From the NCBI RefSeq assembly GCF_907163085.1, contig NZ_CAJQTX010000009.1, positions 558,001-622,000 of the forward strand: a stretch of 64,000 bases of DNA. The letters are read 5' to 3'. Below the pieces are notes generated by a model. That model saw only the letters and a list, made by a program, of their open reading frames with translations, searched no databases and was not told where the DNA came from. This document shows positions 1 through 64,000 of this stretch, piece after piece; the stretch's first letter is position 1, and each line of letters begins with the position of its first letter. Source of the stretch: Candidatus Accumulibacter sp. ACC003 (GTDB lineage: Bacteria; Pseudomonadota; Gammaproteobacteria; Burkholderiales; Rhodocyclaceae). The translations under genes and the position numbers were made by a program.

Positions 1-22
1 ACGAGGAAAGAATAGCTAAAAA

Positions 23-38
23 CTGTACGGATGTACAG
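23..38. promoter_or_regulatory. LexA-type SOS box or terminator hairpin
   Basis: The sequence CTGTACGGATGTACAG is a perfect CTGT-N8-ACAG palindrome, the proteobacterial LexA box consensus. It is AT-rich around it and followed on the minus strand by TTTTTAGCTATT, which could be a -10 region for a gene lying beyond the left edge and transcribed leftwards. The same bases form an 8-bp hairpin (AACTGTAC / GTACAGTT) with a T run about 70 nt after the stop of the M23 peptidase gene, so it could instead be that gene's intrinsic terminator. The sequence alone does not decide between the two. Confidence 0.45.
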
Positions 39-112
39 TTGTTTTATCTCCCGGATCGGCGCGCCACATTCGCGCAACGGCCGAAACCCTGCGCCGACGG
101 TAACGCGATCCG

Positions 113-1063
113 CTACTGGGGTAGCCCCGACGGTAGCGACGGGCGGATCGCCGGCGAAGGTCCTGGTGCCAGCTGGACCGGCGCGCCGACCCTGGGCACC
201 TGCCCTGGAGTCGAATATTGCGCGACGGCGTACATCCCGAAACGGGGCACGAACAGCGCTGGCGGCTTGCCGACATAGAAACGGAAAGGCAGCGACAGCA
301 TCGTCAAGCGATTCCCGGTCCGGACGGCGGTCTGGACGACGAAATGCAGGTGCGGCCCCGACGAGTAACCGGTCGAGCCGGCCAAGCCAATTTGCCGTCC
401 GGCGCGAACGATTTGACCCGGATAGACCGACACGCCGCCGTGTGCCAGATGCGCGTAGACGGCGATCGTCCCATCGCTATGCCGGATGCGCACCTCGTTG
501 GCCTTGCTGACCATCTCCGGGCTCTGGCCGCCATAAATCTGCCGGTCCTCGACGTAGATCACCACGCCATCGCGTGCCGCAACGACGGGCGTTCCCAGTG
601 GCATTCCGATGTCGACCGCGTAGTGACTCTCCGGGCCGATGTGCGTACGCAACGGCCCACCGGCGGACTGGCCAATGTGAAATGCCAGGCCATCGCGGTA
701 GGGCAAGCGGTACAGCGCATTTGGACTCTGGCGGGCGTTGACATCGCCGAATACCCACGAGGTCTCGATGCGGAAGCGATAGCCCGCGCGCGCCATCGCC
801 GGCCTCACGCGGGCCAGGGAGACCGTTCCGCCCCCCGGCGGCACGACCGCAACAAAGGGAAACAAGCGATCGCTCGCGACGCTCCGCGCGTCGGCAATCG
901 AAACGCTCACCGACACCGTTGCCGGACCGTTATTACGCGCCACGATACGGTGGCCGTTGCCCTCCCTCTCGGCGACGACGGAAAAGGGGTAGCTTTGACG
1001 CGGGTCGGCCCGCAAGCTCAGATTGCAGAACAGTACGGCGAAGGCAAAAAGAACGCGCTTCAA
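113..1063 (-). CDS. M23 family metallopeptidase (peptidoglycan endopeptidase-like)
   Basis: Secreted LytM/M23-type zinc peptidase expected to cut peptide cross-bridges of peptidoglycan. From the chosen TTG start (at 1063, with GAGAGG just upstream) the protein has 316 residues and opens with a clean signal peptide, MKRVLFAFAVLFCNLSLRA. The catalytic domain shows the zinc ligands of the family: H147 and D151 in HYAVD, H205 in the YAHL segment, and H238/H240 in the HLH motif. Residues 20-120 form an uncharacterised beta-rich N-terminal region. The frame stays open upstream to 1201 (GTG), but that extension would put 46 non-signal-like residues ahead of the signal peptide. The C-terminal 40 residues are Pro/Ala-rich. 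All catalytic ligands are present, so it is probably active. Confidence 0.85.
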   Translation of the reverse strand: MKRVLFAFAVLFCNLSLRADPRQSYPFSVVAEREGNGHRIVARNNGPATVSVSVSIADARSVASDRLFPFVAVVPPGGGTVSLARVRPAMARAGYRFRIETSWVFGDVNARQSPNALYRLPYRDGLAFHIGQSAGGPLRTHIGPESHYAVDIGMPLGTPVVAARDGVVIYVEDRQIYGGQSPEMVSKANEVRIRHSDGTIAVYAHLAHGGVSVYPGQIVRAGRQIGLAGSTGYSSGPHLHFVVQTAVRTGNRLTMLSLPFRFYVGKPPALFVPRFGMYAVAQYSTPGQVPRVGAPVQLAPGPSPAIRPSLPSGLPQ

Positions 1064-1351
1064 GGCGAACCTCTCACGAGTTCTCGCACGCGCCGATGAT
1101 CGATCAGCGCCCGCGAAGCGCCCCCCACACGCCAGCCACCACACGCACACCCGACAAGCGCCGATCGGCACAGCATGCGCCGAGGCTGATCCGGCCGCCA
1201 CAGCGGGTCACTGCCGTGCGACGCCAGTCGGAAGCGCATTGTGCGGTCAGACTGAGCCGGCGCAGCCGAGCGCTCAGGCCACCGCCGCCACCGAGCAGGT
1301 CGAAGCTCTGGCACGGATTACACGGGGCAGCGGCTTGCCGACCCCCACCGC

Positions 1352-2329
1352 TCAGCGGTTGACGCATTCCCGGACAGTCGTATCGCCGGCACGACCGCAG
1401 GGTGTCGCTACACCGGCTTGCGGCTGCGGACTGCCGTCGTCGTCGATCTGCGCGGCCAGCGTCTCCCACGACAGCAGCCCGCCCTTGTCGAGCGTCACGC
1501 GCAGCACCCAGCCGGTACGAGCAGCGGAATCGGCAAAACCGTCGAAGACGAAATTGCCCAGGCTATAGACGATCAGCTTGCCCTGGTAATACTCGACGGT
1601 CTGTGTGACGTGCGGGTGACCGCCGACGACCAGGTCGGCGCCGGCGTCGATCATCGTCCGCGCCAGCTGGCGCTGGCGCTCGCTCGGTTGCGACTCGCGC
1701 TCCCAGCCCCAGTGCATGAAGGGAATCACCAGATCGGCGCCGGCTGCCCGCGCGGCGCGAATGTCGGCGACGACCTGGCTGTCTTCGCTCCAGGCGACCC
1801 CCGGCCAGTCCGGGCCGGCTTCAAAGGAACGCGGCTTGAATTCGTTGTACGCCAGCACCGCGACGCGCAGGCCGTTGCGAACTATCCACAGCGCCTGGTG
1901 CGCCTCTTGCAGGTTGTGCCCACCGCCGAAGGCGGCAATGCCCTGGCCGGCGAGATGGTCCAGCGTCTCCAGAAAAGCCACCTGCCCGTAATCGCCGGAA
2001 TGGTTGTTGGCCACCGCCAGCGCGTCGAAGCGGCCCTTGAGCACCGCCAAGACGCGCGGGTCGGCGCGAAAACTGAAGATCTTGCTATCGAGCGCTTGCC
2101 CCTGCGTGGCAATCGGGCATTCGAGGTTGCCGATGGTGTAATCGGCGTCTTGCAGCAGCGGCGCGAAAGCGGCAAGCGGGTCGCCACCACGGCCGATCAG
2201 CCGGCCCGGCCCGTCGTCGAGCATGACGTCGCCGACGAACAACAGGCGCAGCGGGTCGGCGCCTGCCGGGATGGCCAGCGCTAGTCCCAGGGCAACGACC
2301 AGCCAGCGACAGGCGCGTAGGCGGCTCAT
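1352..2329 (-). CDS. CapA family protein (poly-gamma-glutamate/capsule metallophosphatase-like)
   Basis: A PGA_cap / CapA-type calcineurin-like protein of 325 residues. The start at 2329 gives a signal peptide (MSRLRACRWLVVALGLALAIPAGA). Metal-site motifs are visible: FVGDVMLDD (GD near residue 35), NLECP, VANNHSGDYG (N-N-H) and VGGHPHVTQ with a nearby FMHWGWE. CapA was described in Bacillus polyglutamate capsule synthesis, but most proteobacterial members have no known capsule role, and no capB/capC genes are nearby. The ATG overlaps the TGA of the upstream exported protein (ATGA), so the two are probably translated together. The function is inferred from family only. Confidence 0.8.
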   Translation of the reverse strand: MSRLRACRWLVVALGLALAIPAGADPLRLLFVGDVMLDDGPGRLIGRGGDPLAAFAPLLQDADYTIGNLECPIATQGQALDSKIFSFRADPRVLAVLKGRFDALAVANNHSGDYGQVAFLETLDHLAGQGIAAFGGGHNLQEAHQALWIVRNGLRVAVLAYNEFKPRSFEAGPDWPGVAWSEDSQVVADIRAARAAGADLVIPFMHWGWERESQPSERQRQLARTMIDAGADLVVGGHPHVTQTVEYYQGKLIVYSLGNFVFDGFADSAARTGWVLRVTLDKGGLLSWETLAAQIDDDGSPQPQAGVATPCGRAGDTTVRECVNR

Positions 2330-2748
2330 GATGTGGCGCCGGCTGCCGCCGACCAATCGCACCAGTACTGCAACTCACCGTCCCGGAGTGGCTCATAAAC
2401 GTGGTTCAGACCGGTAAAACCGTAGGGCGAGCGCTCGGCCCGCGGCGGTGGGTAGGGGTAGGTCGCCTGATGAATCGGCACCGGCCCGCTGTCCCTGGCC
2501 GCCAGAACGTAGAGCTTGACCGCCGCCAGATCGTGCGGCTCCTTCTGGAAAACAATGCGGAACAGGAAGTAGGAGCCGATCGCCTGCACCGGCACCGCGT
2601 ACGACGAAGTGACTGGCCGGGCATCGAGCAGCCGGGTTTCACCACCGTAGGTGACGTGGCAACTGACCGTCTCGGCGTGCGCTGGCACGACGAGAATCAA
2701 GCACAGCAGCAGGGGACTGGCGTTCGGACGCGGGCAAGAGCCAAGCAT
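2326..2748 (-). CDS. small exported protein of unknown function
   Basis: A 140-residue protein with a probable signal peptide ending at PAHA-ET (MLGSCPRPNASPLLLCLILV). The mature part has two cysteines (VSCHVTYG near the N terminus and YWCDWS near the C terminus) that could form a disulfide, and a run of Pro/Tyr (TYPYPPP). I do not recognise the family. The start at 2748 is preferred because the upstream frame to 2892 is not signal-like. Its stop overlaps the capA-like start by 4 bp, which suggests a joint periplasmic function. There is no other evidence for a role. Confidence 0.65.
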   Translation of the reverse strand: MLGSCPRPNASPLLLCLILVVPAHAETVSCHVTYGGETRLLDARPVTSSYAVPVQAIGSYFLFRIVFQKEPHDLAAVKLYVLAARDSGPVPIHQATYPYPPPRAERSPYGFTGLNHVYEPLRDGELQYWCDWSAAAGATS

Positions 2749-2955
2749 GGCGACAGGAGGAGAAGATGGCGACCGCCTAGTATCGGCAGCGGGCAGCAGC
2801 GGGTCAATGGCCGCGATCAAGAATGTGGCAAGCGCAGCGCAGGATTCCGGCAGTTCCGGAGTTTCTCGATCGACAGCGCTAGCGAATGGCAATCATTGCT
2901 AAACTAGCGGGCTCTTGCGTACTACCTCGTCTGTCGACCTGCCGGTTCCTCGCCC

Positions 2956-3474
2956 ATGCCCTCTTCGCTTTTTGTTCGCCGTTACGGCCTCGTCTGCGTT
3001 CTCTTGCTGAGCGCTTGCAGCACGGTCGATAAACCGCCGCCCGTCGATCCATCCGCACAAGCCGCTTCGCGGCAGTCGGCGCGTCCGTCGACGCCGTCTG
3101 CGCGACCGCTAGCCGGCACGCCCTTCGCTGATGATCCGGCCAAGAGGACCGTCTATTTTGGCTTTGGCGAGGCAACGATCAGTCACGAGGGAATTGAAAC
3201 GCTTCGCCAGAATGCCCTGCGACTGAAAGACGAAGCGCAGTTGCTGGTGACCCTGGTCGGCCATACCGACAATCAGGGGAGCGCCGCCTACAACCTGGCG
3301 ATCGCCGACAAGCGTACCGAAGCAGTCAGCGACAAGCTGCGCGCGCTCGGCGTTCCGCGCAACCAGATTCGCCGCCTGCCGGTCGGCAGCGAGCACAGCA
3401 GCAAGGAAGCATGCGACGCCGAAGCTTGCTGGCAGAGCATGCGCAAGGTCGAACTGATCTACGAACGGCGCTGA
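2956..3474 (+). CDS. OmpA-domain lipoprotein (Pal-like)
   Basis: A 172-residue outer-membrane lipoprotein. It has an N-terminal signal peptide with lipobox LLSAC, a Ser/Pro/Ala-rich spacer to about residue 60, then an OmpA C-terminal peptidoglycan-binding domain. The domain shows VGHTDNQGS, ADKRTEAVSDKL and a C-terminal KVEL segment. The hallmark Asp and Arg residues that bind meso-diaminopimelate (HTDNQG and KRTEAV) are present. The size resembles Pal, but tolB and tolQRA are not adjacent, so it is probably a stand-alone paralogue tethering the outer membrane to the wall. It is transcribed convergently to the CoA-transferase gene. Confidence 0.8.
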   Translation: MPSSLFVRRYGLVCVLLLSACSTVDKPPPVDPSAQAASRQSARPSTPSARPLAGTPFADDPAKRTVYFGFGEATISHEGIETLRQNALRLKDEAQLLVTLVGHTDNQGSAAYNLAIADKRTEAVSDKLRALGVPRNQIRRLPVGSEHSSKEACDAEACWQSMRKVELIYERR

Positions 3475-3482
3475 GCTTTCGC

Positions 3483-3514
3483 GCTCGCTGGTCGACGGCG
3501 GTCGATCAGCGAGC
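3483..3514. terminator. hairpin between convergent genes
   Basis: GCTCGCTG at 3483-3490 pairs with CAGCGAGC at 3507-3514, and an inner CGAC/GTCG pair extends the stem across a 2x2 internal loop. It begins 8 nt after the OmpA-domain stop and lies between two convergent genes. It has no T run, so it may only be a weak terminator or an mRNA 3' end stabiliser. Confidence 0.4.
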
Positions 3515-3614
3515 GGCACGCCGATCGCCGGCAGACGATGCAGCGGTCGGCGACGATGGCCAGTGCCAACCGCCGCGGTCACACTGACCGTCGCATCGCT
3601 TCTTGCCGCAAACC

Positions 3615-4916
3615 CTACAGCAGGTTCAACTTGCGTGCAGCCTCGGTGAGCTCGCCACGAAAATCGGGATGGGCTATGCCGATCAACGCCTGCGCTCTTT
3701 GTTTGGCGCTCTTGCCGCGCAACTGCGCGAGACCGTATTCGGTCACCACGTAGTTGACGTCGTTCTTGCTGGTTGTCACGTGCGCCCCCGCGGTCAGCGT
3801 CGGAACGATCCGCGAGATGCTGTCGCCCTTGGCGGTAGCCGGCAGGACGATGAACGACTTGCCGTCGCGCGAACGGTTGGCGGCACGGACGAAATCAACC
3901 TGCCCGCCGGTTCCCGAGTACGACTGCGGACCAAAACTCTCGGAACAGCACTGGCCGATCAGATCGACCTGCAGCGTCGCGTTGATCGTCACCAGCTTGT
4001 CGTTGCGGGCCGCGAGGAAGGGATCATTGGTGTAGTCGACCGGGTGCATCTCGAGCATCGGGTTGCGGTGCATGAAGCGGTAGAGCTGCTGCGAGCCCAG
4101 CGCGAAGGTGGCGACCATCTTGCCCGGCAGATAGGTCTTCTTGCGGTTGGTTACCGCGCCGCATTCGAGCAGCTTGAGGATGCCGTCGCCGATCATCTCG
4201 GTGTGGATGCCGAGATCGTGCTTGTTGACCAGCTGCATGACGACCGCGTCGGGAATGGCGCCATAACCGATCTGCAGCGTCGATCCGTCCTCGATAATGT
4301 CGGTGACGTATTCGCCGATCGCCTCCTGCACTTTGCCGATCTGCGGCAGCCCGACCTCGAGCACCGGCTCGTCGCTCTCGATCAGGCCGGCAATCTGCGA
4401 GACATGGACGTGGCAGTTGCCATTGGTGAACGGCACGTTGGGATTGACCTCGAGAATCACCACCCGCGCCACGCTGATCGCCGCCATGGTGTAGTCGGTT
4501 CCCAGGCTGATCGAGAAATAGCCGTGCTCGTCCATTGGCGAAGCCATGGTGAACACCACGTCGACGCGAATCTGCCGGTTCCTGATCAGCGCCGGCATCT
4601 CGGAGAAGTAGCTCGGCAGGTAGTCGATCCAGCCTTCCTGGCCACCGGCCCGACTCGCGCCACCATAGAAAAAGGCCAGATGGCGGACGTTGTCGACGGT
4701 CTCGCGGTCAATATAAGCGTATTTCCGCAGGGGCAGAATCTGTGCCACGGTCACCCCGTGCAAGCGCTGCCGTTGTTCGGACAGCGCCGTCAGCAGCGTC
4801 GGCGGCTCGCCGACGCCGGTTGGCACGCTGATCAGGTCGCCATTCTCGACCAGACCCATGGCGTCTGCTGCAGCCATTTTCTTGCTCTGGTAGATCCGCT
4901 GGTAAATATCCGACAT
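3615..4916 (-). CDS. acetyl-CoA hydrolase/transferase family CoA-transferase
   Basis: A 433-residue class I CoA-transferase of the acetate / 4-hydroxybutyrate CoA-transferase family, moving CoA between acyl-CoA and a carboxylate. The catalytic glutamate is E240 in HTEMIGDG. The CoA-binding regions GYGAIPDAV and SGTGGQVDFVRA are intact. The start has a strong Shine-Dalgarno (AAGGAGGGG) 7 nt upstream. It lies 112 bp downstream of icmF on the same strand and could be cotranscribed. This suggests activation of an acid to its CoA ester, or release of the IcmF product. The exact substrate cannot be read from the sequence; butyrate/isobutyrate, acetate or 4-hydroxybutyrate are candidates. Confidence 0.85.
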   Translation of the reverse strand: MSDIYQRIYQSKKMAAADAMGLVENGDLISVPTGVGEPPTLLTALSEQRQRLHGVTVAQILPLRKYAYIDRETVDNVRHLAFFYGGASRAGGQEGWIDYLPSYFSEMPALIRNRQIRVDVVFTMASPMDEHGYFSISLGTDYTMAAISVARVVILEVNPNVPFTNGNCHVHVSQIAGLIESDEPVLEVGLPQIGKVQEAIGEYVTDIIEDGSTLQIGYGAIPDAVVMQLVNKHDLGIHTEMIGDGILKLLECGAVTNRKKTYLPGKMVATFALGSQQLYRFMHRNPMLEMHPVDYTNDPFLAARNDKLVTINATLQVDLIGQCCSESFGPQSYSGTGGQVDFVRAANRSRDGKSFIVLPATAKGDSISRIVPTLTAGAHVTTSKNDVNYVVTEYGLAQLRGKSAKQRAQALIGIAHPDFRGELTEAARKLNLL

Positions 4917-5028
4917 GCTTCATCCCCTCCTTGTTGGTCAACAATCGCTTTTCCGGAACTCGGCGCTACCAGCCGGCTACGCTTTCTGGTAACGCCGTAC
5001 CTCCTTTCTACGCAGAACAAGCGGCGGA

Positions 5029-8000
5029 CTACATGCTACGACGATACTGGCCGCCGACGTCGTAAAGCGCATTGGTAATTTGCCCGAGCGAACAGACGCG
5101 AACGGCGTCGATCAGCACCGCGAAAACATTGCCGTTGTCGATGACCGTCTGCTGCAGGCGTTCGAGCATCGCGCCCGACGCCGCCGCGTGGCGTTCGTGG
5201 AAGTCGCGCAGACGCTTGAGTTGCGACTGCTTCTCTTCTTCGGTCGAACGCGCCAGTTCGATCTCGACCTGGGCGTCGCCTTTCGGGTTGCGGAAGGTGT
5301 TGACGCCGACGATCGGGAACGAACCGTCGTGCTTCTTGTGCTCGTAGTACAGCGACTCCTCCTGGATCTTGCCGCGCTGGTAACCGGTCTCCATCGCCCC
5401 GAGGACGCCGCCGCGCGAAGCAATCGCTTCAAACTCCTTGAGAACGGCTTCTTCGACCAGATCGGTCAGCTCGTCGATGATGAACGAGCCCTGATTCGGG
5501 TTCTCGTTCATCGCCAGGCCCCACTCGCGGTTGATGATCAGCTGGATGGCCATCGCCCGGCGAACCGATTCCTCGGTCGGCGTGGTGATCGCTTCGTCGT
5601 AGGCGTTGGTGTGCAGCGAATTGCAGTTGTCGTAAATGGCGATCAGCGCCTGCAGCGTCGTGCGGATGTCGTTGAACGACATCTCCTGCGCGTGCAGCGA
5701 GCGCCCCGATGTCTGGACATGGTACTTCAGCTTCTGGCTGCGTTCGCTGGCGCCGTACTTGTTCTTCATCGCCACCGCCCAGATACGGCGGGCGACGCGG
5801 CCGATCACCGAATACTCGGGGTCCATGCCGTTGCTGAAGAAGAACGACAGGTTGGGTGCAAAGTCGTCGATGTGCATGCCGCGCGCCAGATACGCTTCGG
5901 TGTAGGTGAAGCCGTTGGCCAGCGTGAACGCCAGTTGCGAAATCGGATTGGCGCCGGCTTCGGCGATGTGGTAACCGGAAATCGATACCGAGTAGAAGTT
6001 GCGAATATCGTGATGGACGAAAAATTCCTGGATGTCGCCCATCATCTTGAGCGCGAATTCGGTCGAGAAGATGCAGGTATTCTGCCCCTGGTCCTCCTTG
6101 AGAATGTCGGCCTGGACGGTGCCGCGCAGGTTGGCGAGCACCCACACGCGGATTTTTGCGATCTCGTCCTCGGTCGGATCGCGGCCGTTGTCGCTGCGGA
6201 ACTTGTCGACCTGCTGGTCGATCGCAGCGTTGAAGAACATCGACAGGATGATCGGCGCTGGCCCGTTGATGGTCAGCGACACCGAGGTCGTCGGCGCACA
6301 CAGCTCGAAGCCGTCAAAGAGGACCTTCATGTCGTCGAGGCTGGCGATCGACACGCCCGAGTTGCCGACCTTGCCGTAGATGTCGGGCCTGGCGTCCGGG
6401 TCGCAACCGTAGAGGGTGACCGAATCAAAAGCCGTCGACAAGCGCTTGGCGGGCATCCCCTCGGAGACCTTCTTGAAGCGGCGGTTGGTGCGAAAAGCGT
6501 CGCCTTCGCCGGCAAACATCCGCGTCGGATCCTCGTTTTCGCGTTTGAAGGCAAAGACGCCAGCGGTGAACGGGAAGGACCCCGGAACGTTTTCTTTCAT
6601 CAGGAAGCGCAGCACTTCGCCGTCGTCCTGGTAGGTCGGCAGCGAGACCTTGCGGATTCGCGTCCCGGAGAGCGACTTGTTGGTCAGCCGGGTGCGTATC
6701 TCCTTGTCGCGGATCTTGACCACGTACTCGTCCTGCGCGTAGAGCTCGACAGTCTTCGGCCACATGTCGAGCAGCTTGCTCGCCCGGGCATCAAGCTGCC
6801 CGGCCTTCCAGTCGATCAGCTCATCGAAGTCGCCGGCCGGCTTGCCGCGACTGACAAACAGCGCTTTCGCCGTGCGCAGCGACTGGCGCTGGTGGGCGAT
6901 TTCTGCCTGCTCGCGGGTATGCGCGTGGTAGCTGCGCAGCGCCTCGGCGATCTCGGCCAGGTAACGCACGCGCTGCGCGGGAACGATCGCCAGCTGGTTC
7001 GACGATTGCCGGACGGCGACCAGCGGCAGCTTGCCTTTCTTCAGTTTCAGCCCGAAACCCTGCAGGCTGGGAAGCATCGCCTGGTATAGCGCGGTGACGC
7101 CGTCGTCGTTGAAGCGCGCGGCCATGGTGCCGAAGACGGGCATCGCCTCGGTGGCCTGATCGAAGGCCTCGTGGTTACGCTGATACTGCTTGCGGACGTC
7201 ACGCAGCGCGTCCTCGGCGCCCTTGCGGTCAAACTTGTTGATGGCCACGAAATCGGCAAAGTCGAGCATGTCGATCTTCTCGAGCTGCGACGCGGCGCCG
7301 AACTCGGGCGTCATCACGTATAGCGAAACGTCGACCAGCGGCACGATCGCCGCGTTGCCCTGACCGATCCCCGACGTTTCGACGATCACCAGATCGAAGC
7401 CGGCCAGCTTGCAGGCGGCCAGCACTTCCGGCAGCGCTGACGAAAGCTCGGAGCCGGTTTCGCGCGTCGCCAGCGAGCGCATGTAGATATTCGGATGTTC
7501 GATGGCGTTCATCCGGATGCGGTCGCCGAGCAACGCGCCGCCGGTGCGCTTGCGCGAGGGATCGATGGAAATGATCGCCAGCTTGATGCTGTCGCTCTGA
7601 TCGAGGCGGCAGCGGCGCACCAGCTCGTCGGTCAAGGACGACTTGCCGGCGCCGCCGGTACCGGTGATTCCCAGGGTCGGGACTTTCAGCCCGGCCGCGG
7701 CGTCAAGCAGGCGCTGGCGCAGCGCCGCCGGGTAGATGCCGTTCTCGAGCGCGGTGATGATCTGCGCCAACTGCCGGCGGTCGCCGGCTTGCAGCGCGCC
7801 GAGGACGGCGTCGGCTTCCTGAGGCGCCAGCGCCGAGAGGTCGAAGTCGGCCTGCGCCGCGACCTCGTTGATCATCCCCTGCAGGCCCATCGACTGGCCG
7901 TCTTCCGGCGAGTACACGCGCGCCACGCCATAGGCGTGCAGTTCTTCGATCTCGCTCGGCACGATCACCCCGCCGCCGCCGCCGAAAACCTTGATGTTCT

Positions 8001-8295
8001 CGCCGCCGCCAGCCTGCAGCAGGTCGATCATGTACTTGAAGAATTCGACGTGCCCGCCCTGGTACGAGGTGATCGCGATGCCCTGCACATCTTCCTGCAA
8101 GGCGGCATTGACGATCTCCTGTACCGAACGGTTGTGGCCCAGATGGATGACCTCGGCGCCGGTCGCCTGCAAAATCCGGCGCATGATGTTGATCGACGCG
8201 TCGTGGCCATCGAACAAGGAGGCGGCGGTGACAAAGCGCACTTTGTGCTGCGGTTTGTAGGGCAGAAGCTTCTTGGCAATGGACAGGTCGGTCAT
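5029..8295 (-). CDS. icmF: fused isobutyryl-CoA mutase (IcmF), adenosylcobalamin-dependent
   Basis: Interconverts isobutyryl-CoA and n-butyryl-CoA (and related branched acyl-CoAs) by a B12 radical mechanism. The 1088-residue protein carries all three IcmF parts in one chain. The N-terminal cobalamin-binding domain has the DGHD motif with ligand H31. The MeaB-like G-protein chaperone domain has P-loop [10 protein letters not shown] (about 211-220) and NKFDRKG. The C-terminal mutase barrel starts around residue 540. The substrate-pocket segment [14 protein letters not shown] has the IcmF-type Phe rather than the Tyr/Arg pair of methylmalonyl-CoA mutase. The start at 8295 matches known IcmF N termini; the upstream open frame to 8649 has no support. 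The neighbours are a CoA-transferase and a divergent AraC regulator. Confidence 0.95.
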
Positions 8296-8431
8296 CAGGT
8301 TCGCGCTCCATAAAAATCGGAAGGGTCCCGCTTGCAGGAAACTGCCAGGGGAAGTACATGGTAGGAACTTGTGGCCAATAAAGCCATTACCCGAACCGCC
8401 GTCAACCGTGTAAATCTCGCCAACTTGAAAT

Positions 8432-9577
8432 ATGCTGTCAAGCATGGAGCCCCCGCAGAAGATTAGCCAGCAGGATCCGCCAGCCGCCAAGGCCCGGGCG
8501 CAGGCCCCGGCACGCGCGACAGTGGCCATGGCCTTCGTGCAGGGAATGCTGGCCGGTCTGCAGCACGCCAGGCGCGATACGGCGCCCTTGCTCGAAAACG
8601 CCCATATCGCTCCGCAGCTACTCGCCGACGCCAATGTCCGAATTCCCATCGACCGCTATGCCGCGCTCTACAACCTGATCAACCACGAACTCGACGACGA
8701 AGGCTTCGGACTATTTTCGCTGCCGATGCGCGTCGGTAGCTTCGAATTGCTCTGTCGCGGCACCATCACCGCGCCAACGCTGGCTGTCGCCATCGCGCGC
8801 AGCGCCCGTTTTCTGCGGCTGCTACTTCCCGACCTGGCTGTCGGCCTCGACAGCACTCCCGAGCAAGCCAGCCTGTGCATCAGCGAGACGCGTCCGCTGC
8901 TCATCGGCCGGGTATTTGCCTTCGAATGGTTGTTGCGCCTGCTGCACGGATTGCTCTCGTGGCTGGTCGGGCGCAACATCGTTTTTGACGCCGTCGCCTT
9001 TCCCTACCCGCGGCCGGCGCACGCGGCGGATTACGCGCTGATCTACACCGCACGCTCGAGCTTCGACGCCGAGATCCTCAGCGCCCGCTTCGCCGCCAAG
9101 CTCCTGGACTTGCCGGTGCGCCGCGATGAAGCCGCGCTGCAGAGCTTTCTTGAAGGCGCGCCAGGCAAGCTGACGACGCTCTACCGGCGCGACCGCGAAA
9201 CGGTCTTGCGCGTGCGTGACATCCTCCGCGATACGCTGCCGGCGGCCGGCTCACTCAAGGAAGTGGCGCGCGCCTTGCATTTGTCGCCACGTACGCTGCA
9301 TCGCCGGCTGCAAGAGGAGGGATCGAGCTTTCAGGCCAGCAAGGACGCCTGGCGACGCGACCTGGCGATCAGCCGCCTGGCGACGAGCAAGCAAGCACTG
9401 ACGCAAATTGCCGCCGACCTGGGTTTTGCCGATAGTGCGGCTTTTTACCGGGCTTTCCTGCGCTGGACCGGGATGGCACCGGCGCACTACCGAAAGAAAC
9501 TACAGGAGGCTGGCGGCGGGCACGACACGCGCGGCCGCGAACAAGCGGCCAGCGCGTCGCGGCCAGCGCGACGGTGA
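8432..9577 (+). CDS. AraC family transcriptional regulator
   Basis: A 381-residue regulator with an N-terminal Arabinose_bd-type sensor domain (about 40-240) and a C-terminal double helix-turn-helix AraC domain (about 275-360). The latter includes [19 protein letters not shown] and [17 protein letters not shown] followed by the W-TG-AP-YR signature. It is divergent from icmF with 136 bp between starts, so it is a good candidate regulator of icmF and the CoA-transferase, probably sensing a small acid or acyl-CoA-derived ligand (inference). A second ATG at 8444 is a possible start. Confidence 0.85.
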
Positions 9578-9596
9578 CCGTGGTGAAGGTGGCGGA

Positions 9597-10913
9597 TCAG
9601 CGCTCGCTCATGAAGCGCGTCGCGTTTTGCAGGTCGGCGTGCGTACTGCCGCTGTCCAGTGCATTGACGAACTTGCGCCAGATCAGATCCGGCTCGCCCA
9701 TCTGGAAAACGTAGATCCCGTCTGCCAGCTCGCATGACGCCGAAGCCCAGATACTCGACACCTCATTGGCGCCGAGCTGAATCTTCATTCGACCCCAGAC
9801 GTTGATCGGAACCCAAGCCACATCCGGGGCGTGCGCCTGAAAGCCGTCGCACGACAGCTGGACAATTTCCATGTTGGTCCGGTTCTCGACGCCGTCGGCG
9901 ACGATCACAAACGTCGCCGGACATTTGTACGAAAAGCGCCGGTGACGCCGACGAGCAGTGTCGTTCTGCTTGCCTTTGGCAAGTGCCGGCAACACCTCGT
10001 GGTACGCGGGCAGATCGTAGATGGTATGCAGCAGGCCCTTCTTGCGTTCGCTCAGCAGAGCGAAAACCTGCGTCCGCACGTTGAAGAAGTGATCGAGCAA
10101 CTCGGGCGTCAGCACCGGATCGTTGGTGGTGTAGAAGCGACGTTGCGGCAGCTTGATATTGGCCAACTTCACCTGCGTGAAGAAAGCGTACAAGTTCCGC
10201 TTCGGCGGCTTTGATCCATAGTGACGCTTGAAAATCTCGGGCGCCAAACCGAGGTCCAGCGTCGCACCGACCGCCGGTGCGCCATTCACGAAGTCGTAGT
10301 TCTCGACGACTTTCTGCGTCAAGCGCTGGAAGAACAGCAGCGATTCATACATCTCGATATGGCTGGGGTTGACCGCGATGACCAGATGCCGCGTGTCAAA
10401 AAAGGTCGTGCAGTACTCGTACATGAACTTCATCAGCGGGAAGAGGATGCTGCCACCCGTGCGCCGAAAGCGCGGGTGGATGGCCAGCGCCGAAACCTCG
10501 GCGATATTCCCTTTCTTTTCCCGCAAGGCCGTCAGATCGAAGATCCGCTGCAGCGGAAAGCCCAGCACGCTCTCCCTGATCAAGGACAGCGTACCGACCA
10601 CTTTGTCGTCGTACTTGGCGCACAGCGTGGTGGTCGTCGGCAAGGCGTGGTAGATGGTGACGCGCATCCCCGATGGGTCGGGGTTCATGAAGCCGCTGGC
10701 GACGTAGGCGTCGTGCAGCAGGGCAAAGCATGCCTCGAGCTCTTCCTGCGTCTCGGCGATCTTCAGGACCAGGCGCTCGTCCGGATTCGGATTGCAATCG
10801 ACGAAATTGCGATAGACAGCAAAACGCCGTTTCCTCGGGAGAAAGTTGAACAGCTTTTTCGCCGTTCGGCTTAGCAATTTCCGTACCGGCGAGAGCAGTT
10901 TTCGGATCATCAC
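9597..10913 (-). CDS. N-acyl amino acid synthase FeeM-like GNAT fused to PilZ domain
   Basis: A 438-residue two-domain protein. Residues about 45-235 resemble the FeeM / acyl-homoserine-lactone-synthase-like GNAT fold, with a central EVSALAIHPRFRRTGG acyl-CoA/ACP-binding motif. The last 117 residues look like a PilZ domain: RRRHRRF supplies the RxxxR motif and QLSCDGF stands where (D/N)xSxxG is expected, with Gln at the first position. The protein therefore probably makes long-chain N-acyl amino acids under cyclic di-GMP control (inference). The N terminus is strongly basic (RKLLSPVRKLLSRTAKK), possibly an amphipathic membrane contact. The gene ends 19 bp from the convergent araC-type gene. 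Confidence 0.75.
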   Translation of the reverse strand: MMIRKLLSPVRKLLSRTAKKLFNFLPRKRRFAVYRNFVDCNPNPDERLVLKIAETQEELEACFALLHDAYVASGFMNPDPSGMRVTIYHALPTTTTLCAKYDDKVVGTLSLIRESVLGFPLQRIFDLTALREKKGNIAEVSALAIHPRFRRTGGSILFPLMKFMYEYCTTFFDTRHLVIAVNPSHIEMYESLLFFQRLTQKVVENYDFVNGAPAVGATLDLGLAPEIFKRHYGSKPPKRNLYAFFTQVKLANIKLPQRRFYTTNDPVLTPELLDHFFNVRTQVFALLSERKKGLLHTIYDLPAYHEVLPALAKGKQNDTARRRHRRFSYKCPATFVIVADGVENRTNMEIVQLSCDGFQAHAPDVAWVPINVWGRMKIQLGANEVSSIWASASCELADGIYVFQMGEPDLIWRKFVNALDSGSTHADLQNATRFMSER

Positions 10914-11310
10914 TCCCCTCTCGACACCTGCGACTCAGCCAAGCGCACGCAATCGACATGTAGGCGCAAACGCAGTGGACGTTGCCGCAGACAACGCCAA
11001 AGCGAAGACGCGTAGTGTATCGGGAATTCACCGGAAGGATTACAGAGCATGGCAGGTGGCCCAGGACTTTGTCGGCATCATGTTATCAAAAGCGAAGGCC
11101 GCCAACCGGACTGTTCGCCGGCTTCTCGATCGTCGCTCGTGGCCGGCACTGGCCGACGCCGTCCGAGCCCTGCCAACGTTGCAGCCTTCGACCGCCGCCT
11201 GCCAACAGACTGACTTGGCTCCGGAAGTCGTGACAAACATTCTGGCTGCTCGGCGGCGGGGCACACGCGCGGCCTGCTTGCCAGCGTCGCACAGCCAGGC
11301 CCGAAGCTCG
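10914..11310. other. intergenic stretch, no gene seen
   Basis: About 400 bp between two minus-strand genes. Open frames here are short, arginine-rich and overlap each other on both strands, so none is convincing. A slightly AT-richer patch near 11018-11040 (GATACACT on the minus strand) could hold the promoter of the FeeM-PilZ gene, but no clear -35 accompanies it. Confidence 0.4.
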
Positions 11311-11682
11311 CTAGCGCCGACGTGGCGCGTCCATCAACTGCCGGATATAGTCACTGATCACCAGCAACTGCGTCTTGTCGAGTCGACCGATGATATTGCG
11401 GATCATCGGCGCCATGATCCGGGTGGCGCCAGCGACGCCGAGATTGGCCGACTGCTGCACGACAAAGCCCACTTTGGCGAGCTCCAGCGGCTTGAGAAAA
11501 TAGTAGTCGAGTCCCTTGCTGGTCAGTTCCGCGGCCAGATCGCCAAGCGCGCTACGGTGCTCGGTCGGGTCTTCGGCGTTCTCCAGAATGTCCAGGAGCT
11601 GCATCGTCCTGAGGTGCAGCTCTTCGGAATAACAGAAGCGCAGCGACGGTGGTGGCGCGGGACGGGGCATCTGTTTCTCCAT
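11311..11682 (-). CDS. small alpha-helical protein of unknown function
   Basis: A 123-residue protein, probably cytoplasmic, with no signal peptide or membrane span. It is predicted helical throughout, with YSEELHLRTMQLLDILENAE near the N terminus and a C-terminal IGRLDKTQLLVISDYIRQL helix. Codon use matches the neighbours and no antisense frame is better. I do not recognise a family. It lies 74 bp upstream of the MDR oxidoreductase stop on the same strand, so the oxidoreductase promoter could also serve it. Confidence 0.6.
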   Translation of the reverse strand: MEKQMPRPAPPPSLRFCYSEELHLRTMQLLDILENAEDPTEHRSALGDLAAELTSKGLDYYFLKPLELAKVGFVVQQSANLGVAGATRIMAPMIRNIIGRLDKTQLLVISDYIRQLMDAPRRR

Positions 11683-11756
11683 TCACAAAAACGCCGCGCA
11701 GCCGACCTGGCGGCTCGCGGCCGCGCTTCGACCGCCGGGCGGCGACCTCGGCCCAT

Positions 11757-12770
11757 TCAGTGGCGGATGCAGATCTTCCCGAAGTGGGCGCCACTCTGCA
11801 GGTAGCGCAGCGCATCCTTGAGCTCTTCGAAGGCGAAGACGCGGTCGACCACCGGCCGCAACCGATGCTGCTCGATCGCCCGCAGCATCGCCTCGAAGGC
11901 GTCGCGGTGACCGACGGTGATTCCCTGCAGACGCACCCGCCGCGTCACGACCAGGCCGAGCGGCGCGGCCAGGCTGGCTCCGGACAAGACGCCGATCATC
12001 GACAGCGTCCCGCCGGGACGGATGCAGCGCAGCGACTGCGGCAAGGTTTTCTCGCCGCCGAGTTCCACAATGTGATCGAAGCCGCGACCGCCGCTGATCG
12101 CGCGCGCGGCCTTCGCCCATTCTGGCGTCGTCACGTAATTGATCCCGGCATCGGCGCCGAGCGCTTGCGCGCGCGCCAGCTTGGCGTCGCTCGACGAAAT
12201 GATCGTCACCTGCGCGCCCAGCAGCTTGGCGAACTGCAGCGCGAACAGCGCGACGCCGCCCGTTCCCTGCACCAAAACGCGCGACCCCGGGCCGAGCGTG
12301 TCGTGGCTGACGAGCGCACTCCAGGCAGTGAGCGCGGCACACGGCAGCGTTGCCGCTTCTTCGTCGCCGAGATGCGCGGGTACCTTGACGACGCCGGCTT
12401 CGGGAAGGCAGACCAGATCGGCCATCATGCCGTCGAGCGGCCCGCCGAGCGTCTGCGTGAGTCGCTCGAGGTCGGGTTCGCCGGCCAGCCAGCCCTGATG
12501 GAAACACGGGCAGACGCGATCGCCGACCTGCACCCGGCTGACGCCGGCGCCAAGCTCGACGACTTCAGCAACGCCGTCGGAAACGGGAATCAGCGGCAAC
12601 TCGCCGGTGAACGACCCGTAGCCACGATTCGGCACGACGAGATCGCGATAATTCAGCGACGCGGCTTTCATCCGCAACAGCACCTGCCCGGGGCCGGGTT
12701 GCGGATCGGCGCGAGTCGCCAGCTGCAGGTGCTCGAAGCCCCAACTGTCCTGGATCTGGAAGACTCTCAT
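11757..12770 (-). CDS. zinc-independent MDR family alcohol dehydrogenase / quinone oxidoreductase
   Basis: A 337-residue medium-chain dehydrogenase/reductase. The N-terminal GroES-like domain (ASLNYRDLVV) is followed by a Rossmann NAD(P)-binding domain with VQGTGGVALFALQFAKLLGA (about 165-184). The Cys/His catalytic zinc ligands of true alcohol dehydrogenases are absent, since ASLNYRD replaces the zinc-binding CxxD. It therefore belongs with quinone reductase / enoyl reductase-like members. The start at 12770 (MRVFQIQD) fits the family; the longer frame to 12884 adds an unlikely leader. The substrate is unknown. Confidence 0.8.
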   Translation of the reverse strand: MRVFQIQDSWGFEHLQLATRADPQPGPGQVLLRMKAASLNYRDLVVPNRGYGSFTGELPLIPVSDGVAEVVELGAGVSRVQVGDRVCPCFHQGWLAGEPDLERLTQTLGGPLDGMMADLVCLPEAGVVKVPAHLGDEEAATLPCAALTAWSALVSHDTLGPGSRVLVQGTGGVALFALQFAKLLGAQVTIISSSDAKLARAQALGADAGINYVTTPEWAKAARAISGGRGFDHIVELGGEKTLPQSLRCIRPGGTLSMIGVLSGASLAAPLGLVVTRRVRLQGITVGHRDAFEAMLRAIEQHRLRPVVDRVFAFEELKDALRYLQSGAHFGKICIRH

Positions 12771-12997
12771 CGCCTGACCGCTCCTGCTGTTGTCCGATAC
12801 ATCATGCGCGCCGGTGCGCGCAAAGCCTCCGCCAGAAAACTGCAGCGGGACGCCGACGGCAAAAAGTATAGGGGGCGCAGCCAAGCACGGTCAATTCCGG
12901 ATTCGCTACGACCAGGGGTTGCTCGACTCTGGAAGCGCTTGCGGCACAAGGGATCAGCGTAGGCGCCGTAGCGACTCCCTGAACAGCAAGCCCGGCG

Positions 12998-13933
12998 CTA
13001 ATCCGCCTTGCGTTTGGCGCGCGGATGCGCCTGGTCGTAAACCGCTGCCAGATGCTGGAAGTCGAGATGTGTGTAGACCTGCGTCGAGGCGATGCTGGCG
13101 TGCCCGAGCATTTCCTGGACGGCGCGCAGGTCACCCGACGATTGCAGAACGTGCGAAGCGAAGGAGTGGCGCAACATGTGCGGATGAACGCGCGCCGGCA
13201 GCCCCTGCGTCAAGCCGCGCCTGGCCAGCCGCAGCTGGATCATGCGTACACCCAGGCGCTTGCCGCGGCGGCCGACGAACAAGGCGAGCTCGCCGGCCGC
13301 CGCCAGCTGCGGACGTTGCGCGGCCCACACCGCCACCGCTTCCCTGGCCTTGCTGCCGACCGGCACGATGCGCAGTTTGCGGCGCTTGCCGATAACGCGC
13401 ACCTCGCCGGCAAGCAGGTCTTCAAGGCACGCGAGGTCGAGTGCGGCGAGCTCGGCCAGGCGCAGGCCCGACGAGTAGAACAGCTCGAAGATCGCCTGGT
13501 CGCGAATCGCCAGCACGTTGTCGTCGGCGGCATCGAGCAGGCGACTTGCCTCGTCTGGCGAGAGCGCTTTGGGTAGCGCCTTCGGGCTTTTCGGTGGTCG
13601 CACGCCGTCAACCGGGTTAAGCGTCACCGTGCCGCGCTGGCCGAGCCAGCGGTAAAAGCCTCGCCACGCCGAAAGAGTGCGCCCGAGCGAGCGGCCACCG
13701 AGGCCACGGCCGTGCAGCTGCGCGACGAAGCGGCGGATGTGTGGCGTTTGCATGGTCTCGAAGCCGCCGCCACCGCTGTCCGGCAGGTCGGCGATCAGGT
13801 CGCACAGCGATTCGAGGTCACGCCGATAGTTGCTGACCGTATGCGGTGACAGGCGTCGTTGCTGCGCCAGCTCGTCGAGGTAGGCCTTGACCCTGGCGTG
13901 GCGGTCGTCGGCGACGCGCTCGCTGGCGGTCAT
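12998..13933 (-). CDS. xerC: site-specific tyrosine recombinase XerC
   Basis: Resolves chromosome dimers at dif together with XerD. The 311-residue protein has an N-terminal SAM-like core-binding domain (LSPHTVSNYRRDLESL) and a C-terminal catalytic domain. The active-site set is visible: Arg in YSSGLRLAEL, Lys in the beta-hairpin VIGKRRKLR, His/Arg in HMLRHSFASH, His in LGHASI and the nucleophile Tyr in STQVYTHLD. It starts 10 bp after the DUF484 gene stop in the conserved dapF-DUF484-xerC cluster, which marks it as the housekeeping XerC rather than a phage integrase. Confidence 0.93.
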   Translation of the reverse strand: MTASERVADDRHARVKAYLDELAQQRRLSPHTVSNYRRDLESLCDLIADLPDSGGGGFETMQTPHIRRFVAQLHGRGLGGRSLGRTLSAWRGFYRWLGQRGTVTLNPVDGVRPPKSPKALPKALSPDEASRLLDAADDNVLAIRDQAIFELFYSSGLRLAELAALDLACLEDLLAGEVRVIGKRRKLRIVPVGSKAREAVAVWAAQRPQLAAAGELALFVGRRGKRLGVRMIQLRLARRGLTQGLPARVHPHMLRHSFASHVLQSSGDLRAVQEMLGHASIASTQVYTHLDFQHLAAVYDQAHPRAKRKAD

Positions 13934-13943
13934 CGTCGGGCGA

Positions 13944-14597
13944 TCAGCGCAGGACGCGCGCCAGTGCTGCCGAAGCCATTTCGCCGAGACGTTCGAGGTA
14001 GATCGTCCCCATGCCGGCGTAGAAGCGTTCGACGTCTTCGCTGCCCATGGCGATCATGCCGATCGTGCCGCCGCCGTTGCGCATCGCGATCAGCGCTTGC
14101 GAGCGGACGTGCAGGGACGCTTCACCGAACCACGACGACGTCTCGAAGCCGCTGGTCGACCCACAGTAGGGTTGCGTCAGCGTTTCGGCAAAGGTCTGCA
14201 GCTCGTGGCTGACCTGCGCAAACTCCGGCAGCTCCTCGGTGTCGTCCGGGCGGTCCCAGAGGCGCACGGCGAGATGTGGTACGGCAAAATCGTCGCGCAG
14301 ATGGAAGTTCAGCGTATGCAGCACCGCCTGGAAACTGCCGGCAGCGATCATCCCCACCGCCAGCCGGTGCATTTTTTCGCTGATCCCGTCGTTTTCCTCG
14401 CCGAACTGCAGCAACTCGCCCATCTTGCTTTCGAGTTTCTTGTTCTTGTCGCGCAGCGCCAGCATCTGGCGTTCGGTGATCGAGATCGTCCGGCCGCCGT
14501 GCGGATGCGGAATGACCATGTTGCTCATCAGGTCCGAGTGTTCCTCGAAAAACTGTGGGTTGTCCTGCAGGTAGAGCGCGACGTCGTCAGATTTCAT
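13944..14597 (-). CDS. DUF484 family protein
   Basis: A 217-residue protein of the DUF484 family, a GAF-like fold found between dapF and xerC in many proteobacteria; its function is unknown. The N-terminal segment [16 protein letters not shown] and the coiled stretch around [17 protein letters not shown] are characteristic. The start at 14597 overlaps the dapF stop as ATGA, showing translational coupling. The open frame continues upstream inside dapF to 15203 but is only an antisense-style shadow in another frame. Confidence 0.88.
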
Positions 14598-15424
14598 AGT
14601 TCGATTTCTCCCTTGAATACAGTAACCGCCGGGCCGGTCATCAGCAGCGGCGTGCCGACGCCCTGCCAGGCCACGGTCAGCGTGCCGCCGCGCATGGTCA
14701 CGTGCACCGGCGTATCGAGCAGGCGACGGCTGATGCCGGCGACGACAGCCGCGCAAGCGCCGCTGCCGCAGGCCAGTGTTTCGCCGGCGCCGCGTTCGAA
14801 AACTCGCAGCCGAATCGCCTGCCGGTCGATGATTTGCATGAAGCCGGCATTGACGCGCCGGGGAAAACGCGGGTGCGCTTCGATCAGCGGCCCGAGCTGC
14901 TCGACGGCCGCCGTATCGACGTCGGCGACGACCAGCACGGCGTGCGGATTGCCCATGCTGACGGCGGTGATGGCGATCTCCTGGTCGGCGACCTGCAGCG
15001 CCTGTAGCAGATCGTCGCTGGCGCTGATGAATGGAACCAGCGCCGGGGTCAATACCGGCACGCCCATGTCGACGCTCACTGTGCCGTCGTCCTCGAGCCG
15101 CGGGACGATCACGCCGCTCATCGTTTCGACACGGATCGCCCGCTTGTCGGTCAACCCCTGGTCGTGCACAAAGCGCACGAAGCAACGCGCGCCGTTGCCA
15201 CACTGTTCAACCTCGCCGCCGTCGGCGTTGAAAATGCGATAGCGGAAGTCGACGCCAGGCCGGCTGGCGCGTTCAACGAGCAGGATCTGGTCGCAGCCGA
15301 CGCCGAAATGGCGGTCAGCGAGCAAGCAGAGCTGCGCAGTGCTCAATTCAAGCGCTTGGCGAACGCCATCGAGGACGACGAAGTCGTTGCCCAATCCGTG
15401 CATTTTGACAAAAGTCAGCTTCAT
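14594..15424 (-). CDS. dapF: diaminopimelate epimerase
   Basis: Converts LL- to meso-diaminopimelate for lysine and peptidoglycan synthesis, in the cytoplasm and without a cofactor. The 276 residues match the usual length. The two catalytic cysteines are C75 in QCGNGARCF and C219 in [11 protein letters not shown]; the N-terminal substrate motif MHGLGNDF is intact. It starts 6 bp after the GNAT gene and ends in an ATGA overlap with DUF484, so GNAT-dapF-DUF484-xerC reads as one operon. Confidence 0.95.
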
Positions 15425-15430
15425 CGTTGT

Positions 15431-15952
15431 TCAGGATCCGGCGGCGCGTTCGGGCAGTGTCCTGGCCATTATAAAGTCGTCCATGACGAAGCCGCCGCCG
15501 ATGTCGACGCACACCGACTCGCGGATCGCAAAGCCCTGCTTCCGATAAGCGGCGATCGCCTGCTGGTTGGTCTTGTTGACCGCCAGGATCAGCGTCTGGC
15601 AGCCGACCGCCAGCGCGCGGGCGACAACGTGATCGACGAGCCGGGCGCCGATTCCCATGCGCTGCCGCTGCGGGTCGACATAGAGCTTGTCGAGCTTCAT
15701 CTCGCCGGGCTGGCCGCTCAGAAGGCAGGAAACAAAGCCGGCCAGTTGGCCGTCGAGCGTCAACTGATCCCACCAGATGTCGGCCATGGTCAACTCTTCG
15801 CGCATGCGCGGCGGCTGATAGCGCTGCGCGAGCATGAAGTCGATCTGCTGCTGGCTGATGATTCCCGGGTAGGTGTGCTGCCAGACGACGCGCGCCAGCG
15901 CGGCAATCGCTTCGACATCGGCGGCGGTGACGGGTGAGATCAAGACGTCCAT
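15431..15952 (-). CDS. GNAT family N-acetyltransferase
   Basis: A 173-residue acetyltransferase with the GNAT acetyl-CoA site YVDPQRQRMGIGARLV (motif A, Q/RxxGxG/A) and the AVNKTNQQAIAAYRKQGF motif B. It resembles RimI/PaiA-type small acetyltransferases; the acceptor is unknown. The start at 15952 (MDVLISPVTAAD) is typical of the family. It heads the dapF operon, with a 6-bp gap to dapF. Confidence 0.8.
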   Translation of the reverse strand: MDVLISPVTAADVEAIAALARVVWQHTYPGIISQQQIDFMLAQRYQPPRMREELTMADIWWDQLTLDGQLAGFVSCLLSGQPGEMKLDKLYVDPQRQRMGIGARLVDHVVARALAVGCQTLILAVNKTNQQAIAAYRKQGFAIRESVCVDIGGGFVMDDFIMARTLPERAAGS

Positions 15953-16163
15953 GGAGGCTCCGAAAGCGTCGTCGCGCCAGTAGCGGCGGCGTGCGCAACG
16001 CCGGCACGGCAGCGGCGGACAAGGGTGAGGATGAGCAAAGGCAAATGGTAGCGAGTCCACTCAGTGCCGCGCTTCGCAGCGACACACGCCGCCGGCAGCG
16101 GACCGTTCGCCTGGCCTTGGCTGGTCGGGTAAACGACTCCAGGCAGACAGCGATCGACGCCCT

Positions 16164-16775
16164 TTACGGCTCGGCATCGGCATCGGCATTCAGCAAGCGT
16201 TCGCAATAGCGTGCGATGAGGTCGATTTCAAGATTAACCTGGTGACCGCGCTGCAGGTGTCCGAGAGTCGTTGCCGCCAGGGTGTGCGGGATCAGGTTGA
16301 TGGTAAAGCGGCTGCCGTCGACCGCGTTGGTCGTCAGGCTGACGCCATCGACGGTGATCGAGCCCTTGCGGGCGATGTATCTGGCGAGTTCTGCCGGCGC
16401 CCGGATTTCGAGCAGCCGGTTGTCACCGACGGCGTCGAAAGACGTTACCTCGCCGATGCCATCGACGTGACCCGATACCAGATGGCCGCCAAGGCGGTCG
16501 GCCAGGCGCAGCGCTTTCTCGAGGTTGACGGGTCCTGGTGCGGCGAGGCCAACGGTGCACGCCAGCGACTCCGGAGAAACGTCAACCTGAAAACAGCGAT
16601 CCTGCTGGTCGACGACAGTCAGGCAAACGCCGTTGCAGGAAATCGAATCGCCGACCGCGACGTCGTCGAGTTCGAGTCTGCCGGCGTCGATCGTCAGGCG
16701 AAGCGTCGCTGCGCCGTCGAGGCGTGGCACGGTCGCGGTGATTTGGCCAACGGCGGCGATGATTCCTGAGAACAT
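16164..16775 (-). CDS. ribE: riboflavin synthase, alpha subunit
   Basis: Dismutates two 6,7-dimethyl-8-ribityllumazine molecules to riboflavin (called ribC in Escherichia coli). The 203-residue protein shows the internal two-fold repeat of the family. Each half starts with a MFSGII-like / HLVSGHVDG segment and contains an SISCNGVCLTV / SITVDGVSLTT motif. The start MFSGIIAAVG at 16775 is the canonical one; 10 extra codons upstream are not conserved-looking. It is a single gene here, without ribD, ribBA or ribH next to it within the window. Confidence 0.93.
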   Translation of the reverse strand: MFSGIIAAVGQITATVPRLDGAATLRLTIDAGRLELDDVAVGDSISCNGVCLTVVDQQDRCFQVDVSPESLACTVGLAAPGPVNLEKALRLADRLGGHLVSGHVDGIGEVTSFDAVGDNRLLEIRAPAELARYIARKGSITVDGVSLTTNAVDGSRFTINLIPHTLAATTLGHLQRGHQVNLEIDLIARYCERLLNADADAEP

Positions 16776-16891
16776 GGCGAGAATCCGGCGAAACGATGAT
16801 GGCAAGGAGCGCGGATTCTAGCATGCCGCCACGCCGCGTCGGCAGCGCGCCGGCCGCCACGCGCCGGGCAGCGGCGAGCGCTGGTCGGCAA

Positions 16892-18025
16892 TCAGCCAGC
16901 AGCGACGTCGGGGCCCTTCCGGGCAGCGTCTGGTGAGCCGCCGGCGCCAGTGGCAGCGCCACCGACGACCAGCAAATCGTCCGCCAGCCAGGCCTCGAGC
17001 AGCGTGTAAGCAACGGCCAGGACGACCGGGCCGACGAAGATGCCGACCAGACCGAAGGCCAGCAAGCCGCCGATCACGCCGGCGAGAATCAGCAGCAATG
17101 GCAGGTCGGCGCCCTGTTTGATCAGCAGTGGCCGCAGGAAATTATCCATGGTGCCGACAATCAGCGTCCACACCAGCAGGAAGCTGCCCCAGCCAGTGTC
17201 GCCGCTCCAGTACAACCAGACGACAGCCGGCGCCAGCACCAGCGTCGGGCCGAGTTGCGCGATGCACAGCATGAACATCAGGGCCGTCAGGATGGCGGCC
17301 AGGGGAACGCCGGCGATGGCCAGACCGATGCCGCCGAGGATCGACTGCACCAGCGCCGTAATGCCGACGCCGAGGGCGACGGCACGAACGGCCTGCGCGG
17401 CGAGCACGACGGCGCCGTCGCCGCGTTCACCGGCCAGGCGACGGCCGAAGCGCCGCACCTCGCCGGCGGCGTGCTCACCGCTGGCGTAGAGAATCGCCGA
17501 CAGGGCAACGGTCAACAGGAACTGGAACAAGACCAGCCCGAAGTTGCCGACTTCGGCGACAAACCACTTGGTCAGGTTGCCCGCATACGGCGCGATCTTG
17601 GCGGCAATTCCCGTGCGGCCGGCGGCCGCCAGTTGGTCCCAGCCGTGTACCAGCCGGTCGCCGATCAGCGGCACGGTGGCCACCCAGTGCGGTGGCTCCG
17701 GGACCTCGACGTTGGCGATGTATTTTCCCCAGCCGGCGATCCGCTCGGAGTTTTCGACCAGCGTGGCGATGGCCAGCGACAAGGGAACGACGAGCACCAG
17801 CAGCACCAGCAGCGTCATCACGATGACTGCCGGCGTGCGGCGATTGCCGAGGTAGCGCTGCACCCGCCGCATCACCGGCCAGGTGGCGACGACGACCATC
17901 GTCGCCCAGATCAGTGCTGGCAGAAACGGCTTCAGGATCCAGCCCGCCGCAGCGATCAGCACGCCAATGAAAAGGATGGCCAGCGTGTTCCGGGCCAGTT
18001 CGGGTCTGTTTGTCGTAAGGCTCAT
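16892..18025 (-). CDS. AI-2E family transporter (PerM/YdiK-type membrane protein)
   Basis: A 377-residue polytopic inner-membrane protein of the AI-2E / PerM family. About eight hydrophobic segments are visible: an N-terminal pair (LAILFIGVLIAAAGWIL, PALIWATMVVVATWPV), the central large loop, and a C-terminal cluster with the family-typical PLLIKQGADLPLLLILAGV. The family includes quorum-signal exporters and Na+/H+ antiporters, so the substrate is not predictable. The start at 18025 is chosen because the 84 codons upstream read as GC-rich noise. Confidence 0.8.
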   Translation of the reverse strand: MSLTTNRPELARNTLAILFIGVLIAAAGWILKPFLPALIWATMVVVATWPVMRRVQRYLGNRRTPAVIVMTLLVLLVLVVPLSLAIATLVENSERIAGWGKYIANVEVPEPPHWVATVPLIGDRLVHGWDQLAAAGRTGIAAKIAPYAGNLTKWFVAEVGNFGLVLFQFLLTVALSAILYASGEHAAGEVRRFGRRLAGERGDGAVVLAAQAVRAVALGVGITALVQSILGGIGLAIAGVPLAAILTALMFMLCIAQLGPTLVLAPAVVWLYWSGDTGWGSFLLVWTLIVGTMDNFLRPLLIKQGADLPLLLILAGVIGGLLAFGLVGIFVGPVVLAVAYTLLEAWLADDLLVVGGAATGAGGSPDAARKGPDVAAG

Positions 18026-18353
18026 GGTTGACTCATCCGGATCGTCTGTTCGCGGCCGCCGCCAGCGGTGCTCGACGACCGGCCTCGGCGTCGATGAAAG
18101 CGCAGAAAGCGGCGTCAAGAGTGGCCATGGTAGCTTATTTCGCAGGCGGCCGGCCCGCCCGGGAGTGCGGCCAGCGCTGCTCGGGCGCTGGCCGCAGGCA
18201 GGGGCGGCGCAGCCGGCTTTCGGGACTAGAATGGGCGGCGTGCAAAAGAGACCCGTTCCACAGCGCTGCGCCGCCACTCAGCCAGTGCCCTCGACACGTC
18301 GGCGACGCGGCCGGGCAGTGCCGCGCGCTGGCACTGTCTGAGGCGGGCGGCTG
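18026..18353. other. divergent intergenic region
   Basis: About 330 bp between the AI-2E-type gene and the divergent spermidine-synthase-like gene. It should hold both promoters. The overlapping short frames on both strands lack coding character. I see no clear -10/-35 pair or operator. The sequence AGGCGGGCGGCTG just before 18354 is a weak ribosome binding site. Confidence 0.4.
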
Positions 18354-19853
18354 ATGAAGCACGCGCTGCTCTTCTCGGTGTTCATCGTCGCTTCATGTGG
18401 TCTGGCCTACGAGTTGATCGCCGGCGCGCTGGCCAGCTATCTGCTCGGTGACTCGGTCACCCAGTTCTCGACGGTGATCGGCAGCTACCTGTTCGCCATG
18501 GGGATCGGCTCGTGGCTGTCGCGCTACGTCGAACAGCATCTGGTGGCGCGCTTCATCCAGGTCGAATTGATCGTCGGGGTCATCGGCGGTCTGTCGGCGA
18601 CCGGCCTGTTCTTCATCTTTGCCTGGTCACCGGCGCCGTTCAAACTGGCGCTCTACCTGTCGGTGTCGGGAATCGGCGTGCTGGTCGGGCTGGAGATTCC
18701 GCTGATCATGCGAATTCTGAAGAGCGACCTGGCTTTCAAGGATCTGGTTTCGCAGGTACTGACCTTCGATTACCTCGGCGCGCTGGCCGTCTCGATCCTC
18801 TTTCCGGTGCTGCTCGTGCCGCACCTCGGGCTGATGCGCAGCGGCCTGCTGTTCGGGCTGCTCAACGTCGCCGTGGCGCTGTGGGCGTGGTGGCTGTTTC
18901 GCGAGCAATTGCGCCACTTCCGCTGGCTGCTGACCCAGGGCGCGACGGCGATGCTCGGATTGCTGCTGGCCTTCATCGCCGCCGGCGAGCTGACGTCGCT
19001 GGCCGAGGCCAATCTCTACGCCGACGAGATCGTGCACGCCGAGAGCACGCCCTACCAACGGATCGTCATCACCCGCTGGAAGGACGACCTGCGCCTGCAT
19101 CTGAACAACAACCTGCAGTTCAGTTCGCGCGACGAGTACCGCTACCACGAGGCGCTGGTCCATCCCGGGCTGGCGACGCTGCCGGCGGCGCGGCGGGTGC
19201 TGGTACTCGGCGGCGGCGACGGCCTGGCGCTGCGCGAGATTCTGAAGTACCCGCAGGTCGAGTCGGTGACGCTGGTCGACCTCGACCCGGCGATGACCCG
19301 GCTGTTTGCCAGCGCGCCCTTGTTGCGCAAGCTCAACGACGATGCCCTGCATTCGCCGCGAGTGCAGGTGGTCAATGCCGACGCGCTGCAGTGGCTGGAG
19401 GACAACGACGAGCTGTTCGATTTCGTCGTCGTCGATTTTCCCGACCCGTCGAACTTTGCCATCGGCAAGCTTTACAGTTCGGCTTTCTATCGCCTGCTCG
19501 AGAAACACCTCGCCGGCGACGCGCTGGCGGTGATCCAGTCCACCTCGCCGCTCTACGCTCGGCAGTCGTTCTGGTGCATCGTCAACACCATCGAGAGCGT
19601 CGGCCTGGTGGCGACGCCCTACCACGCGCTGGTGCCATCGTTCGGCGAATGGGGTTTCGTCCTCGCCGGTCGCCGCGCCTACCGACCGCCGCTTGCGTAC
19701 AGCGTAGACACCCGCTTCCTGACACCGGCGACGACGCCGACGTTGTTCCTCTTCGCCAAGGACATGGCGCGCGTCGACGCCGAGGTCAACCGCCTGAACA
19801 GCCAGGTGCTGGTTCGCTACTTCGAGAACGAGTGGCGGCAGGTAATCCGCTAG
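18354..19853 (+). CDS. membrane-anchored spermidine synthase-like protein
   Basis: A 499-residue protein. The N-terminal 210 residues contain about seven membrane helices, beginning FSVFIVASCGLAYELIAGAL. The C-terminal half is a spermidine-synthase-type Rossmann domain with VLVLGGGDGLALREI (SAM/decarboxySAM motif I), LVDLDPAMTRL and VVVDFPDPSNF. In polyamine aminopropyltransferases the corresponding residues bind decarboxylated SAM and the amine; here the fold is clear but the substrate is uncertain. It is followed 4 bp later by a secreted FAD oxidoreductase, which argues for a linked membrane function rather than ordinary cytosolic polyamine synthesis. Confidence 0.82.
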   Translation: MKHALLFSVFIVASCGLAYELIAGALASYLLGDSVTQFSTVIGSYLFAMGIGSWLSRYVEQHLVARFIQVELIVGVIGGLSATGLFFIFAWSPAPFKLALYLSVSGIGVLVGLEIPLIMRILKSDLAFKDLVSQVLTFDYLGALAVSILFPVLLVPHLGLMRSGLLFGLLNVAVALWAWWLFREQLRHFRWLLTQGATAMLGLLLAFIAAGELTSLAEANLYADEIVHAESTPYQRIVITRWKDDLRLHLNNNLQFSSRDEYRYHEALVHPGLATLPAARRVLVLGGGDGLALREILKYPQVESVTLVDLDPAMTRLFASAPLLRKLNDDALHSPRVQVVNADALQWLEDNDELFDFVVVDFPDPSNFAIGKLYSSAFYRLLEKHLAGDALAVIQSTSPLYARQSFWCIVNTIESVGLVATPYHALVPSFGEWGFVLAGRRAYRPPLAYSVDTRFLTPATTPTLFLFAKDMARVDAEVNRLNSQVLVRYFENEWRQVIR

Positions 19854-19857
19854 GGTC

Positions 19858-21507
19858 ATGGATCGCCGCCGCTTCCTCGGCTCGGTCGCTGCTGCCGGCG
19901 CCGCTTCTCTGACCGGCTGCGACGGCGCCCGCCCGCCGCTGCCGCCTGGCGAGCTGCTCGGGACTTCGTTGGCAACAGGCCACCGGCTGCGCGATCGCCA
20001 ACTGGCGACGCCGGGCGAGACCCGCGAAGTGCCGGTGCTGATTGTCGGCGCCGGCATCGGCGGCCTTGCCGCCGGCTGGAAACTGGCGCGATCGGGCTTC
20101 GCCGATTTTCTGCTGCTCGAACTGGAGGACGAGGTCGGCGGCAACGCTCGTGCCGGTCGCAACGCCGTCAGTGCCTATCCCTGGGGCGCGCACTACCTGC
20201 CCTTACCGACGCGCGAGGCGACAGCGGTACGCGAACTGCTCGCCGAACTCGGCGTCCTGCAGGGCGATCCGCGCGCGCTGCAGCCCGAGTACGACGAGCG
20301 CTATCTGTGCGCGACGCCGCAGGAACGACTTTATCGCGACGGCCGCTGGCACGAAGGCATCGTTCCGCAAGCCGGCGGCGCCGCCGAGCGCGCGCAATAC
20401 GCGCGCTTCTTCGCGCAGATGGAAGCCTTCCGGCACCGCCGCGACAGCGCCGGCCGACGCGCTTTCGCCCTGCCGATGGCGCTGTCGAGCCGCGACGCCG
20501 ATTTGCTGGCGCTCGATACGATCAGCATGCGCGACTGGCTGCTGGCGCAGGGCTTCACCTCACCCGAGCTGCACTGGTACGTCAATTACGCGTGTCGTGA
20601 CGACTATGGTTCGAACAGCGCCACCGTCTCGGCGTGGGCCGGCATCCACTATTTCGCGTGCCGCGACGGCGAAGCGCGCAACGCCAGCAGCGATACCGTT
20701 CTCACCGCGCCAGCCGGCAACGCCTGGCTGGCGGCCGGCATGCGGCGCTCGATCGACGAGCGTGTCGGCGAGCGCTCATTGACCGGCGCGCTGGCGTTTC
20801 GCGTCGCACCGGCCGACGATCGCCAGCCGGCCGGCAAGCTGGCGATCGACGTCTGGCTGGCGGACGAAGGTCGGACGCTGCGGGTGTTCGCCGAGCAACT
20901 GATCTGGGCGGCGCCGCTGTTCCTCGTGCCCTACGTGTTTATCGGCGAGCCGGCGCTGCATGCCGCCGCGCGCGCCTACAGCTACGCGCCCTGGCTGGTT
21001 GCCAACCTGACGCTGTCGCGCTTCCCCAAGGACCGCCATGGTGCACCGGCGGCCTGGGACAACGTGCTCTACGACGGCAGCGGCCTCGGCTATGTCGTCG
21101 CCACGCACCAGCAGATGCGACTCTGGCCAGGCGCCACGGTACTGACCTGGTACCGGGCCTTCGACGACTTCAGCCCGCCGCTCGGCCGCGCCGCGCTGCG
21201 CGATACGACGCGCGCGGCCTGGGCCGAACAAATCCTCGCCGAGCTCGAACGACCGCACGCCAACATCCGGCAGCTGACGACGCGCCTCGACGTCTTCCGC
21301 AACGGCCACGCGATGGCCCGGCCCGTCCCCGGTCTGATCACCGGCGCCGCCCGCCAGCAGTTCACCGTCGACCGCCGGCGACTGCTCTTTGCGCACGCCG
21401 ACGTCAGCGGTTTCTCGCTCTTTGAAGAAGCGCAGTATCGCGGCGTCCTGGCCGCCGAGCGGACGCTGCGCCGGCTCGACGTGCCTTTTGAAACTTCGCT
21501 GGAGTGA
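19858..21507 (+). CDS. Tat-exported lipoprotein FAD-dependent oxidoreductase
   Basis: A 549-residue flavoprotein. The N terminus MDRRRFLGSVAAAG carries a twin-arginine motif, and the signal ends in a lipobox-like LTGC, so a folded flavoprotein probably becomes anchored outside the cytoplasm. The dinucleotide-binding motif VLIVGAGIGGLAAGWKLA is followed by an acidic LELEDEVGGN segment, typical of amine-oxidase/NAD(P)-binding_8 flavoproteins. The gene starts 4 bp after the spermidine-synthase-like gene. Oxidation of an amine made by that neighbour is an attractive inference but unproven. Confidence 0.78.
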   Translation: MDRRRFLGSVAAAGAASLTGCDGARPPLPPGELLGTSLATGHRLRDRQLATPGETREVPVLIVGAGIGGLAAGWKLARSGFADFLLLELEDEVGGNARAGRNAVSAYPWGAHYLPLPTREATAVRELLAELGVLQGDPRALQPEYDERYLCATPQERLYRDGRWHEGIVPQAGGAAERAQYARFFAQMEAFRHRRDSAGRRAFALPMALSSRDADLLALDTISMRDWLLAQGFTSPELHWYVNYACRDDYGSNSATVSAWAGIHYFACRDGEARNASSDTVLTAPAGNAWLAAGMRRSIDERVGERSLTGALAFRVAPADDRQPAGKLAIDVWLADEGRTLRVFAEQLIWAAPLFLVPYVFIGEPALHAAARAYSYAPWLVANLTLSRFPKDRHGAPAAWDNVLYDGSGLGYVVATHQQMRLWPGATVLTWYRAFDDFSPPLGRAALRDTTRAAWAEQILAELERPHANIRQLTTRLDVFRNGHAMARPVPGLITGAARQQFTVDRRRLLFAHADVSGFSLFEEAQYRGVLAAERTLRRLDVPFETSLE

Positions 21508-21537
21508 GCCGTTGGCTGGCGAGCACAGCGATTGGCG

Positions 21538-21559
21538 GCCGAGCGGTGGTGCGCTCGGC
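21538..21559. terminator. hairpin between convergent genes
   Basis: GCCGAGCG (21538-21545) pairs perfectly with CGCTCGGC (21552-21559) around a 6-nt loop. It lies in the 73-bp gap between the FAD oxidoreductase and the convergent chemoreceptor gene. There is no strong T run on either side, so it is a terminator candidate only. Confidence 0.45.
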
Positions 21560-21580
21560 AGGACTTTCGACGCAAGCTTG

Positions 21581-23212
21581 TCAGATACGGAAAAACCCTA
21601 CGGCTTGGCGAAGATCATTCGCCGTCGTGGACAGATCCGTCGCGGTGCTGGACAGTTCGCCCGCGGCGGCACTGTTCTCCTCCGAGCCGCCGGCAATGCT
21701 CTCGACAGCCGCGCTAATTCCGCAACTGCCCTGCCGCTGCGCCTCGACGTTTTGCGCGATCAAGCCGATATCCGAGACCAGCGTTCGCGTTTCGGCGGCA
21801 ATGGCTTCCATCGTCTCCCTGGCCGCCTTCACGGCGCTGATGCTCGCCCGCGCCCGATCCGATCCCGCGCTCATTCCGCGAGCGGCACTCTCGATGCCCG
21901 AGCGAATATCGGCGACCATGGTCGCGATCTGGTCGGTTGATTTTGCCGTGCGTTCAGCCAGCTTGCGGACTTCGTCGGCGACAACGGCAAAGCCGCGTCC
22001 CTGTTCGCCTGCCCGAGCCGATTCGATGGCCGCGTTGAGTGCCAACAGGTTGGTTTGATCGGCGACCGCGCGAATGACGGTGACGATGCCCGATATTTCA
22101 CGGGAACGCTCACCCAGCAAGCTCACGGACTCGGCGGTGGCCTGCACATCGGCGGCGAGATTCTCCACGACGGCCGCCGTACTGACGATTTCCGCGCTCC
22201 CTTGAGCGCAGCGCACGCCGGCCTGCTGCACCCTGATTCGCGCCAAAGCCGCTTGTTCGGCCATCGCCGAGATGCCGCTGGACATCTGCTCCACCGTGCC
22301 AAGCACCGCCGTCACCGAGCCGCTCTGCGTCCGCGCGCTGGCTGCAACGCCGGTCATCGTCGATGACAGCTGCGCCGCCCGGCGGCTCACGGTTTCTGCT
22401 GCAGCGCGAATCTGGCTGACGGTTACGGTCAGCTTCTCGGCCGTGTCATCGAGCGTTCGCAGCAGGTCGCCGACCTCGTCGGCACGCTTGCTGAGGCTCG
22501 CTTGAGCGGCCAGGTCGCCATTGGCGATGTCATTCAGTCGCCGCCGCGCCTCGCCTATGCCGGCCAGCAACGAACGTCCGAAAACGAAGTTGCCAGCAGC
22601 AGCAAGCACAGCACTGAGAACGAATACCAGCAGCAGAACCCCCAGACCTCTCTTTAAGCTCGCCGCGGTCACTGTTTCAACGATTTCCTGTTCGCGCGTA
22701 CTCATCGCGACGACGTCGTCGATGGCTTTGCGGTGTTCGGAATACTGCGCCTCGATTTTCTTCAAGGCGCTATGCACCGCCAGCGAATTGTCACTATTGA
22801 CCGCCGGAATGAACTCCTCCTCGGCGATCTTGTAAAACCGCTGCGCCGGTGCGTGCGCGTCGCTCAGGAAACGAGTCTTGATGTCTTCGGGTAACTGCTG
22901 CGCAAGCCAGAACTGGTGACGTGTTTCGTACTCCTTGTGCAATTTGCCGAAGGTGCTGATCAGATCGTCGCGCTCCGACCGTCGATCCGGGTCGGAGAGT
23001 TGTAGAACGGTCAGGTAGGATTCGACGATGTAGTTCGGGGGCGGCAGGATATCGGCCACCAGATCCTTGTACAACACGATGCGATCGTAGTTGGCGCCTC
23101 CGACCTTGGATTGTTCGATGGTGTGCCACGCCCAGGCACCAAAGACCAGGAAGCCGGTGGCCAGGGCGAGCGCAACCAGGAAGAGTTGGCTGCGCAAACG
23201 AAAAGCGGTCAT
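21581..23212 (-). CDS. methyl-accepting chemotaxis protein
   Basis: A 543-residue transmembrane chemoreceptor. TM1 lies at about residues 8-30 ([20 protein letters not shown]) and is followed by a roughly 150-residue periplasmic four-helix-type sensor. TM2 is at about 190-212, then HAMP, then the signalling domain. The kinase-control hairpin tip is intact in the segment around [19 protein letters not shown]. No C-terminal CheR-binding pentapeptide is visible (it ends AVGFFRI). The start at 23212 ([10 protein letters not shown]) is chosen over the longer frame because it places TM1 near the N terminus. The ligand is unknown. Confidence 0.9.
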
Positions 23213-23383
23213 TAGATTAATTCCAGTGGCAGCGTGGGCGTGCGCAGTGGCGCGACGGCTCTGCATTGTCGCAGATCCGCGCAGCCGCGAACTGCATCGT
23301 GGCGGCAAAACAAGGTTCAGACGACGACGGCTGATCGGGTCGCCGCGCGGCCCTTGATTGACTCATTACCTGACGCCGCGTAC

Positions 23384-23403
23384 ATTACTGACCGCTCAGT
23401 CAT
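23384..23403. promoter_or_regulatory. putative TetR-family operator
   Basis: The palindrome ACTGACCGCTCAGT (23387-23400) is extended by matching AT bases on both sides, with one mismatch per arm. It ends 12 bp before the start codon of the TetR-family gene that leads the RND efflux operon. This is the usual place for autorepression by such regulators. Confidence 0.6.
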
Positions 23404-23415
23404 TAATATGCCGCA

Positions 23416-24123
23416 ATGAGACCTGACGCCACCCGATCCGAGTCGAATCCTCCTGCCGACAGCCTGCCGCCGCGCCGCCGTCGCAAGGACGCGCGCCCTT
23501 CGGAGTTGACCGCCGCGGCGCTGGCGCTGTTCGTCGACAAGGGCTTTGCGGCGACGCGCCTCGACGATGTCGCGGCCCGCGCCGGCGTCTCGAAAGGGAC
23601 GCTCTACCTGTATTTCGACAGCAAGGAAGCGCTCTTCAAAGCCGTGATCGAGGAAGGGATGGTCGCCGCGCTAACCGCCGCCGAACAGCGTTCGTCCGAT
23701 TTTCAGGGCTCGGCAGCCGATCTCCTGCAGCAGTTGCTGTTCGGCTGGTGGGAGCAGATCGGCAAAACGCCGATGGCCGGCGTCAGCAAGCTGATTGCCT
23801 GTGAATCGAAAAATTTCCCGGAGGTGGCGCAGTATTACCACGAGCGGGTAATCAACCGCGGCCGCGCGCTGTTGCGCGCCGCGCTGCAGCGCGGCGTCGC
23901 CAGCGGCGAGTTTCGCGCGCTTGACCTCGACAGCGCCGTCGAGGTGATCATGGCGCCGCTGCTGCTACTGGCGATCTCGCGTTCATCGCGCTGCTTCGGC
24001 GAGCAGCAAACGTCACCGGAAGCCTACTTGCAGACGCATTTCGAGCTGCTGCTGCGCGGTCTGTGCGGCACCGAATGCGTGCCCGCGGCGCCGCGCGGAG
24101 CGGTGACGGGAAGTGGCGCATGA
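23416..24123 (+). CDS. TetR/AcrR family transcriptional regulator
   Basis: A 235-residue repressor with an N-terminal helix-turn-helix (residues about 30-75: DDVAARAGVSKGTLYLYF, then SKEALFKAVI) and a helical ligand-binding C-terminal domain (TetR_C type, KTPMAGVSKLIACES). It is the first gene of an operon with the RND adaptor and pump genes. Its stop overlaps the adaptor start as ATGA, so it probably represses its own operon through the palindrome just upstream and is released by pump substrates (inference). Confidence 0.88.
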   Translation: MRPDATRSESNPPADSLPPRRRRKDARPSELTAAALALFVDKGFAATRLDDVAARAGVSKGTLYLYFDSKEALFKAVIEEGMVAALTAAEQRSSDFQGSAADLLQQLLFGWWEQIGKTPMAGVSKLIACESKNFPEVAQYYHERVINRGRALLRAALQRGVASGEFRALDLDSAVEVIMAPLLLLAISRSSRCFGEQQTSPEAYLQTHFELLLRGLCGTECVPAAPRGAVTGSGA

Positions 24124-25238
24124 AAGCAGTCGCGGTCGTTCCGGGCAGCTGGCTTCGCCTCGGCGTGGTCGTGGCCTTGCTGGCCTTGCTCGCGGCCTGT
24201 AACCAGGAAGTGTCAGCTCCCGAAATGATCCGTCCGGTGCTGACGCGCGTCCTCGGTGACAGCGCCGGCGACGAGCTCGTCAGTTACTCGGGCGAGGTTC
24301 GCTCGCGCCACGAAACGCCGCTGGCCTTCCGCATTCCCGGCAAGATCAGCGCGCGCCTGGTCGATGCCGGCGCGCTGGTCAAGGCCGGGCAGGTGCTGGC
24401 CCGGCTCGATCCAGGCGATACAGCGCTGTCGGCGTCAGCGGCCGCCGCGCAAGAGCAACTGGCGAACGCCGATCTACGGCGTTTCCGCGATCTGCGCGAC
24501 AAGAACTTTGTCAGTCAGGCGGCGCTCGAGAGCAAGGAAACCGCTTTCAAGGCCGCGCAGGCTCACGCCGACCTGGCGCGCAACCAGGAAGCATACACGG
24601 TCCTACGCGCCGATCACGCCGGCGTCGTCGGCGTAATCACCGCCGAGGTCGGGCAGGTGGTCGCCGCCGGCCAACCGGTGATGCGGCTGGCAAGCGCCGA
24701 CACGCTTGAAGTGGCAATCGCGATTCCCGAGGGACGGATGCCGGAAGTGCGCGCGCTCGAGGACGCCGAGGTGAGCCTGTGGGCCGACCCGCAGGCGCGC
24801 TATCACGGCCGCTTGCGCGAATTGTCGCCGGTCGCCGACCCGGTGACGCGCACCTACGCGGCGCGCGTCTCGATAAGCGATCCCGACGCCCGGATTCTGC
24901 TCGGGATGACCGCCAAGCTGCGTTTTCTTCGTCCACAGGGCCAGGCACGACTGGCGGTGCCGCTGACGGCTATTTTCCAGCACGACGGACAGCCTGCGCT
25001 GTGGGTGGTGATGGCCGATCAGCGCGTCGTTTTGCGACCGGTAAGCGTCGCCAGCTACCGTGAAGACAGTGCGCTGCTGAACAGTGGCGCGCAGGCAGGC
25101 GAAAGAATCGTCGTCGCTGGCGTCCATAAGCTGAGCGCCGGCGAGCGCGTGCGTGTCGTCGATCAGCCGCTGCCGCCCACCGATCCGCCGACCGCTCTGG
25201 CCGCCACCCCGGGGCGATTACCAACGCCGCTGCAATGA
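24120..25238 (+). CDS. RND efflux transporter periplasmic adaptor subunit
   Basis: A 372-residue membrane-fusion lipoprotein. The signal peptide ends in lipobox LLAAC (C near residue 24). It is followed by the barrel-sandwich lipoyl-like domain (GKISARLVDAGALVKAGQVL), an alpha-helical hairpin (about 105-145) and the beta-barrel and membrane-proximal domains (VAIPEGRMPEV, RTYAARVSI). It links the RND pump to an outer-membrane channel. Both ends overlap their neighbours by 4 bp, so tetR-adaptor-pump is one translationally coupled operon. It resembles VexE/TriA-type adaptors. Confidence 0.9.
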   Translation: MKAVAVVPGSWLRLGVVVALLALLAACNQEVSAPEMIRPVLTRVLGDSAGDELVSYSGEVRSRHETPLAFRIPGKISARLVDAGALVKAGQVLARLDPGDTALSASAAAAQEQLANADLRRFRDLRDKNFVSQAALESKETAFKAAQAHADLARNQEAYTVLRADHAGVVGVITAEVGQVVAAGQPVMRLASADTLEVAIAIPEGRMPEVRALEDAEVSLWADPQARYHGRLRELSPVADPVTRTYAARVSISDPDARILLGMTAKLRFLRPQGQARLAVPLTAIFQHDGQPALWVVMADQRVVLRPVSVASYREDSALLNSGAQAGERIVVAGVHKLSAGERVRVVDQPLPPTDPPTALAATPGRLPTPLQ

Positions 25239-28200
25239 GCCCTCCCAACCTGTCCGAATGGGCGCTGCGCCACCGTTCGCTGGTCGCCTACCTGATGGTC
25301 GTCCTGATGCTCGGCGGCGTCGTCGCGTACTTCAAACTGGGCCGCGCCGAAGACCCCGATTTCACTTTCAAGGCGATGGTCGTGCGGACGCTGTGGCCCG
25401 GTGCGACAGCGCACGAGGTCGAACTGCAGGTCACCGAACGCATCGAGAAGCGCTTGCAGGAGGTCCCCTGGGTGGACGTGCTGCGCTCGCAGACGCGCGC
25501 TGGCGAATCGCTGATCACGATCCTGCTGAAGGACTACACACCCAAGAAAGAGGTACCCGAAGCGTGGTATCAGGTGCGCAAGAAGATCGGCGACCTGCGG
25601 CACACGCTGCCACAAGGCGTGCAGGGCCCGTTCGTCAACGACGAGTTCGGCGACACCTTCATTACCATCCTGGCGCTGACCGGCGACGGCTTCGACCTGG
25701 CGGCACTGCGCCGGCACGCCGACCGCATCGCACGTGAGTTGCGCCGCCTGCCCGACGTCAAGAAGACCGAGCTGGTTGGCGTCCAGGAAGAGAAGATCTA
25801 CATCGAGGTGTCGCACGCCAAGCTGGCGACGCTCGGGCTGAACCCGATGACCATCGTCGACGCACTGCGCAAACAGAACGCGATGACGCCGGCCGGCTTC
25901 TACGAAACGCCCTCCGATCGGGTGCGAATTCGCGTCTCCGGCGACTTCGAGTCGATCGCCAGCATTCGCGAAATCGGCATCGAGGCCGGTGGGCGACTAT
26001 TCCGCCTGGGCGACATCGCGAACGTCAAACGCGGCTTTGCCGACCCGCCGACGCCGCGCATGCGCGTCCACGGCGCCGACGCGATCGGCATCGCCGTGGC
26101 CATGAACAAGGGCGGCGACGTGATCCAGCTCGGCCAGCGCCTGCACGCCGAAACCGCTCGCCTGCAGCAGGAACTGCCGCTGGGGATCGACATTCACGTC
26201 GTCGCCGATCAACCCGAGATCGTCAGCCAGTCGATGACCCTGTTCATGTCGTCGCTGGCCGAGGCGGTGCTGATCGTTCTGGCGGTTTCCTTCCTCAGTC
26301 TCGGGATGCGCACCGGCGCCGTCGTCGCGCTGTCGATTCCGCTGGTCCTGGCGGTGACCTTCCTGTTGATGGCCGTTTTCGGCATCGATCTGCAGCGGAT
26401 TTCGCTCGGTGCGCTGATCATTGCCCTGGGGCTATTGGTCGACGACGCGATCATCGCCGTCGAGATGATGGTCGTCAAAATGGAACAGGGCTGGGATCGT
26501 TTTCGGGCGGCAACCTTCGCCTACACCTCGACCGCTTTCCCGATGCTCACCGGCACGCTGATCACCGCCATCGGCTTCATGCCGGTGGGCCTGGCCAAGT
26601 CGGGAGCCGGCGAATACACCTTCTCGATCTTCGCCGTGGTGAGTATCGCGCTGCTGGTGTCGTGGCTGGTGGCGGTGGTGTTTACCCCCTATCTGGGCTA
26701 TCTGCTGCTCGACCCCGACAAGCTCCGGCGCAAGGCGCAGCAGCACGGCGAAGATACTTACGGGACGCCTTTCTACCGGCGCGTGCGAGCCAGCATCGAG
26801 TGGTCGCTGTGTCATCGCTGGCTGGTCATCGGCGCCACCACCATCGCCTTCGCGGCGGCGCTGGCGGTGCTCGCGCTCGGCGTCGAGAAACAGTTCTTCC
26901 CGGCCTCGAGTCGCCCGGAGTTGCTGGTCGACCTGTGGCTGCCGAATGGCGCGTCGCTGCCAGCGACCGAGGCGCAGACCCGGCGGGTCGAGCAGCTGCT
27001 CGCCGAACCCGAAATGGCGAAGTCGGTCCGCTATTACGCCAGCTACCTCGGCAACGGCAGCCCGCGCTTCTACCTGCCGCTGGACCAGCAGTTGTTCAAC
27101 GACAACTTCGCGCAGTTTGTCGTCACCACCCGCGACCTCGAATCGCGCGAAGACCTCAAGCGCCGCCTCGAACAGCGCTTTGCCGACGCTGGCGGCGATT
27201 GGAGCGGCCTGCGGACACGCGTCCTGCGTCTCGAAAATGGTCCGCCGATCGGCTTCCCGGTGCAGTTTCGCGTCTCCGGCGAGGACCTCGGCGAGTTGCG
27301 GCGCGCAGCCGGCGAGGTCGCCGCGGTGATGCGCGCCAATCCGCACCTGCAGGAAGTGAACTTCGACTGGAACGAGATGAGCAAGGTGGTCCGCATCGAT
27401 ATCGACCAGGACCGGGCGCGCGCTCTGGGGATCAGTTCGCAGGAACTCGCCGGCTTCCTCAATTCGATGCTCACCGGCATCACCATCACGCAAATGCGCG
27501 AGGGCGATCAGTTGATCGACGTCGTCGCGCGCGCTGCCGGCGACGAACGCGCCAGGATCTCGGCACTGGCCGACATCAACATCCATACCGCCAGCGGCCG
27601 CTACGTGCCGCTGGCGCAGCTGGCCAGGATCAACTACGCGCTCGAGGACGGCGTCATCGCGCGCCGCAACCGCTTGTCTACGGTGACCGTGCGCGCCGAT
27701 ATTCGCGACGGCATCCAGGCGCCGGTGGTGACCGCGCAGATCGATCCGCGGCTCGACGCCCTGCGCGCCCGCCTGCCCGCCGGCTTCCGGATCGAAGCCG
27801 GCGGCGCCACCGAGGAGTCGGCCAAGGGCGAAAATTCGATCAAGGCGGTGATGCCGCTGATGCTGGTCGGCGTCATCACCTTGCTGATGATCCAGTTGCA
27901 GAACGTCGGCCGCAGCGTTCTGGTACTACTCACGGCGCCGCTCGGGCTGATCGGCGTCGCCGCCGCGCTGCTGATCTTCAAGGTGCCCTTCGGCTTCGTC
28001 GCCAACCTTGGCGTGATCGCCTTGTCGGGGATGATCATGCGCAACGCAGTCATCCTGGTCGATCAGATCAAGCAGGACGAAAAAGCCGGCGCGGCGGCCT
28101 GGGAGGCCGTCGTCGGCGCCACCGTCCGGCGCTTCCGGCCGATCATGCTGACCGCCGCGGCAGCGATTCTGGCGATGATTCCGCTGACCCGCAGCGTCTT

Positions 28201-28336
28201 CTGGGGACCGATGGCGGTGGCCATCATGGGCGGCCTGATCGTCGCCACGCTATTGACCCTGCTCTTTCTGCCGGCGCTCTACGCCGCCTGCTATCGCGTA
28301 CAGCGAGTCGACGGCACGACGGCGGTCGCCGCCTGA
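25235..28336 (+). CDS. efflux RND transporter permease subunit
   Basis: A 1033-residue RND pump (AcrB/TriC-like) of the usual length, with twelve predicted membrane helices in two repeats. The TM4 proton-relay aspartates are visible in IALGLLVDDAIIAVEMM, and large periplasmic loops follow TM1 and TM7. Conserved segments include FKLGRAEDPDF and NLGVIALSGMIMRNAVILVDQI. This is the hydrophobe/amphiphile efflux type rather than metal efflux. No outer-membrane factor gene follows; the next 426 bp are non-coding, so it must borrow a TolC-like channel from elsewhere. Confidence 0.92.
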   Translation: MSPPNLSEWALRHRSLVAYLMVVLMLGGVVAYFKLGRAEDPDFTFKAMVVRTLWPGATAHEVELQVTERIEKRLQEVPWVDVLRSQTRAGESLITILLKDYTPKKEVPEAWYQVRKKIGDLRHTLPQGVQGPFVNDEFGDTFITILALTGDGFDLAALRRHADRIARELRRLPDVKKTELVGVQEEKIYIEVSHAKLATLGLNPMTIVDALRKQNAMTPAGFYETPSDRVRIRVSGDFESIASIREIGIEAGGRLFRLGDIANVKRGFADPPTPRMRVHGADAIGIAVAMNKGGDVIQLGQRLHAETARLQQELPLGIDIHVVADQPEIVSQSMTLFMSSLAEAVLIVLAVSFLSLGMRTGAVVALSIPLVLAVTFLLMAVFGIDLQRISLGALIIALGLLVDDAIIAVEMMVVKMEQGWDRFRAATFAYTSTAFPMLTGTLITAIGFMPVGLAKSGAGEYTFSIFAVVSIALLVSWLVAVVFTPYLGYLLLDPDKLRRKAQQHGEDTYGTPFYRRVRASIEWSLCHRWLVIGATTIAFAAALAVLALGVEKQFFPASSRPELLVDLWLPNGASLPATEAQTRRVEQLLAEPEMAKSVRYYASYLGNGSPRFYLPLDQQLFNDNFAQFVVTTRDLESREDLKRRLEQRFADAGGDWSGLRTRVLRLENGPPIGFPVQFRVSGEDLGELRRAAGEVAAVMRANPHLQEVNFDWNEMSKVVRIDIDQDRARALGISSQELAGFLNSMLTGITITQMREGDQLIDVVARAAGDERARISALADINIHTASGRYVPLAQLARINYALEDGVIARRNRLSTVTVRADIRDGIQAPVVTAQIDPRLDALRARLPAGFRIEAGGATEESAKGENSIKAVMPLMLVGVITLLMIQLQNVGRSVLVLLTAPLGLIGVAAALLIFKVPFGFVANLGVIALSGMIMRNAVILVDQIKQDEKAGAAAWEAVVGATVRRFRPIMLTAAAAILAMIPLTRSVFWGPMAVAIMGGLIVATLLTLLFLPALYAACYRVQRVDGTTAVAA

Positions 28337-28762
28337 TGGCGGCCGTTTAGCGCGCCACCGCGGCAGCGGCGGTGCGGCGCCACGCGTTGCGGCCAGCGCA
28401 TCGCGATTCCTCGGCGAAGCACAGCCAGCGATTTGGCGCGTTCTTCGCGTCGCCGCAAACGTCGCCAGCCCGCTGGCCAGGCGTTGCGGCTCGTTCCGGC
28501 GCCGCTTTCCGCAACCGGACCTGCGCGCGTAAACACCTGATCAGCAAGATATTGTTCCATCTTGGCGGGATGGTTTTCGCAATACACAAGCGCCCTCGCA
28601 TAAATAAAAGATGTGCCATAATCGTGCCGCCTTCTTGCCACCGTGCCAGCGCTGTGTGGTTTTTTGGTACAGCGGCCGAGAACAATGCCCGACGAAGAGG
28701 CAGGTGGCCAGCGACCGGGTCCGCGAGGACCGTATTTTCAGCTGTCAAAGGAGGATTGTCCC
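28337..28762. other. intergenic region upstream of TRAP genes
   Basis: About 425 bp with no convincing gene. The right part (28545-28630) is clearly AT-richer (CATAAATAAAAGATG, CCATAATCG) and is the probable promoter zone of the dctQM-like operon. A CATAAT -10-like hexamer lies near 28617 but without a good -35. A strong Shine-Dalgarno (AAAGGAGGA, 28747-28755) precedes the GTG start. Confidence 0.45.
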
Positions 28763-29350
28763 GTGAATGCTTTACTCAAGCTGTCGACTCTGATCGACGG
28801 TCTTACCGAACGCGTCGGCAAGAGCATCATCTGGCTGGTTCTGATCGTTACGCTGATCGGCGCGGGCAACGCCGTCATGCGCTACACCATCGACTACAGC
28901 TCGAATGCCTTTCTCGAGATCCAGTGGTACCTGTTCTCGGCGATCTTTCTTCTTGGATCGGGCTACACGCTGATGCGCAACGAGCACGTGCGCATCGACC
29001 TCATCGCTGGCCGCTTTTCGAAGCGCGGACAGGCGTGGATCGACGTCTTCGGGATCATCTTCTTTTTGCTGCCGATGGCCATCGCGATCATGTACATGTC
29101 GTGGCCGATCTTCCTCCTCGCGTTTCATAACAACGAGCAATCGAGCAACGCTGGCGGACTGACGATCTGGCCGGTACGCCTGCTGGTACCGATCGGCTTC
29201 TTTCTGCTGGTCATTCAGGGCGTCTCGGAATTGATCAAGCGAATCGGTTTTATCCAGGGACTTTGTCCCGATCCGACCGCCAAGCCCCACAAACCGACCG
29301 CTGAAGAAGAGCTGGCGCTGGCCATCAAGGCCCGGCAGGGAGAACTCTGA
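28763..29350 (+). CDS. TRAP transporter small permease subunit (DctQ-type)
   Basis: A 195-residue integral membrane protein with four predicted helices (IIWLVLIVTLIGAGNAVMR, the WYLFSAIFLLGSGYTLM segment, FFLLPMAIAIMYMSW, LLVPIGFFLLVIQGV) and the family motif NEHVRIDLI. It is the small subunit of a sodium-dependent TRAP transporter. The start is GTG at 28763, supported by AAAGGAGGA 7 nt upstream; no better ATG lies in frame. Its stop and the dctM-like start share one base (TGATG). Confidence 0.88.
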   Translation: MNALLKLSTLIDGLTERVGKSIIWLVLIVTLIGAGNAVMRYTIDYSSNAFLEIQWYLFSAIFLLGSGYTLMRNEHVRIDLIAGRFSKRGQAWIDVFGIIFFLLPMAIAIMYMSWPIFLLAFHNNEQSSNAGGLTIWPVRLLVPIGFFLLVIQGVSELIKRIGFIQGLCPDPTAKPHKPTAEEELALAIKARQGEL

Positions 29351-30864
29351 TGACCGAGTTCCTGATCCACAACATGGCGCCGATCATCTTCGCGTCGATG
29401 GTCCTCTTCCTGCTCGTCGGTTTCCCGGTAGCCTTCGCGCTGGCCGCCAACGGCATCTTCTTCGGTTTGATCGGCATCGAGCTCGGTCTGCTCGGGCCGC
29501 AGCTGTTCCAGGCGCTGCCCGACCGCATTTTCGGCGTCATGAGCAACGACACCTTGCTGGCCATCCCCTTCTTCACGTTCATGGGTCTGATCCTCGAACG
29601 CTCGGGAATGGCCGAGGACCTGCTCGACACCATCGGTCAGCTGTTCGGACCGCTGCGCGGCGGTCTCGCCTTCGCGGTGATTTTCGTCGGCGCGCTGCTC
29701 GCCGCGACCACCGGCGTGGTCGCCGCATCGGTGATTTCGATGGGACTGATCTCGCTGCCGATCATGCTGCGCTACGGCTACAACACCAAACTGGCGACCG
29801 GTATCATCGCCGCGTCCGGAACGCTGGCGCAGATCCTGCCGCCATCGCTGGTGCTGATCATCATGGCCGACCAGTTGGGCAAGTCGGTCGGCGACATGTA
29901 CCAGGGTGCATTCATTCCAGCGATCGTGCTGACCTTCATGTATGTCGGTTACGTGGCGCTGGTGGCGATCTTCAGACCCGACTGGGTGCCGGCGCTGCCC
30001 GCCGCGGCCCGGACGCTGCACGGCGGCAAATTGTTCGTGCGCGCGCTGACGACCATGGTGCCGCCGCTGATGCTGATCTTCCTGGTACTCGGCACGATCT
30101 TCATGGGCATAGCGACGCCAACCGAGGGCGGCGCGATGGGCGCCACCGGCGCACTGATCATGGCCCTGGTGCGTCGGCGACTGTCGCTGGCGCTGCTCAA
30201 GCAGGCGATGGAATCGACCGCCAAGCTGACCACCTTCGTGATCTTCATCCTGGTTGGTGCGCGCGTCTTCTCGCTGACTTTCTATGGCGTCGACGGGCAC
30301 CGCTGGGTCGAGCATCTGCTTACCGGACTGCCGGGCGGCGAGGTCGGCTTCCTGATCGTGGTCAACGTGCTGGTCTTCCTGCTGGCGTTCTTCCTCGACT
30401 TTTTCGAGCTCTCGTTCATCGTCGTGCCGCTGCTCGGGCCAGTCGCACAAGCGCTGGGGATCGACCTGATCTGGTTCGGGATTCTGTTGGCGGTGAACAT
30501 GCAGACCTCGTTCATGCACCCACCTTTTGGTTTTGCGCTGTTTTTCCTGCGCTCGGTGGCGCCGGCCTCGGTCAAGACTACCGACATCTACTGGGGTGCG
30601 ATTCCCTTCGTCTGCATTCAGGTGATCATGGTCGGCCTGCTGATCGCCTTCCCGCAATTGGTAACCTTTGGCCTCGACAAGAAGGTCAAGGTCGATCTCG
30701 ACACGGTCGAAATCGACATCCCGACGTCGGACTATGGCGGCAGCGGCGGCTACGGCGCTCCGGCGGTGCCCGACGCACTCGACGCGCCGAAGCAGGACAA
30801 GCCCAGGCCCGGAGCGGCCGCTACCGACGCCATTCTCGACATGCTCAAGGAGCAGGGCAAGTAG
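29350..30864 (+). CDS. TRAP transporter large permease subunit (DctM-type)
   Basis: A 504-residue membrane protein with about twelve helices forming the substrate/Na+ translocation path. Typical motifs are visible, for example AATTGVVAASVISMGLISLP, ASGTLAQILPPS and FMGIATPTEGGAMGA. The last ~70 residues, after the final helix (VIMVGLLIAFPQLVTF), form a hydrophilic Gly/Pro/Ala-rich tail ending ILDMLKEQGK, which makes the protein longer than most DctM subunits (usually around 430). Together with its small subunit and the TakP-like binding protein nearby it probably imports a carboxylate or 2-oxoacid. Confidence 0.9.
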   Translation: MTEFLIHNMAPIIFASMVLFLLVGFPVAFALAANGIFFGLIGIELGLLGPQLFQALPDRIFGVMSNDTLLAIPFFTFMGLILERSGMAEDLLDTIGQLFGPLRGGLAFAVIFVGALLAATTGVVAASVISMGLISLPIMLRYGYNTKLATGIIAASGTLAQILPPSLVLIIMADQLGKSVGDMYQGAFIPAIVLTFMYVGYVALVAIFRPDWVPALPAAARTLHGGKLFVRALTTMVPPLMLIFLVLGTIFMGIATPTEGGAMGATGALIMALVRRRLSLALLKQAMESTAKLTTFVIFILVGARVFSLTFYGVDGHRWVEHLLTGLPGGEVGFLIVVNVLVFLLAFFLDFFELSFIVVPLLGPVAQALGIDLIWFGILLAVNMQTSFMHPPFGFALFFLRSVAPASVKTTDIYWGAIPFVCIQVIMVGLLIAFPQLVTFGLDKKVKVDLDTVEIDIPTSDYGGSGGYGAPAVPDALDAPKQDKPRPGAAATDAILDMLKEQGK

Positions 30865-30911
30865 CCGGCAACGTCTGCCGACCCGCACGGCAGCCAGCCG
30901 TGCGGCGCGCG

Positions 30912-30945
30912 AAAAAAAACGGCGGCCATTGGCCGCCGTTTTTTT
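30912..30945. terminator. bidirectional intrinsic terminator
   Basis: ACGGCGGCC / GGCCGCCGT stem around an ATT loop, flanked by eight A on the left and seven T on the right. It works on paper in both directions and separates the dctM-like gene from the convergent binding-protein gene. Confidence 0.9.
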
Positions 30946-30954
30946 CGCCGAAAA

Positions 30955-30973
30955 GGAGCCGGTGTCCGGCTCC
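30955..30973 (-). terminator. second hairpin downstream of the TRAP binding-protein gene
   Basis: GGAGCCGG-TGT-CCGGCTCC is a perfect 8-bp stem. Read on the minus strand it lies 28 nt after the binding-protein stop and is followed by TTTT, so it forms a first terminator before the bidirectional one. Confidence 0.65.
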
Positions 30974-31001
30974 CTGCGACGGGCGCTATTTCAGAGGCAA
31001 C

Positions 31002-32144
31002 TTACTTGATGGTCGCCAGGTAGTTCGAGTACGAACCTTCGGCGATGCGGAACCAGAGCACTTCGTCGTCCATGAACTTCTTGTAGTCGTCGTAGATTTT
31101 CTTGAACTCGGCATTCTTCGCCGACGTTTCGGCGTAGACCTCCATCGCCGCCTTGTGCGACGCGTCCATCACGGCCTTCGGAAACTGCCGCAGTTGCGTA
31201 CCCGAACCAACCAGCTCCTTGAGCGCGATCGGGTTCTTGGCGTCGTACTTGGCCATCATGTCGACGTGTGCGTCGGCGCAAGCCATGTGCAGGATCGCCT
31301 TGTACTCCGGCGACAGCTCGGCGTACTTGGCGCTGTTGACATAGACCGACAGCTGCGGACCACCTTCCCACCAACCCGGATAGTAGTAGTACTTGGCGAC
31401 CTTGTTGAAGCCGAGCTTCTGATCGTCGTAGGGGCCGACCCACTCGGCGGCGTCGATGGTGCCCTTCTCGAGTGACGGATAGATGTCGCCGCCCGGGATC
31501 TGCTGCGGAACCGCTCCCAGCTTGGTCAGCACCTCGCCAGCGAATCCCCCGATACGAATCTTCAGCCCCTGGATGTCGGCGACCGTCTTGATTTCGTTGC
31601 GGAACCAGCCGCCCATCTGCGTGCCGGTATTACCGCAGGGAATTGGCACGATATTGGACTTGCCGAAGAACTCACCCAACAACTTGCCGCCGTTGCCGTA
31701 ACGCATCCAGGCATCGAGCTGGCGGTTGTTCATTCCGAAGGGAATGGCGCAGTCGAAGGCGTAAGTCGGATCCTTGCCGAAGAAATAGTACGACGCCGTA
31801 TGCGCCATTTCCACGGTGTTGTCCTTGACCGCGTCGAACACTGCGGGACCGGGAACGATTTCGCCGCCGGCGAAGACCTGGATCTGGAACTTGCCGCCGG
31901 TAGCTTCGGCGACGCGTTTGGCCATCACCTCAGCGCCACCATAGATGGTGTCGAGACTCTTCGGGAAACTCGAGGCGAGGCGCCAGTGAATCTCGGCACC
32001 GGCGCCTGGCGCGGCGGCCGGAGCCGCTGCTGGAGCCGCCGCGGTGCTTGCCGCGGGTTTGGCTTCCTCCTTCTTGCCACACGCCACCAGGCCCAAAGCG
32101 GCTGCGCCCGCCCCTGCTTTTGCTAAAAAATTTCGTCTTTCCAC
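31002..32144 (-). CDS. TRAP transporter substrate-binding protein (DctP/TakP-type), lipoprotein
   Basis: A 380-residue periplasmic solute receptor of the TakP/DctP family. The GTG start has GAGGAG upstream. The N terminus MERRNFLAKAG has a twin-arginine motif and a lipobox LVAC, followed by an Ala/Pro linker (about 25-50), so it is probably a Tat-exported, membrane-tethered receptor. Conserved ligand-site segments are CGNTGTQMGGWFRN and GLKIRIGGFAGEV. TakP relatives bind pyruvate and other 2-oxoacids; the true ligand is unknown. It is convergent to the permease genes instead of joining their operon. Confidence 0.88.
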   Translation of the reverse strand: MERRNFLAKAGAGAAALGLVACGKKEEAKPAASTAAAPAAAPAAAPGAGAEIHWRLASSFPKSLDTIYGGAEVMAKRVAEATGGKFQIQVFAGGEIVPGPAVFDAVKDNTVEMAHTASYYFFGKDPTYAFDCAIPFGMNNRQLDAWMRYGNGGKLLGEFFGKSNIVPIPCGNTGTQMGGWFRNEIKTVADIQGLKIRIGGFAGEVLTKLGAVPQQIPGGDIYPSLEKGTIDAAEWVGPYDDQKLGFNKVAKYYYYPGWWEGGPQLSVYVNSAKYAELSPEYKAILHMACADAHVDMMAKYDAKNPIALKELVGSGTQLRQFPKAVMDASHKAAMEVYAETSAKNAEFKKIYDDYKKFMDDEVLWFRIAEGSYSNYLATIK

Positions 32145-32186
32145 AACTTGTCTCCTCTAGTGTTCTTGTAAAGTTGTTGCCAGGCG

Positions 32187-32192
32187 ATTATA
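32187..32192 (-). promoter_or_regulatory. -10 element of the TRAP binding-protein gene
   Basis: On the minus strand these bases read TATAAT, a perfect sigma-70 -10 hexamer, about 43 nt upstream of the GTG start. The matching -35 position (ATTTCA, 17-bp spacing) is weak, so activation or a strong -10 alone would be needed. Confidence 0.5.
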
Positions 32193-32411
32193 GCGAAAGG
32201 AATCGGCGATGAAATACGGATTTACCGATAGCTCGCTTCGAGCGATGGATGGCTAACGGGAGCATCGATAAGGCCGTAGGGAATCGCTTTCCGAGGTGCC
32301 CTTGGCGCTGGCCACGACAGGCAGTCGGCAAAGCGAAAAGGGCACTCGTCTGCGCCCGGGTGGCCGCCGGCCGCGCTACGGCGGGGTACAGCGAAGCGCA
32401 GCGCGCACCGG

Positions 32412-33776
32412 CTAACGGCCGGCGATCTTCATCTGTTCGACGAGCAGCGAACCGACCTGCTTCGATCCCCGCACCAGGACATCGTTGCCGACCGCCGCGA
32501 TGTTCCTGAACATGTCGCGAAGATTGCCGGCGATGGTGATTCCTTCGACCGGGTAAGCAATCTTGCCGTCCTCGATCCAGTAGCCGGCGGCGCCGCGCGA
32601 GTAGTCACCGGTGACGTAGTTGACGCCATGCCCGAGCAACTCGGTGACCAGCAGGCCGCGCCCCATTTTCTTGAGCAGACCGCGAAAATCGCGCTTGCCG
32701 GGACGGACGATCAGATTGTGACAACCGCCGGCGTTGGCGGTCGTCACCATGCCCAGTTTGCGCGCCGTGTAGGCGCTCAGGAAGTAGCCCTGCAGCCGGC
32801 CGTCGACGACCAGTTCGCGGTCATGCGTGGCGACGCCGTCGCTGTCGAAATAAGAACTCGCCAGGGCGCCTGCCAGGTGTGGTCGCTCGCTGATTTGCAG
32901 TTTTTTCGAGAAAACGCGCTTGCCCAGGCTGTCGACCAGGAAAGACGTCTTGCGGTACAGGCTGCCACCGCTGACGGCATGCACAAAGTGGCCGATCAGC
33001 GACGAGGCGAGTGGTGCTTCGAAAAGAACCGGTACCTTACAGGTCTTGATCTTGCGCGCGCCGAGACGCGACAGTGCTCGCCGGGCGGCGTGCTCACCGA
33101 TCGACTCGGCGCTGCCGATGGCCTGCGGATCGCGAGCAATCGAATACCAGTCGTCACGCTGCATGCGCTCATTCTCGCCGGCAATCATCGAGCACGACAG
33201 GTAATGCCGCGAGGTCGGGTAGCCGCCGATGAAACCCAGGCTGTTGGCCGAAATGAAATGCCCTTCCTGGGTCGAGACGCTGGCGCCTTCGGAGTTGCTG
33301 AGCTGTGGGCCGACGGCGAAAGCCGCCTGCTCGCAACGCTGCGCAAGCTCGACGGCGCCTTCGACCGAGAGCAGCCAGGGGTGGTAGAGATCAAGGCTCG
33401 GCAAGCGCTCGCTGGCGATCGCCAGCAGCTCGGCAGCGGGCAGGCCGGCACAGGGATCGGCGGCGGTAAAGCGGGCGATGTTCAGTGCCGCGTCTACGGT
33501 TTCGCGCAGCGCCGTCGGCGAAAAATCGGAGGTGCTGGCCTGCCCTTTTCGCTGCCCGAGGTAGACCGCGACGGCAATCGCCTTGTCGCGGTTGTATTCG
33601 ATCGTTTCGATCTCGCCGCGGCGAACCGTTACCGACTGACCGAAGCCGTCCGAGACGTCGACCTCGCAGGCGCTCGCGCCGTTCTTTTCGGCATGCGCAA
33701 GAACGTCTCGCGCCAGTTGCTGCAGGGTGTCGACACGGTGACTGAAGCGCGATTCGCTAACGGCTGAACGGGGCAT
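32412..33776 (-). CDS. pmbA: metalloprotease PmbA/TldE
   Basis: A 454-residue TldE subunit of the TldD/TldE protease, which matures modified peptides and degrades CcdA-type antitoxins. The start at 33776 (MPRSAVSES) is preferred to the open frame reaching 33809. Family landmarks include YLGQRKGQAST, PTSRHYLSCS, GDYSRGAAGYWIEDGKI and the C-terminal NDVLVRGSKQVGSLLVEQMKIAG. As expected for TldE it lacks the HExxxH zinc site, which resides in TldD; tldD is not in this window. It is divergent from yjgA, a conserved pairing in proteobacteria. Confidence 0.92.
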   Translation of the reverse strand: MPRSAVSESRFSHRVDTLQQLARDVLAHAEKNGASACEVDVSDGFGQSVTVRRGEIETIEYNRDKAIAVAVYLGQRKGQASTSDFSPTALRETVDAALNIARFTAADPCAGLPAAELLAIASERLPSLDLYHPWLLSVEGAVELAQRCEQAAFAVGPQLSNSEGASVSTQEGHFISANSLGFIGGYPTSRHYLSCSMIAGENERMQRDDWYSIARDPQAIGSAESIGEHAARRALSRLGARKIKTCKVPVLFEAPLASSLIGHFVHAVSGGSLYRKTSFLVDSLGKRVFSKKLQISERPHLAGALASSYFDSDGVATHDRELVVDGRLQGYFLSAYTARKLGMVTTANAGGCHNLIVRPGKRDFRGLLKKMGRGLLVTELLGHGVNYVTGDYSRGAAGYWIEDGKIAYPVEGITIAGNLRDMFRNIAAVGNDVLVRGSKQVGSLLVEQMKIAGR

Positions 33777-33892
33777 GGGGCGGTGACCAAAAGCAAAAGT
33801 CGCTATCATAGCAGTTCCCCGGAGACCACCCGTTCCGGCTTTTCACCCCCTGCGCAGGCCAGTGGCCACCGCGATAGACGAGTCAGCAGACA

Positions 33893-34444
33893 ATGGACAC
33901 CCCCGAAGAAGAGCAGACTGCGCCATCCAAGACGCAGCGCAAGCGGGCCATGGAGGCTCTCCAGGAGCTCGGCAAGGAACTCGTCGACCTGCCGGCCGAC
34001 CGCATGAAGCGGGTCGAGATGCCCGACGATTTGCGCGAGGCGGTGCGGGCGACGCAGCGCATGACGCGGCACGACGAGGCGCGGCGCCGACAACTGCAGT
34101 ACGTCGGCCGGCTGATGCGCGACGTGGACCCGGAGCCGATTCGCCGCTCGCTGGCGGTCGTTCGCGGTGACTCCGTCGACGAGACGGCGAAACTGCACCG
34201 CATCGAGCGCCTGCGCAGCGAATTGCTGGCCGACGAAGGAGTCCTCTACGGAATTGCCGAAGCCTGCCCGTCGGTAGACCTGCAGCGTCTGCGCTCGCTA
34301 CGCCGTGCGGCGCTGCTCGAACAGACGCAGGGCAAAGCACCGCGCAGCTACCGCGCGCTCTTCCAGCTGCTCAAGGAAATGGATGGCGCGACGCAGGCCA
34401 AATCCGCCGACGAGGATCATGACAATGACGACGATCAAGGCTGA
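33893..34444 (+). CDS. darP: ribosome-associated protein YjgA/DarP (DUF615)
   Basis: A 183-residue, highly charged helical protein of the DUF615 family. In Escherichia coli, YjgA (DarP) binds late 50S ribosome precursors and helps their assembly. Visible family segments are KRAMEALQELGKELVDLP, RRQLQYVGRLMRD and the C-terminal RSYRALFQLLKEM. The Asp-rich C-terminal tail (DEDHDNDDD) overlaps the mog start. It is divergent from pmbA with 116 bp between starts. Confidence 0.92.
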   Translation: MDTPEEEQTAPSKTQRKRAMEALQELGKELVDLPADRMKRVEMPDDLREAVRATQRMTRHDEARRRQLQYVGRLMRDVDPEPIRRSLAVVRGDSVDETAKLHRIERLRSELLADEGVLYGIAEACPSVDLQRLRSLRRAALLEQTQGKAPRSYRALFQLLKEMDGATQAKSADEDHDNDDDQG

Positions 34445-35033
34445 CCGCGAACTGCTGATCGGCCTGCTGTCGATCAGCGACCGTGCCTCGCAAGGCGTCT
34501 ATCAGGACCAGGGAATCCCGGCTCTCGAGGAGTGGTTCGAGCGCGCGCTGCGCAGCCCGTGGCGGACGGTCACGCGCCTGATCGCCGACGACCAGGCGTC
34601 GATCGAAAGAGCCTTGATCGAACTGGTCGACGCGCTCGGCTGCCAGCTGGTCCTGACTACCGGCGGCACCGGCCCGGCGCTCCGCGACGTCACGCCGGAG
34701 GCGACCCTGGCCGTCGCCGACAAGCTGATGCCCGGTTTCGGCGAGGAGATGCGGCGGATCAGCCTGAACTTCGTGCCGACCGCGATCCTCTCGCGGCAGC
34801 TCGGGGTGATCCGTGGCCAGGCGCTGATCCTTAATCTACCGGGGCAACCCAAGTCGATCAGGGAAACGCTGGAGGGCGTGAAAGCAGCCGACGGCACGGT
34901 GCTGGTCAACGGCATTTTCGCCGCCGTTCCCTACTGCATCGACCTGTTGGGCGGTCCCTACGTCGAAACCGCCGACGAGGTCGTCAAAGCCTTCCGACCC
35001 AAGTCGGCGCTCCGGCCAGCGCCAAAAGACTGA
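34419..35033 (+). CDS. mog: molybdopterin adenylyltransferase
   Basis: Adenylates molybdopterin for molybdenum insertion in cofactor synthesis. The 204-residue MogA-type protein has the MPT-binding signature TTGGTGPALRDVTPEAT (about 83-99) and ILNLPGQPKSIRE. The ATG at 34419 overlaps the yjgA end by 26 bp; an in-frame ATG two codons later (34425) is an equally possible start. Its stop is 12 bp from the convergent PilZ-like gene. Confidence 0.92.
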   Translation: MTMTTIKADRELLIGLLSISDRASQGVYQDQGIPALEEWFERALRSPWRTVTRLIADDQASIERALIELVDALGCQLVLTTGGTGPALRDVTPEATLAVADKLMPGFGEEMRRISLNFVPTAILSRQLGVIRGQALILNLPGQPKSIRETLEGVKAADGTVLVNGIFAAVPYCIDLLGGPYVETADEVVKAFRPKSALRPAPKD

Positions 35034-35045
35034 GGGCGGCGCGCC

Positions 35046-36575
35046 TCAAGAAAGCTTCTGGACGTGGAAACGACCGATTTCGAAGTCGCTGCCGGTCTCT
35101 TCCAGGTCCACCGGCCGCAAGGAAAACAGCCGGCCGTCGTGGCTGAACTCGACCGCTTCACGGACGTTGAAGCCACCGAGCGGCAAGACGATGCGCTCGA
35201 CGCCCGCCTGGCCACCATCACACAACCAGATCCCGGGAATGGCGATCGCCGCCGAGAAGCCGCTGCGGCGCGGTCGCAACTCGATGCTTTGCGCCTGCCT
35301 GGCTAGCACCTGCACGCCCAGGTTGGCGCGCCGGGCGGTATTCCGGCTGAAGCGGCGGGCCACCCCGAGCAACCAGTTTTGGCCGCCTTCCGGCTGCGCG
35401 CAGAGCAGCGCGCCAAGCTTGGCCTGTACCGCCGGTGCGTCGTCCAGGTAGGCGCGGAAGCCGCCAAGACTGACGTTCTCGACGACCCAGTTTTCGATAT
35501 TTGGCACATCGGTCGGACTTGGCTGAACTCCGGAGAACACCGTATAGCTTTCGTCGAAACCACGCAGCACCAGCATTCGCGTCGTCACCGCGTGTCGCCG
35601 ATGCTGCCGCTGCGGCGGTCGCAGGGCCCAGTGCAGGCGCAGATGACGCAGGACCGGCAGCAACACACGCTGAGTATACTTGCCACCAAGATTGAGGTCC
35701 GGCGGCACCTCACCCTGCTCGACAACGTGGATCAGTTCGTCGAGCGCCTGCGGCGCCGTCGCTGGCGAGAAGTAGCGTAGGCCCGATTGCTGCGCCGTCG
35801 GCGGCCGCGCCAGTCGCAGCGGCGCCAGACCATTGCCGGCGTCGACCCAGTACACGCTGTCGGCAGAGCAATGCGGCGACAACACGAAGTGTGGCAGGAA
35901 GTGGGCAATCAGCCGGTCTGCCAGCTCGATCTGCAAGGGCATCAAGCTGTCCACCGACGAGGTCGCAAAAACCACCGCATGCAGGTATTGCTGCGCAACG
36001 CTGCTCAGGCCGCTCTGCGCGGGATAGAGCTGTAGGGATTTCTGCGTGTGGGCAGCCGGCTCGGCCGCCAGATAGTTTGTCCCCAGGGACTTCCAAATGT
36101 CTTCGGCACTGCTGCGGTAGCGATACGCCAGCCACTTGAGCTGCGCGCAGCGAGCGGCTTGCGTGCGCAGCATGGCCAGTGGCACGGACGCTCCGAAGGC
36201 CTCGCTGCCCTTGCTTTTGGGGTCGAGTCGGGCGCGTTCGAGGCAGCCGTTGTAAAGCGCGGCAATGTCGTGCCAATAGCCATAGTTTCTCGCCCACTGG
36301 CGCTCCTCTTCGACTCTCGACAGGCGTGGCGCCTGCAGGTAGTCGCGCAGCAGCGGCCGCAGATGCGCCTGCGCGGCTTCGTCGAGCTGGCGAAGCACGT
36401 CGAAATAGCGGTCCAGGCGAAAATGCTCGGCGTGCTCCAGCGACTCGAACCAGCCCCGCACCTCGTCGATGGCCTTGGCCGGTTTGTCGAGGTGCAGCTC
36501 GGCAAGGATCCGCTTCAACTCTTTCGGGTCAGCGAGCGGATGGTCGGGACGTTGCGGAAAGAAACTGAGGCGCAT
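35046..36575 (-). CDS. large protein with C-terminal PilZ-like domain
   Basis: A 509-residue cytoplasmic protein without signal or membrane segments. The first ~330 residues are helical with no family I recognise. From about 330 on there is RQHRR (RxxxR) and then ENVSLGGF, which fits the (D/N)xSxxG cyclic di-GMP-binding motif of PilZ, so a c-di-GMP receptor role is plausible. The start at 36575 (MRLSFFPQRP) is chosen since the frame up to 36761 reads as noise. It is divergent from thyA. Confidence 0.65.
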   Translation of the reverse strand: MRLSFFPQRPDHPLADPKELKRILAELHLDKPAKAIDEVRGWFESLEHAEHFRLDRYFDVLRQLDEAAQAHLRPLLRDYLQAPRLSRVEEERQWARNYGYWHDIAALYNGCLERARLDPKSKGSEAFGASVPLAMLRTQAARCAQLKWLAYRYRSSAEDIWKSLGTNYLAAEPAAHTQKSLQLYPAQSGLSSVAQQYLHAVVFATSSVDSLMPLQIELADRLIAHFLPHFVLSPHCSADSVYWVDAGNGLAPLRLARPPTAQQSGLRYFSPATAPQALDELIHVVEQGEVPPDLNLGGKYTQRVLLPVLRHLRLHWALRPPQRQHRRHAVTTRMLVLRGFDESYTVFSGVQPSPTDVPNIENWVVENVSLGGFRAYLDDAPAVQAKLGALLCAQPEGGQNWLLGVARRFSRNTARRANLGVQVLARQAQSIELRPRRSGFSAAIAIPGIWLCDGGQAGVERIVLPLGGFNVREAVEFSHDGRLFSLRPVDLEETGSDFEIGRFHVQKLS

Positions 36576-36701
36576 GGGGAACACGACCTTGTCGAGAGCC
36601 GGCGAGGGAAGACGGCGAATTGTAAACCAGGACGCGGTCGAAATTTGATCGGCTGTTGCCGCCTGGCGGTGAGCAGGCGATCTGGCGCGGGCAACTGCTG
36701 C

Positions 36702-36730
36702 TGTTTGGCGACGAGCTACTACTCTACAAT
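36702..36730 (+). promoter_or_regulatory. candidate thyA promoter
   Basis: TGTTTG (36702-36707) and TACAAT (36725-36730) are separated by 17 bp, with the thyA start 30 bp downstream. The -10 is close to consensus and the -35 is poor. Confidence 0.4.
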
Positions 36731-36759
36731 TCGGGCTGACAGATCGACCGGTAGAACGC

Positions 36760-37581
36760 ATGCAACAATATCTTCAGCTGATGCGCCACGTCCTCGAACA
36801 CGGCAACACCAAGGCTGACCGCACCGGCACCGGCACCTGCTCGGTGTTTGGCTGGCAGATGCGCTTCGACCTCGGCGACGGCTTCCCGCTGTTGACCACC
36901 AAGAAGCTGCACCTGCGGTCGATCATCCACGAGCTGTTATGGTTCCTGCAGGGCGACACCAACACCGCCTACCTGCGCGAGAACGGCGTCCGCATCTGGG
37001 ACGAATGGGCTGACGAGAACGGTGAGCTGGGCCCGGTCTACGGCCACCAGTGGCGACACTGGCAAACGGCGGACGGGCGTGAAATCGACCAACTCGCGCA
37101 ACTCGTCGCCAGTCTGAAAAACAACCCCGATTCGCGTCGCCATCTGGTGACTGCCTGGAATCCTGGCGACGTCGAGCGCATGGCGCTGCCGCCCTGCCAC
37201 GCCCTGTTCCAGTTCTACGTCGCCGCCGCGACCGCCGCCGACGTCGATCGTCGTCCAAAGCTTTCCTGCCAGTTGTACCAGCGCAGCGCCGACATTTTCC
37301 TCGGTGTGCCGTTCAACATCGCTTCGTACGCCTTGCTGACGCTGATGCTGGCGCAGGTCTGTGGCTACCAGCCCGGCGACTTTGTGCACACCCTGGGTGA
37401 CGCGCACCTCTACAGTAATCACGTCGAGCAGGCGCGGCTGCAATTGACTCGTGCACCACGCCCACTGCCGAGCATGCGCCTCAATCCGGCGGTAGACGAC
37501 CTGTTCGCCTTCCGCTTTCAGGACTTCAGCCTGATGGCTTACGATCCGCATCCGCACATCACGGCGCCGATTGCGGTTTGA
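36760..37581 (+). CDS. thyA: thymidylate synthase
   Basis: Methylates dUMP to dTMP with methylene-tetrahydrofolate. The 273-residue protein has the nucleophile C146 in [12 protein letters not shown], the folate/dUMP site QLYQRSAD and the C-terminal ITAPIAV. It is about nine residues longer than the Escherichia coli enzyme because of an Ala/Asp-rich insertion ([11 protein letters not shown]) just after the FQFYV strand. It is followed 42 bp later by folA, the usual thyA-folA pair, which regenerates the folate consumed. Confidence 0.96.
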
Positions 37582-37623
37582 GGCCATGATCAACGATAGA
37601 GGGCAGCGCCGCCGGGGTCGCCG

Positions 37624-38148
37624 ATGATCCTCTCGCTGATCGCCGCAGTCGGCAGCAAGCGGGCCATTGGCCTGCGCCAGCAACTGCTCTGGCACCTGCC
37701 GGAGGACCTGCGCTACTTTCGTGAAACGACTCGCGACAAGACCGTGATCATGGGCCGAAAGACCTGGGAATCGCTGCCGGCGGCCTTTCGGCCATTGCCC
37801 AGGCGGCATAATATCGTCGTGAGCCGCGACCCGGCCCTGCTGACAGACGGCGCCACTCGCGCCGCTTCGATCGATGAAGCGATGGCAGCGGCGATCGCCA
37901 TTGCCGGCGACGCCAGCGAGGTCTTCGTGATTGGTGGCGCAGAGCTTTATCGGCAAACCTTGTCGCTGGCAAAACGGCTTTACCTGACCGAAGTCGCCGA
38001 TGACCGTCCCGGCGACTGCTTCTTCCCCGAAATCGCGCCCGGCGAGTGGCGCGAGGTGTCGCGCCGCGCCGGCAATGTCCAGCCAGCAGATGCCGCTGCG
38101 ACTGAGCGACCACCGGCCTTCGATTTCGTGGTTTACGAACGCCGCTAG
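37624..38148 (+). CDS. folA: dihydrofolate reductase
   Basis: Reduces dihydrofolate to tetrahydrofolate with NADPH. It has 174 residues with the active-site segment LLWHLPEDLRYFR (W23, acidic E27 where Escherichia coli has Asp), the NADPH motif IMGRKTWESLP and VIGGAELYRQ. It is the last housekeeping gene before the BREX operon, which converges on it from the other side with an 85-bp gap. Confidence 0.95.
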   Translation: MILSLIAAVGSKRAIGLRQQLLWHLPEDLRYFRETTRDKTVIMGRKTWESLPAAFRPLPRRHNIVVSRDPALLTDGATRAASIDEAMAAAIAIAGDASEVFVIGGAELYRQTLSLAKRLYLTEVADDRPGDCFFPEIAPGEWREVSRRAGNVQPADAAATERPPAFDFVVYERR

Positions 38149-38233
38149 AATCGCGTCGCGCGAGCGCTACCGGCCGGATTAACGCAAACGGCCATGACTC
38201 TCGTCATCGGGTGAGCTTGAATTGTCATGACCC

Positions 38234-38953
38234 TTAGTCGCGGAGCGAAACAAACTGAGTACCGGCTCCTTCAGATCGAAGCTCCAAATAGGAGCTATTC
38301 GAGACCATGTAAGCCAGCGACTGGTCGAGAACGAACGGAAAAAGCACGGCCATCGATTGCAGCGACGCTATTGACACGGACCTCCCGGCGTAGCGCAGCG
38401 TGGCTTCCACGAGCCACACTGCTACAGGCTCGTTTTCGGTTAGCGCAATCGGGGAGCAACGAATTAAGCGTTTACCTTTTTCCACTCGCTCTATAGCGCC
38501 CCAGCCAGCCTGCGACTGTAGAACCATATTGCTCATGCGATAGATACCTTCGCGCTCACCGTAAATCTCGCTCATCCGCCGATGCACCTCTGCGGAACTA
38601 CAGTCGCCCTGCAGCGCAGACAGGCGGCCCACCAGTTCGGCAACCTTGCCGAAGAACGGGTAGGTTGCGATCGCCATTCCCCAAGCCAACGCTGCGACGG
38701 AGACACTCGGATTTGCCTTGAAGATCTCGGCGCCACGATTGGCGAAATCGACAAGGTCCACTCGCGGTTCAAGCCAAAGTCGGTTCAGAACCGTACGAGT
38801 CTTCTTTCTGGCAGCCAAACCAAGGCCGGCGACATCCAGCAGATCATTCAGCTCATCGAGCTTGGCCAACCCGGCACGCACCTTCAACGCTGCAGCTACC
38901 CAGTCGAGCTGGATGAAGCGGTCGAAGCCAATTTGTGGGGCGGTCAGACTCAT
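38234..38953 (-). CDS. brxA: BREX protein BrxA-like
   Basis: A 239-residue, mostly helical protein at the end of the operon, where type 3 BREX carries brxA (the NusB-like inner-membrane/DNA-binding BrxA family). It includes NRGAEIFKANPSVSVAALAW and YGEREGIYRMSNMVLQSQ, but I identify it mainly by size and position, 4 bp after pglZ. BrxA proteins bind DNA and are needed for BREX activity in studied systems. Confidence 0.65.
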   Translation of the reverse strand: MSLTAPQIGFDRFIQLDWVAAALKVRAGLAKLDELNDLLDVAGLGLAARKKTRTVLNRLWLEPRVDLVDFANRGAEIFKANPSVSVAALAWGMAIATYPFFGKVAELVGRLSALQGDCSSAEVHRRMSEIYGEREGIYRMSNMVLQSQAGWGAIERVEKGKRLIRCSPIALTENEPVAVWLVEATLRYAGRSVSIASLQSMAVLFPFVLDQSLAYMVSNSSYLELRSEGAGTQFVSLRD

Positions 38954-38957
38954 TCAG

Positions 38958-40952
38958 TCAACTCACATACCTGACTTTGATAAAGGGCACCAACAGTTCT
39001 TCAACCGAGATGCCGCCGTGTACCACGGCAGGTTCGCCTCGCTGCATGAAGGCTGTACGTCCGCCGGCGAATAGGGCCATGAAGTTCGCAGGCAGTCCAG
39101 CGATATCCAGACGGTAGCTGCCCGGATTGGCCGCAGCCGATTCTGTGGCCAAGGCATCACTGCGGTAAGTTCGGACCCGCTCGCCGCGCATCTCGGCGGC
39201 TACACCTTGGTTGGGCCGACCCTGGCCGACCGCCTCCACATTCCCGTGGTCGGCAGTCAGGTAGACGTTGAAGCCCTTGTCGAGCAGCAGCGAGAACAGA
39301 CGATCGACGAAACCCGTCTCACACCAGCCCTCGATTTGGGTGGCGATGCCACGTTTGCCGAGCACCGAACCATGCACGATCTCATCCACGGTGTCGACCA
39401 CGATGCCAGCGATCTTGATCAACGGTTCAGACAGGCCCGCGTCCAGATCAGCCAATTGGTCGATACGCTTGATGCCCTTGCGGTATAGGACCTCATTGAC
39501 GCGCAAGCCTTGGTCCTGCCAGAACCGGGACCACTGGTTCGGCTCTGGTGAAGTTGTGTCGATCGTGTCCGCGAACTCTCGTGGTTTGAGCCCTGAGAAC
39601 AGCGCCTGTCGGGACACCGACGTCAATGTCGGCAGCCAGGCAAAACAAGCGCTCTCGTCGAAGCCGAGCTTCGGTGTGCGTCTGGCCAGAGACTCCCGGA
39701 TCTGGACCCACTGGTCGACGGCAAGGCCGTCGAACACCAGTAGTGCGATCTTGCTCTCGCCAGAGCTGCGTCGCATGGAAAGAAAGCGCGGCACGTGGTG
39801 AACCATGACCGGACCCTTCGCCACGGGCAGGGATGGCAAGTCAGCGTAGTGCTTGGTTACCCACTCCCGCAAGCGCTCATCGCTAGCGAGTTGCAGCTCG
39901 CTGATCAGGGTCTTCAGCCCTTCGGCACGAGCCGAGTCCAAGCCGTGGAAGCGGGCGATGACCTCACCCAAGCGTCGGGCCAGGTTGGCCCAGTCGCGGC
40001 ATGAGGATTCCAGCGTTGGCAGTGACTGGAGAATGCCCTTGATGCCCTCCGCTACGAGGTTGCGCAGTGCCAACGGGTCTCGCACGATGCCGGCCTTCGC
40101 CCACTCCGGAATGCGGGCAGGCAGACCCTGAACGGCAAGCGGGTGGAGCAGCCCATCCAGGAACATCGAGTCGATGATTACCCGCACGTCCGGGTGCTCA
40201 AACGGCACTTCTGCGGTAGCCACAAGATCCGTCGGCCTAGGCTCCCCGGTACGTATCCCGGTCACGCCAAGGCGCGACAGGTAGCGATACCATGCATCCT
40301 GGATCACGCGAAGTAAGGCGCTTTTCGACCCGAACAGTTCGCCGATCGGCAAACCCTTGAACTCCGCATGCTCGCCAAGCACATGGGCCACATGCGCAGC
40401 CAGGACCGCCGGCAAAGGGGAATCACGGTAGTGCAGTCGCAACAACTCGCGCCACAGGTCCTCGGGCCGCGAAATCAGATGCGGGCTGATCTTGAAGATG
40501 TGCGTCAGGATGAACTCTTTGGTCGCCAATTCACCGAGTGCCTGTGGTGCGTGCTTGGCCTGCGCAGCGAACAGCGCCTCATGGTGTTCACTGCCGATCT
40601 GCCGAACGACTGAGTAGCTGAGTTTCGGGAACAGGTCGGCAAGACTCAGGCTCACGCGACGCGCTTGCCTGAGGTAGTCCCAGGGCAGATCACTCGTGTT
40701 GGTGCCGCGCAGGTGCAGCACAAGTGACCTGGCTGGCGCGGTGTCCCCACGGTCCCATGCGCAGCGATAGCGATCTTCATACTCAGCACGGAACGCGACC
40801 GAGTCTTCGAAGGGCATCAGTTCGAAGCCACGCTCGCGCAGGCTTGAAAGTAGCTGCTCATCCAACAGCACATCGTCGGGGTCGGCGGCGACCCACAAAC
40901 GGGCCAGGTCGGCCGGAAACTCCTTGAGGATGCGGTCAATCCATGGGCTCAT
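38958..40952 (-). CDS. pglZ: BREX-3 alkaline-phosphatase superfamily protein PglZ
   Basis: A 664-residue PglZ protein, the hallmark of BREX. The C-terminal half holds the alkaline-phosphatase-like core: ALLVFDGLAVDQW (metal/nucleophile strand, about 405), then TLTSVSRQALFSGL and VYLTADHGNVEAVGQG (metal-binding Asp/His). PglZ is required for phage exclusion; some have nuclease or phosphatase activity. It starts in a 4-bp ATGA overlap with the helicase gene and is followed after 4 bp by brxA. Confidence 0.9.
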   Translation of the reverse strand: MSPWIDRILKEFPADLARLWVAADPDDVLLDEQLLSSLRERGFELMPFEDSVAFRAEYEDRYRCAWDRGDTAPARSLVLHLRGTNTSDLPWDYLRQARRVSLSLADLFPKLSYSVVRQIGSEHHEALFAAQAKHAPQALGELATKEFILTHIFKISPHLISRPEDLWRELLRLHYRDSPLPAVLAAHVAHVLGEHAEFKGLPIGELFGSKSALLRVIQDAWYRYLSRLGVTGIRTGEPRPTDLVATAEVPFEHPDVRVIIDSMFLDGLLHPLAVQGLPARIPEWAKAGIVRDPLALRNLVAEGIKGILQSLPTLESSCRDWANLARRLGEVIARFHGLDSARAEGLKTLISELQLASDERLREWVTKHYADLPSLPVAKGPVMVHHVPRFLSMRRSSGESKIALLVFDGLAVDQWVQIRESLARRTPKLGFDESACFAWLPTLTSVSRQALFSGLKPREFADTIDTTSPEPNQWSRFWQDQGLRVNEVLYRKGIKRIDQLADLDAGLSEPLIKIAGIVVDTVDEIVHGSVLGKRGIATQIEGWCETGFVDRLFSLLLDKGFNVYLTADHGNVEAVGQGRPNQGVAAEMRGERVRTYRSDALATESAAANPGSYRLDIAGLPANFMALFAGGRTAFMQRGEPAVVHGGISVEELLVPFIKVRYVS

Positions 40953-43780
40953 ATCGAACCCACCCGAAGCATCATCACCGCGTTGAGATCCGGCACGCAG
41001 GCATCTGCATCGTCCAATGCCGTCATGCGCGTCTGGTGCTCGGCATCCAGCCGCTTACGGCGATGCTCGCGAACGGCTGGCAAGCCAATTCGACCAATGG
41101 CCTGATAACGGGCGTCATAGGCGTACTTGGCGCGCTCTCGATCTTCCTTCAGCCGCGAGCGGTGCTCCTCGAGCAGTTCAGAGAACAAGCTCTCACCTTG
41201 AGTCTTGGCAGCAGTCATGGAGGCCTCGAACCAATGCACAGCCTGCTCGCTGCTGGCGGCGCTCTTGATCTCGATCGCTTCAGTCAACAGCAGATTCCAG
41301 ATGCGCCTGGCCGTGGGTACAAAGGTTCGCCCGTCGTCCGTTGCGAAAACCGGCAGGAAGCGCTTGCGGCTGAGGCCCTCAGCGGCAAGGCTGATCTCCC
41401 AAAGCGACCAGACACCCTGCACCGTCTCAGGCAAGCCGGTGATCTTGACGAACGGCAGCGGTTGCCCGATCACGCAGCGTGGCAGTTCGCTGATCACAGC
41501 TCTGGCGCGAGGGTCCTCCAACGTGACCCATTCCCAATCGGGGTTCTGCTCCGCGGTCCTGGCGTCGAAGCAAACCTGCGTCGATTCGCTGCCGTCGTCC
41601 CACTTGATGCGCCATGCGTCGCCTTTCTTCACGGCACTGCCGCCGTGGGCCGTAAGACCTGTGGTGATGGCACGTTCCAGCCAGAACTGCGCTGGGTGGT
41701 CGCGCCATTTGCGGGCCTCAATAGCATCCAGCGTATGGGCATCTGCCAGCAAGTCGGTATTCTGTCGCTCGTCGGCGACCTTGTCGCGGACCTGGGTGAT
41801 CACGGCGTCGCACGCCTTTTCGATCGAATCCGGATCCTGCAGACCCTGCACGAACAGCTCGTCGAAGATCGGCTCAGCTTCGACCGAGTCCATCACGTCA
41901 GATGCCTTGTCCACGCCGAACTCTTGCGCGATGACTTCAAGCTTGCTTTCCAGTACCTGGCGGACACGGTGCTCGACAGTGTCTTCAAGGACAAAGTTGA
42001 TGGCGCGCACCACATGGCGCTGGCCGATGCGGTCCACGCGGCCGATACGCTGCTCGATTCGCATCGGATTCCACGGCATGTCGAAATTGACGACGACGTG
42101 ACAGAACTGCAGGTTCAAGCCTTCACCACCAGCATCAGTTGAGACGAGAACCCGGACGTCGCGCGAAAAGTCCTGTTGCGCCTTAGCGCGCGTATCGAGA
42201 TTCATGCTGCCGTTGAGCAGGGTCACCGAGAAGCCACGGATTTCCAGAAAACCCGCCAGCATTGCCTGTGTCGGCACGAACTCCGTGAAGATCAAAACCT
42301 TCATGGTTGGGTCGTTCTCTTCCTGCTGCAGCTTGTAGATCAGTTCCAACAGGGCTTCGGCCTTGGCGTCCGTGCCTTGGGCTTCGGTTTCGCGGGCCAG
42401 AGTCAATAGCAGGTCAACCTCGGCCTTCTCCTGCACCGAGCCCGACGTCCGCACAGCGATGTCCACTTGGCTCTGACCGTCCAACTCCGCCCACTCGTCC
42501 ATCTCGGTCGAATCGAACAGCGATGCCTGGGGCTGGGGTTCATCGAGCAGGGCTTGCCGCTTCTCCAACGTGGTTCGAATGGCAGCGGTGCTGGACGTCA
42601 CCAGCCGCTGCATCAGGATCATCAAGAAACCGATGTGCCGCTGCTTGGCCGCCAATGCTCGATTGTAGCCATGGCGCACGTAGTCGGTGACCGCCTCATA
42701 CAGCCGTTGCTGGGCGCCGTGCCGGTCTTGCCACGCCACGGCCTGGAGCCGTGTGATGCGAGGCTTGAATAGCGCCTGGCCTTCCGCATCGATGGCGTCG
42801 CGCTTCTCGGTGCGAATGACGAACGGCCGCACGCGATCACGGCTGACGCTGCCCTCATCGGGGAAGGAGTCGCGGTCGATCAACTGCATCAAACGCAGAA
42901 ACTGGTCGGTCTTGCCTTGGTGCGGCGTGGCCGACAGCAGCAGCAAGTACGGCGCTGCTTCGGCCAGTGCGGCCCCCAGCTTGTAACGCGCCACCTGGTC
43001 GGTGCTGCCGCCCATGCGGTGTGACTCGTCGATAATCACCAGATCCCACGAGGCCGCAATCAAGTCCTCGAATCGCTCGCGGTTGTAGTTGTTCAGCTGC
43101 TCCAGGCTCCAGCCTTTGCGGCCTTCGATCGGCTTAACCGAATCCAGTGAGCAGATTACCTGGTCGTGCAGCCGCCAGAGGTTTTCCTCATCCTCAGTTG
43201 CGTTGACTCGCCACTGCCGGAAGGCAGTGAGTTCGGCCGGGTCGACGAATTGCAGCTTCTCACCGAAGTGCAGCCGCATCTCGGCCTGCCACTGGCGCAC
43301 CAGCCCCTTGGGCGCCACCACCAACACGCGCTTGGCCATGCCGCGCAATTTCAGCTCGCGTAGGATCAGCCCAGCCTCGATGGTCTTGCCCAAGCCCACC
43401 TCGTCCGCCAGCAGGTAGCGGATGCGGCCACGGCTCATGGCGCGGTTGAGTGCGTAGAGCTGGTGCGGCAAAGGGACTACGCTGGACTGGATGGGCGCCA
43501 GCAAGAGCTTGTCTTCCAAGGCGTCCAGCAGCTTGGCTGCCGCTGCGGCGTGGAGGATGTGCTCGACCGTTGGCTGAATGCTGTCGAGCTTGGCCAAGTC
43601 CTGCGGTCGCGCACGTACCACCGCGTCCCTGGTGGGCAGCCAGACGCGGTAGGCGGTTTCGCCCCATATATCCTGCCTGTCCACCACACGGCAGGGCGCG
43701 GCGTGGCGCGTATGCAAGCACCAGTTGCCGACGACCCAACTCACGTCAAGGCGCTCCCACGGCGAGGCGCCGCAATCCAT
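40949..43780 (-). CDS. brxHII: SNF2/RapA-type helicase BrxHII
   Basis: A superfamily 2 ATPase matching the helicase of type 3 BREX. Motifs in order are ADEVGLGKTIEAG (Walker A), VIIDESHRMG (DEAH-like box), LLLLSATPHQGK (motif III), LIFTEFVPTQ and TDAGGEGLNLQ, then RIEQRIGRVDRIGQ (motif VI). The start is uncertain. The frame is open to 43855, which would overlap the upstream DUF4276 gene by 110 bp; ATG 43780 overlaps by 35 bp; and GTG 43744, two bases after that gene's stop with GGGAG upstream, is also credible. The N-terminal SWVVGNW region is conserved-looking, so all three give complete motor domains. Confidence 0.88.
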   Translation of the reverse strand: MDCGASPWERLDVSWVVGNWCLHTRHAAPCRVVDRQDIWGETAYRVWLPTRDAVVRARPQDLAKLDSIQPTVEHILHAAAAAKLLDALEDKLLLAPIQSSVVPLPHQLYALNRAMSRGRIRYLLADEVGLGKTIEAGLILRELKLRGMAKRVLVVAPKGLVRQWQAEMRLHFGEKLQFVDPAELTAFRQWRVNATEDEENLWRLHDQVICSLDSVKPIEGRKGWSLEQLNNYNRERFEDLIAASWDLVIIDESHRMGGSTDQVARYKLGAALAEAAPYLLLLSATPHQGKTDQFLRLMQLIDRDSFPDEGSVSRDRVRPFVIRTEKRDAIDAEGQALFKPRITRLQAVAWQDRHGAQQRLYEAVTDYVRHGYNRALAAKQRHIGFLMILMQRLVTSSTAAIRTTLEKRQALLDEPQPQASLFDSTEMDEWAELDGQSQVDIAVRTSGSVQEKAEVDLLLTLARETEAQGTDAKAEALLELIYKLQQEENDPTMKVLIFTEFVPTQAMLAGFLEIRGFSVTLLNGSMNLDTRAKAQQDFSRDVRVLVSTDAGGEGLNLQFCHVVVNFDMPWNPMRIEQRIGRVDRIGQRHVVRAINFVLEDTVEHRVRQVLESKLEVIAQEFGVDKASDVMDSVEAEPIFDELFVQGLQDPDSIEKACDAVITQVRDKVADERQNTDLLADAHTLDAIEARKWRDHPAQFWLERAITTGLTAHGGSAVKKGDAWRIKWDDGSESTQVCFDARTAEQNPDWEWVTLEDPRARAVISELPRCVIGQPLPFVKITGLPETVQGVWSLWEISLAAEGLSRKRFLPVFATDDGRTFVPTARRIWNLLLTEAIEIKSAASSEQAVHWFEASMTAAKTQGESLFSELLEEHRSRLKEDRERAKYAYDARYQAIGRIGLPAVREHRRKRLDAEHQTRMTALDDADACVPDLNAVMMLRVGSI

Positions 43781-44405
43781 CCCGCAGTTTTCCAAAACTG
43801 GGAGAGAGGTTCCGTTCCGGATCCATGAACGGACCAATCCGATCGGCCCATTCATGCTTTACCTGCCCCGGCAATGGCCAGCCGGCTTTCTTTATCGCCG
43901 CCGATCCGCCTGAATGCACGGCATCGGCGAGCAGCTCCCACGTATCACATGCGCTGTCTTGAAGATACTTGCCAAGCACATCCAGTTTGGCACGTGGATA
44001 GGCCGCCAACAAAGCATCCCGGTCACCCAAATACCAGGCTTCGATTTCCTCGATCGCGAGCCTGAACAGCGTATTGGGCGCTGGGCTGCAGGCTGCGGCG
44101 GCCAATTCCAGTTCGCCCAGGAAGGTAGCACAGTCGCGTTTGTCAGTATCGAGCACGACCACAACGGCATCGACTCCTGGCGTCTTGCCATAGCCCCGCA
44201 ACAGCTTTGGCAACTGATCAAGCAGGATTCGCTTCGCGGGATCAGCTTTCGTCACCAGGCCTTGCGGAATTCTGCCGATGCCTTTGTAGGCATGTAAACG
44301 CCAGCTATGCGGCTCGCCTTGGGGTCCCAGCAGCCGAGGTAGCAACACTCGCAGCAAGGTCTCCCCTGAACTGTCCTCGACCAAAATCTCGATGTGCATG
44401 CTCAC
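43746..44405 (-). CDS. DUF4276 family protein, TOPRIM-like putative nuclease
   Basis: A 219-residue protein recognised as DUF4276-like. The N-terminal MSMHIEILVEDSSGETLL puts an invariant-looking Glu (E10) after the first strand, and VVVVLDTDKRD (D86, D88) provides the DxD, a layout like TOPRIM nuclease domains of OLD and PARIS AriB proteins. A further acidic IEEIEAWYLGD follows. It overlaps the AAA ATPase stop by 4 bp, so the two are made together. An inferred role is a toxic DNA/RNA-cutting effector released or activated by the ATPase. TOPRIM membership is inferred from motifs only. Confidence 0.7.
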   Translation of the reverse strand: MSMHIEILVEDSSGETLLRVLLPRLLGPQGEPHSWRLHAYKGIGRIPQGLVTKADPAKRILLDQLPKLLRGYGKTPGVDAVVVVLDTDKRDCATFLGELELAAAACSPAPNTLFRLAIEEIEAWYLGDRDALLAAYPRAKLDVLGKYLQDSACDTWELLADAVHSGGSAAIKKAGWPLPGQVKHEWADRIGPFMDPERNLSPSFGKLRDGLRRLAVGAP

Positions 44406-45631
44406 CTCGCGTCGAGATAGTCGCTATACCAAAGGCCACCCAAAGGTAAGCCTTCAGCCACGAGGTTATTCACATCTACCAACTCGGAGACGCGACGCAC
44501 GGTGGAATAGCCATCCGTGCCTTTCTCCAGGATCCACACCTCTTCAGGTGCCAGCGCGTCAACAAAGTAGGGCTGGTGCGTGGTTACGAAGATCTGTGGT
44601 GCGTTCTTCTTGCCAGTGGCATGCAACCGGAACTCCTGGGCCAACGCCTCCAACAGCTTGTGATAGAGGCCGTTCTCTGGCTCTTCGATGCAAATGAACG
44701 GTGGCGGGTCAGGGTCTTCCAACAACAGCAGGTAAGCAAAAACTTTCAGCGTGCCATCTGACATCTGCTGGGCGAAGAATGGGTCGCCAAAAGCGCCATC
44801 GTTAAAGCGTAGCAACACGCGTTTGTCTTCAGTCACCTGCGTGTCGATACTGGCAATCCCGGGAATTTTGGCGGCAATGCGTTCGAGGATGGATTTGAAT
44901 CGCGCTTTGTGCTCGCGCTCCATGAACTGCACAACGTTGCCAATGTTATCGCCGTGGATGTTCAAATGCCGCTGCGGGCCAGCGCTCGGCAGACTACGCG
45001 CCGCATCCGGGTAGAAGTAAGAGAGATACCAGCCTTTGAGGAAGTCTCGAAAGCGCTTGATACGCGGATGCTCCTTGAGGGTGCCCAGGGTGGCGATGCC
45101 GAGTTGCCGTGTGTCGGTCAGTTCGACGGGGGTCTGGGCACGATCCTCCTCGCCTTCAAGCTCAACGGCTTCTTCACCCGCCCATACAGTGCCCTTGCCG
45201 TGGTGCAGTCGCAGAAAGGGGTACGGCCGGCCGTGCTTCTGGCCCTTGCGACGCTGCTTGAGCAGCTCGGCTTCGACAAAAGGCCTACCCGATGAGTCCA
45301 GCGCAATCGCCAATTCATAGGTGATCGGCCGCTCATTGGGCGCTTCGCGGTAATAGATTTCAAACCGGATAGGCTCATCTATCCCCAATGAACGAAGACG
45401 ATCAAATCCCCCTCGTTGTTTCATGTCGCAGGCGCTTTCCACATCGGCAGACAAACAATCCGCAACGAACCCGAAGGCATCGAACAAGGTGCTCTTGCCC
45501 ACGCCGTTCTTGCCAATAACCACAGCGAAAGGCGTCAATGGCTCCCCGGCTTGCTGACCGGAAAGCTTGCCCAGCGTCACGTCGCGCAATGCACGATAGT
45601 TCTGTACCCGAAACCCTTCGATGACAGCCAT
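44402..45631 (-). CDS. AAA15/OLD-like ABC-type ATPase
   Basis: A 409-residue ATPase of the AAA_21/AAA15 class. Walker A is GKNGVGKST (40-48), the signature is QQMSDGTLKVFAYLLLL, Walker B is FICIEEPENGL and the switch histidine is in FVTTHQPYFVDAL. The large middle insertion (about 90-250) is typical of SMC/Rad50-like phage-defence ATPases. Unlike OLD proteins it has no fused TOPRIM domain; that part is apparently supplied by the next gene. It begins directly after the pglX stop. It is probably a sensor or scaffold ATPase (inference from PARIS AriA). Confidence 0.82.
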   Translation of the reverse strand: MAVIEGFRVQNYRALRDVTLGKLSGQQAGEPLTPFAVVIGKNGVGKSTLFDAFGFVADCLSADVESACDMKQRGGFDRLRSLGIDEPIRFEIYYREAPNERPITYELAIALDSSGRPFVEAELLKQRRKGQKHGRPYPFLRLHHGKGTVWAGEEAVELEGEEDRAQTPVELTDTRQLGIATLGTLKEHPRIKRFRDFLKGWYLSYFYPDAARSLPSAGPQRHLNIHGDNIGNVVQFMEREHKARFKSILERIAAKIPGIASIDTQVTEDKRVLLRFNDGAFGDPFFAQQMSDGTLKVFAYLLLLEDPDPPPFICIEEPENGLYHKLLEALAQEFRLHATGKKNAPQIFVTTHQPYFVDALAPEEVWILEKGTDGYSTVRRVSELVDVNNLVAEGLPLGGLWYSDYLDAR

Positions 45632-48433
45632 CTATCTGTCCTCCATGCGGGTAAGCGCCTGGTCGTACCAGAGCAGCAGTTTCTCGTCTTCCTGCAGGGC
45701 CTCTTCCGGAACTTTCTGCGCGACGGCGATGATGGTCGCGTAGTCCCGGTTCCCCCACGCGTGCTTGAAACCGGTGCGCATGGCTTCAAGCCGGAAGGTT
45801 TTCAGGCGGCGACCAGTAAAGGAACGGTAGGTCTCAAACTCCTTGAGTAGCGCCCTATCCCTGATCATTTCCAGGTCACGCGCCTTGCTCGGGTCGGGCA
45901 CATACCAGCGGTCAGTCGCCTTGGCTTTCAGGCGAGGGTCAGACTTTGCCAGATTGCGGAACTCCTGCCAATTCGTCGAGAGATAGCTGTGAATCTGCGA
46001 AGGAATCTCAAAAGCGTCCTTGCCTTTGGGGTCGTAGCAGAGGAAGTTGCTTTCCAGCAAATATGAGAGTTCGGGCTTGGCCTCGTGCTTCTTCCAGCCG
46101 GCCCCCAGTTGTTTGATGAACTCGGGATGAATTTCCTGATAGGTCGAGGGCTTTTTCTTCAGGAAGTCGGACAGCCAGTCGATAGCGGAGCGTTCATCGG
46201 CGATAAACATTTCCATCTGCGGCGCTTTGGTGGTTTGCATCCGCTTCTTGTCGTATTCACTGACCTGCTCGGGCAGGAAGACCATGCCATCCCGTTCCGC
46301 AAAGCGCTGTGACAGACCACCCTGGAATTCCTGGCTGGAGAGCGGTACCGGGAAGCTATGCCGGACAAACCAGGCCACCAGCCGGTCGAAAATAATGCGC
46401 GGATCGCGCTCGGCGACGAACTCGATTTGCCCATTCTTGAGCTTTACGGTTGGCAGGTATTTCAGGTGAGTGCGGACAAAATCCCAAGCCGACTCCTCGC
46501 TGCCACCCTCCTTGGCGAAGCGCTCTTCCATGCCACCGTTGGGCTTATAAGCGGAGATTACTAGGTCTTGCTTGACAGACGTTGTATTCGTCACGGCGTT
46601 GAAGCTACCTTGCTTCTTGTCGAGGGCCGAGACGTTGGCAACCACAAAGCCAGCTTCCTGGAGAGCGGTTTGGATAGCGTTCCAGACAGTTGACTTGGTA
46701 TTCGAAAATTCAACCGTCATCCATCGGCCAGGCTTGAGAATTCGGAATGCCTCCTGAAAGCAGCGGGTCATCAAATGGCGATAGTTCCCTATATCTTTTT
46801 TCTGCGTTTTGTTCTCAATTGCTTCGTGCTGGATGTTCGTATAGACCTTCAGCCATGCCTCCCAAAGAAAGTTCAGTTCTGAATACATCAGGTTAGAACC
46901 GAATGGAGGATCTAGAAAAATGTAGTCAACCTGCGCGCCCTCAGCATATAGATCAGTTGCTGAAGAAGTTGATATGAAAGTGCACCCTGATCCGCAACTT
47001 ATAATTCCTCGCTTTGTTGCGGCGAGACGGCTTTCGAGTATATTCAGCCAGTTTTGCTCACCAGAAACGGAGGGAAGATAAAGTGTGCCGGCTGTGTGAG
47101 GTTTCATTGGTCCGGTATCTTTCTGAATCCACCGAAGCGGTAAGAAGCGAGCTGTCTTTAGACCCACAGTGTATCCGCCAAGAAGAGCTAGTCTAGTAAG
47201 GGGCAAACGTGATTTTTGATACATTGCCGCAAAGGCGGTTAGGTTCCGACGCGTATAAAGATGGTGAACATGCGAAAGACCGATTCTCAGAGGCTCACCA
47301 GTCTTATCCCCTGCTGGAATAAGGTCTGTTGGAAGTTCGAGGCCAATCTTTCTCGATTCAATCCTTTCGATGACATTTAGGTCAAAGGTGTCCGGCGTCT
47401 TCTCGAATCTTTTCTTGCCAACATTATAATTAATAAGGACAGGTACTTGCTTTGCTTGCCTCACCGTCGTATTTATCTCGATGTCAAACTTTGTCACCCA
47501 TGCGCGATCCAGATTCCGTTTTGTCACTTCAGATGAGCAATGCGGACACGCAAACTCATCGCGAACCTGACCAGCGACCTTGTCTACAGCAGCGCTCCAA
47601 AATACAACCTCGCCTGCACAGTAAGGGCAGATAAATACGTCTGACCAGACGGTGTAGTTGATCCGCCCCACCGTTGTGCCATCACTGTGAAATGTTTCAT
47701 ACATCCAGCCATATTCAGATTCCACCTGAAACAGTATTGATTTAGCGTCCTTTTCAAACTCATAGACATCCCCCGGAGAGTTGTAATTGGAGGCAATAAA
47801 GGTCGCAGCGGGCGAAAGATCATTGAGAATCGCCGTTCGTGCCCCGATCTTTGAAAACGGTTTCCAAATATCCACGCCATTTTCCTTTTCGGACGCAAGG
47901 ATGGTTCCATCCGCCTCGACTCTATAACCGAGCGATTGCACTACTGATCTGTCAGCGCAAAGCTGAGCTGCAACCCCGGTCATGCCCGTCCCACAGAATC
48001 CATCGAACACCACATCGCCCGGCTGCGTGTAATGAAGGATGTACCGCATGATGGCCTTATGCGGCACCTTGGTGTGGTAGCTATGGGCGTTGTAGATCGG
48101 GTCGTTCTTGCCCTCGCTCACATCCGTCGCAAACGGCTCTTTGTTATACGGGATCGATGGGTCATAGGGCTTGCCGTAATGCTTGATGAAATCCTCAATG
48201 AAGGGATTCGGGCAGGCGGTGTAATAGGGCGGATCGGACAGCGCCAGAATGTCCTCGTCGGTGCCGATGGGAAATCCTTCGATCTCGTGAAAGGCTGGCT
48301 CTTTCAGCTTTTCGCGAAGGATCACCAGGTAGTGCCCACGCCGGGCTTCGTCGTTTGGGAATGTCTGGCCGAGACATTCCACTGGGCCGGATGGCTTAGG
48401 CTCCTCGGCGAACAGGGAGTGGGAGGTTGTCAT
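45632..48433 (-). CDS. pglX: BREX-3 adenine-specific DNA methyltransferase PglX (PglXI)
   Basis: A 933-residue N6-adenine methyltransferase that marks host DNA in BREX. The catalytic DPPY (67-70, SDPPYY) precedes the SAM motif FDGFCGTG (143-150), a beta-class motif order. A second FLDPPFGSNLMYSEL lies near residue 500. Between about residues 260 and 310 two CxxC pairs (CPYCAGE and CPHCSSE) suggest a zinc ribbon. The stretch 46.7-48.0 kb is visibly richer in A/T than the surrounding chromosome, a sign of horizontal origin. It overlaps the AlbA_2 gene by 4 bp at its start. Confidence 0.9.
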   Translation of the reverse strand: MTTSHSLFAEEPKPSGPVECLGQTFPNDEARRGHYLVILREKLKEPAFHEIEGFPIGTDEDILALSDPPYYTACPNPFIEDFIKHYGKPYDPSIPYNKEPFATDVSEGKNDPIYNAHSYHTKVPHKAIMRYILHYTQPGDVVFDGFCGTGMTGVAAQLCADRSVVQSLGYRVEADGTILASEKENGVDIWKPFSKIGARTAILNDLSPAATFIASNYNSPGDVYEFEKDAKSILFQVESEYGWMYETFHSDGTTVGRINYTVWSDVFICPYCAGEVVFWSAAVDKVAGQVRDEFACPHCSSEVTKRNLDRAWVTKFDIEINTTVRQAKQVPVLINYNVGKKRFEKTPDTFDLNVIERIESRKIGLELPTDLIPAGDKTGEPLRIGLSHVHHLYTRRNLTAFAAMYQKSRLPLTRLALLGGYTVGLKTARFLPLRWIQKDTGPMKPHTAGTLYLPSVSGEQNWLNILESRLAATKRGIISCGSGCTFISTSSATDLYAEGAQVDYIFLDPPFGSNLMYSELNFLWEAWLKVYTNIQHEAIENKTQKKDIGNYRHLMTRCFQEAFRILKPGRWMTVEFSNTKSTVWNAIQTALQEAGFVVANVSALDKKQGSFNAVTNTTSVKQDLVISAYKPNGGMEERFAKEGGSEESAWDFVRTHLKYLPTVKLKNGQIEFVAERDPRIIFDRLVAWFVRHSFPVPLSSQEFQGGLSQRFAERDGMVFLPEQVSEYDKKRMQTTKAPQMEMFIADERSAIDWLSDFLKKKPSTYQEIHPEFIKQLGAGWKKHEAKPELSYLLESNFLCYDPKGKDAFEIPSQIHSYLSTNWQEFRNLAKSDPRLKAKATDRWYVPDPSKARDLEMIRDRALLKEFETYRSFTGRRLKTFRLEAMRTGFKHAWGNRDYATIIAVAQKVPEEALQEDEKLLLWYDQALTRMEDR

Positions 48434-50295
48434 TGTTCTGGTTCCTGTTCGGTTGCGACACCAGCTTGCCCGTGCATCGCCTTGAGTTTTACCCCGACAT
48501 CTGTGAGCACGTATTGCTGCTTGGGGGAGCGTGGCTTGTCAGGGAGGGTCAGGCGCAGCACGCCGCCGGCCAGCAGTGGCTCCAGATGAGTCGTTACAAA
48601 GTGCGGGCGATGCTTGAAGCCCGTGTGGGTCATAAATTCCGCCATCGAACGAGGCACGTCGGCAAAGCCGATGAGCCGCCACTGCATGTCGGACAAGCGA
48701 TCAAGTGACCGATCAAGCTCGCCTGCACCTACGCCAGCTTGATCGGTAGCTTGATCGGTACTCTTTTCGCCGCCAAGTTCTGCTGCAACGTGTTGATTTT
48801 CTGGTGGAACGCTGGGCTTTCCGGCCAAGAAGTGAGGTCGCAAATGCTCGGCCAGGCCGAATACGTTGCCGGTTTCTCCCTGCGCCACCAGCAAGGCTTG
48901 TACGGTAAGCCGCTGGACAAGCTGGCGGGCGTCCGTACCGGAAAGGCCGGTGAGCGCCTTCACGTCGGCAATGTCAATCTGGCCCTTGCGGGTCAGGTAA
49001 GCGAAGACATCGGCTTCCTGCCCGGAGAGGCTCACACCCAAGCTGGCCTGTGCCAGAAGCTGGGCTTCGGTAATGAGTTTTTCCTTGCGCAGACGCAAGC
49101 GGAAGCTTTTTTCGGCCTTGTGGTTCTCGATTTCCGGTGGCATGTAACCCAGCCTCCGCCAGCCGTCGAAGATGGCGCGCACGCCGGTGCCGCCCTGGTC
49201 GGATAGGCCGATACGACGGAAGGCGTTGACGATACTGGGGTTGCGAACCTCCTTGTCGCCGGGGTCGAGCAGTTGCTCGCGCGAGCCGAAGGCGTCACCG
49301 GGATTGAAGAACTCGGTCTGGTCTCGGAAGAAGCGAATGACAGGCACGCGGGTGGTGTCGCCAAAGTCCTGATGGATCAGCAGATTGATGGCGGCTTCGC
49401 GGAAGGAGATGTAGTCCGGCGGATCGTCGTCACGGCGCAAAGTGCTGGCATCCACGGCAAAGGGGCGCTCGCTGTGGCGGAAGTAGAAATCGACGATGGA
49501 CTGCCACGCCTTGATGAGATTGTCTTCGACGGTAAGGCGGTCGGCCCAGCGCACGGCGGAGTCGTAGTCAGCGCTGGCGTTGCGGTAGAACTGCACGTCC
49601 GTCACCATGCGCGGCAGCACCTGGCGGACGTATTCGCCGCTGCCCAACACCAGAATGGCGGCGCGGGTGGGGCGCAGCACGCCGCCTTGCTCAACCAGAA
49701 AGCCCCAGTTCCGCAGGAAGGTGGTGTCGTCAGCCGCCGTATCCTTGCCGGGGTTGCTGGCGGCGAAACGGGTGCGATACCAGCGCACGGAGGGTTCGTC
49801 AAAGCAACGGCTGGTATCAACATCCAGCGGTTCGGCGTCGTAGCGAATGTTTGATGCGTCGCGGATGAAGCGCAGCAGTTCGTCGCGCGTGCAGGTGTCG
49901 TCGCGTCCACCACGGCGGATGTATGCCTTGTGCGGTGTGCGATCAATGAAAGCGGGTTTTTCGTTGCGTTTAGCCTCGGGCACATAGAAGGCCAGAACCG
50001 TGCCTTCAGCCAAGGAATGAACTGATCCATTGATCGGCAGGAATACGCTGATCTTGTTCTGATCACGTACCCAGCCGAGAAAAGTGTTCTGCACTTCGTC
50101 GGCATTGGTCACTCCGGTAATGGTGAAGGAGCCGTTGGCCTGCTTGACGCCAAATACCAAGTGCCCGCCCGCCGTGTTGGCGAAGGCGCTGACGGTTTCC
50201 AGCGAATCCTTGGGCGCGGCCCACGCCGCTTCCTTGAATTCGATGTCGCTCCACTCAATCGACTGGAGGCGTGCCTGCAATTCTTTTCTATCCAT
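48430..50295 (-). CDS. AlbA_2 (Schlafen-type) ATP-binding protein
   Basis: A 621-residue protein. The N-terminal Schlafen AlbA_2 domain (about 10-135) shows DIEFKEAAWAAPKDSLETVSAFANTAGG and FGVKQANGS. A middle GHKL-like ATP-binding C4 region follows (FREAAINLLIHQDFGDTTRVP, PSIVNAFRRIGLSDQGGTGV), then winged-helix segments to the C terminus. A low-complexity linker (STDQATDQ, then LDRSLDRLSD) lies near residue 530. Such proteins serve as transcription regulators or as tRNA/DNA-acting defence factors. It is not part of the standard type 3 BREX set. Its stop overlaps the pglX start, and a 104-bp gap with a palindrome precedes it. Confidence 0.78.
   Translation of the reverse strand: MDRKELQARLQSIEWSDIEFKEAAWAAPKDSLETVSAFANTAGGHLVFGVKQANGSFTITGVTNADEVQNTFLGWVRDQNKISVFLPINGSVHSLAEGTVLAFYVPEAKRNEKPAFIDRTPHKAYIRRGGRDDTCTRDELLRFIRDASNIRYDAEPLDVDTSRCFDEPSVRWYRTRFAASNPGKDTAADDTTFLRNWGFLVEQGGVLRPTRAAILVLGSGEYVRQVLPRMVTDVQFYRNASADYDSAVRWADRLTVEDNLIKAWQSIVDFYFRHSERPFAVDASTLRRDDDPPDYISFREAAINLLIHQDFGDTTRVPVIRFFRDQTEFFNPGDAFGSREQLLDPGDKEVRNPSIVNAFRRIGLSDQGGTGVRAIFDGWRRLGYMPPEIENHKAEKSFRLRLRKEKLITEAQLLAQASLGVSLSGQEADVFAYLTRKGQIDIADVKALTGLSGTDARQLVQRLTVQALLVAQGETGNVFGLAEHLRPHFLAGKPSVPPENQHVAAELGGEKSTDQATDQAGVGAGELDRSLDRLSDMQWRLIGFADVPRSMAEFMTHTGFKHRPHFVTTHLEPLLAGGVLRLTLPDKPRSPKQQYVLTDVGVKLKAMHGQAGVATEQEPEQ
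48708..48747. repeat. 12-bp perfect inverted repeat within AlbA_2 gene
   Basis: ACCGATCAAGCT (48708-48719) and AGCTTGATCGGT (48736-48747) are exact reverse complements with a 16-bp spacer. The unit GCTTGATCGGTA is repeated directly once more at 48749-48760, and a partial copy GCGATCAAGT precedes at 48697. In protein they encode the TDQ/LDRSLDR linker of the AlbA_2 protein. Confidence 0.8.
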
Positions 50296-50359
50296 GATCA
50301 GCTTGGCCCGTAGCGCTAAGGCGCCGTCCCGCCAGCGCCGACTTTCCAGTTCGGATGGT

Positions 50360-50373
50360 GCAAATGGATTTGC
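50360..50373. promoter_or_regulatory. 14-bp palindrome in the brxC-AlbA_2 gap
   Basis: GCAAATGGATTTGC is a perfect inverted repeat with 6-bp arms around GG. It lies in the only sizeable non-coding gap inside the operon, 64 bp upstream of the AlbA_2 start and just after brxC. It could be an operator for an internal promoter; the AlbA_2/winged-helix protein itself is a candidate binder (inference). Confidence 0.5.
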
Positions 50374-50399
50374 GACCGAGTTTTTGTGGCTGAATCGTT

Positions 50400-53300
50400 C
50401 TACTCCACCACGAACCGCAACTTGCTGGCGTCCTTGCCCTTGCAGCGCTCATTAAGGAAGCCTTCGAACCGCTTGCGGAGGTCTTCCGGCGTGGCTGGCG
50501 AGCCACCTTGTAGCAAGGCCTTCTTGATGTCGTCGCCACTGACGCCGATCTTCTCCAGTCCTGATAGGGCTTCCTGCACGGCGCTGACGAAATCCGGGGT
50601 CACGGGGTCGGCCAGCTTCTTGGCCGCCACAAATCTCTTGACTAGCTCTCGTGCTGATGGCTTCAGCAGGTCAAGGTTGGCCTGAATGATCGGGTCGTCC
50701 AGGTTGTCGAGCAGCGTCTGCTGCCAGCCGTCGAGAAGCCGGTCCAGTTCCTCATCCATTTGCTTGAGCACATTGGCGGCCGGCAGGAAGTCGCCTTGCT
50801 CATTGGCAGGGCGGAAGCTGCAGTGCGGGCAGTAGGGACTGGCAGTTAGCGCCGAATCCACCAGTGACGCGCAGCTCTTGAGCTTGTCGAGCTTGTCATC
50901 GAAGGCGGTGAGTTGGCTGGTGGGCATCAGCGCGATTCCTGCCAGGGCGCGCATGGCGACCAGCCGCGAGTCTTTGCGCAAGGCAGACTTGGTCTTGTCT
51001 TCGGCCACGCCCAGGCGAGCCTTGCTGTGCTGGGTAATGTAGGCGTTAAGGTAGTCCTTCTTGAGCTGGACCAGGGTCTGCCGGTAGTTGGCTACATGCT
51101 GCGCGTTGCGGTCCAGCGCGAGTTTGTCCAGGATGTCCTTGCGGGTGCTCTGCGCCTGCTTGACCCAGGGGTGATCGCTAGACAGCACCATCTCGGCTTG
51201 CGACAGATAGGCGGCTGTGCTGCCCAAGTCCGTCACCAGTGCCAGCAGCTTCTCGACGGCGGCCAAAACATCGAGGTTCCTCCTCTGAGCGTCGATGTCG
51301 TGCGAGCCAATGCGCAGGTTCTTCAGCTTGCCGACCGTGTTGTACGGCGTCAGACCCTCGGTGAAAGTCTTCAGCGCTTCCAGGCGGGTGCGCCAGTCAC
51401 GGATCTCGTCATCGGTGAGCAGAGGCTTGCCCCAGAAGGTGACCTTGCCTCGCAGATCCGTACCCGCCGTTAGGACACGGCTGACCAGCTTGGAGACGGC
51501 TTCGAGAAGCTGCTTGACGGGTTCCTCAGAGCCTTGCGCGGCCAGTTGCGCCAAGCCGGGCGACAGGCCGAGTAGTTCGAACAGTGAACGCAGAACGGCG
51601 ACGTTGATCTCTTTCGGCGCTTCGACATGCTTGAACTGCTTGAGCTCTTCGAGCCCGCGCTCGGCCAGCAGGGTGATCTTGCCGGAGTCGATCTTGTCGC
51701 CAGTGATCGCCAACACGATGTCGCCGGAGTAGACGAGGCCGCCCAGCACGGCCACCAGCAGGTCAGGCTCCAGGCGGAATTTCACCGGGTGGAAGTACTC
51801 CACGTCGGTTTGTCCGTTCAGCAGCTCGCTACGGTTCAGCACCTGGCCATGCCCCTTGGCCTTCAGGCGGCTCAGTACTTCTTGAGCGTAGCGTGATCGG
51901 CCTGGCTCGATGCGGTCACCGTCCAGCATCTCCAAGGCGTCGAGCACGGCATTGGCGTCTTTGGTGCGGGTGCCGCCGGCCAGTGCCTTCAACGCATTAC
52001 TCACCAGTTGCTTGCGGTTGGACTCGGTGACCAGCACCGGGAACGTGGGGTACTCGGGCGAGACTTCTGCAAACTGCTGGTTGAGCGCCAGGCCAGAGAC
52101 GACGTTGACGATGTCGCGGAAGTTGGCACGTTCGTCAGAGCCCAGGCGCAGCTTGTCGCGGATGGAGACGCCCTTGGCCCAGTCCTGGAGGGTTTTGGTC
52201 TTACCCTGGCAGGTAACCTGGAACGCGGTCATCTGTTTTTCCTGTAGCCACTTGCTCATGTCGCGCAGGGCGTCCTTGGCTTTGTCCAGGTAAACGCTTT
52301 TTGCACCACCACTGGCAGTGGAGGCAAGGTCCTGCGCTGCGGCATAGAACGCCAAGTGACGCTTGATGGCATCGTCGAGACCCTTGAGTCGTATGAACAC
52401 TTCGTCCGACTTATTTCCGTCACGGAAGCGTGGCGGCTCAAAGGGCTGGATGAAGTAGATGTAGAAGTCGCGTTCGGGCTGGGCGGTGGGTCGATCGTTG
52501 GGTGCTCCGAAGAACAGATAACCGTTGCGATCGACACGGCGGTCTTGCCATTCGATCTGGTACTGCCAGATCTGGTGGCCCGTCACGTAGTTGTTCTCGT
52601 CAGTACGCTCCATCAACTGCTTAATAGCGCCGTAGTAGGCACGGTCCAGCACATCGTCAGACAAGGCCTCGGCACGCTTGTCGATCTGTGCGTCGTAGTC
52701 GACGTCCTTTTTCAGGTCGAGGTAGTACTGCTCGGTGTCCGGGGCCTTGGAGATGAACTGGCCGTTGACCGTCTTGACGATCTCCCGCAGGGTGGTCTGC
52801 ACAGCGGTGAGCAGGTCGTCGGCTGGGTCACCTCCCAGGTCTTCAATGCCGGGTTGGTACAAGCAAAGTGTGTCTCGCAGCTCGGCAGCGGTTGGCCCGA
52901 CCGGGACGTAGATGTCGCCGCCTGTGGTTAGCCGATGCACCGACAGGCCTGCGATCACGCGCTGCGCCATCGGCTTGTACGCCGGGCGGACGAAGGCCTT
53001 CAGCACGCGTTCAGCCAGGACTTCAGACACCTTCAGGACGGGGCCGATACTGGGGTCGGAGCGCAGCACCGAGTTGGAAGTCACGGTCTCCCAAAACTTG
53101 TCGTAGCCGATCAATCCTGGGCGATCGCTGGGAACTTCGTCATTCAGTACGGCTTGAATCTGGTCGCGCAAGGTGACCAGGGCGCCGCGCTTCTCAGTGA
53201 AGATCAGCCGCTCGAAGGTACCGATGTACTCGGGGTGGACAGGGAACAGCCGCACGTACTCGTCCATGCGCTCATTCATCGAGCTGTAGAACTTGGCAAA

Positions 53301-54125
53301 CCTGGTGAGGTAGGTCCGGATCTTGTTCTGCTGGTCAGTCGTCTTCTTCAGCAGGCGCTCGGCGACCACGAAGCTGACGTCTTGCCGAGCCAGAAGCACC
53401 TGGGTGAATCGGTCTTTCACACGACGCAGGCTATCGGCGACGTGCTGGAAACGGTTGCTATCGAAGATGGCTTCCTGCACGCCGGCAACGAAGCGGAAGC
53501 GCAGGTGCTTGCTGACTTCACCGATCTCGCGCAGGAAGGACAGATCCAGAACCAGATCGTGATCTTTGCGCGACCGCAGGTAGTCAAGAAACTCGTCGAC
53601 CACCAGCAGCACGCCGTGGTTGGGGTGAACCTCGGTGAACGCGGCCATCATCTCCTCGAACGCCGCTTTGTTGTTGACCACCTTGTCGGCCGCCGGGAAC
53701 GAGTAGCTGACGCCGTTCTTTTCAAGGAAGACCTCAAGCTCCTGGGTGATGATGTCCCGCAGCGACATCTGGCTGGATATCTCGATGCGGTGGACCTTGA
53801 ACTTGCCCGCGATCTTTCCCGCGGCTTCGGCAACCTTGGGGTGACGGATCATGGGCTGGTAGGTCGCATCCTCGGCCACAAGAGATAGCACCGACATCAA
53901 GTGCGACTTACCGGTGCCGTAGTTGCCAACCACCAGCACGCCCATGTGGTCGACGGACTCGTCGAAGGAGAGCTGCGAAATCATCTGCTTGGCGATCCGC
54001 TCGGCCATGTCGTTGGACATGACGTAGGTCGACACGAGCTTCTTGGCCTCGTCGGGTCGATTGGCATCGAGCAGTTGTATGACCGATTCGATCGGTTCGA
54101 ATTGAATGAGATCGCCGTAGCGCAT
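50400..54125 (-). CDS. brxC: BREX P-loop ATPase BrxC
   Basis: A 1241-residue AAA+ ATPase, the large motor-like core protein of BREX. Walker A is GNYGTGKS (67-74), Walker B is VLLVVDEFLDYL (about 165), and arginine-rich KHLRFRFVAGVQEA follows. The remaining ~1000 residues are helical with a late CPHC-type zinc-binding pair (YCPHCSFRP). The start has GAGAG 8 nt upstream and lies 18 bp after brxF. The size and motif order fit BrxC/PglY. Confidence 0.9.
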   Translation of the reverse strand: MRYGDLIQFEPIESVIQLLDANRPDEAKKLVSTYVMSNDMAERIAKQMISQLSFDESVDHMGVLVVGNYGTGKSHLMSVLSLVAEDATYQPMIRHPKVAEAAGKIAGKFKVHRIEISSQMSLRDIITQELEVFLEKNGVSYSFPAADKVVNNKAAFEEMMAAFTEVHPNHGVLLVVDEFLDYLRSRKDHDLVLDLSFLREIGEVSKHLRFRFVAGVQEAIFDSNRFQHVADSLRRVKDRFTQVLLARQDVSFVVAERLLKKTTDQQNKIRTYLTRFAKFYSSMNERMDEYVRLFPVHPEYIGTFERLIFTEKRGALVTLRDQIQAVLNDEVPSDRPGLIGYDKFWETVTSNSVLRSDPSIGPVLKVSEVLAERVLKAFVRPAYKPMAQRVIAGLSVHRLTTGGDIYVPVGPTAAELRDTLCLYQPGIEDLGGDPADDLLTAVQTTLREIVKTVNGQFISKAPDTEQYYLDLKKDVDYDAQIDKRAEALSDDVLDRAYYGAIKQLMERTDENNYVTGHQIWQYQIEWQDRRVDRNGYLFFGAPNDRPTAQPERDFYIYFIQPFEPPRFRDGNKSDEVFIRLKGLDDAIKRHLAFYAAAQDLASTASGGAKSVYLDKAKDALRDMSKWLQEKQMTAFQVTCQGKTKTLQDWAKGVSIRDKLRLGSDERANFRDIVNVVSGLALNQQFAEVSPEYPTFPVLVTESNRKQLVSNALKALAGGTRTKDANAVLDALEMLDGDRIEPGRSRYAQEVLSRLKAKGHGQVLNRSELLNGQTDVEYFHPVKFRLEPDLLVAVLGGLVYSGDIVLAITGDKIDSGKITLLAERGLEELKQFKHVEAPKEINVAVLRSLFELLGLSPGLAQLAAQGSEEPVKQLLEAVSKLVSRVLTAGTDLRGKVTFWGKPLLTDDEIRDWRTRLEALKTFTEGLTPYNTVGKLKNLRIGSHDIDAQRRNLDVLAAVEKLLALVTDLGSTAAYLSQAEMVLSSDHPWVKQAQSTRKDILDKLALDRNAQHVANYRQTLVQLKKDYLNAYITQHSKARLGVAEDKTKSALRKDSRLVAMRALAGIALMPTSQLTAFDDKLDKLKSCASLVDSALTASPYCPHCSFRPANEQGDFLPAANVLKQMDEELDRLLDGWQQTLLDNLDDPIIQANLDLLKPSARELVKRFVAAKKLADPVTPDFVSAVQEALSGLEKIGVSGDDIKKALLQGGSPATPEDLRKRFEGFLNERCKGKDASKLRFVVE

Positions 54126-54143
54126 GGGTTGCTCTCTTCCCAG

Positions 54144-54614
54144 TTACTGAATTTCGAAGGGGACCAGGCCGGCCAGGCCGTAGTCGCGATGTTCGGGATG
54201 CCCAATGTCGGCATAAGTCAGGCGGCCCGTTCGTGCGTCGCCCTGCAATTCGCCTGGCCAAACGGCCACGACGCGTTGGGCGTGCGCGTGTCGTTTCAAC
54301 AGATCGAGGGGGTCGAGCTGGAGCGAGCGGTCGAACAAGATCTCGATGTGGTCCAGCAACAGCAGGTCGCCGCTGGCGTGCTGATCAGCCAGCTCACGCA
54401 AGATGGTTGTGGTCTGCAGATGGCGTTGCCTCTGCGGGATTGCCGCCAAGCGGCGACCCAGTTCCGCACCGACGTTCATGGGAGCAGCCTTTACCCGCGT
54501 TGCAAACGTGACCAGCAGTACGGTCTTGGCAGTGTCCGAAGCTCCAACCAGAAGGATAAGCTTGCTGTGGAGGGCAGCAACATCGGTGGCCAAGCGTTCA
54601 AGTTTCTCAAGCAT
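54144..54614 (-). CDS. brxF: BREX-3 P-loop protein BrxF
   Basis: A 156-residue small ATPase-like protein that starts the operon. It is the gene that defines type 3 BREX by its position before brxC. A Walker-A-like GASDTAKT (24-31) and a hydrophobic LLLLDHIEILFD Walker B segment are present. Its role in BREX is not established. The ribosome binding site is weak (GGGTAGG). Confidence 0.8.
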   Translation of the reverse strand: MLEKLERLATDVAALHSKLILLVGASDTAKTVLLVTFATRVKAAPMNVGAELGRRLAAIPQRQRHLQTTTILRELADQHASGDLLLLDHIEILFDRSLQLDPLDLLKRHAHAQRVVAVWPGELQGDARTGRLTYADIGHPEHRDYGLAGLVPFEIQ

Positions 54615-54973
54615 TGATGGCCTACCCGCCAGCCGCGCCGCGTGAGGGCGAGTTGTTATTTTGCTTGCGCTTTTGCCATCGTTATCTTGATGGTATAGGG
54701 ATCGAATCTTATCCCTGTAATGCCCTCCCTACAAGCGAAGATGGCGCTCGGGCCTGGTTATCGCTAGCCGTTCAGCCATCACCGCCAGCGGCTACCTCAT
54801 TGCCCCTATATCGGTTCAGTATCACCAGGTTGTTGTGGGCCTAGATGATGCTCTCTTCATCATTACCAAGCCGCTTTCGGCCAACCGTGCCGGCCCCGGC
54901 ACCTGTATCTCGCCAGCCGCCGCCTGGTGATCAGCGGCCTGGCGGTTGCCAGCCGATCGACAAGGCGAATAAG
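54615..54973. other. BREX promoter region / dciA upstream region
   Basis: About 360 bp between divergent brxF and dciA. The part next to brxF is AT-rich. Two inverted repeats of identical geometry (5-bp arms, 8-bp spacer) lie 4 bp apart: CCATC-N8-GATGG (54676-54693) and GGGAT-N8-ATCCC (54698-54715). On the minus strand a weak promoter (TTACAG, 17 bp, TATACC) would place the second repeat exactly in its spacer. No regulator gene such as brxR is present here. The frame open from 54845 upstream of dciA is probably non-coding. Confidence 0.5.
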
Positions 54974-55447
54974 ATGCGTCGATTGATTATCCATAAACCT
55001 CTGAGGCGCGCGATGGCCGACTCGCTCGGGAACTATCTGGAAGCAGCCGACGATAGCAGCAAGCTGCTGGTGCACGCGCGCCTGCTGGGCAGGGTCGCCG
55101 AGATCTACCAGCAGATCGCGCCGCCCCATCTTGGCCAGGCGAGCACCCTGGCCAATTTCAAGTCGGGGATCATGGTGGTCCATGCCAGCAGTGGCGCGGT
55201 CGCCACCAAACTGCGCCAGATGACGCCGAGGCTGGTCGACGAAATGTTGCAACGGGGGATCGAGTGTCGGGGGCTTGAGGTGAAGGTGCGCGCGCTGGAC
55301 GCTCGTCCGGCGCCCCGGCTTGCCGCCCAGAAGCCGCTCAGCGTCAGGACCAGTCAGGCCCTGAGCGCGCTGAGCGAGTCGCTACCGGTGTCACCCTTGC
55401 GTGGCGCGCTCGAGAAGCTGCTGGCGCGCGCGCCTAGAGAGGAATGA
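54974..55447 (+). CDS. dciA: DciA-like DUF721 protein (replicative helicase loader)
   Basis: A 157-residue DUF721 protein. DciA is the ancestral loader/operator of the replicative helicase DnaB in bacteria lacking DnaC. Family features are the N-terminal KPLRRAMADSLG helix, the KH-like middle with SGIMVVHASSGAVATKLRQM, and a low-complexity C terminus. The start at 54974 is chosen (MRRLIIHKPL); 54845 gives a Pro-rich leader not expected in the family. It faces the lpxC block convergently, overlapping the small membrane-protein gene by 14 bp. Confidence 0.78.
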   Translation: MRRLIIHKPLRRAMADSLGNYLEAADDSSKLLVHARLLGRVAEIYQQIAPPHLGQASTLANFKSGIMVVHASSGAVATKLRQMTPRLVDEMLQRGIECRGLEVKVRALDARPAPRLAAQKPLSVRTSQALSALSESLPVSPLRGALEKLLARAPREE

Positions 55448-55622
55448 CCGCCACCCGCTCGACGATCAGCAGCGCGAAGATCAATAGCGCGACGATCAAC
55501 GAATAGCGAAAGACTCGCCAGGCGAAGTAGAGGTAGCGCGCGTCTTTGGTAAACAGAAAGATGAGCACGCCGGCGGCAACGGTGATTACCGTCAATACCG
55601 CCAGCAGGCGCATCAGCCACAT
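55434..55622 (-). CDS. small two-helix membrane protein
   Basis: A 62-residue protein made of two hydrophobic segments (LLAVLTVITVAAGVLIFLF and YSLIVALLIFALLIVERVAV) joined by a short basic/aromatic loop. It starts 4 bp after the lpxC stop, so it is the last gene of the cell-wall run. I do not recognise a named family. Its compact hydrophobic composition and spacing support a real gene. Confidence 0.65.
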   Translation of the reverse strand: MWLMRLLAVLTVITVAAGVLIFLFTKDARYLYFAWRVFRYSLIVALLIFALLIVERVAVIPL

Positions 55623-55626
55623 CGGA

Positions 55627-56553
55627 TCAGACCGCCGGCAGGGTCAACCAATGCGCCAGCGACTGCGGAGCGAGGTCGCGGTTTTCGAAGCTGACGTATT
55701 CCCAGGCGTCGGGAGTCGCCAGCAACTCGCGGGCCAGCGCGTTGTTCAGTGCGTGCCCCGACTTGTGCGCGACAAACGAAGCCAGCAAGGGGTTTCCGAG
55801 CAGATAGAGGTCACCGATGGCGTCGAGCACCTTGTGCTTGACAAACTCGTCGCTGTAGCGCAGACCCTCGGCATTGAGCACCCGGTACTCGTCGAGGACC
55901 ACCGCGTTGTCGAGGCCGCCGCCTTGTGCGAGACCGTTCTCGCGCAGCCATTCGACTTCATGCATGAAACCGAAGGTGCGCGCCCGCGCTACTTCGCGGA
56001 CGTACGAGTTGTCGGCAAAATCGATGACCACCGACTGGCCCGTGCGATCGATCGCCGGATGATTGAAGCCGATCGAAAACGACAGCCGATAGCCGTCGTA
56101 AGGCTCGAAACGCGCCCACTTGTCGCCGGCCTGGTCGGTTTCGCGGACCTCGATCGGTCGTTTCACGCGGATGAACTTCTTGGCCACGGGCTGTTCCTCG
56201 ATCCCGGCCGACTGGATCAGGAAGACGAACGGTGACGCCGAGCCGTCGAGGATCGGTAGTTCGGCCGCATCCAGATCGACGAAGGCGTTGTCGATGCCGA
56301 GGCCGGCAAAAGCCGACATCAGGTGTTCGATGGTGCCGACCTTGACGCCGTCGCGCTCCAGACACGAGCACATCCGCGTATCGCCGATCAGCAGCGCCGA
56401 AGCCGGCAGGTCGACCACCGGCTCGAGATCGATGCGGCGAAAGACGATTCCGGTAGCGGGCGCAGCCGGGCGCAGGCAGATGTTCACCTTGACGCCGGAG
56501 TGCAGACCGACGCCGGCGGCGCGGATCACTGACTTGAGAGTTCGTTGCTTCAA
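55627..56553 (-). CDS. lpxC: UDP-3-O-acyl-N-acetylglucosamine deacetylase
   Basis: Carries out the committed step of lipid A synthesis with a zinc hydrolase. The 308-residue protein shows the zinc ligands H77 in [10 protein letters not shown] and the HKVLDAIGD pair, and the N-terminal [16 protein letters not shown]. It follows ftsZ by 96 bp, the usual ftsA-ftsZ-lpxC order, and LpxC level is normally set by proteolysis. Confidence 0.95.
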
Positions 56554-56649
56554 TATGTTCTTGACAGACGGTGGAACCGGTGAATTCTAGCACAGCCAGC
56601 GCTGTCCCGGAACTCACCGGCGCCGCAGAGGAGGTGCAGCCAGGCGCGC

Positions 56650-57831
56650 TCAGTCAGCCTGTTTTCTGAGAAACGCCGGGATATCCCAGCGATCGACACC
56701 GCTGTTGGCCAGCGCTTCGACGGTCGCGCTGCGGCCCTTGCGGAAGACCGCTGGCGTCTGGTCGAGGCTCGAGTAATCGATCCCCTGGTGGCCGCTGCTG
56801 GCGTAGCGACCGTCGGTGCCGGTGGCCTGCGTCAGCGAGCTGTTGATCACTTCGAAGCTCTGTCTCTTGGCCTGCGCCTGACCGAGGCCGGTAGCAACGA
56901 CCGTGACGCGAATCTCGTCGCCAATGCTTTCGTCGTAGACCGCGCCGAAAATGATGTGTGCGTCGTCGGCGGCAAAAGCGCGGACGGTGTTCATCACCTC
57001 GTTCACTTCCTTCATCTTCAAGGAGCGCGTGGCGGTGATATTGACCAGGACGCCCTTGGCACCCGACAGGTTAACGCCCTCCAGCAGCGGCGACGCGACG
57101 GCTCTCTCGGCGGCAATCCGCGCGCGGTCGACGCCGGCAGCGTTGGCCGTGCCCATCATCGCCATCCCCATCTCGCCCATCACCGTTCGCACGTCCTCGA
57201 AGTCGACGTTGACCAGGCCGGGAAAGTTGATGATTTCGGCAATACCGCCCACCGCATTGCGCAGGACGTTATCGGCGGCCTTGAAGGCATCGTCCATCGA
57301 TACGTCATCGCCAAGGACGTCCATCAAGCGGTCATTGAGGATGACAATCAGCGAATCGACATTCTTTTGCAGCTCGGCGATACCCGCCTCGGCAATTTTC
57401 AGGCGCTTGCCCTCAAAGCCAAAGGGCTTGGTGACGACGGCGACGGTCAGCACGCCGAGCTCGCGCGCCACCTCGGCGACGATCGGCGCAGCACCGGTGC
57501 CGGTTCCGCCGCCCATACCCGCGGTGATGAACACCATGTGGGCGCCGGCCAACGATTGGGCAATCGTCTCGCGCTCCTCTTCGGCGGCGCTACGCCCGGC
57601 CTCCGGTTTGGCGCCGGCGCCGAGGCCGCTCTTGCCAAGCTGCAGCTTCTGGACTGCAACGCTGCGGTTGAGTGCCTGCGAGTCGGTATTGGCGGCGATG
57701 AAGTCAACGCCATTGACGCCCTCGCGGATCATGTGATCGACGGCGTTGCCACCGGCGCCACCGATGCCGATCACCTTGATGACGGTATCGCGCTCGCCGC
57801 CACTTTCTTCTCTATCGATTATTTCAAACAT
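56650..57831 (-). CDS. ftsZ: cell division protein FtsZ
   Basis: Tubulin-like GTPase that forms the division ring. It has 393 residues, with the GTP-binding tubulin signature GGGTGTG (107-113), T7-loop NVDFEDVRTVM and the C-terminal FtsA/ZipA-binding peptide WDIPAFLRKQAD. The start MFEIIDREES at 57831 is standard; the frame reaching 57867 is not needed. It lies 64 bp downstream of ftsA. Confidence 0.97.
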   Translation of the reverse strand: MFEIIDREESGGERDTVIKVIGIGGAGGNAVDHMIREGVNGVDFIAANTDSQALNRSVAVQKLQLGKSGLGAGAKPEAGRSAAEEERETIAQSLAGAHMVFITAGMGGGTGTGAAPIVAEVARELGVLTVAVVTKPFGFEGKRLKIAEAGIAELQKNVDSLIVILNDRLMDVLGDDVSMDDAFKAADNVLRNAVGGIAEIINFPGLVNVDFEDVRTVMGEMGMAMMGTANAAGVDRARIAAERAVASPLLEGVNLSGAKGVLVNITATRSLKMKEVNEVMNTVRAFAADDAHIIFGAVYDESIGDEIRVTVVATGLGQAQAKRQSFEVINSSLTQATGTDGRYASSGHQGIDYSSLDQTPAVFRKGRSATVEALANSGVDRWDIPAFLRKQAD

Positions 57832-57895
57832 TGTCGTCTCCTCTGCAAAAAGCCTGCTAACTGCCAAAAATTGATAACTGCTACCCTGCGTGCGA

Positions 57896-59125
57896 TCAGA
57901 AGTTCTTGCCGAACCAGGACTTCATTCGCCCGAATACCTGCTTGACGTCTCTTGTTTCTCGTACTTTCAAGCCACGCTTGCGTTGCGTCTGCGCTTCGAG
58001 CAGCAGACCACAAGCGGTAGCGAAGCGGGGGCTCTGCACGACGTCGGCGAGAGCACCCTGATACTTGGGTATGCCGAGGCGCACCGGCATGTGGAAAATC
58101 TCTTCACCGAGTTCGATCATCCCCGGCATCACCGACGCGCCGCCGGTCAGGACGATTCCCGAAGACAGGACGTCCTCGAAACCCGAGCGCCGCAGCTCGG
58201 CCTGAATCAGTTCGAACAGCTCCTCGACGCGCGGCTGGATGACGTCGGCCAGCGCCCGCCGGGACAACTTGCGCGAAGGGCGGTCGTCGACGCCGATGAC
58301 GTCGATGGTGTCTTCCGGGTCGGCCAGATCGGCCAGCGCGCAGCCGTAGCGGCGCTTGATGTCTTCCGCCTCGCGGGTGGGCGTCCGCAGGGCCATGGCG
58401 ATATCGTTGGTCACCTGATCGCCGGCAATCGGGATGACCGAGGTATGACGGATCGCGCCTTGCGTCCAGACGGCCAGATCGGTGGTGCCACCGCCAATGT
58501 CGATCAGGCAGATGCCGAGGTCTTTTTCATCCTCGGAGAGCACCGCGCAGCTCGAGGCGAGCGGCTGCAGAACCAGGTCGTTGACCTCCAGACCACAGCG
58601 CCGCACGCACTTGACGATGTTCTGCGCGGCGGAAACCGCGCCGGTGACGATATGCACCTTGACTTCGAGGCGGAAACCGCTCATGCCGATCGGCTCGCGG
58701 ATGCCGTCCTGGTCGTCGATGATGAACTCCTGCGTGAGGATGTGCAGGATTTCCTGATCGGCCGGGATCGGCATCGCGCGCGCCGTTTCAATGACCCTTT
58801 CGACGTCCATCGTGGTCACCTCGCGGTCCTTGATGGCGACCATGCCGTTTGAGTTGAAGCTCCTGATGTGGCTGCCAGCGATACCCGTGTAGACGTCGCG
58901 AACCTTGCAGTCGGCCATCAGTTCAACCTCCTGCAGGACGCGCGAAATCGTCGCCACGGTCTCTTCGATGTTGACCACCACGCCCTTCTTGAGCCCTCTC
59001 GATTCCTGCGAGCCCATGCCGATCACGTTTACCCGACCTTCGGGCGTGAGTTCAGCCACCAGCGCGACAATCTTCGACGTACCGATATCGAGTCCGACGA
59101 TCAGATCCTTGCTATCCCTGCTCAT
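57896..59125 (-). CDS. ftsA: cell division protein FtsA
   Basis: Actin-like ATPase that tethers FtsZ to the membrane. The 409 residues contain the phosphate-binding GLDIGTSK, the SHI domain, the IDIGGGTTDLAV phosphate 2 motif and TGGASVMPGM. The C-terminal amphipathic helix (FGRMKSWFGKNF) is the membrane anchor. It starts in a 4-bp overlap with ftsQ. Confidence 0.97.
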   Translation of the reverse strand: MSRDSKDLIVGLDIGTSKIVALVAELTPEGRVNVIGMGSQESRGLKKGVVVNIEETVATISRVLQEVELMADCKVRDVYTGIAGSHIRSFNSNGMVAIKDREVTTMDVERVIETARAMPIPADQEILHILTQEFIIDDQDGIREPIGMSGFRLEVKVHIVTGAVSAAQNIVKCVRRCGLEVNDLVLQPLASSCAVLSEDEKDLGICLIDIGGGTTDLAVWTQGAIRHTSVIPIAGDQVTNDIAMALRTPTREAEDIKRRYGCALADLADPEDTIDVIGVDDRPSRKLSRRALADVIQPRVEELFELIQAELRRSGFEDVLSSGIVLTGGASVMPGMIELGEEIFHMPVRLGIPKYQGALADVVQSPRFATACGLLLEAQTQRKRGLKVRETRDVKQVFGRMKSWFGKNF

Positions 59126-59874
59126 TTCTTTCCTTTGCGTTCTTGACCCACGCTTGCCGCAAAGCGCAGTGCGAAGCCGTTGGGATACCGCATATCCACC
59201 GCCAGCGGCCGGCCATGGCGGGTATCCGACAGCGTCGGGTAGTAGTCGACGAAACGTTGCAGGCGGACGCGGATCGGCGCCTTGGCCTGTTCCCGCCCGA
59301 GTTCAACCAACATCCCATCCTCCAGTTCGAGCGCCCACGCCAGACGCGGCGACAGCGTCACCTGTGCCAGCGGCTGCTCGATGGGTTTCAAGAGCTGCAC
59401 AAACTCCTGGTGACGACGCAATACTTCGGCCGCCGACCCAACCGGGCCGCTGAGCCGCGGCAGCTGCCGGTCTCCGGACAAGGAGGCCGCGAAGACCTCG
59501 CCGAAGGTATTGACCAGTTCGCCGTTGCCCTCGCCCCAATGCGCCACGGCCTGTTGCTCCTCGATGCGCACGCCGATCCGCGCCGGCCATTCCCGCCACA
59601 GCTCGGCGTGGCGTACCCAGGGCAGGCTCTCGAGTGACTGACGCAAGGCTTCGAGATTGACGGTGAAGAAGCTGCTGCGCAGCAGTTCGCTGAGCGCTTG
59701 CTCCAGCTCGAGACGCTGCACTTCTCGCAACTCGTGTTTTACCCGCACCTCCTGGTGCGGCAAGACGTGCAGGCGCGACGCGCCCCAGATCACCGCGGCG
59801 GCCAGCAGCGTCGCCCCTGCGGCCAGATACAGCAGGTCGGCAAGCGCCGTCATCAAGTGCGGTTTGTGCCACAT
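59122..59874 (-). CDS. ftsQ: cell division protein FtsQ
   Basis: A bitopic divisome protein. The 250-residue protein has one N-terminal membrane helix (LLYLAAGATLLAAAVIWGA, about 13-31), a POTRA domain (about 40-110) and the FtsQ beta domain. The cytoplasmic tail is short. It lies 3 bp after ddl and overlaps ftsA. Confidence 0.92.
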   Translation of the reverse strand: MWHKPHLMTALADLLYLAAGATLLAAAVIWGASRLHVLPHQEVRVKHELREVQRLELEQALSELLRSSFFTVNLEALRQSLESLPWVRHAELWREWPARIGVRIEEQQAVAHWGEGNGELVNTFGEVFAASLSGDRQLPRLSGPVGSAAEVLRRHQEFVQLLKPIEQPLAQVTLSPRLAWALELEDGMLVELGREQAKAPIRVRLQRFVDYYPTLSDTRHGRPLAVDMRYPNGFALRFAASVGQERKGKK

Positions 59875-59877
59875 CGC

Positions 59878-60813
59878 TCATCCCAGGGTGGCAAGTGCAA
59901 GGACACGAACGACCAGTTCGTCGTAGGTGATGCCCGCCGCTCGCGCCGCCATCGGCACCAACGAGTGGTCGGTCATCCCGGGCGAGGTATTGACCTCGAG
60001 GAAGTAGGCCTGGACGCTGCCATCGGCGCGGGTCTGATCCATCAGAAAGTCGACGCGACCCCAGCCACGGCCGCCAAGAACGCGAAACGCCGCGAGAGCC
60101 TGCTCGCGAAGCTCGCGTTCACGGCTTTCCGGCAGACCGCAAGGGCAACGGTAGACGGTATCGTCACGCAGGTATTTGGCTTCGTAATCATAAAATTCGG
60201 TGCTCGGTTCGATCTTGACGATCGGCAAGGCCTGGTCGCCGAGAATGGCAACCGTGTATTCTCCACCAAGAATGGCGCGTTCGGCGATCACCAGCGAATC
60301 GTATTTGCCGGCGACAGCGTACGCGGCGGCCAGCTCGCCGGCGCGGCAGACCTTGCTGATGCCGATCGACGAGCCTTCGTTGGCCGGTTTGACGAACATC
60401 GGCAGACCGAGCTCGGCTTCGACGGCGGCCAGGTCACTATCGGCGTTGAGTAGCACGGATTGCGGAATCGGCAGGCCCGCGGCGCGCCAGAGCATCTTGC
60501 TGCGCCACTTGTCCATGCCCACCGCCGACGCCATCACACCGCTGCCGGTATAGGGAATAGCCATCAGTTCCAGGCAACCCTGGATCGTCCCGTCTTCGCC
60601 GTAGCGCCCGTGCAGGGCAATGAAGGCGCGATCGAAGGCAGCCAGATCGTCGAGTTTGCGCAGCGCCGGGTCAAAGGCATGCGCATCGACACCCTGCCGG
60701 CACAGCGCCGCGAGAACCCGCGAACCGCTATTCAGCGAGACCTCGCGTTCCGCCGAGCGACCGCCGAAAAGGACCGCGACCTTGCCGAAATCATGAACGT
60801 TCAAGGTATTCAT
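59878..60813 (-). CDS. ddl: D-alanine--D-alanine ligase
   Basis: Makes D-Ala-D-Ala for peptidoglycan. The 311-residue ATP-grasp enzyme has [17 protein letters not shown] at the N terminus, ATP/Mg motif [17 protein letters not shown] near the end, and an [10 protein letters not shown] loop. It begins 1 bp after the murC stop region; murB, which often lies between murC and ddl, is absent. Confidence 0.95.
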
Positions 60814-60814
60814 C

Positions 60815-62203
60815 CTAGCCAGCCACCAACTTGCCGGCGAGCGAGCCGATCGAGCCGGCGCCCATGGTCATCACCACGTCGCCATCACGCACCATGTCGC
60901 GAATCGCTTGTGGCAGATCGCCGACGTTCTCGACAAACAGCGGTTCGACCTTGCCGGCGACGCGCAGGGCTCGCGCCAGCGCACGCCCGTCGGCGGCGAC
61001 GATGGCCTGTTCGCCAGCCGCGTAGACTTCGGCCAGAACCAGTGCGTCAACAGTGCTCAGGACGCTGACGAAATCCTCGAAGCAGTCGCGCGTACGGGTG
61101 TAGCGGTGCGGCTGAAAGGCGAGCAAGAGACGACGGCCGGGAAAGGCGCCGCGGGCGGCGGCAATCGTCGCGCGCATCTCGACCGGATGGTGGCCATAGT
61201 CGTCGACGACGCTGAAGGACGTGCCGTTGGCCAGATGGACGTCCGCGTAGCGCTGGAAGCGCCGACCGACGCCCTTGAAATCGGTCAGCGCCTTGACGAT
61301 CGCCGTGTCGGCAACGCCCAACTCGCTGGCCACGGCGATCGCTGCCAGGGCGTTCAGGATGTTATGTCGTCCGGGCAGGTTGAGGGTCACCGGCAGGCGG
61401 CTGATGGTGCCGTTGACGCGCACGCAATCGAAGCGCATCTGACCTTCGTCAGCGCAGATATTCTCGGCATAGACGTTGGCCGAAGCGTCCAGGCCGTAGG
61501 TGACGATTTGCTTGCTGACCTGCGGCATGATTTCGCGGACGTTGGCGTCGTCGGCGCAGAGCACCGCCACACCGTAAAACGGCAGGCGCTGCAGGAAATC
61601 GACGAAGGCCTGCTTCAGCCGGCTGAAATCGTGGCCGTAAGTCTCCATGTGATCGGCATCGATGTTGGTGACGATCGAGATCACCGGCGAAAGAAACAGG
61701 AACGAGGCGTCGGACTCGTCGGCTTCGGCCACCAGAAAGTCGCCCGAACCGAGCCGGGCGTTGGCGCCGGCCGCGTTGAGCAGGCCGCCGATGACGAAAG
61801 TCGGGTCCATCCCACCCTCGGCAAGAATCGAAGCGGCGAGGCTGGTGGTGGTGGTCTTGCCGTGCGTTCCGGCGACGGCGATCCCCTGTTTGAGGCGCAT
61901 CAATTCAGCCAGCATCTGTGCGCGCGGCACCACCGGCAGATTGCACTGCCGGGCCGCGACGACCTCGGGGTTGTCGGCCTTGACCGCCGACGAGACCACT
62001 ACCGCGTCGGCACCATTGACGTTTTCGGCGGCGTGCCCGACGACGGTACGCACGCCGATACTCGCCAGACGCCGGGTGGTCGCGTTGTCAGCGAGATCCG
62101 AGCCACTGACCGCGAAGCCCAGATTGGCCAGAACCTCGGCAATGCCGCTCATCCCGGCGCCGCCGATACCGACGAAATGAATTCTCTTTACTTTGTGTTT
62201 CAC
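60815..62203 (-). CDS. murC: UDP-N-acetylmuramate--L-alanine ligase
   Basis: Adds L-Ala to UDP-MurNAc. It has 462 residues with the UDP-binding [17 protein letters not shown], the ATP site [11 protein letters not shown] and the C-terminal [13 protein letters not shown]. The start is GTG at 62203, which overlaps the murG stop (GTGA) and has GAGG upstream; no ATG gives a family-like N terminus. Confidence 0.95.
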
Positions 62204-63270
62204 TTGACCAGTTCCTCGCACATCCGTGCCACGTCTGCCGTCGCTGCCGGCTTGGCCAGCGCGCGTGCGCACTCGGCCATGGCCAGCAATTGGCTGCGCG
62301 GGTAATCGCGCAGCCGGCTGATTGCCGCGGGCGTCATCTGCGGCTGTGGCAGCAGAGTCGCCGCGCCGGCCGCCGCCAGGAATCTGGCGTTGCTCGTCTG
62401 ATGATCGTCAACCGCGTAAGGGAAGGGAACCAGGACGCTCGCTACGCCAGTCGCCGCCAGCTCGGCAACGGTCAGCGCGCCGGCCCGGCAGAGCACCAGG
62501 TCGGCCCACTCGTAGGCCGCCGCCATGTCGTCGATGAAAGCGACGCACTGCGCCTGTACGCCGGCCACCTGATAGTTCTCGCGCAGTTGCGCAAGGTGCT
62601 TCTCGCCGGCTTGATGGATGACCTCCGGGCGCTGTGGCGGGTCAATCAGCGCCAGACCCCGGGGGACCGTCTCGTTGAGCGCCGCGGCGCCCAGGCTGCC
62701 GCCAAGAACCAGCAAACGCAGCACTGGCTGGCGACCGGCGAGGCGTTCGGCGGGTGGCGCCACGCGGCTCATCTCGGGCCGCAAGGGATTGCCCACCCAG
62801 ACGCCTTTCGGCAGCACGTCGGGGAAGCCACAGGCGACCCGGTCGGCGAAGCGAGCGAGTAGGCGGTTGGCCAGACCGGCCACCGAATTCTGCTCATGAA
62901 TGATCAGCGGGTAGCGCAACAAGGCGGCGACGAGGCCACCCGGAAAGCTGATATAGCCGCCCATGCCGAGAACGACGTCGGGTCGAACGCGGCGAATTTC
63001 CCGCCGCGCCTGCCAGCACGCCGAGAGCAGATGGAAGGGAAGCTGTAGCTTGCGGAGCAGGCCCTTGCCACGTAACGCAGCAAAGCGCACCCACGCCATT
63101 TCGTAGCCGCGCTCGGGAACCAGCCTGGCTTCCATGCTACCAGGCGCACCCATCCACACCACGTTCCAGTTGCGGCTACGCAGCAGGTCGGCGACCGCCA
63201 GGCCCGGGAAAACGTGCCCACCGGTGCCGCCAGCCATCACCAGCAGCGTCTTGCCGAGCGGCGCACTCAT
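62200..63270 (-). CDS. murG: UDP-GlcNAc--undecaprenyl-PP-MurNAc-pentapeptide GlcNAc transferase
   Basis: Makes lipid II on the inner face of the membrane. The 356-residue GT-B enzyme has the N-terminal [16 protein letters not shown] loop, [24 protein letters not shown] and the UDP-binding [12 protein letters not shown]. The start at 63270 overlaps the ftsW stop as ATGA. Confidence 0.95.
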
Positions 63271-64000
63271 ACCTTCGCTCCGCGCATCAACTGGCGATTT
63301 TCCCAGTCGATCCGTAGCAGCACCGCGACGGCAACGCAATTGGCGAGGATCCCCGAGCCGCCGAAGCTCATCAGCGGCAGCGTCAAACCCTTGGTCGGCA
63401 AGAGGCCGCTGTTGACGCCCATGTTGATGAAACTCTGGACGCCCAACCAGACGCCCAGTCCCTGCGCGACCAGCGCCGAATAGAGGCGGTCGAGAGCGAC
63501 CGCCTGGCGACCGATGGCAAAGGCCCGCTGCACCACCAGTCCGAACAGGATGATCACCACCACAACGCCGACGAAACCGAGTTCTTCGGCGATGACGGCC
63601 AGCAAGAAGTCGGTGTGCGCTTCCGGCAGGTAGAACAACTTTTCGACACTGGCACCAAGGCCGACGCCCATCAATTCGCCGCGACCGAAGGCGATCAACG
63701 CGTGTGACAACTGGTAACCGCGTCCGAAGGCGTCCGCCCAGGGGTCCATGAAACCAAAGATGCGATCGCGTCGATAGGGTGACAGGATGATCAGCGCCGC
63801 GAAGGCGGCGACCATGACGATGATCAGCACGACGAACAGGCGCGCCCGCATGCCGCCGAGGAAAAGAATGCTGAAGGCGACCGAGATGATCACCACGAAG
63901 GCACCGAAGTCGGGTTCCTTGAGCAGCAGGAAGCCAACGGCGACCATCGCGCAGGCCATCGGCAGGAAAGCCTTCTTCAGGTCGTGCATGTGCGGCATCT
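63267..64000 (-). CDS. ftsW: lipid II polymerase / division protein FtsW (5' part beyond window)
   Basis: The visible C-terminal part (about 244 residues, continuing past the right edge) is a SEDS-family glycosyltransferase with the signature [46 protein letters not shown] and [18 protein letters not shown]. At least five membrane helices are seen. It is the upstream gene of murG in the standard order. The start lies outside the window, probably 100 or more residues upstream. Confidence 0.93.

What the first reader, a model, noticed from the sequence alone, without database searches (positions are those of the whole stretch)
43746..45631. PARIS-like ATPase + TOPRIM-type pair embedded inside a BREX-3 operon
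Seen: an AAA15-type ATPase (complete Walker A, signature, Walker B and H-switch) is followed in an ATGA overlap by a DUF4276 protein with a Glu after strand 1 and a DxD, the TOPRIM acidic pattern. Known: PARIS pairs an AAA15 ATPase (AriA) with a DUF4435 TOPRIM effector (AriB) that fires when a phage blocks host defence. Inference: this is a different TOPRIM family in the same two-gene plan, placed between pglX and the helicase so that it is co-expressed with BREX, possibly as a backup triggered by anti-BREX proteins such as Ocr. I cannot tell whether this combination is already described.
Basis: partly seen in the sequence, partly recalled or inferred. Interest (0 to 1): 0.72.

Follow-up and report, generated by a model that had tools for sequence, protein, structure and literature searches.

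The report
HEC-01 defence pair inside BREX-3
Two tightly joined genes, an ATP-driven sensor and a probable nuclease, sit inside a bacterial anti-phage operon; the pair is already catalogued as a candidate defence module that comes and goes between many genomic places, so it is a tidy example of a known kind rather than a new system.

The parts
44402..45631 (-). HEC-01A: OLD/ABC-type ATPase, 409 aa, putative infection sensor
   Evidence: PADLOC PDLC04182 637 bits; AAA_21 141.7 bits; ABC motifs 73 of 73 except T350 at 70 of 73
45494..45514 (-). Walker A of the ATPase (G40-K46)
   Evidence: sequence; G40, N42, G43, G45, K46 invariant
43746..44405 (-). HEC-01B: DUF4276 protein, 219 aa, TOPRIM-like putative nuclease effector; GTG start overlapping the ATPase stop (GTGA)
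44376..44378 (-). codon of Glu10, the TOPRIM glutamate after strand 1
   Evidence: Glu in 71 of 71 filled rows; corresponds by order to E400 of BpOLD
44142..44150 (-). codons of Asp86-x-Asp88, the TOPRIM DxD
   Evidence: Asp in 72 of 72 at both; third strand ends at residue 86 in the model; correspond by order to D455/D457 of BpOLD
45632..48433 (-). pglXI, BREX-3 methyltransferase; stop codon abuts the ATPase start
   Evidence: PDLC02541 1387 bits; junction
40949..43744 (-). brxHII helicase; start probably GTG at about 43744
   Evidence: PDLC02500 1416 bits, matched from residue 41 of the longer ORF; sequence
38958..40952 (-). BREX-3 pglZ
   Evidence: NF033449 723 bits
38234..38953 (-). brxA
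   Evidence: PDLC02444 234 bits
48430..50295 (-). Schlafen AlbA_2 protein, second embedded accessory gene, between brxC and pglX
   Evidence: PF04326, PF13749, PF21247 over cut-off
50400..54125 (-). brxC (DUF6079)
   Evidence: PF19557 1895 bits; BrxC PDLC02482 1769 bits
54144..54614 (-). brxF
   Evidence: NF033453 165 bits

Best explanation
The pair is a HEC-01 module: a mobile, self-sufficient two-gene candidate anti-phage system, here carried as cargo in the pglX-brxHII junction of a BREX-3 operon and probably co-translated with it. Shown: gene identity, tight coupling of the two genes, a TOPRIM-like predicted fold with an invariant acidic set and lysine, repeated occurrence outside BREX, and turnover in the BREX-3 slot. 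Inferred: the OLD-type ABC ATPase dimerises on ATP, holds or licenses the DUF4276 protein, senses some phage-made product or DNA state, and unleashes the TOPRIM nuclease on nucleic acid (tRNA or DNA, not known which), stopping cell growth. Being in the operon, it would be expressed whenever BREX is, and so act as a second, suicidal layer. The trigger is unknown.
For: HEC-01A/B model matches. ATPase directly upstream of DUF4276 in 42 of 42 relatives and in 29 of 29 loci from other genomes that the HEC-01B search returned. TOPRIM-like model and invariant E10, D86, D88, E120, E122, K183, in the order of BpOLD's E400, D455, D457, E508, K562; profile comparison with the OLD TOPRIM region keeps that register (weak). 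Autonomy: 32 of 42 loci have at least 1 kb on both sides and no BREX-3 gene, 5 of 42 have BREX-3 genes, 5 of 42 have short flanks and none seen. Mobile carriers: a conjugative plasmid and a prophage-like region between antitermination and lysis genes. Operon junctions of 0, -4 and about +1 nt. Slot turnover. Related HEC-04 (ABC ATPase fused to TOPRIM) is reported to give phage defence (passages of PMC12111858), and several HECs are reported active (passage of PMC12988326, citing a preprint not held here).
Against: No test of HEC-01 itself was seen; whether the preprint behind the HEC name tested it could not be read. Foldseek itself gave no PDB match at E <= 0.001 for the DUF4276 model; the OLD match comes from the second-look aligner, on a predicted model. 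Sequence-profile support for TOPRIM is weak (probability 11% local, 35% global), the OLD set was cut at its own first motif, which helps the register, and with uncut OLD proteins the match went to the wrong domain. BpOLD's metal-B residue E404 has no evident counterpart. Triggering, target and even toxicity are inferred.
Confidence: 0.72

Rival explanations
1. A true anti-anti-BREX guard: the ATPase is triggered by phage inhibitors of BREX (Ocr-like DNA mimics).
For: PARIS senses Ocr and Ocr inhibits BREX; the survey of BREX diversity proposes this for OLD-ABC/TOPRIM modules. The pair also lies 128-168 nt after a Type I HsdR in 6 of 42 loci (one cluster; 4 of its 6 members checked by family model) and after a Type III-like methyltransferase in L029, i.e. 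beside other restriction systems.
Against: In 30 of 42 loci no restriction gene was identified beside the pair, though most neighbours were not annotated. The PARIS of Salmonella D23580's BREX island did not respond to Ocr or Gp5. No trigger was testable here.
Confidence: 0.15
2. A part of BREX-3 itself: the pair helps BREX restriction, for example as its missing nuclease.
For: Gap-free in-operon junctions; the same place in the BREX-3 operon of a distant backbone (L083, brxHII 52% identical).
Against: 8 of 11 BREX-3 loci found by BREX queries have an empty slot; sister backbones differ in cargo; near-identical pairs occur without BREX-3 genes nearby.
Confidence: 0.07
3. A conventional toxin-antitoxin or DNA-repair module with no phage role, kept by addiction.
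For: AAA_21 carries the label 'putative AbiEii toxin, Type IV TA system'; carriage on plasmids.
Against: Recurrent placement in BREX-3, beside restriction genes and in a prophage-like region; HEC-04 and PARIS, of similar make-up, are anti-phage.
Confidence: 0.06

Closest known systems
HEC-01 (Hma-embedded candidate 01, PADLOC-DB 2.0.0)
   Same: Same two proteins: HEC-01A model 637 bits on the ATPase, HEC-01B model 306 bits on DUF4276.
   Different: Here embedded in BREX-3, not in Hma (the expansion of the name was read). No paper of the library holds the word DUF4276, so its TOPRIM reading was not seen in print; the preprint that introduced HECs is not held.
PARIS (AriA + AriB)
   Same: Separate OLD-type ATPase and TOPRIM-like effector genes; AAA_21/AAA_15 scores pass the published PARIS thresholds; true PARIS can also sit inside a BREX island.
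   Different: Effector is DUF4276, with no DUF4435 or AriB match at E <= 0.05. PADLOC's best-matching AriA model (304 positions, the length of Pfam AAA_21) also matched other OLD-type ATPases here, so it is not specific. Trigger unknown.
Class 2 OLD nucleases / Gabija GajA
   Same: Closest solved fold for DUF4276: C-terminal TOPRIM plus helical region of BpOLD and XccOLD; matching order of acidic residues and the late lysine.
   Different: OLD/GajA is one polypeptide; here two genes. BpOLD's E404 has no clear counterpart (the equivalent position is Gly14).
OLD-ABC/TOPRIM and other back-up effectors in BREX (Rakesh and Krishnan 2026, PMC12839542)
   Same: Same idea and setting: OLD-ABC plus nuclease within BREX operons; Schlafen also listed (section 35 read).
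   Different: The word DUF4276 is not in its main text.

Membership tests
HEC-01 | HEC-01A ATPase and HEC-01B effector models both match | tested here: met
   637 and 306 bits
HEC-01 | adjacent two-gene cassette | tested here: met
   4-nt GTGA overlap; ATPase adjacent in 42 of 42 relatives
HEC-01 | anti-phage activity | not testable with these tools
   needs phage assays
PARIS | ATPase over AAA_15 (32) or AAA_21 (27) threshold | tested here: met
   51.2 and 141.7 bits; thresholds from PMC9122126
PARIS | DUF4435 effector (AriB) at 27 bits or more | tested here: not met
   Only DUF4276 matches at E <= 0.05 in Pfam; no AriB model among the 12 PADLOC matches; profile comparison with two DUF4435 proteins 0.2% (very small set)
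PARIS | activation by Ocr and tRNA cleavage | not testable with these tools
   needs experiments
TOPRIM (OLD type) | TOPRIM fold | tested here: met
TOPRIM (OLD type) | Glu after strand 1 and DxD, second acidic site, Lys | tested here: met
   E10 71/71, D86 72/72, D88 72/72, E120 72/72, E122 72/72, K183 70/70 filled rows; residue roles from PMC6755086; by order and profile only, no coordinate superposition; E404 not matched
Class 2 OLD / GajA | ATPase and TOPRIM fused in one protein | tested here: not met
   two ORFs
Gabija | UvrD-like GajB next to GajA | tested here: not met
   next gene is the SNF2-type brxHII
BREX-3 | brxF, brxC, pglXI, brxHII, BREX-3 pglZ, brxA in order | tested here: met

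The most novel reading that the evidence does not exclude
The pglX-brxHII junction of BREX-3 is a dedicated exchange slot for OLD-ABC sensor/effector dyads (HEC-01, HEC-02, HEC-03 and an unnamed one, sometimes stacked), and the ATPases of these dyads share one job: reading out the state of the restriction machinery (or the phage's attack on it) rather than any one phage protein, with the effector freely swapped.
Probability: 0.12. Interest if true: 0.62.

Novelty: new member of a known kind. Interest (0 to 1): 0.33.

Why it matters
It gives a concrete structural reading (a Class-2-OLD-like TOPRIM site) to DUF4276, the partner gene of a catalogued defence candidate, and shows that the pair is an autonomous module repeatedly exchanged with one slot in BREX-3. 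That makes the question 'do embedded modules guard their host system or merely ride with it?' directly testable, using naturally empty, HEC-01- and HEC-02-filled versions of related BREX-3 operons.

Tried and rejected
Considered and set aside: membership in PARIS (effector family fails), Gabija (no fusion, no GajB) and AbiL (the AbiLi model gives 91 bits against 637 for HEC-01A, and no AbiLii model is among the effector's 12 matches). The apparent brxHII matches in L001 and L008 are an artefact of overlap: the first 38 codons of the longest brxHII ORF lie in another frame of the DUF4276 gene; with that part cut off they vanish. A promoter-like site inside the DUF4276 gene (44298-44269) is one of 2 found where shuffles give 5.0, so chance (sigma-70 consensus only).
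Full report
What is there. The - strand between 54.6 and 38.2 kb is a BREX-3 operon: brxF, brxC (DUF6079), a Schlafen AlbA_2 protein, pglXI, the ATPase, the DUF4276 protein, brxHII, BREX-3 pglZ, brxA. A sigma-70 consensus scan of 38000-55200 found 2 promoter-like sites where shuffles give 5.0. The four genes therefore look translationally coupled; transcription itself was not measured.

Identity. The ATPase matches PADLOC HEC-01A (PDLC04182, 637 bits) and the DUF4276 protein HEC-01B (PDLC04205, 306 bits), so the pair is a catalogued candidate. Two PADLOC models carry the opposite letter (PDLC04144, named HEC-01B, matches the ATPase; PDLC04143, named HEC-01A, matches DUF4276), which looks like a labelling slip. 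HEC means Hma-embedded candidate. Several HECs are said to have shown antiviral activity (passage), and HEC-04, a single ABC ATPase-TOPRIM protein, to defend against T4 and T5 (passages); whether HEC-01 was tested I could not read, since the preprint is not held. 'DUF4276' occurs in 0 papers of the library. Of 5 papers holding the string HEC-01, one is about phage defence, and it lists HEC-01 among the systems of Desulfovibrio piger strains; the other four were judged by title.

Autonomy. A scan of the genome collection with the DUF4276 protein gave 42 loci (this tool finds close relatives only). All 42 have the ATPase directly upstream (L004's contig starts inside it). BREX-3 core genes are present in 5 of 42 (L004, L013, L014, L018, L040); 32 of 42 have at least 1 kb on both sides and none; 5 of 42 have short flanks and none. 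The HEC-01B model matched in 46 of 398 genomes of the phylum, the window's own among them; loci were returned for 29 of the 45 others, the ATPase was adjacent in 29 of 29, and one (L046, read wider as L083) is again pglX-ATPase-DUF4276-brxHII at 52-63% identity. Fifteen wider regions from the other 28 show no BREX-3 gene. On the tree the window's nearest row is L004, a BREX-3 locus, but the rows next nearest (L002, L003, L001, L006) are not in BREX-3, and full-length ATPases 92-96% identical occur without BREX-3 genes. Neighbours annotated elsewhere include a Type I HsdR directly upstream in 6 of 42 loci (one cluster; 4 of 6 members checked by family model), a Type III-like methyltransferase and a DpdF-like helicase (L029), a dGTPase (L001 by model, L002 by clustering) and a ribonucleotide reductase (L025); most neighbours were not annotated. 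On plasmids the pair lies beside transfer genes of a conjugative Pseudomonas plasmid and between antitermination and lysis genes of a prophage-like region on a Rahnella plasmid; a remote pair in Synechocystis is annotated AAA family ATPase + DUF4276.

Exchange with BREX-3. On a 74-row tree of ATPase plus DUF4276, the 7 BREX-3 rows need 5 changes of label, at least 4 of them forced by well-supported branches; shuffled labels average 6.8 and 7 of 500 shuffles are as low, so there is some clustering (window with L004) but no single origin (quick method). On a 16-row tree of pglX+brxHII+pglZ, HEC-01 in the slot needs 4 changes (3 forced; one change in 0% of 200 bootstrap trees), or 5 if the HEC-02 and HEC-03 rows are counted as 'not HEC-01'; 172 of 500 shuffles are as low as 4, so the cargo does not follow the backbone measurably. 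L018 (HEC-01) is sister to L119 (empty; 93/88 support), L083 (HEC-01) to L080 (empty), and window plus L004 (HEC-01) to L120 (HEC-02). Among 11 BREX-3 loci reached by BREX queries with both genes readable, the pglX-brxHII junction is empty in 8 (L075, L076, L077, L080, L119, L121, L122, L123), holds HEC-01 in 1 (L083), HEC-02 in 1 (L120) and a five-gene set in 1 (L081: PHP/SMC-like Ppl, Schlafen, HEC-03B, HEC-03A, RNA ligase). Among loci found through the pair, L014 stacks another OLD-type ATPase with a 224-aa partner, then HEC-01, then a Schlafen, and L018 stacks HEC-01 and HEC-02. In the window's own genus, 5 of 28 genomes have a pglX relative, and none of the four other genomes (five loci) has HEC-01 in the slot.

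How it most likely works. An ATP-bound OLD-type ATPase senses infection and activates a TOPRIM nuclease that kills or arrests the cell. This rests on the fold, the invariant site, strict pairing and the behaviour of PARIS, Gabija and HEC-04; none of it was measured. Co-expression with BREX-3 would make it a second layer. A PARIS embedded in the Salmonella D23580 BREX island did not respond to Ocr or Gp5, and near-identical HEC-01 pairs live away from BREX, so I give it 15%.

Verdict. A real and well-observed feature, correctly guessed to be TOPRIM-like, but a member of a catalogued candidate system in a setting whose principle is already published. What this work adds, as far as these searches show, is the Class-2-OLD-like site of DUF4276 and the evidence for a turnover slot in BREX-3.

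Noticed in passing
window 48430-50295 (-): A Schlafen AlbA_2 protein sits between brxC and pglX, a second embedded accessory gene. Schlafen-like genes occupy the same junction in L014, L075, L076, L080, L122 and L123.
   Followed up: partly
L014 6907-12447: Stacked cargo between pglX and brxHII: an OLD-type ATPase (407 aa) with a 224-aa partner in no Pfam family, then HEC-01, then a Schlafen protein.
   Followed up: partly
L081 5587-12387: Five-gene cargo in the same BREX-3 junction: Ppl-like PHP/SMC protein, Schlafen, HEC-03B, HEC-03A and an RNA ligase; an RNA ligase among possible RNase effectors is curious.
   Followed up: no
L013 2490-6022: brxC-pglX junction holds a SIR2_2 protein and a HerA-like (DUF87) protein; L119 and L121 have genes of similar size there, not annotated.
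   Followed up: no
L040 6612-11060: The pair survives, frameshifted, between remnants of pglX and brxHII: it looks like a decayed BREX-3 operon.
   Followed up: no
L015, L019, L021, L026, L028, L038, upstream of the pair: In 6 of 42 loci, five from Chlorobiaceae and one Devosia, the pair follows a Type I restriction HsdR gene by 128-168 nt: a second recurrent restriction-system setting.
   Followed up: partly
MT836340.1 6388-7008: A 10,977-base unannotated record named Bacteriophage sp. from human faeces encodes a DUF4276 relative, 39% identical over 94%.
   Followed up: no
PADLOC-DB models PDLC04143, PDLC04144 and PDLC04146: Labels of these HEC models appear swapped: 'HEC-01A' PDLC04143 matches the effector, while 'HEC-01B' PDLC04144 and 'HEC-02B' PDLC04146 match ATPases.
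   Followed up: no
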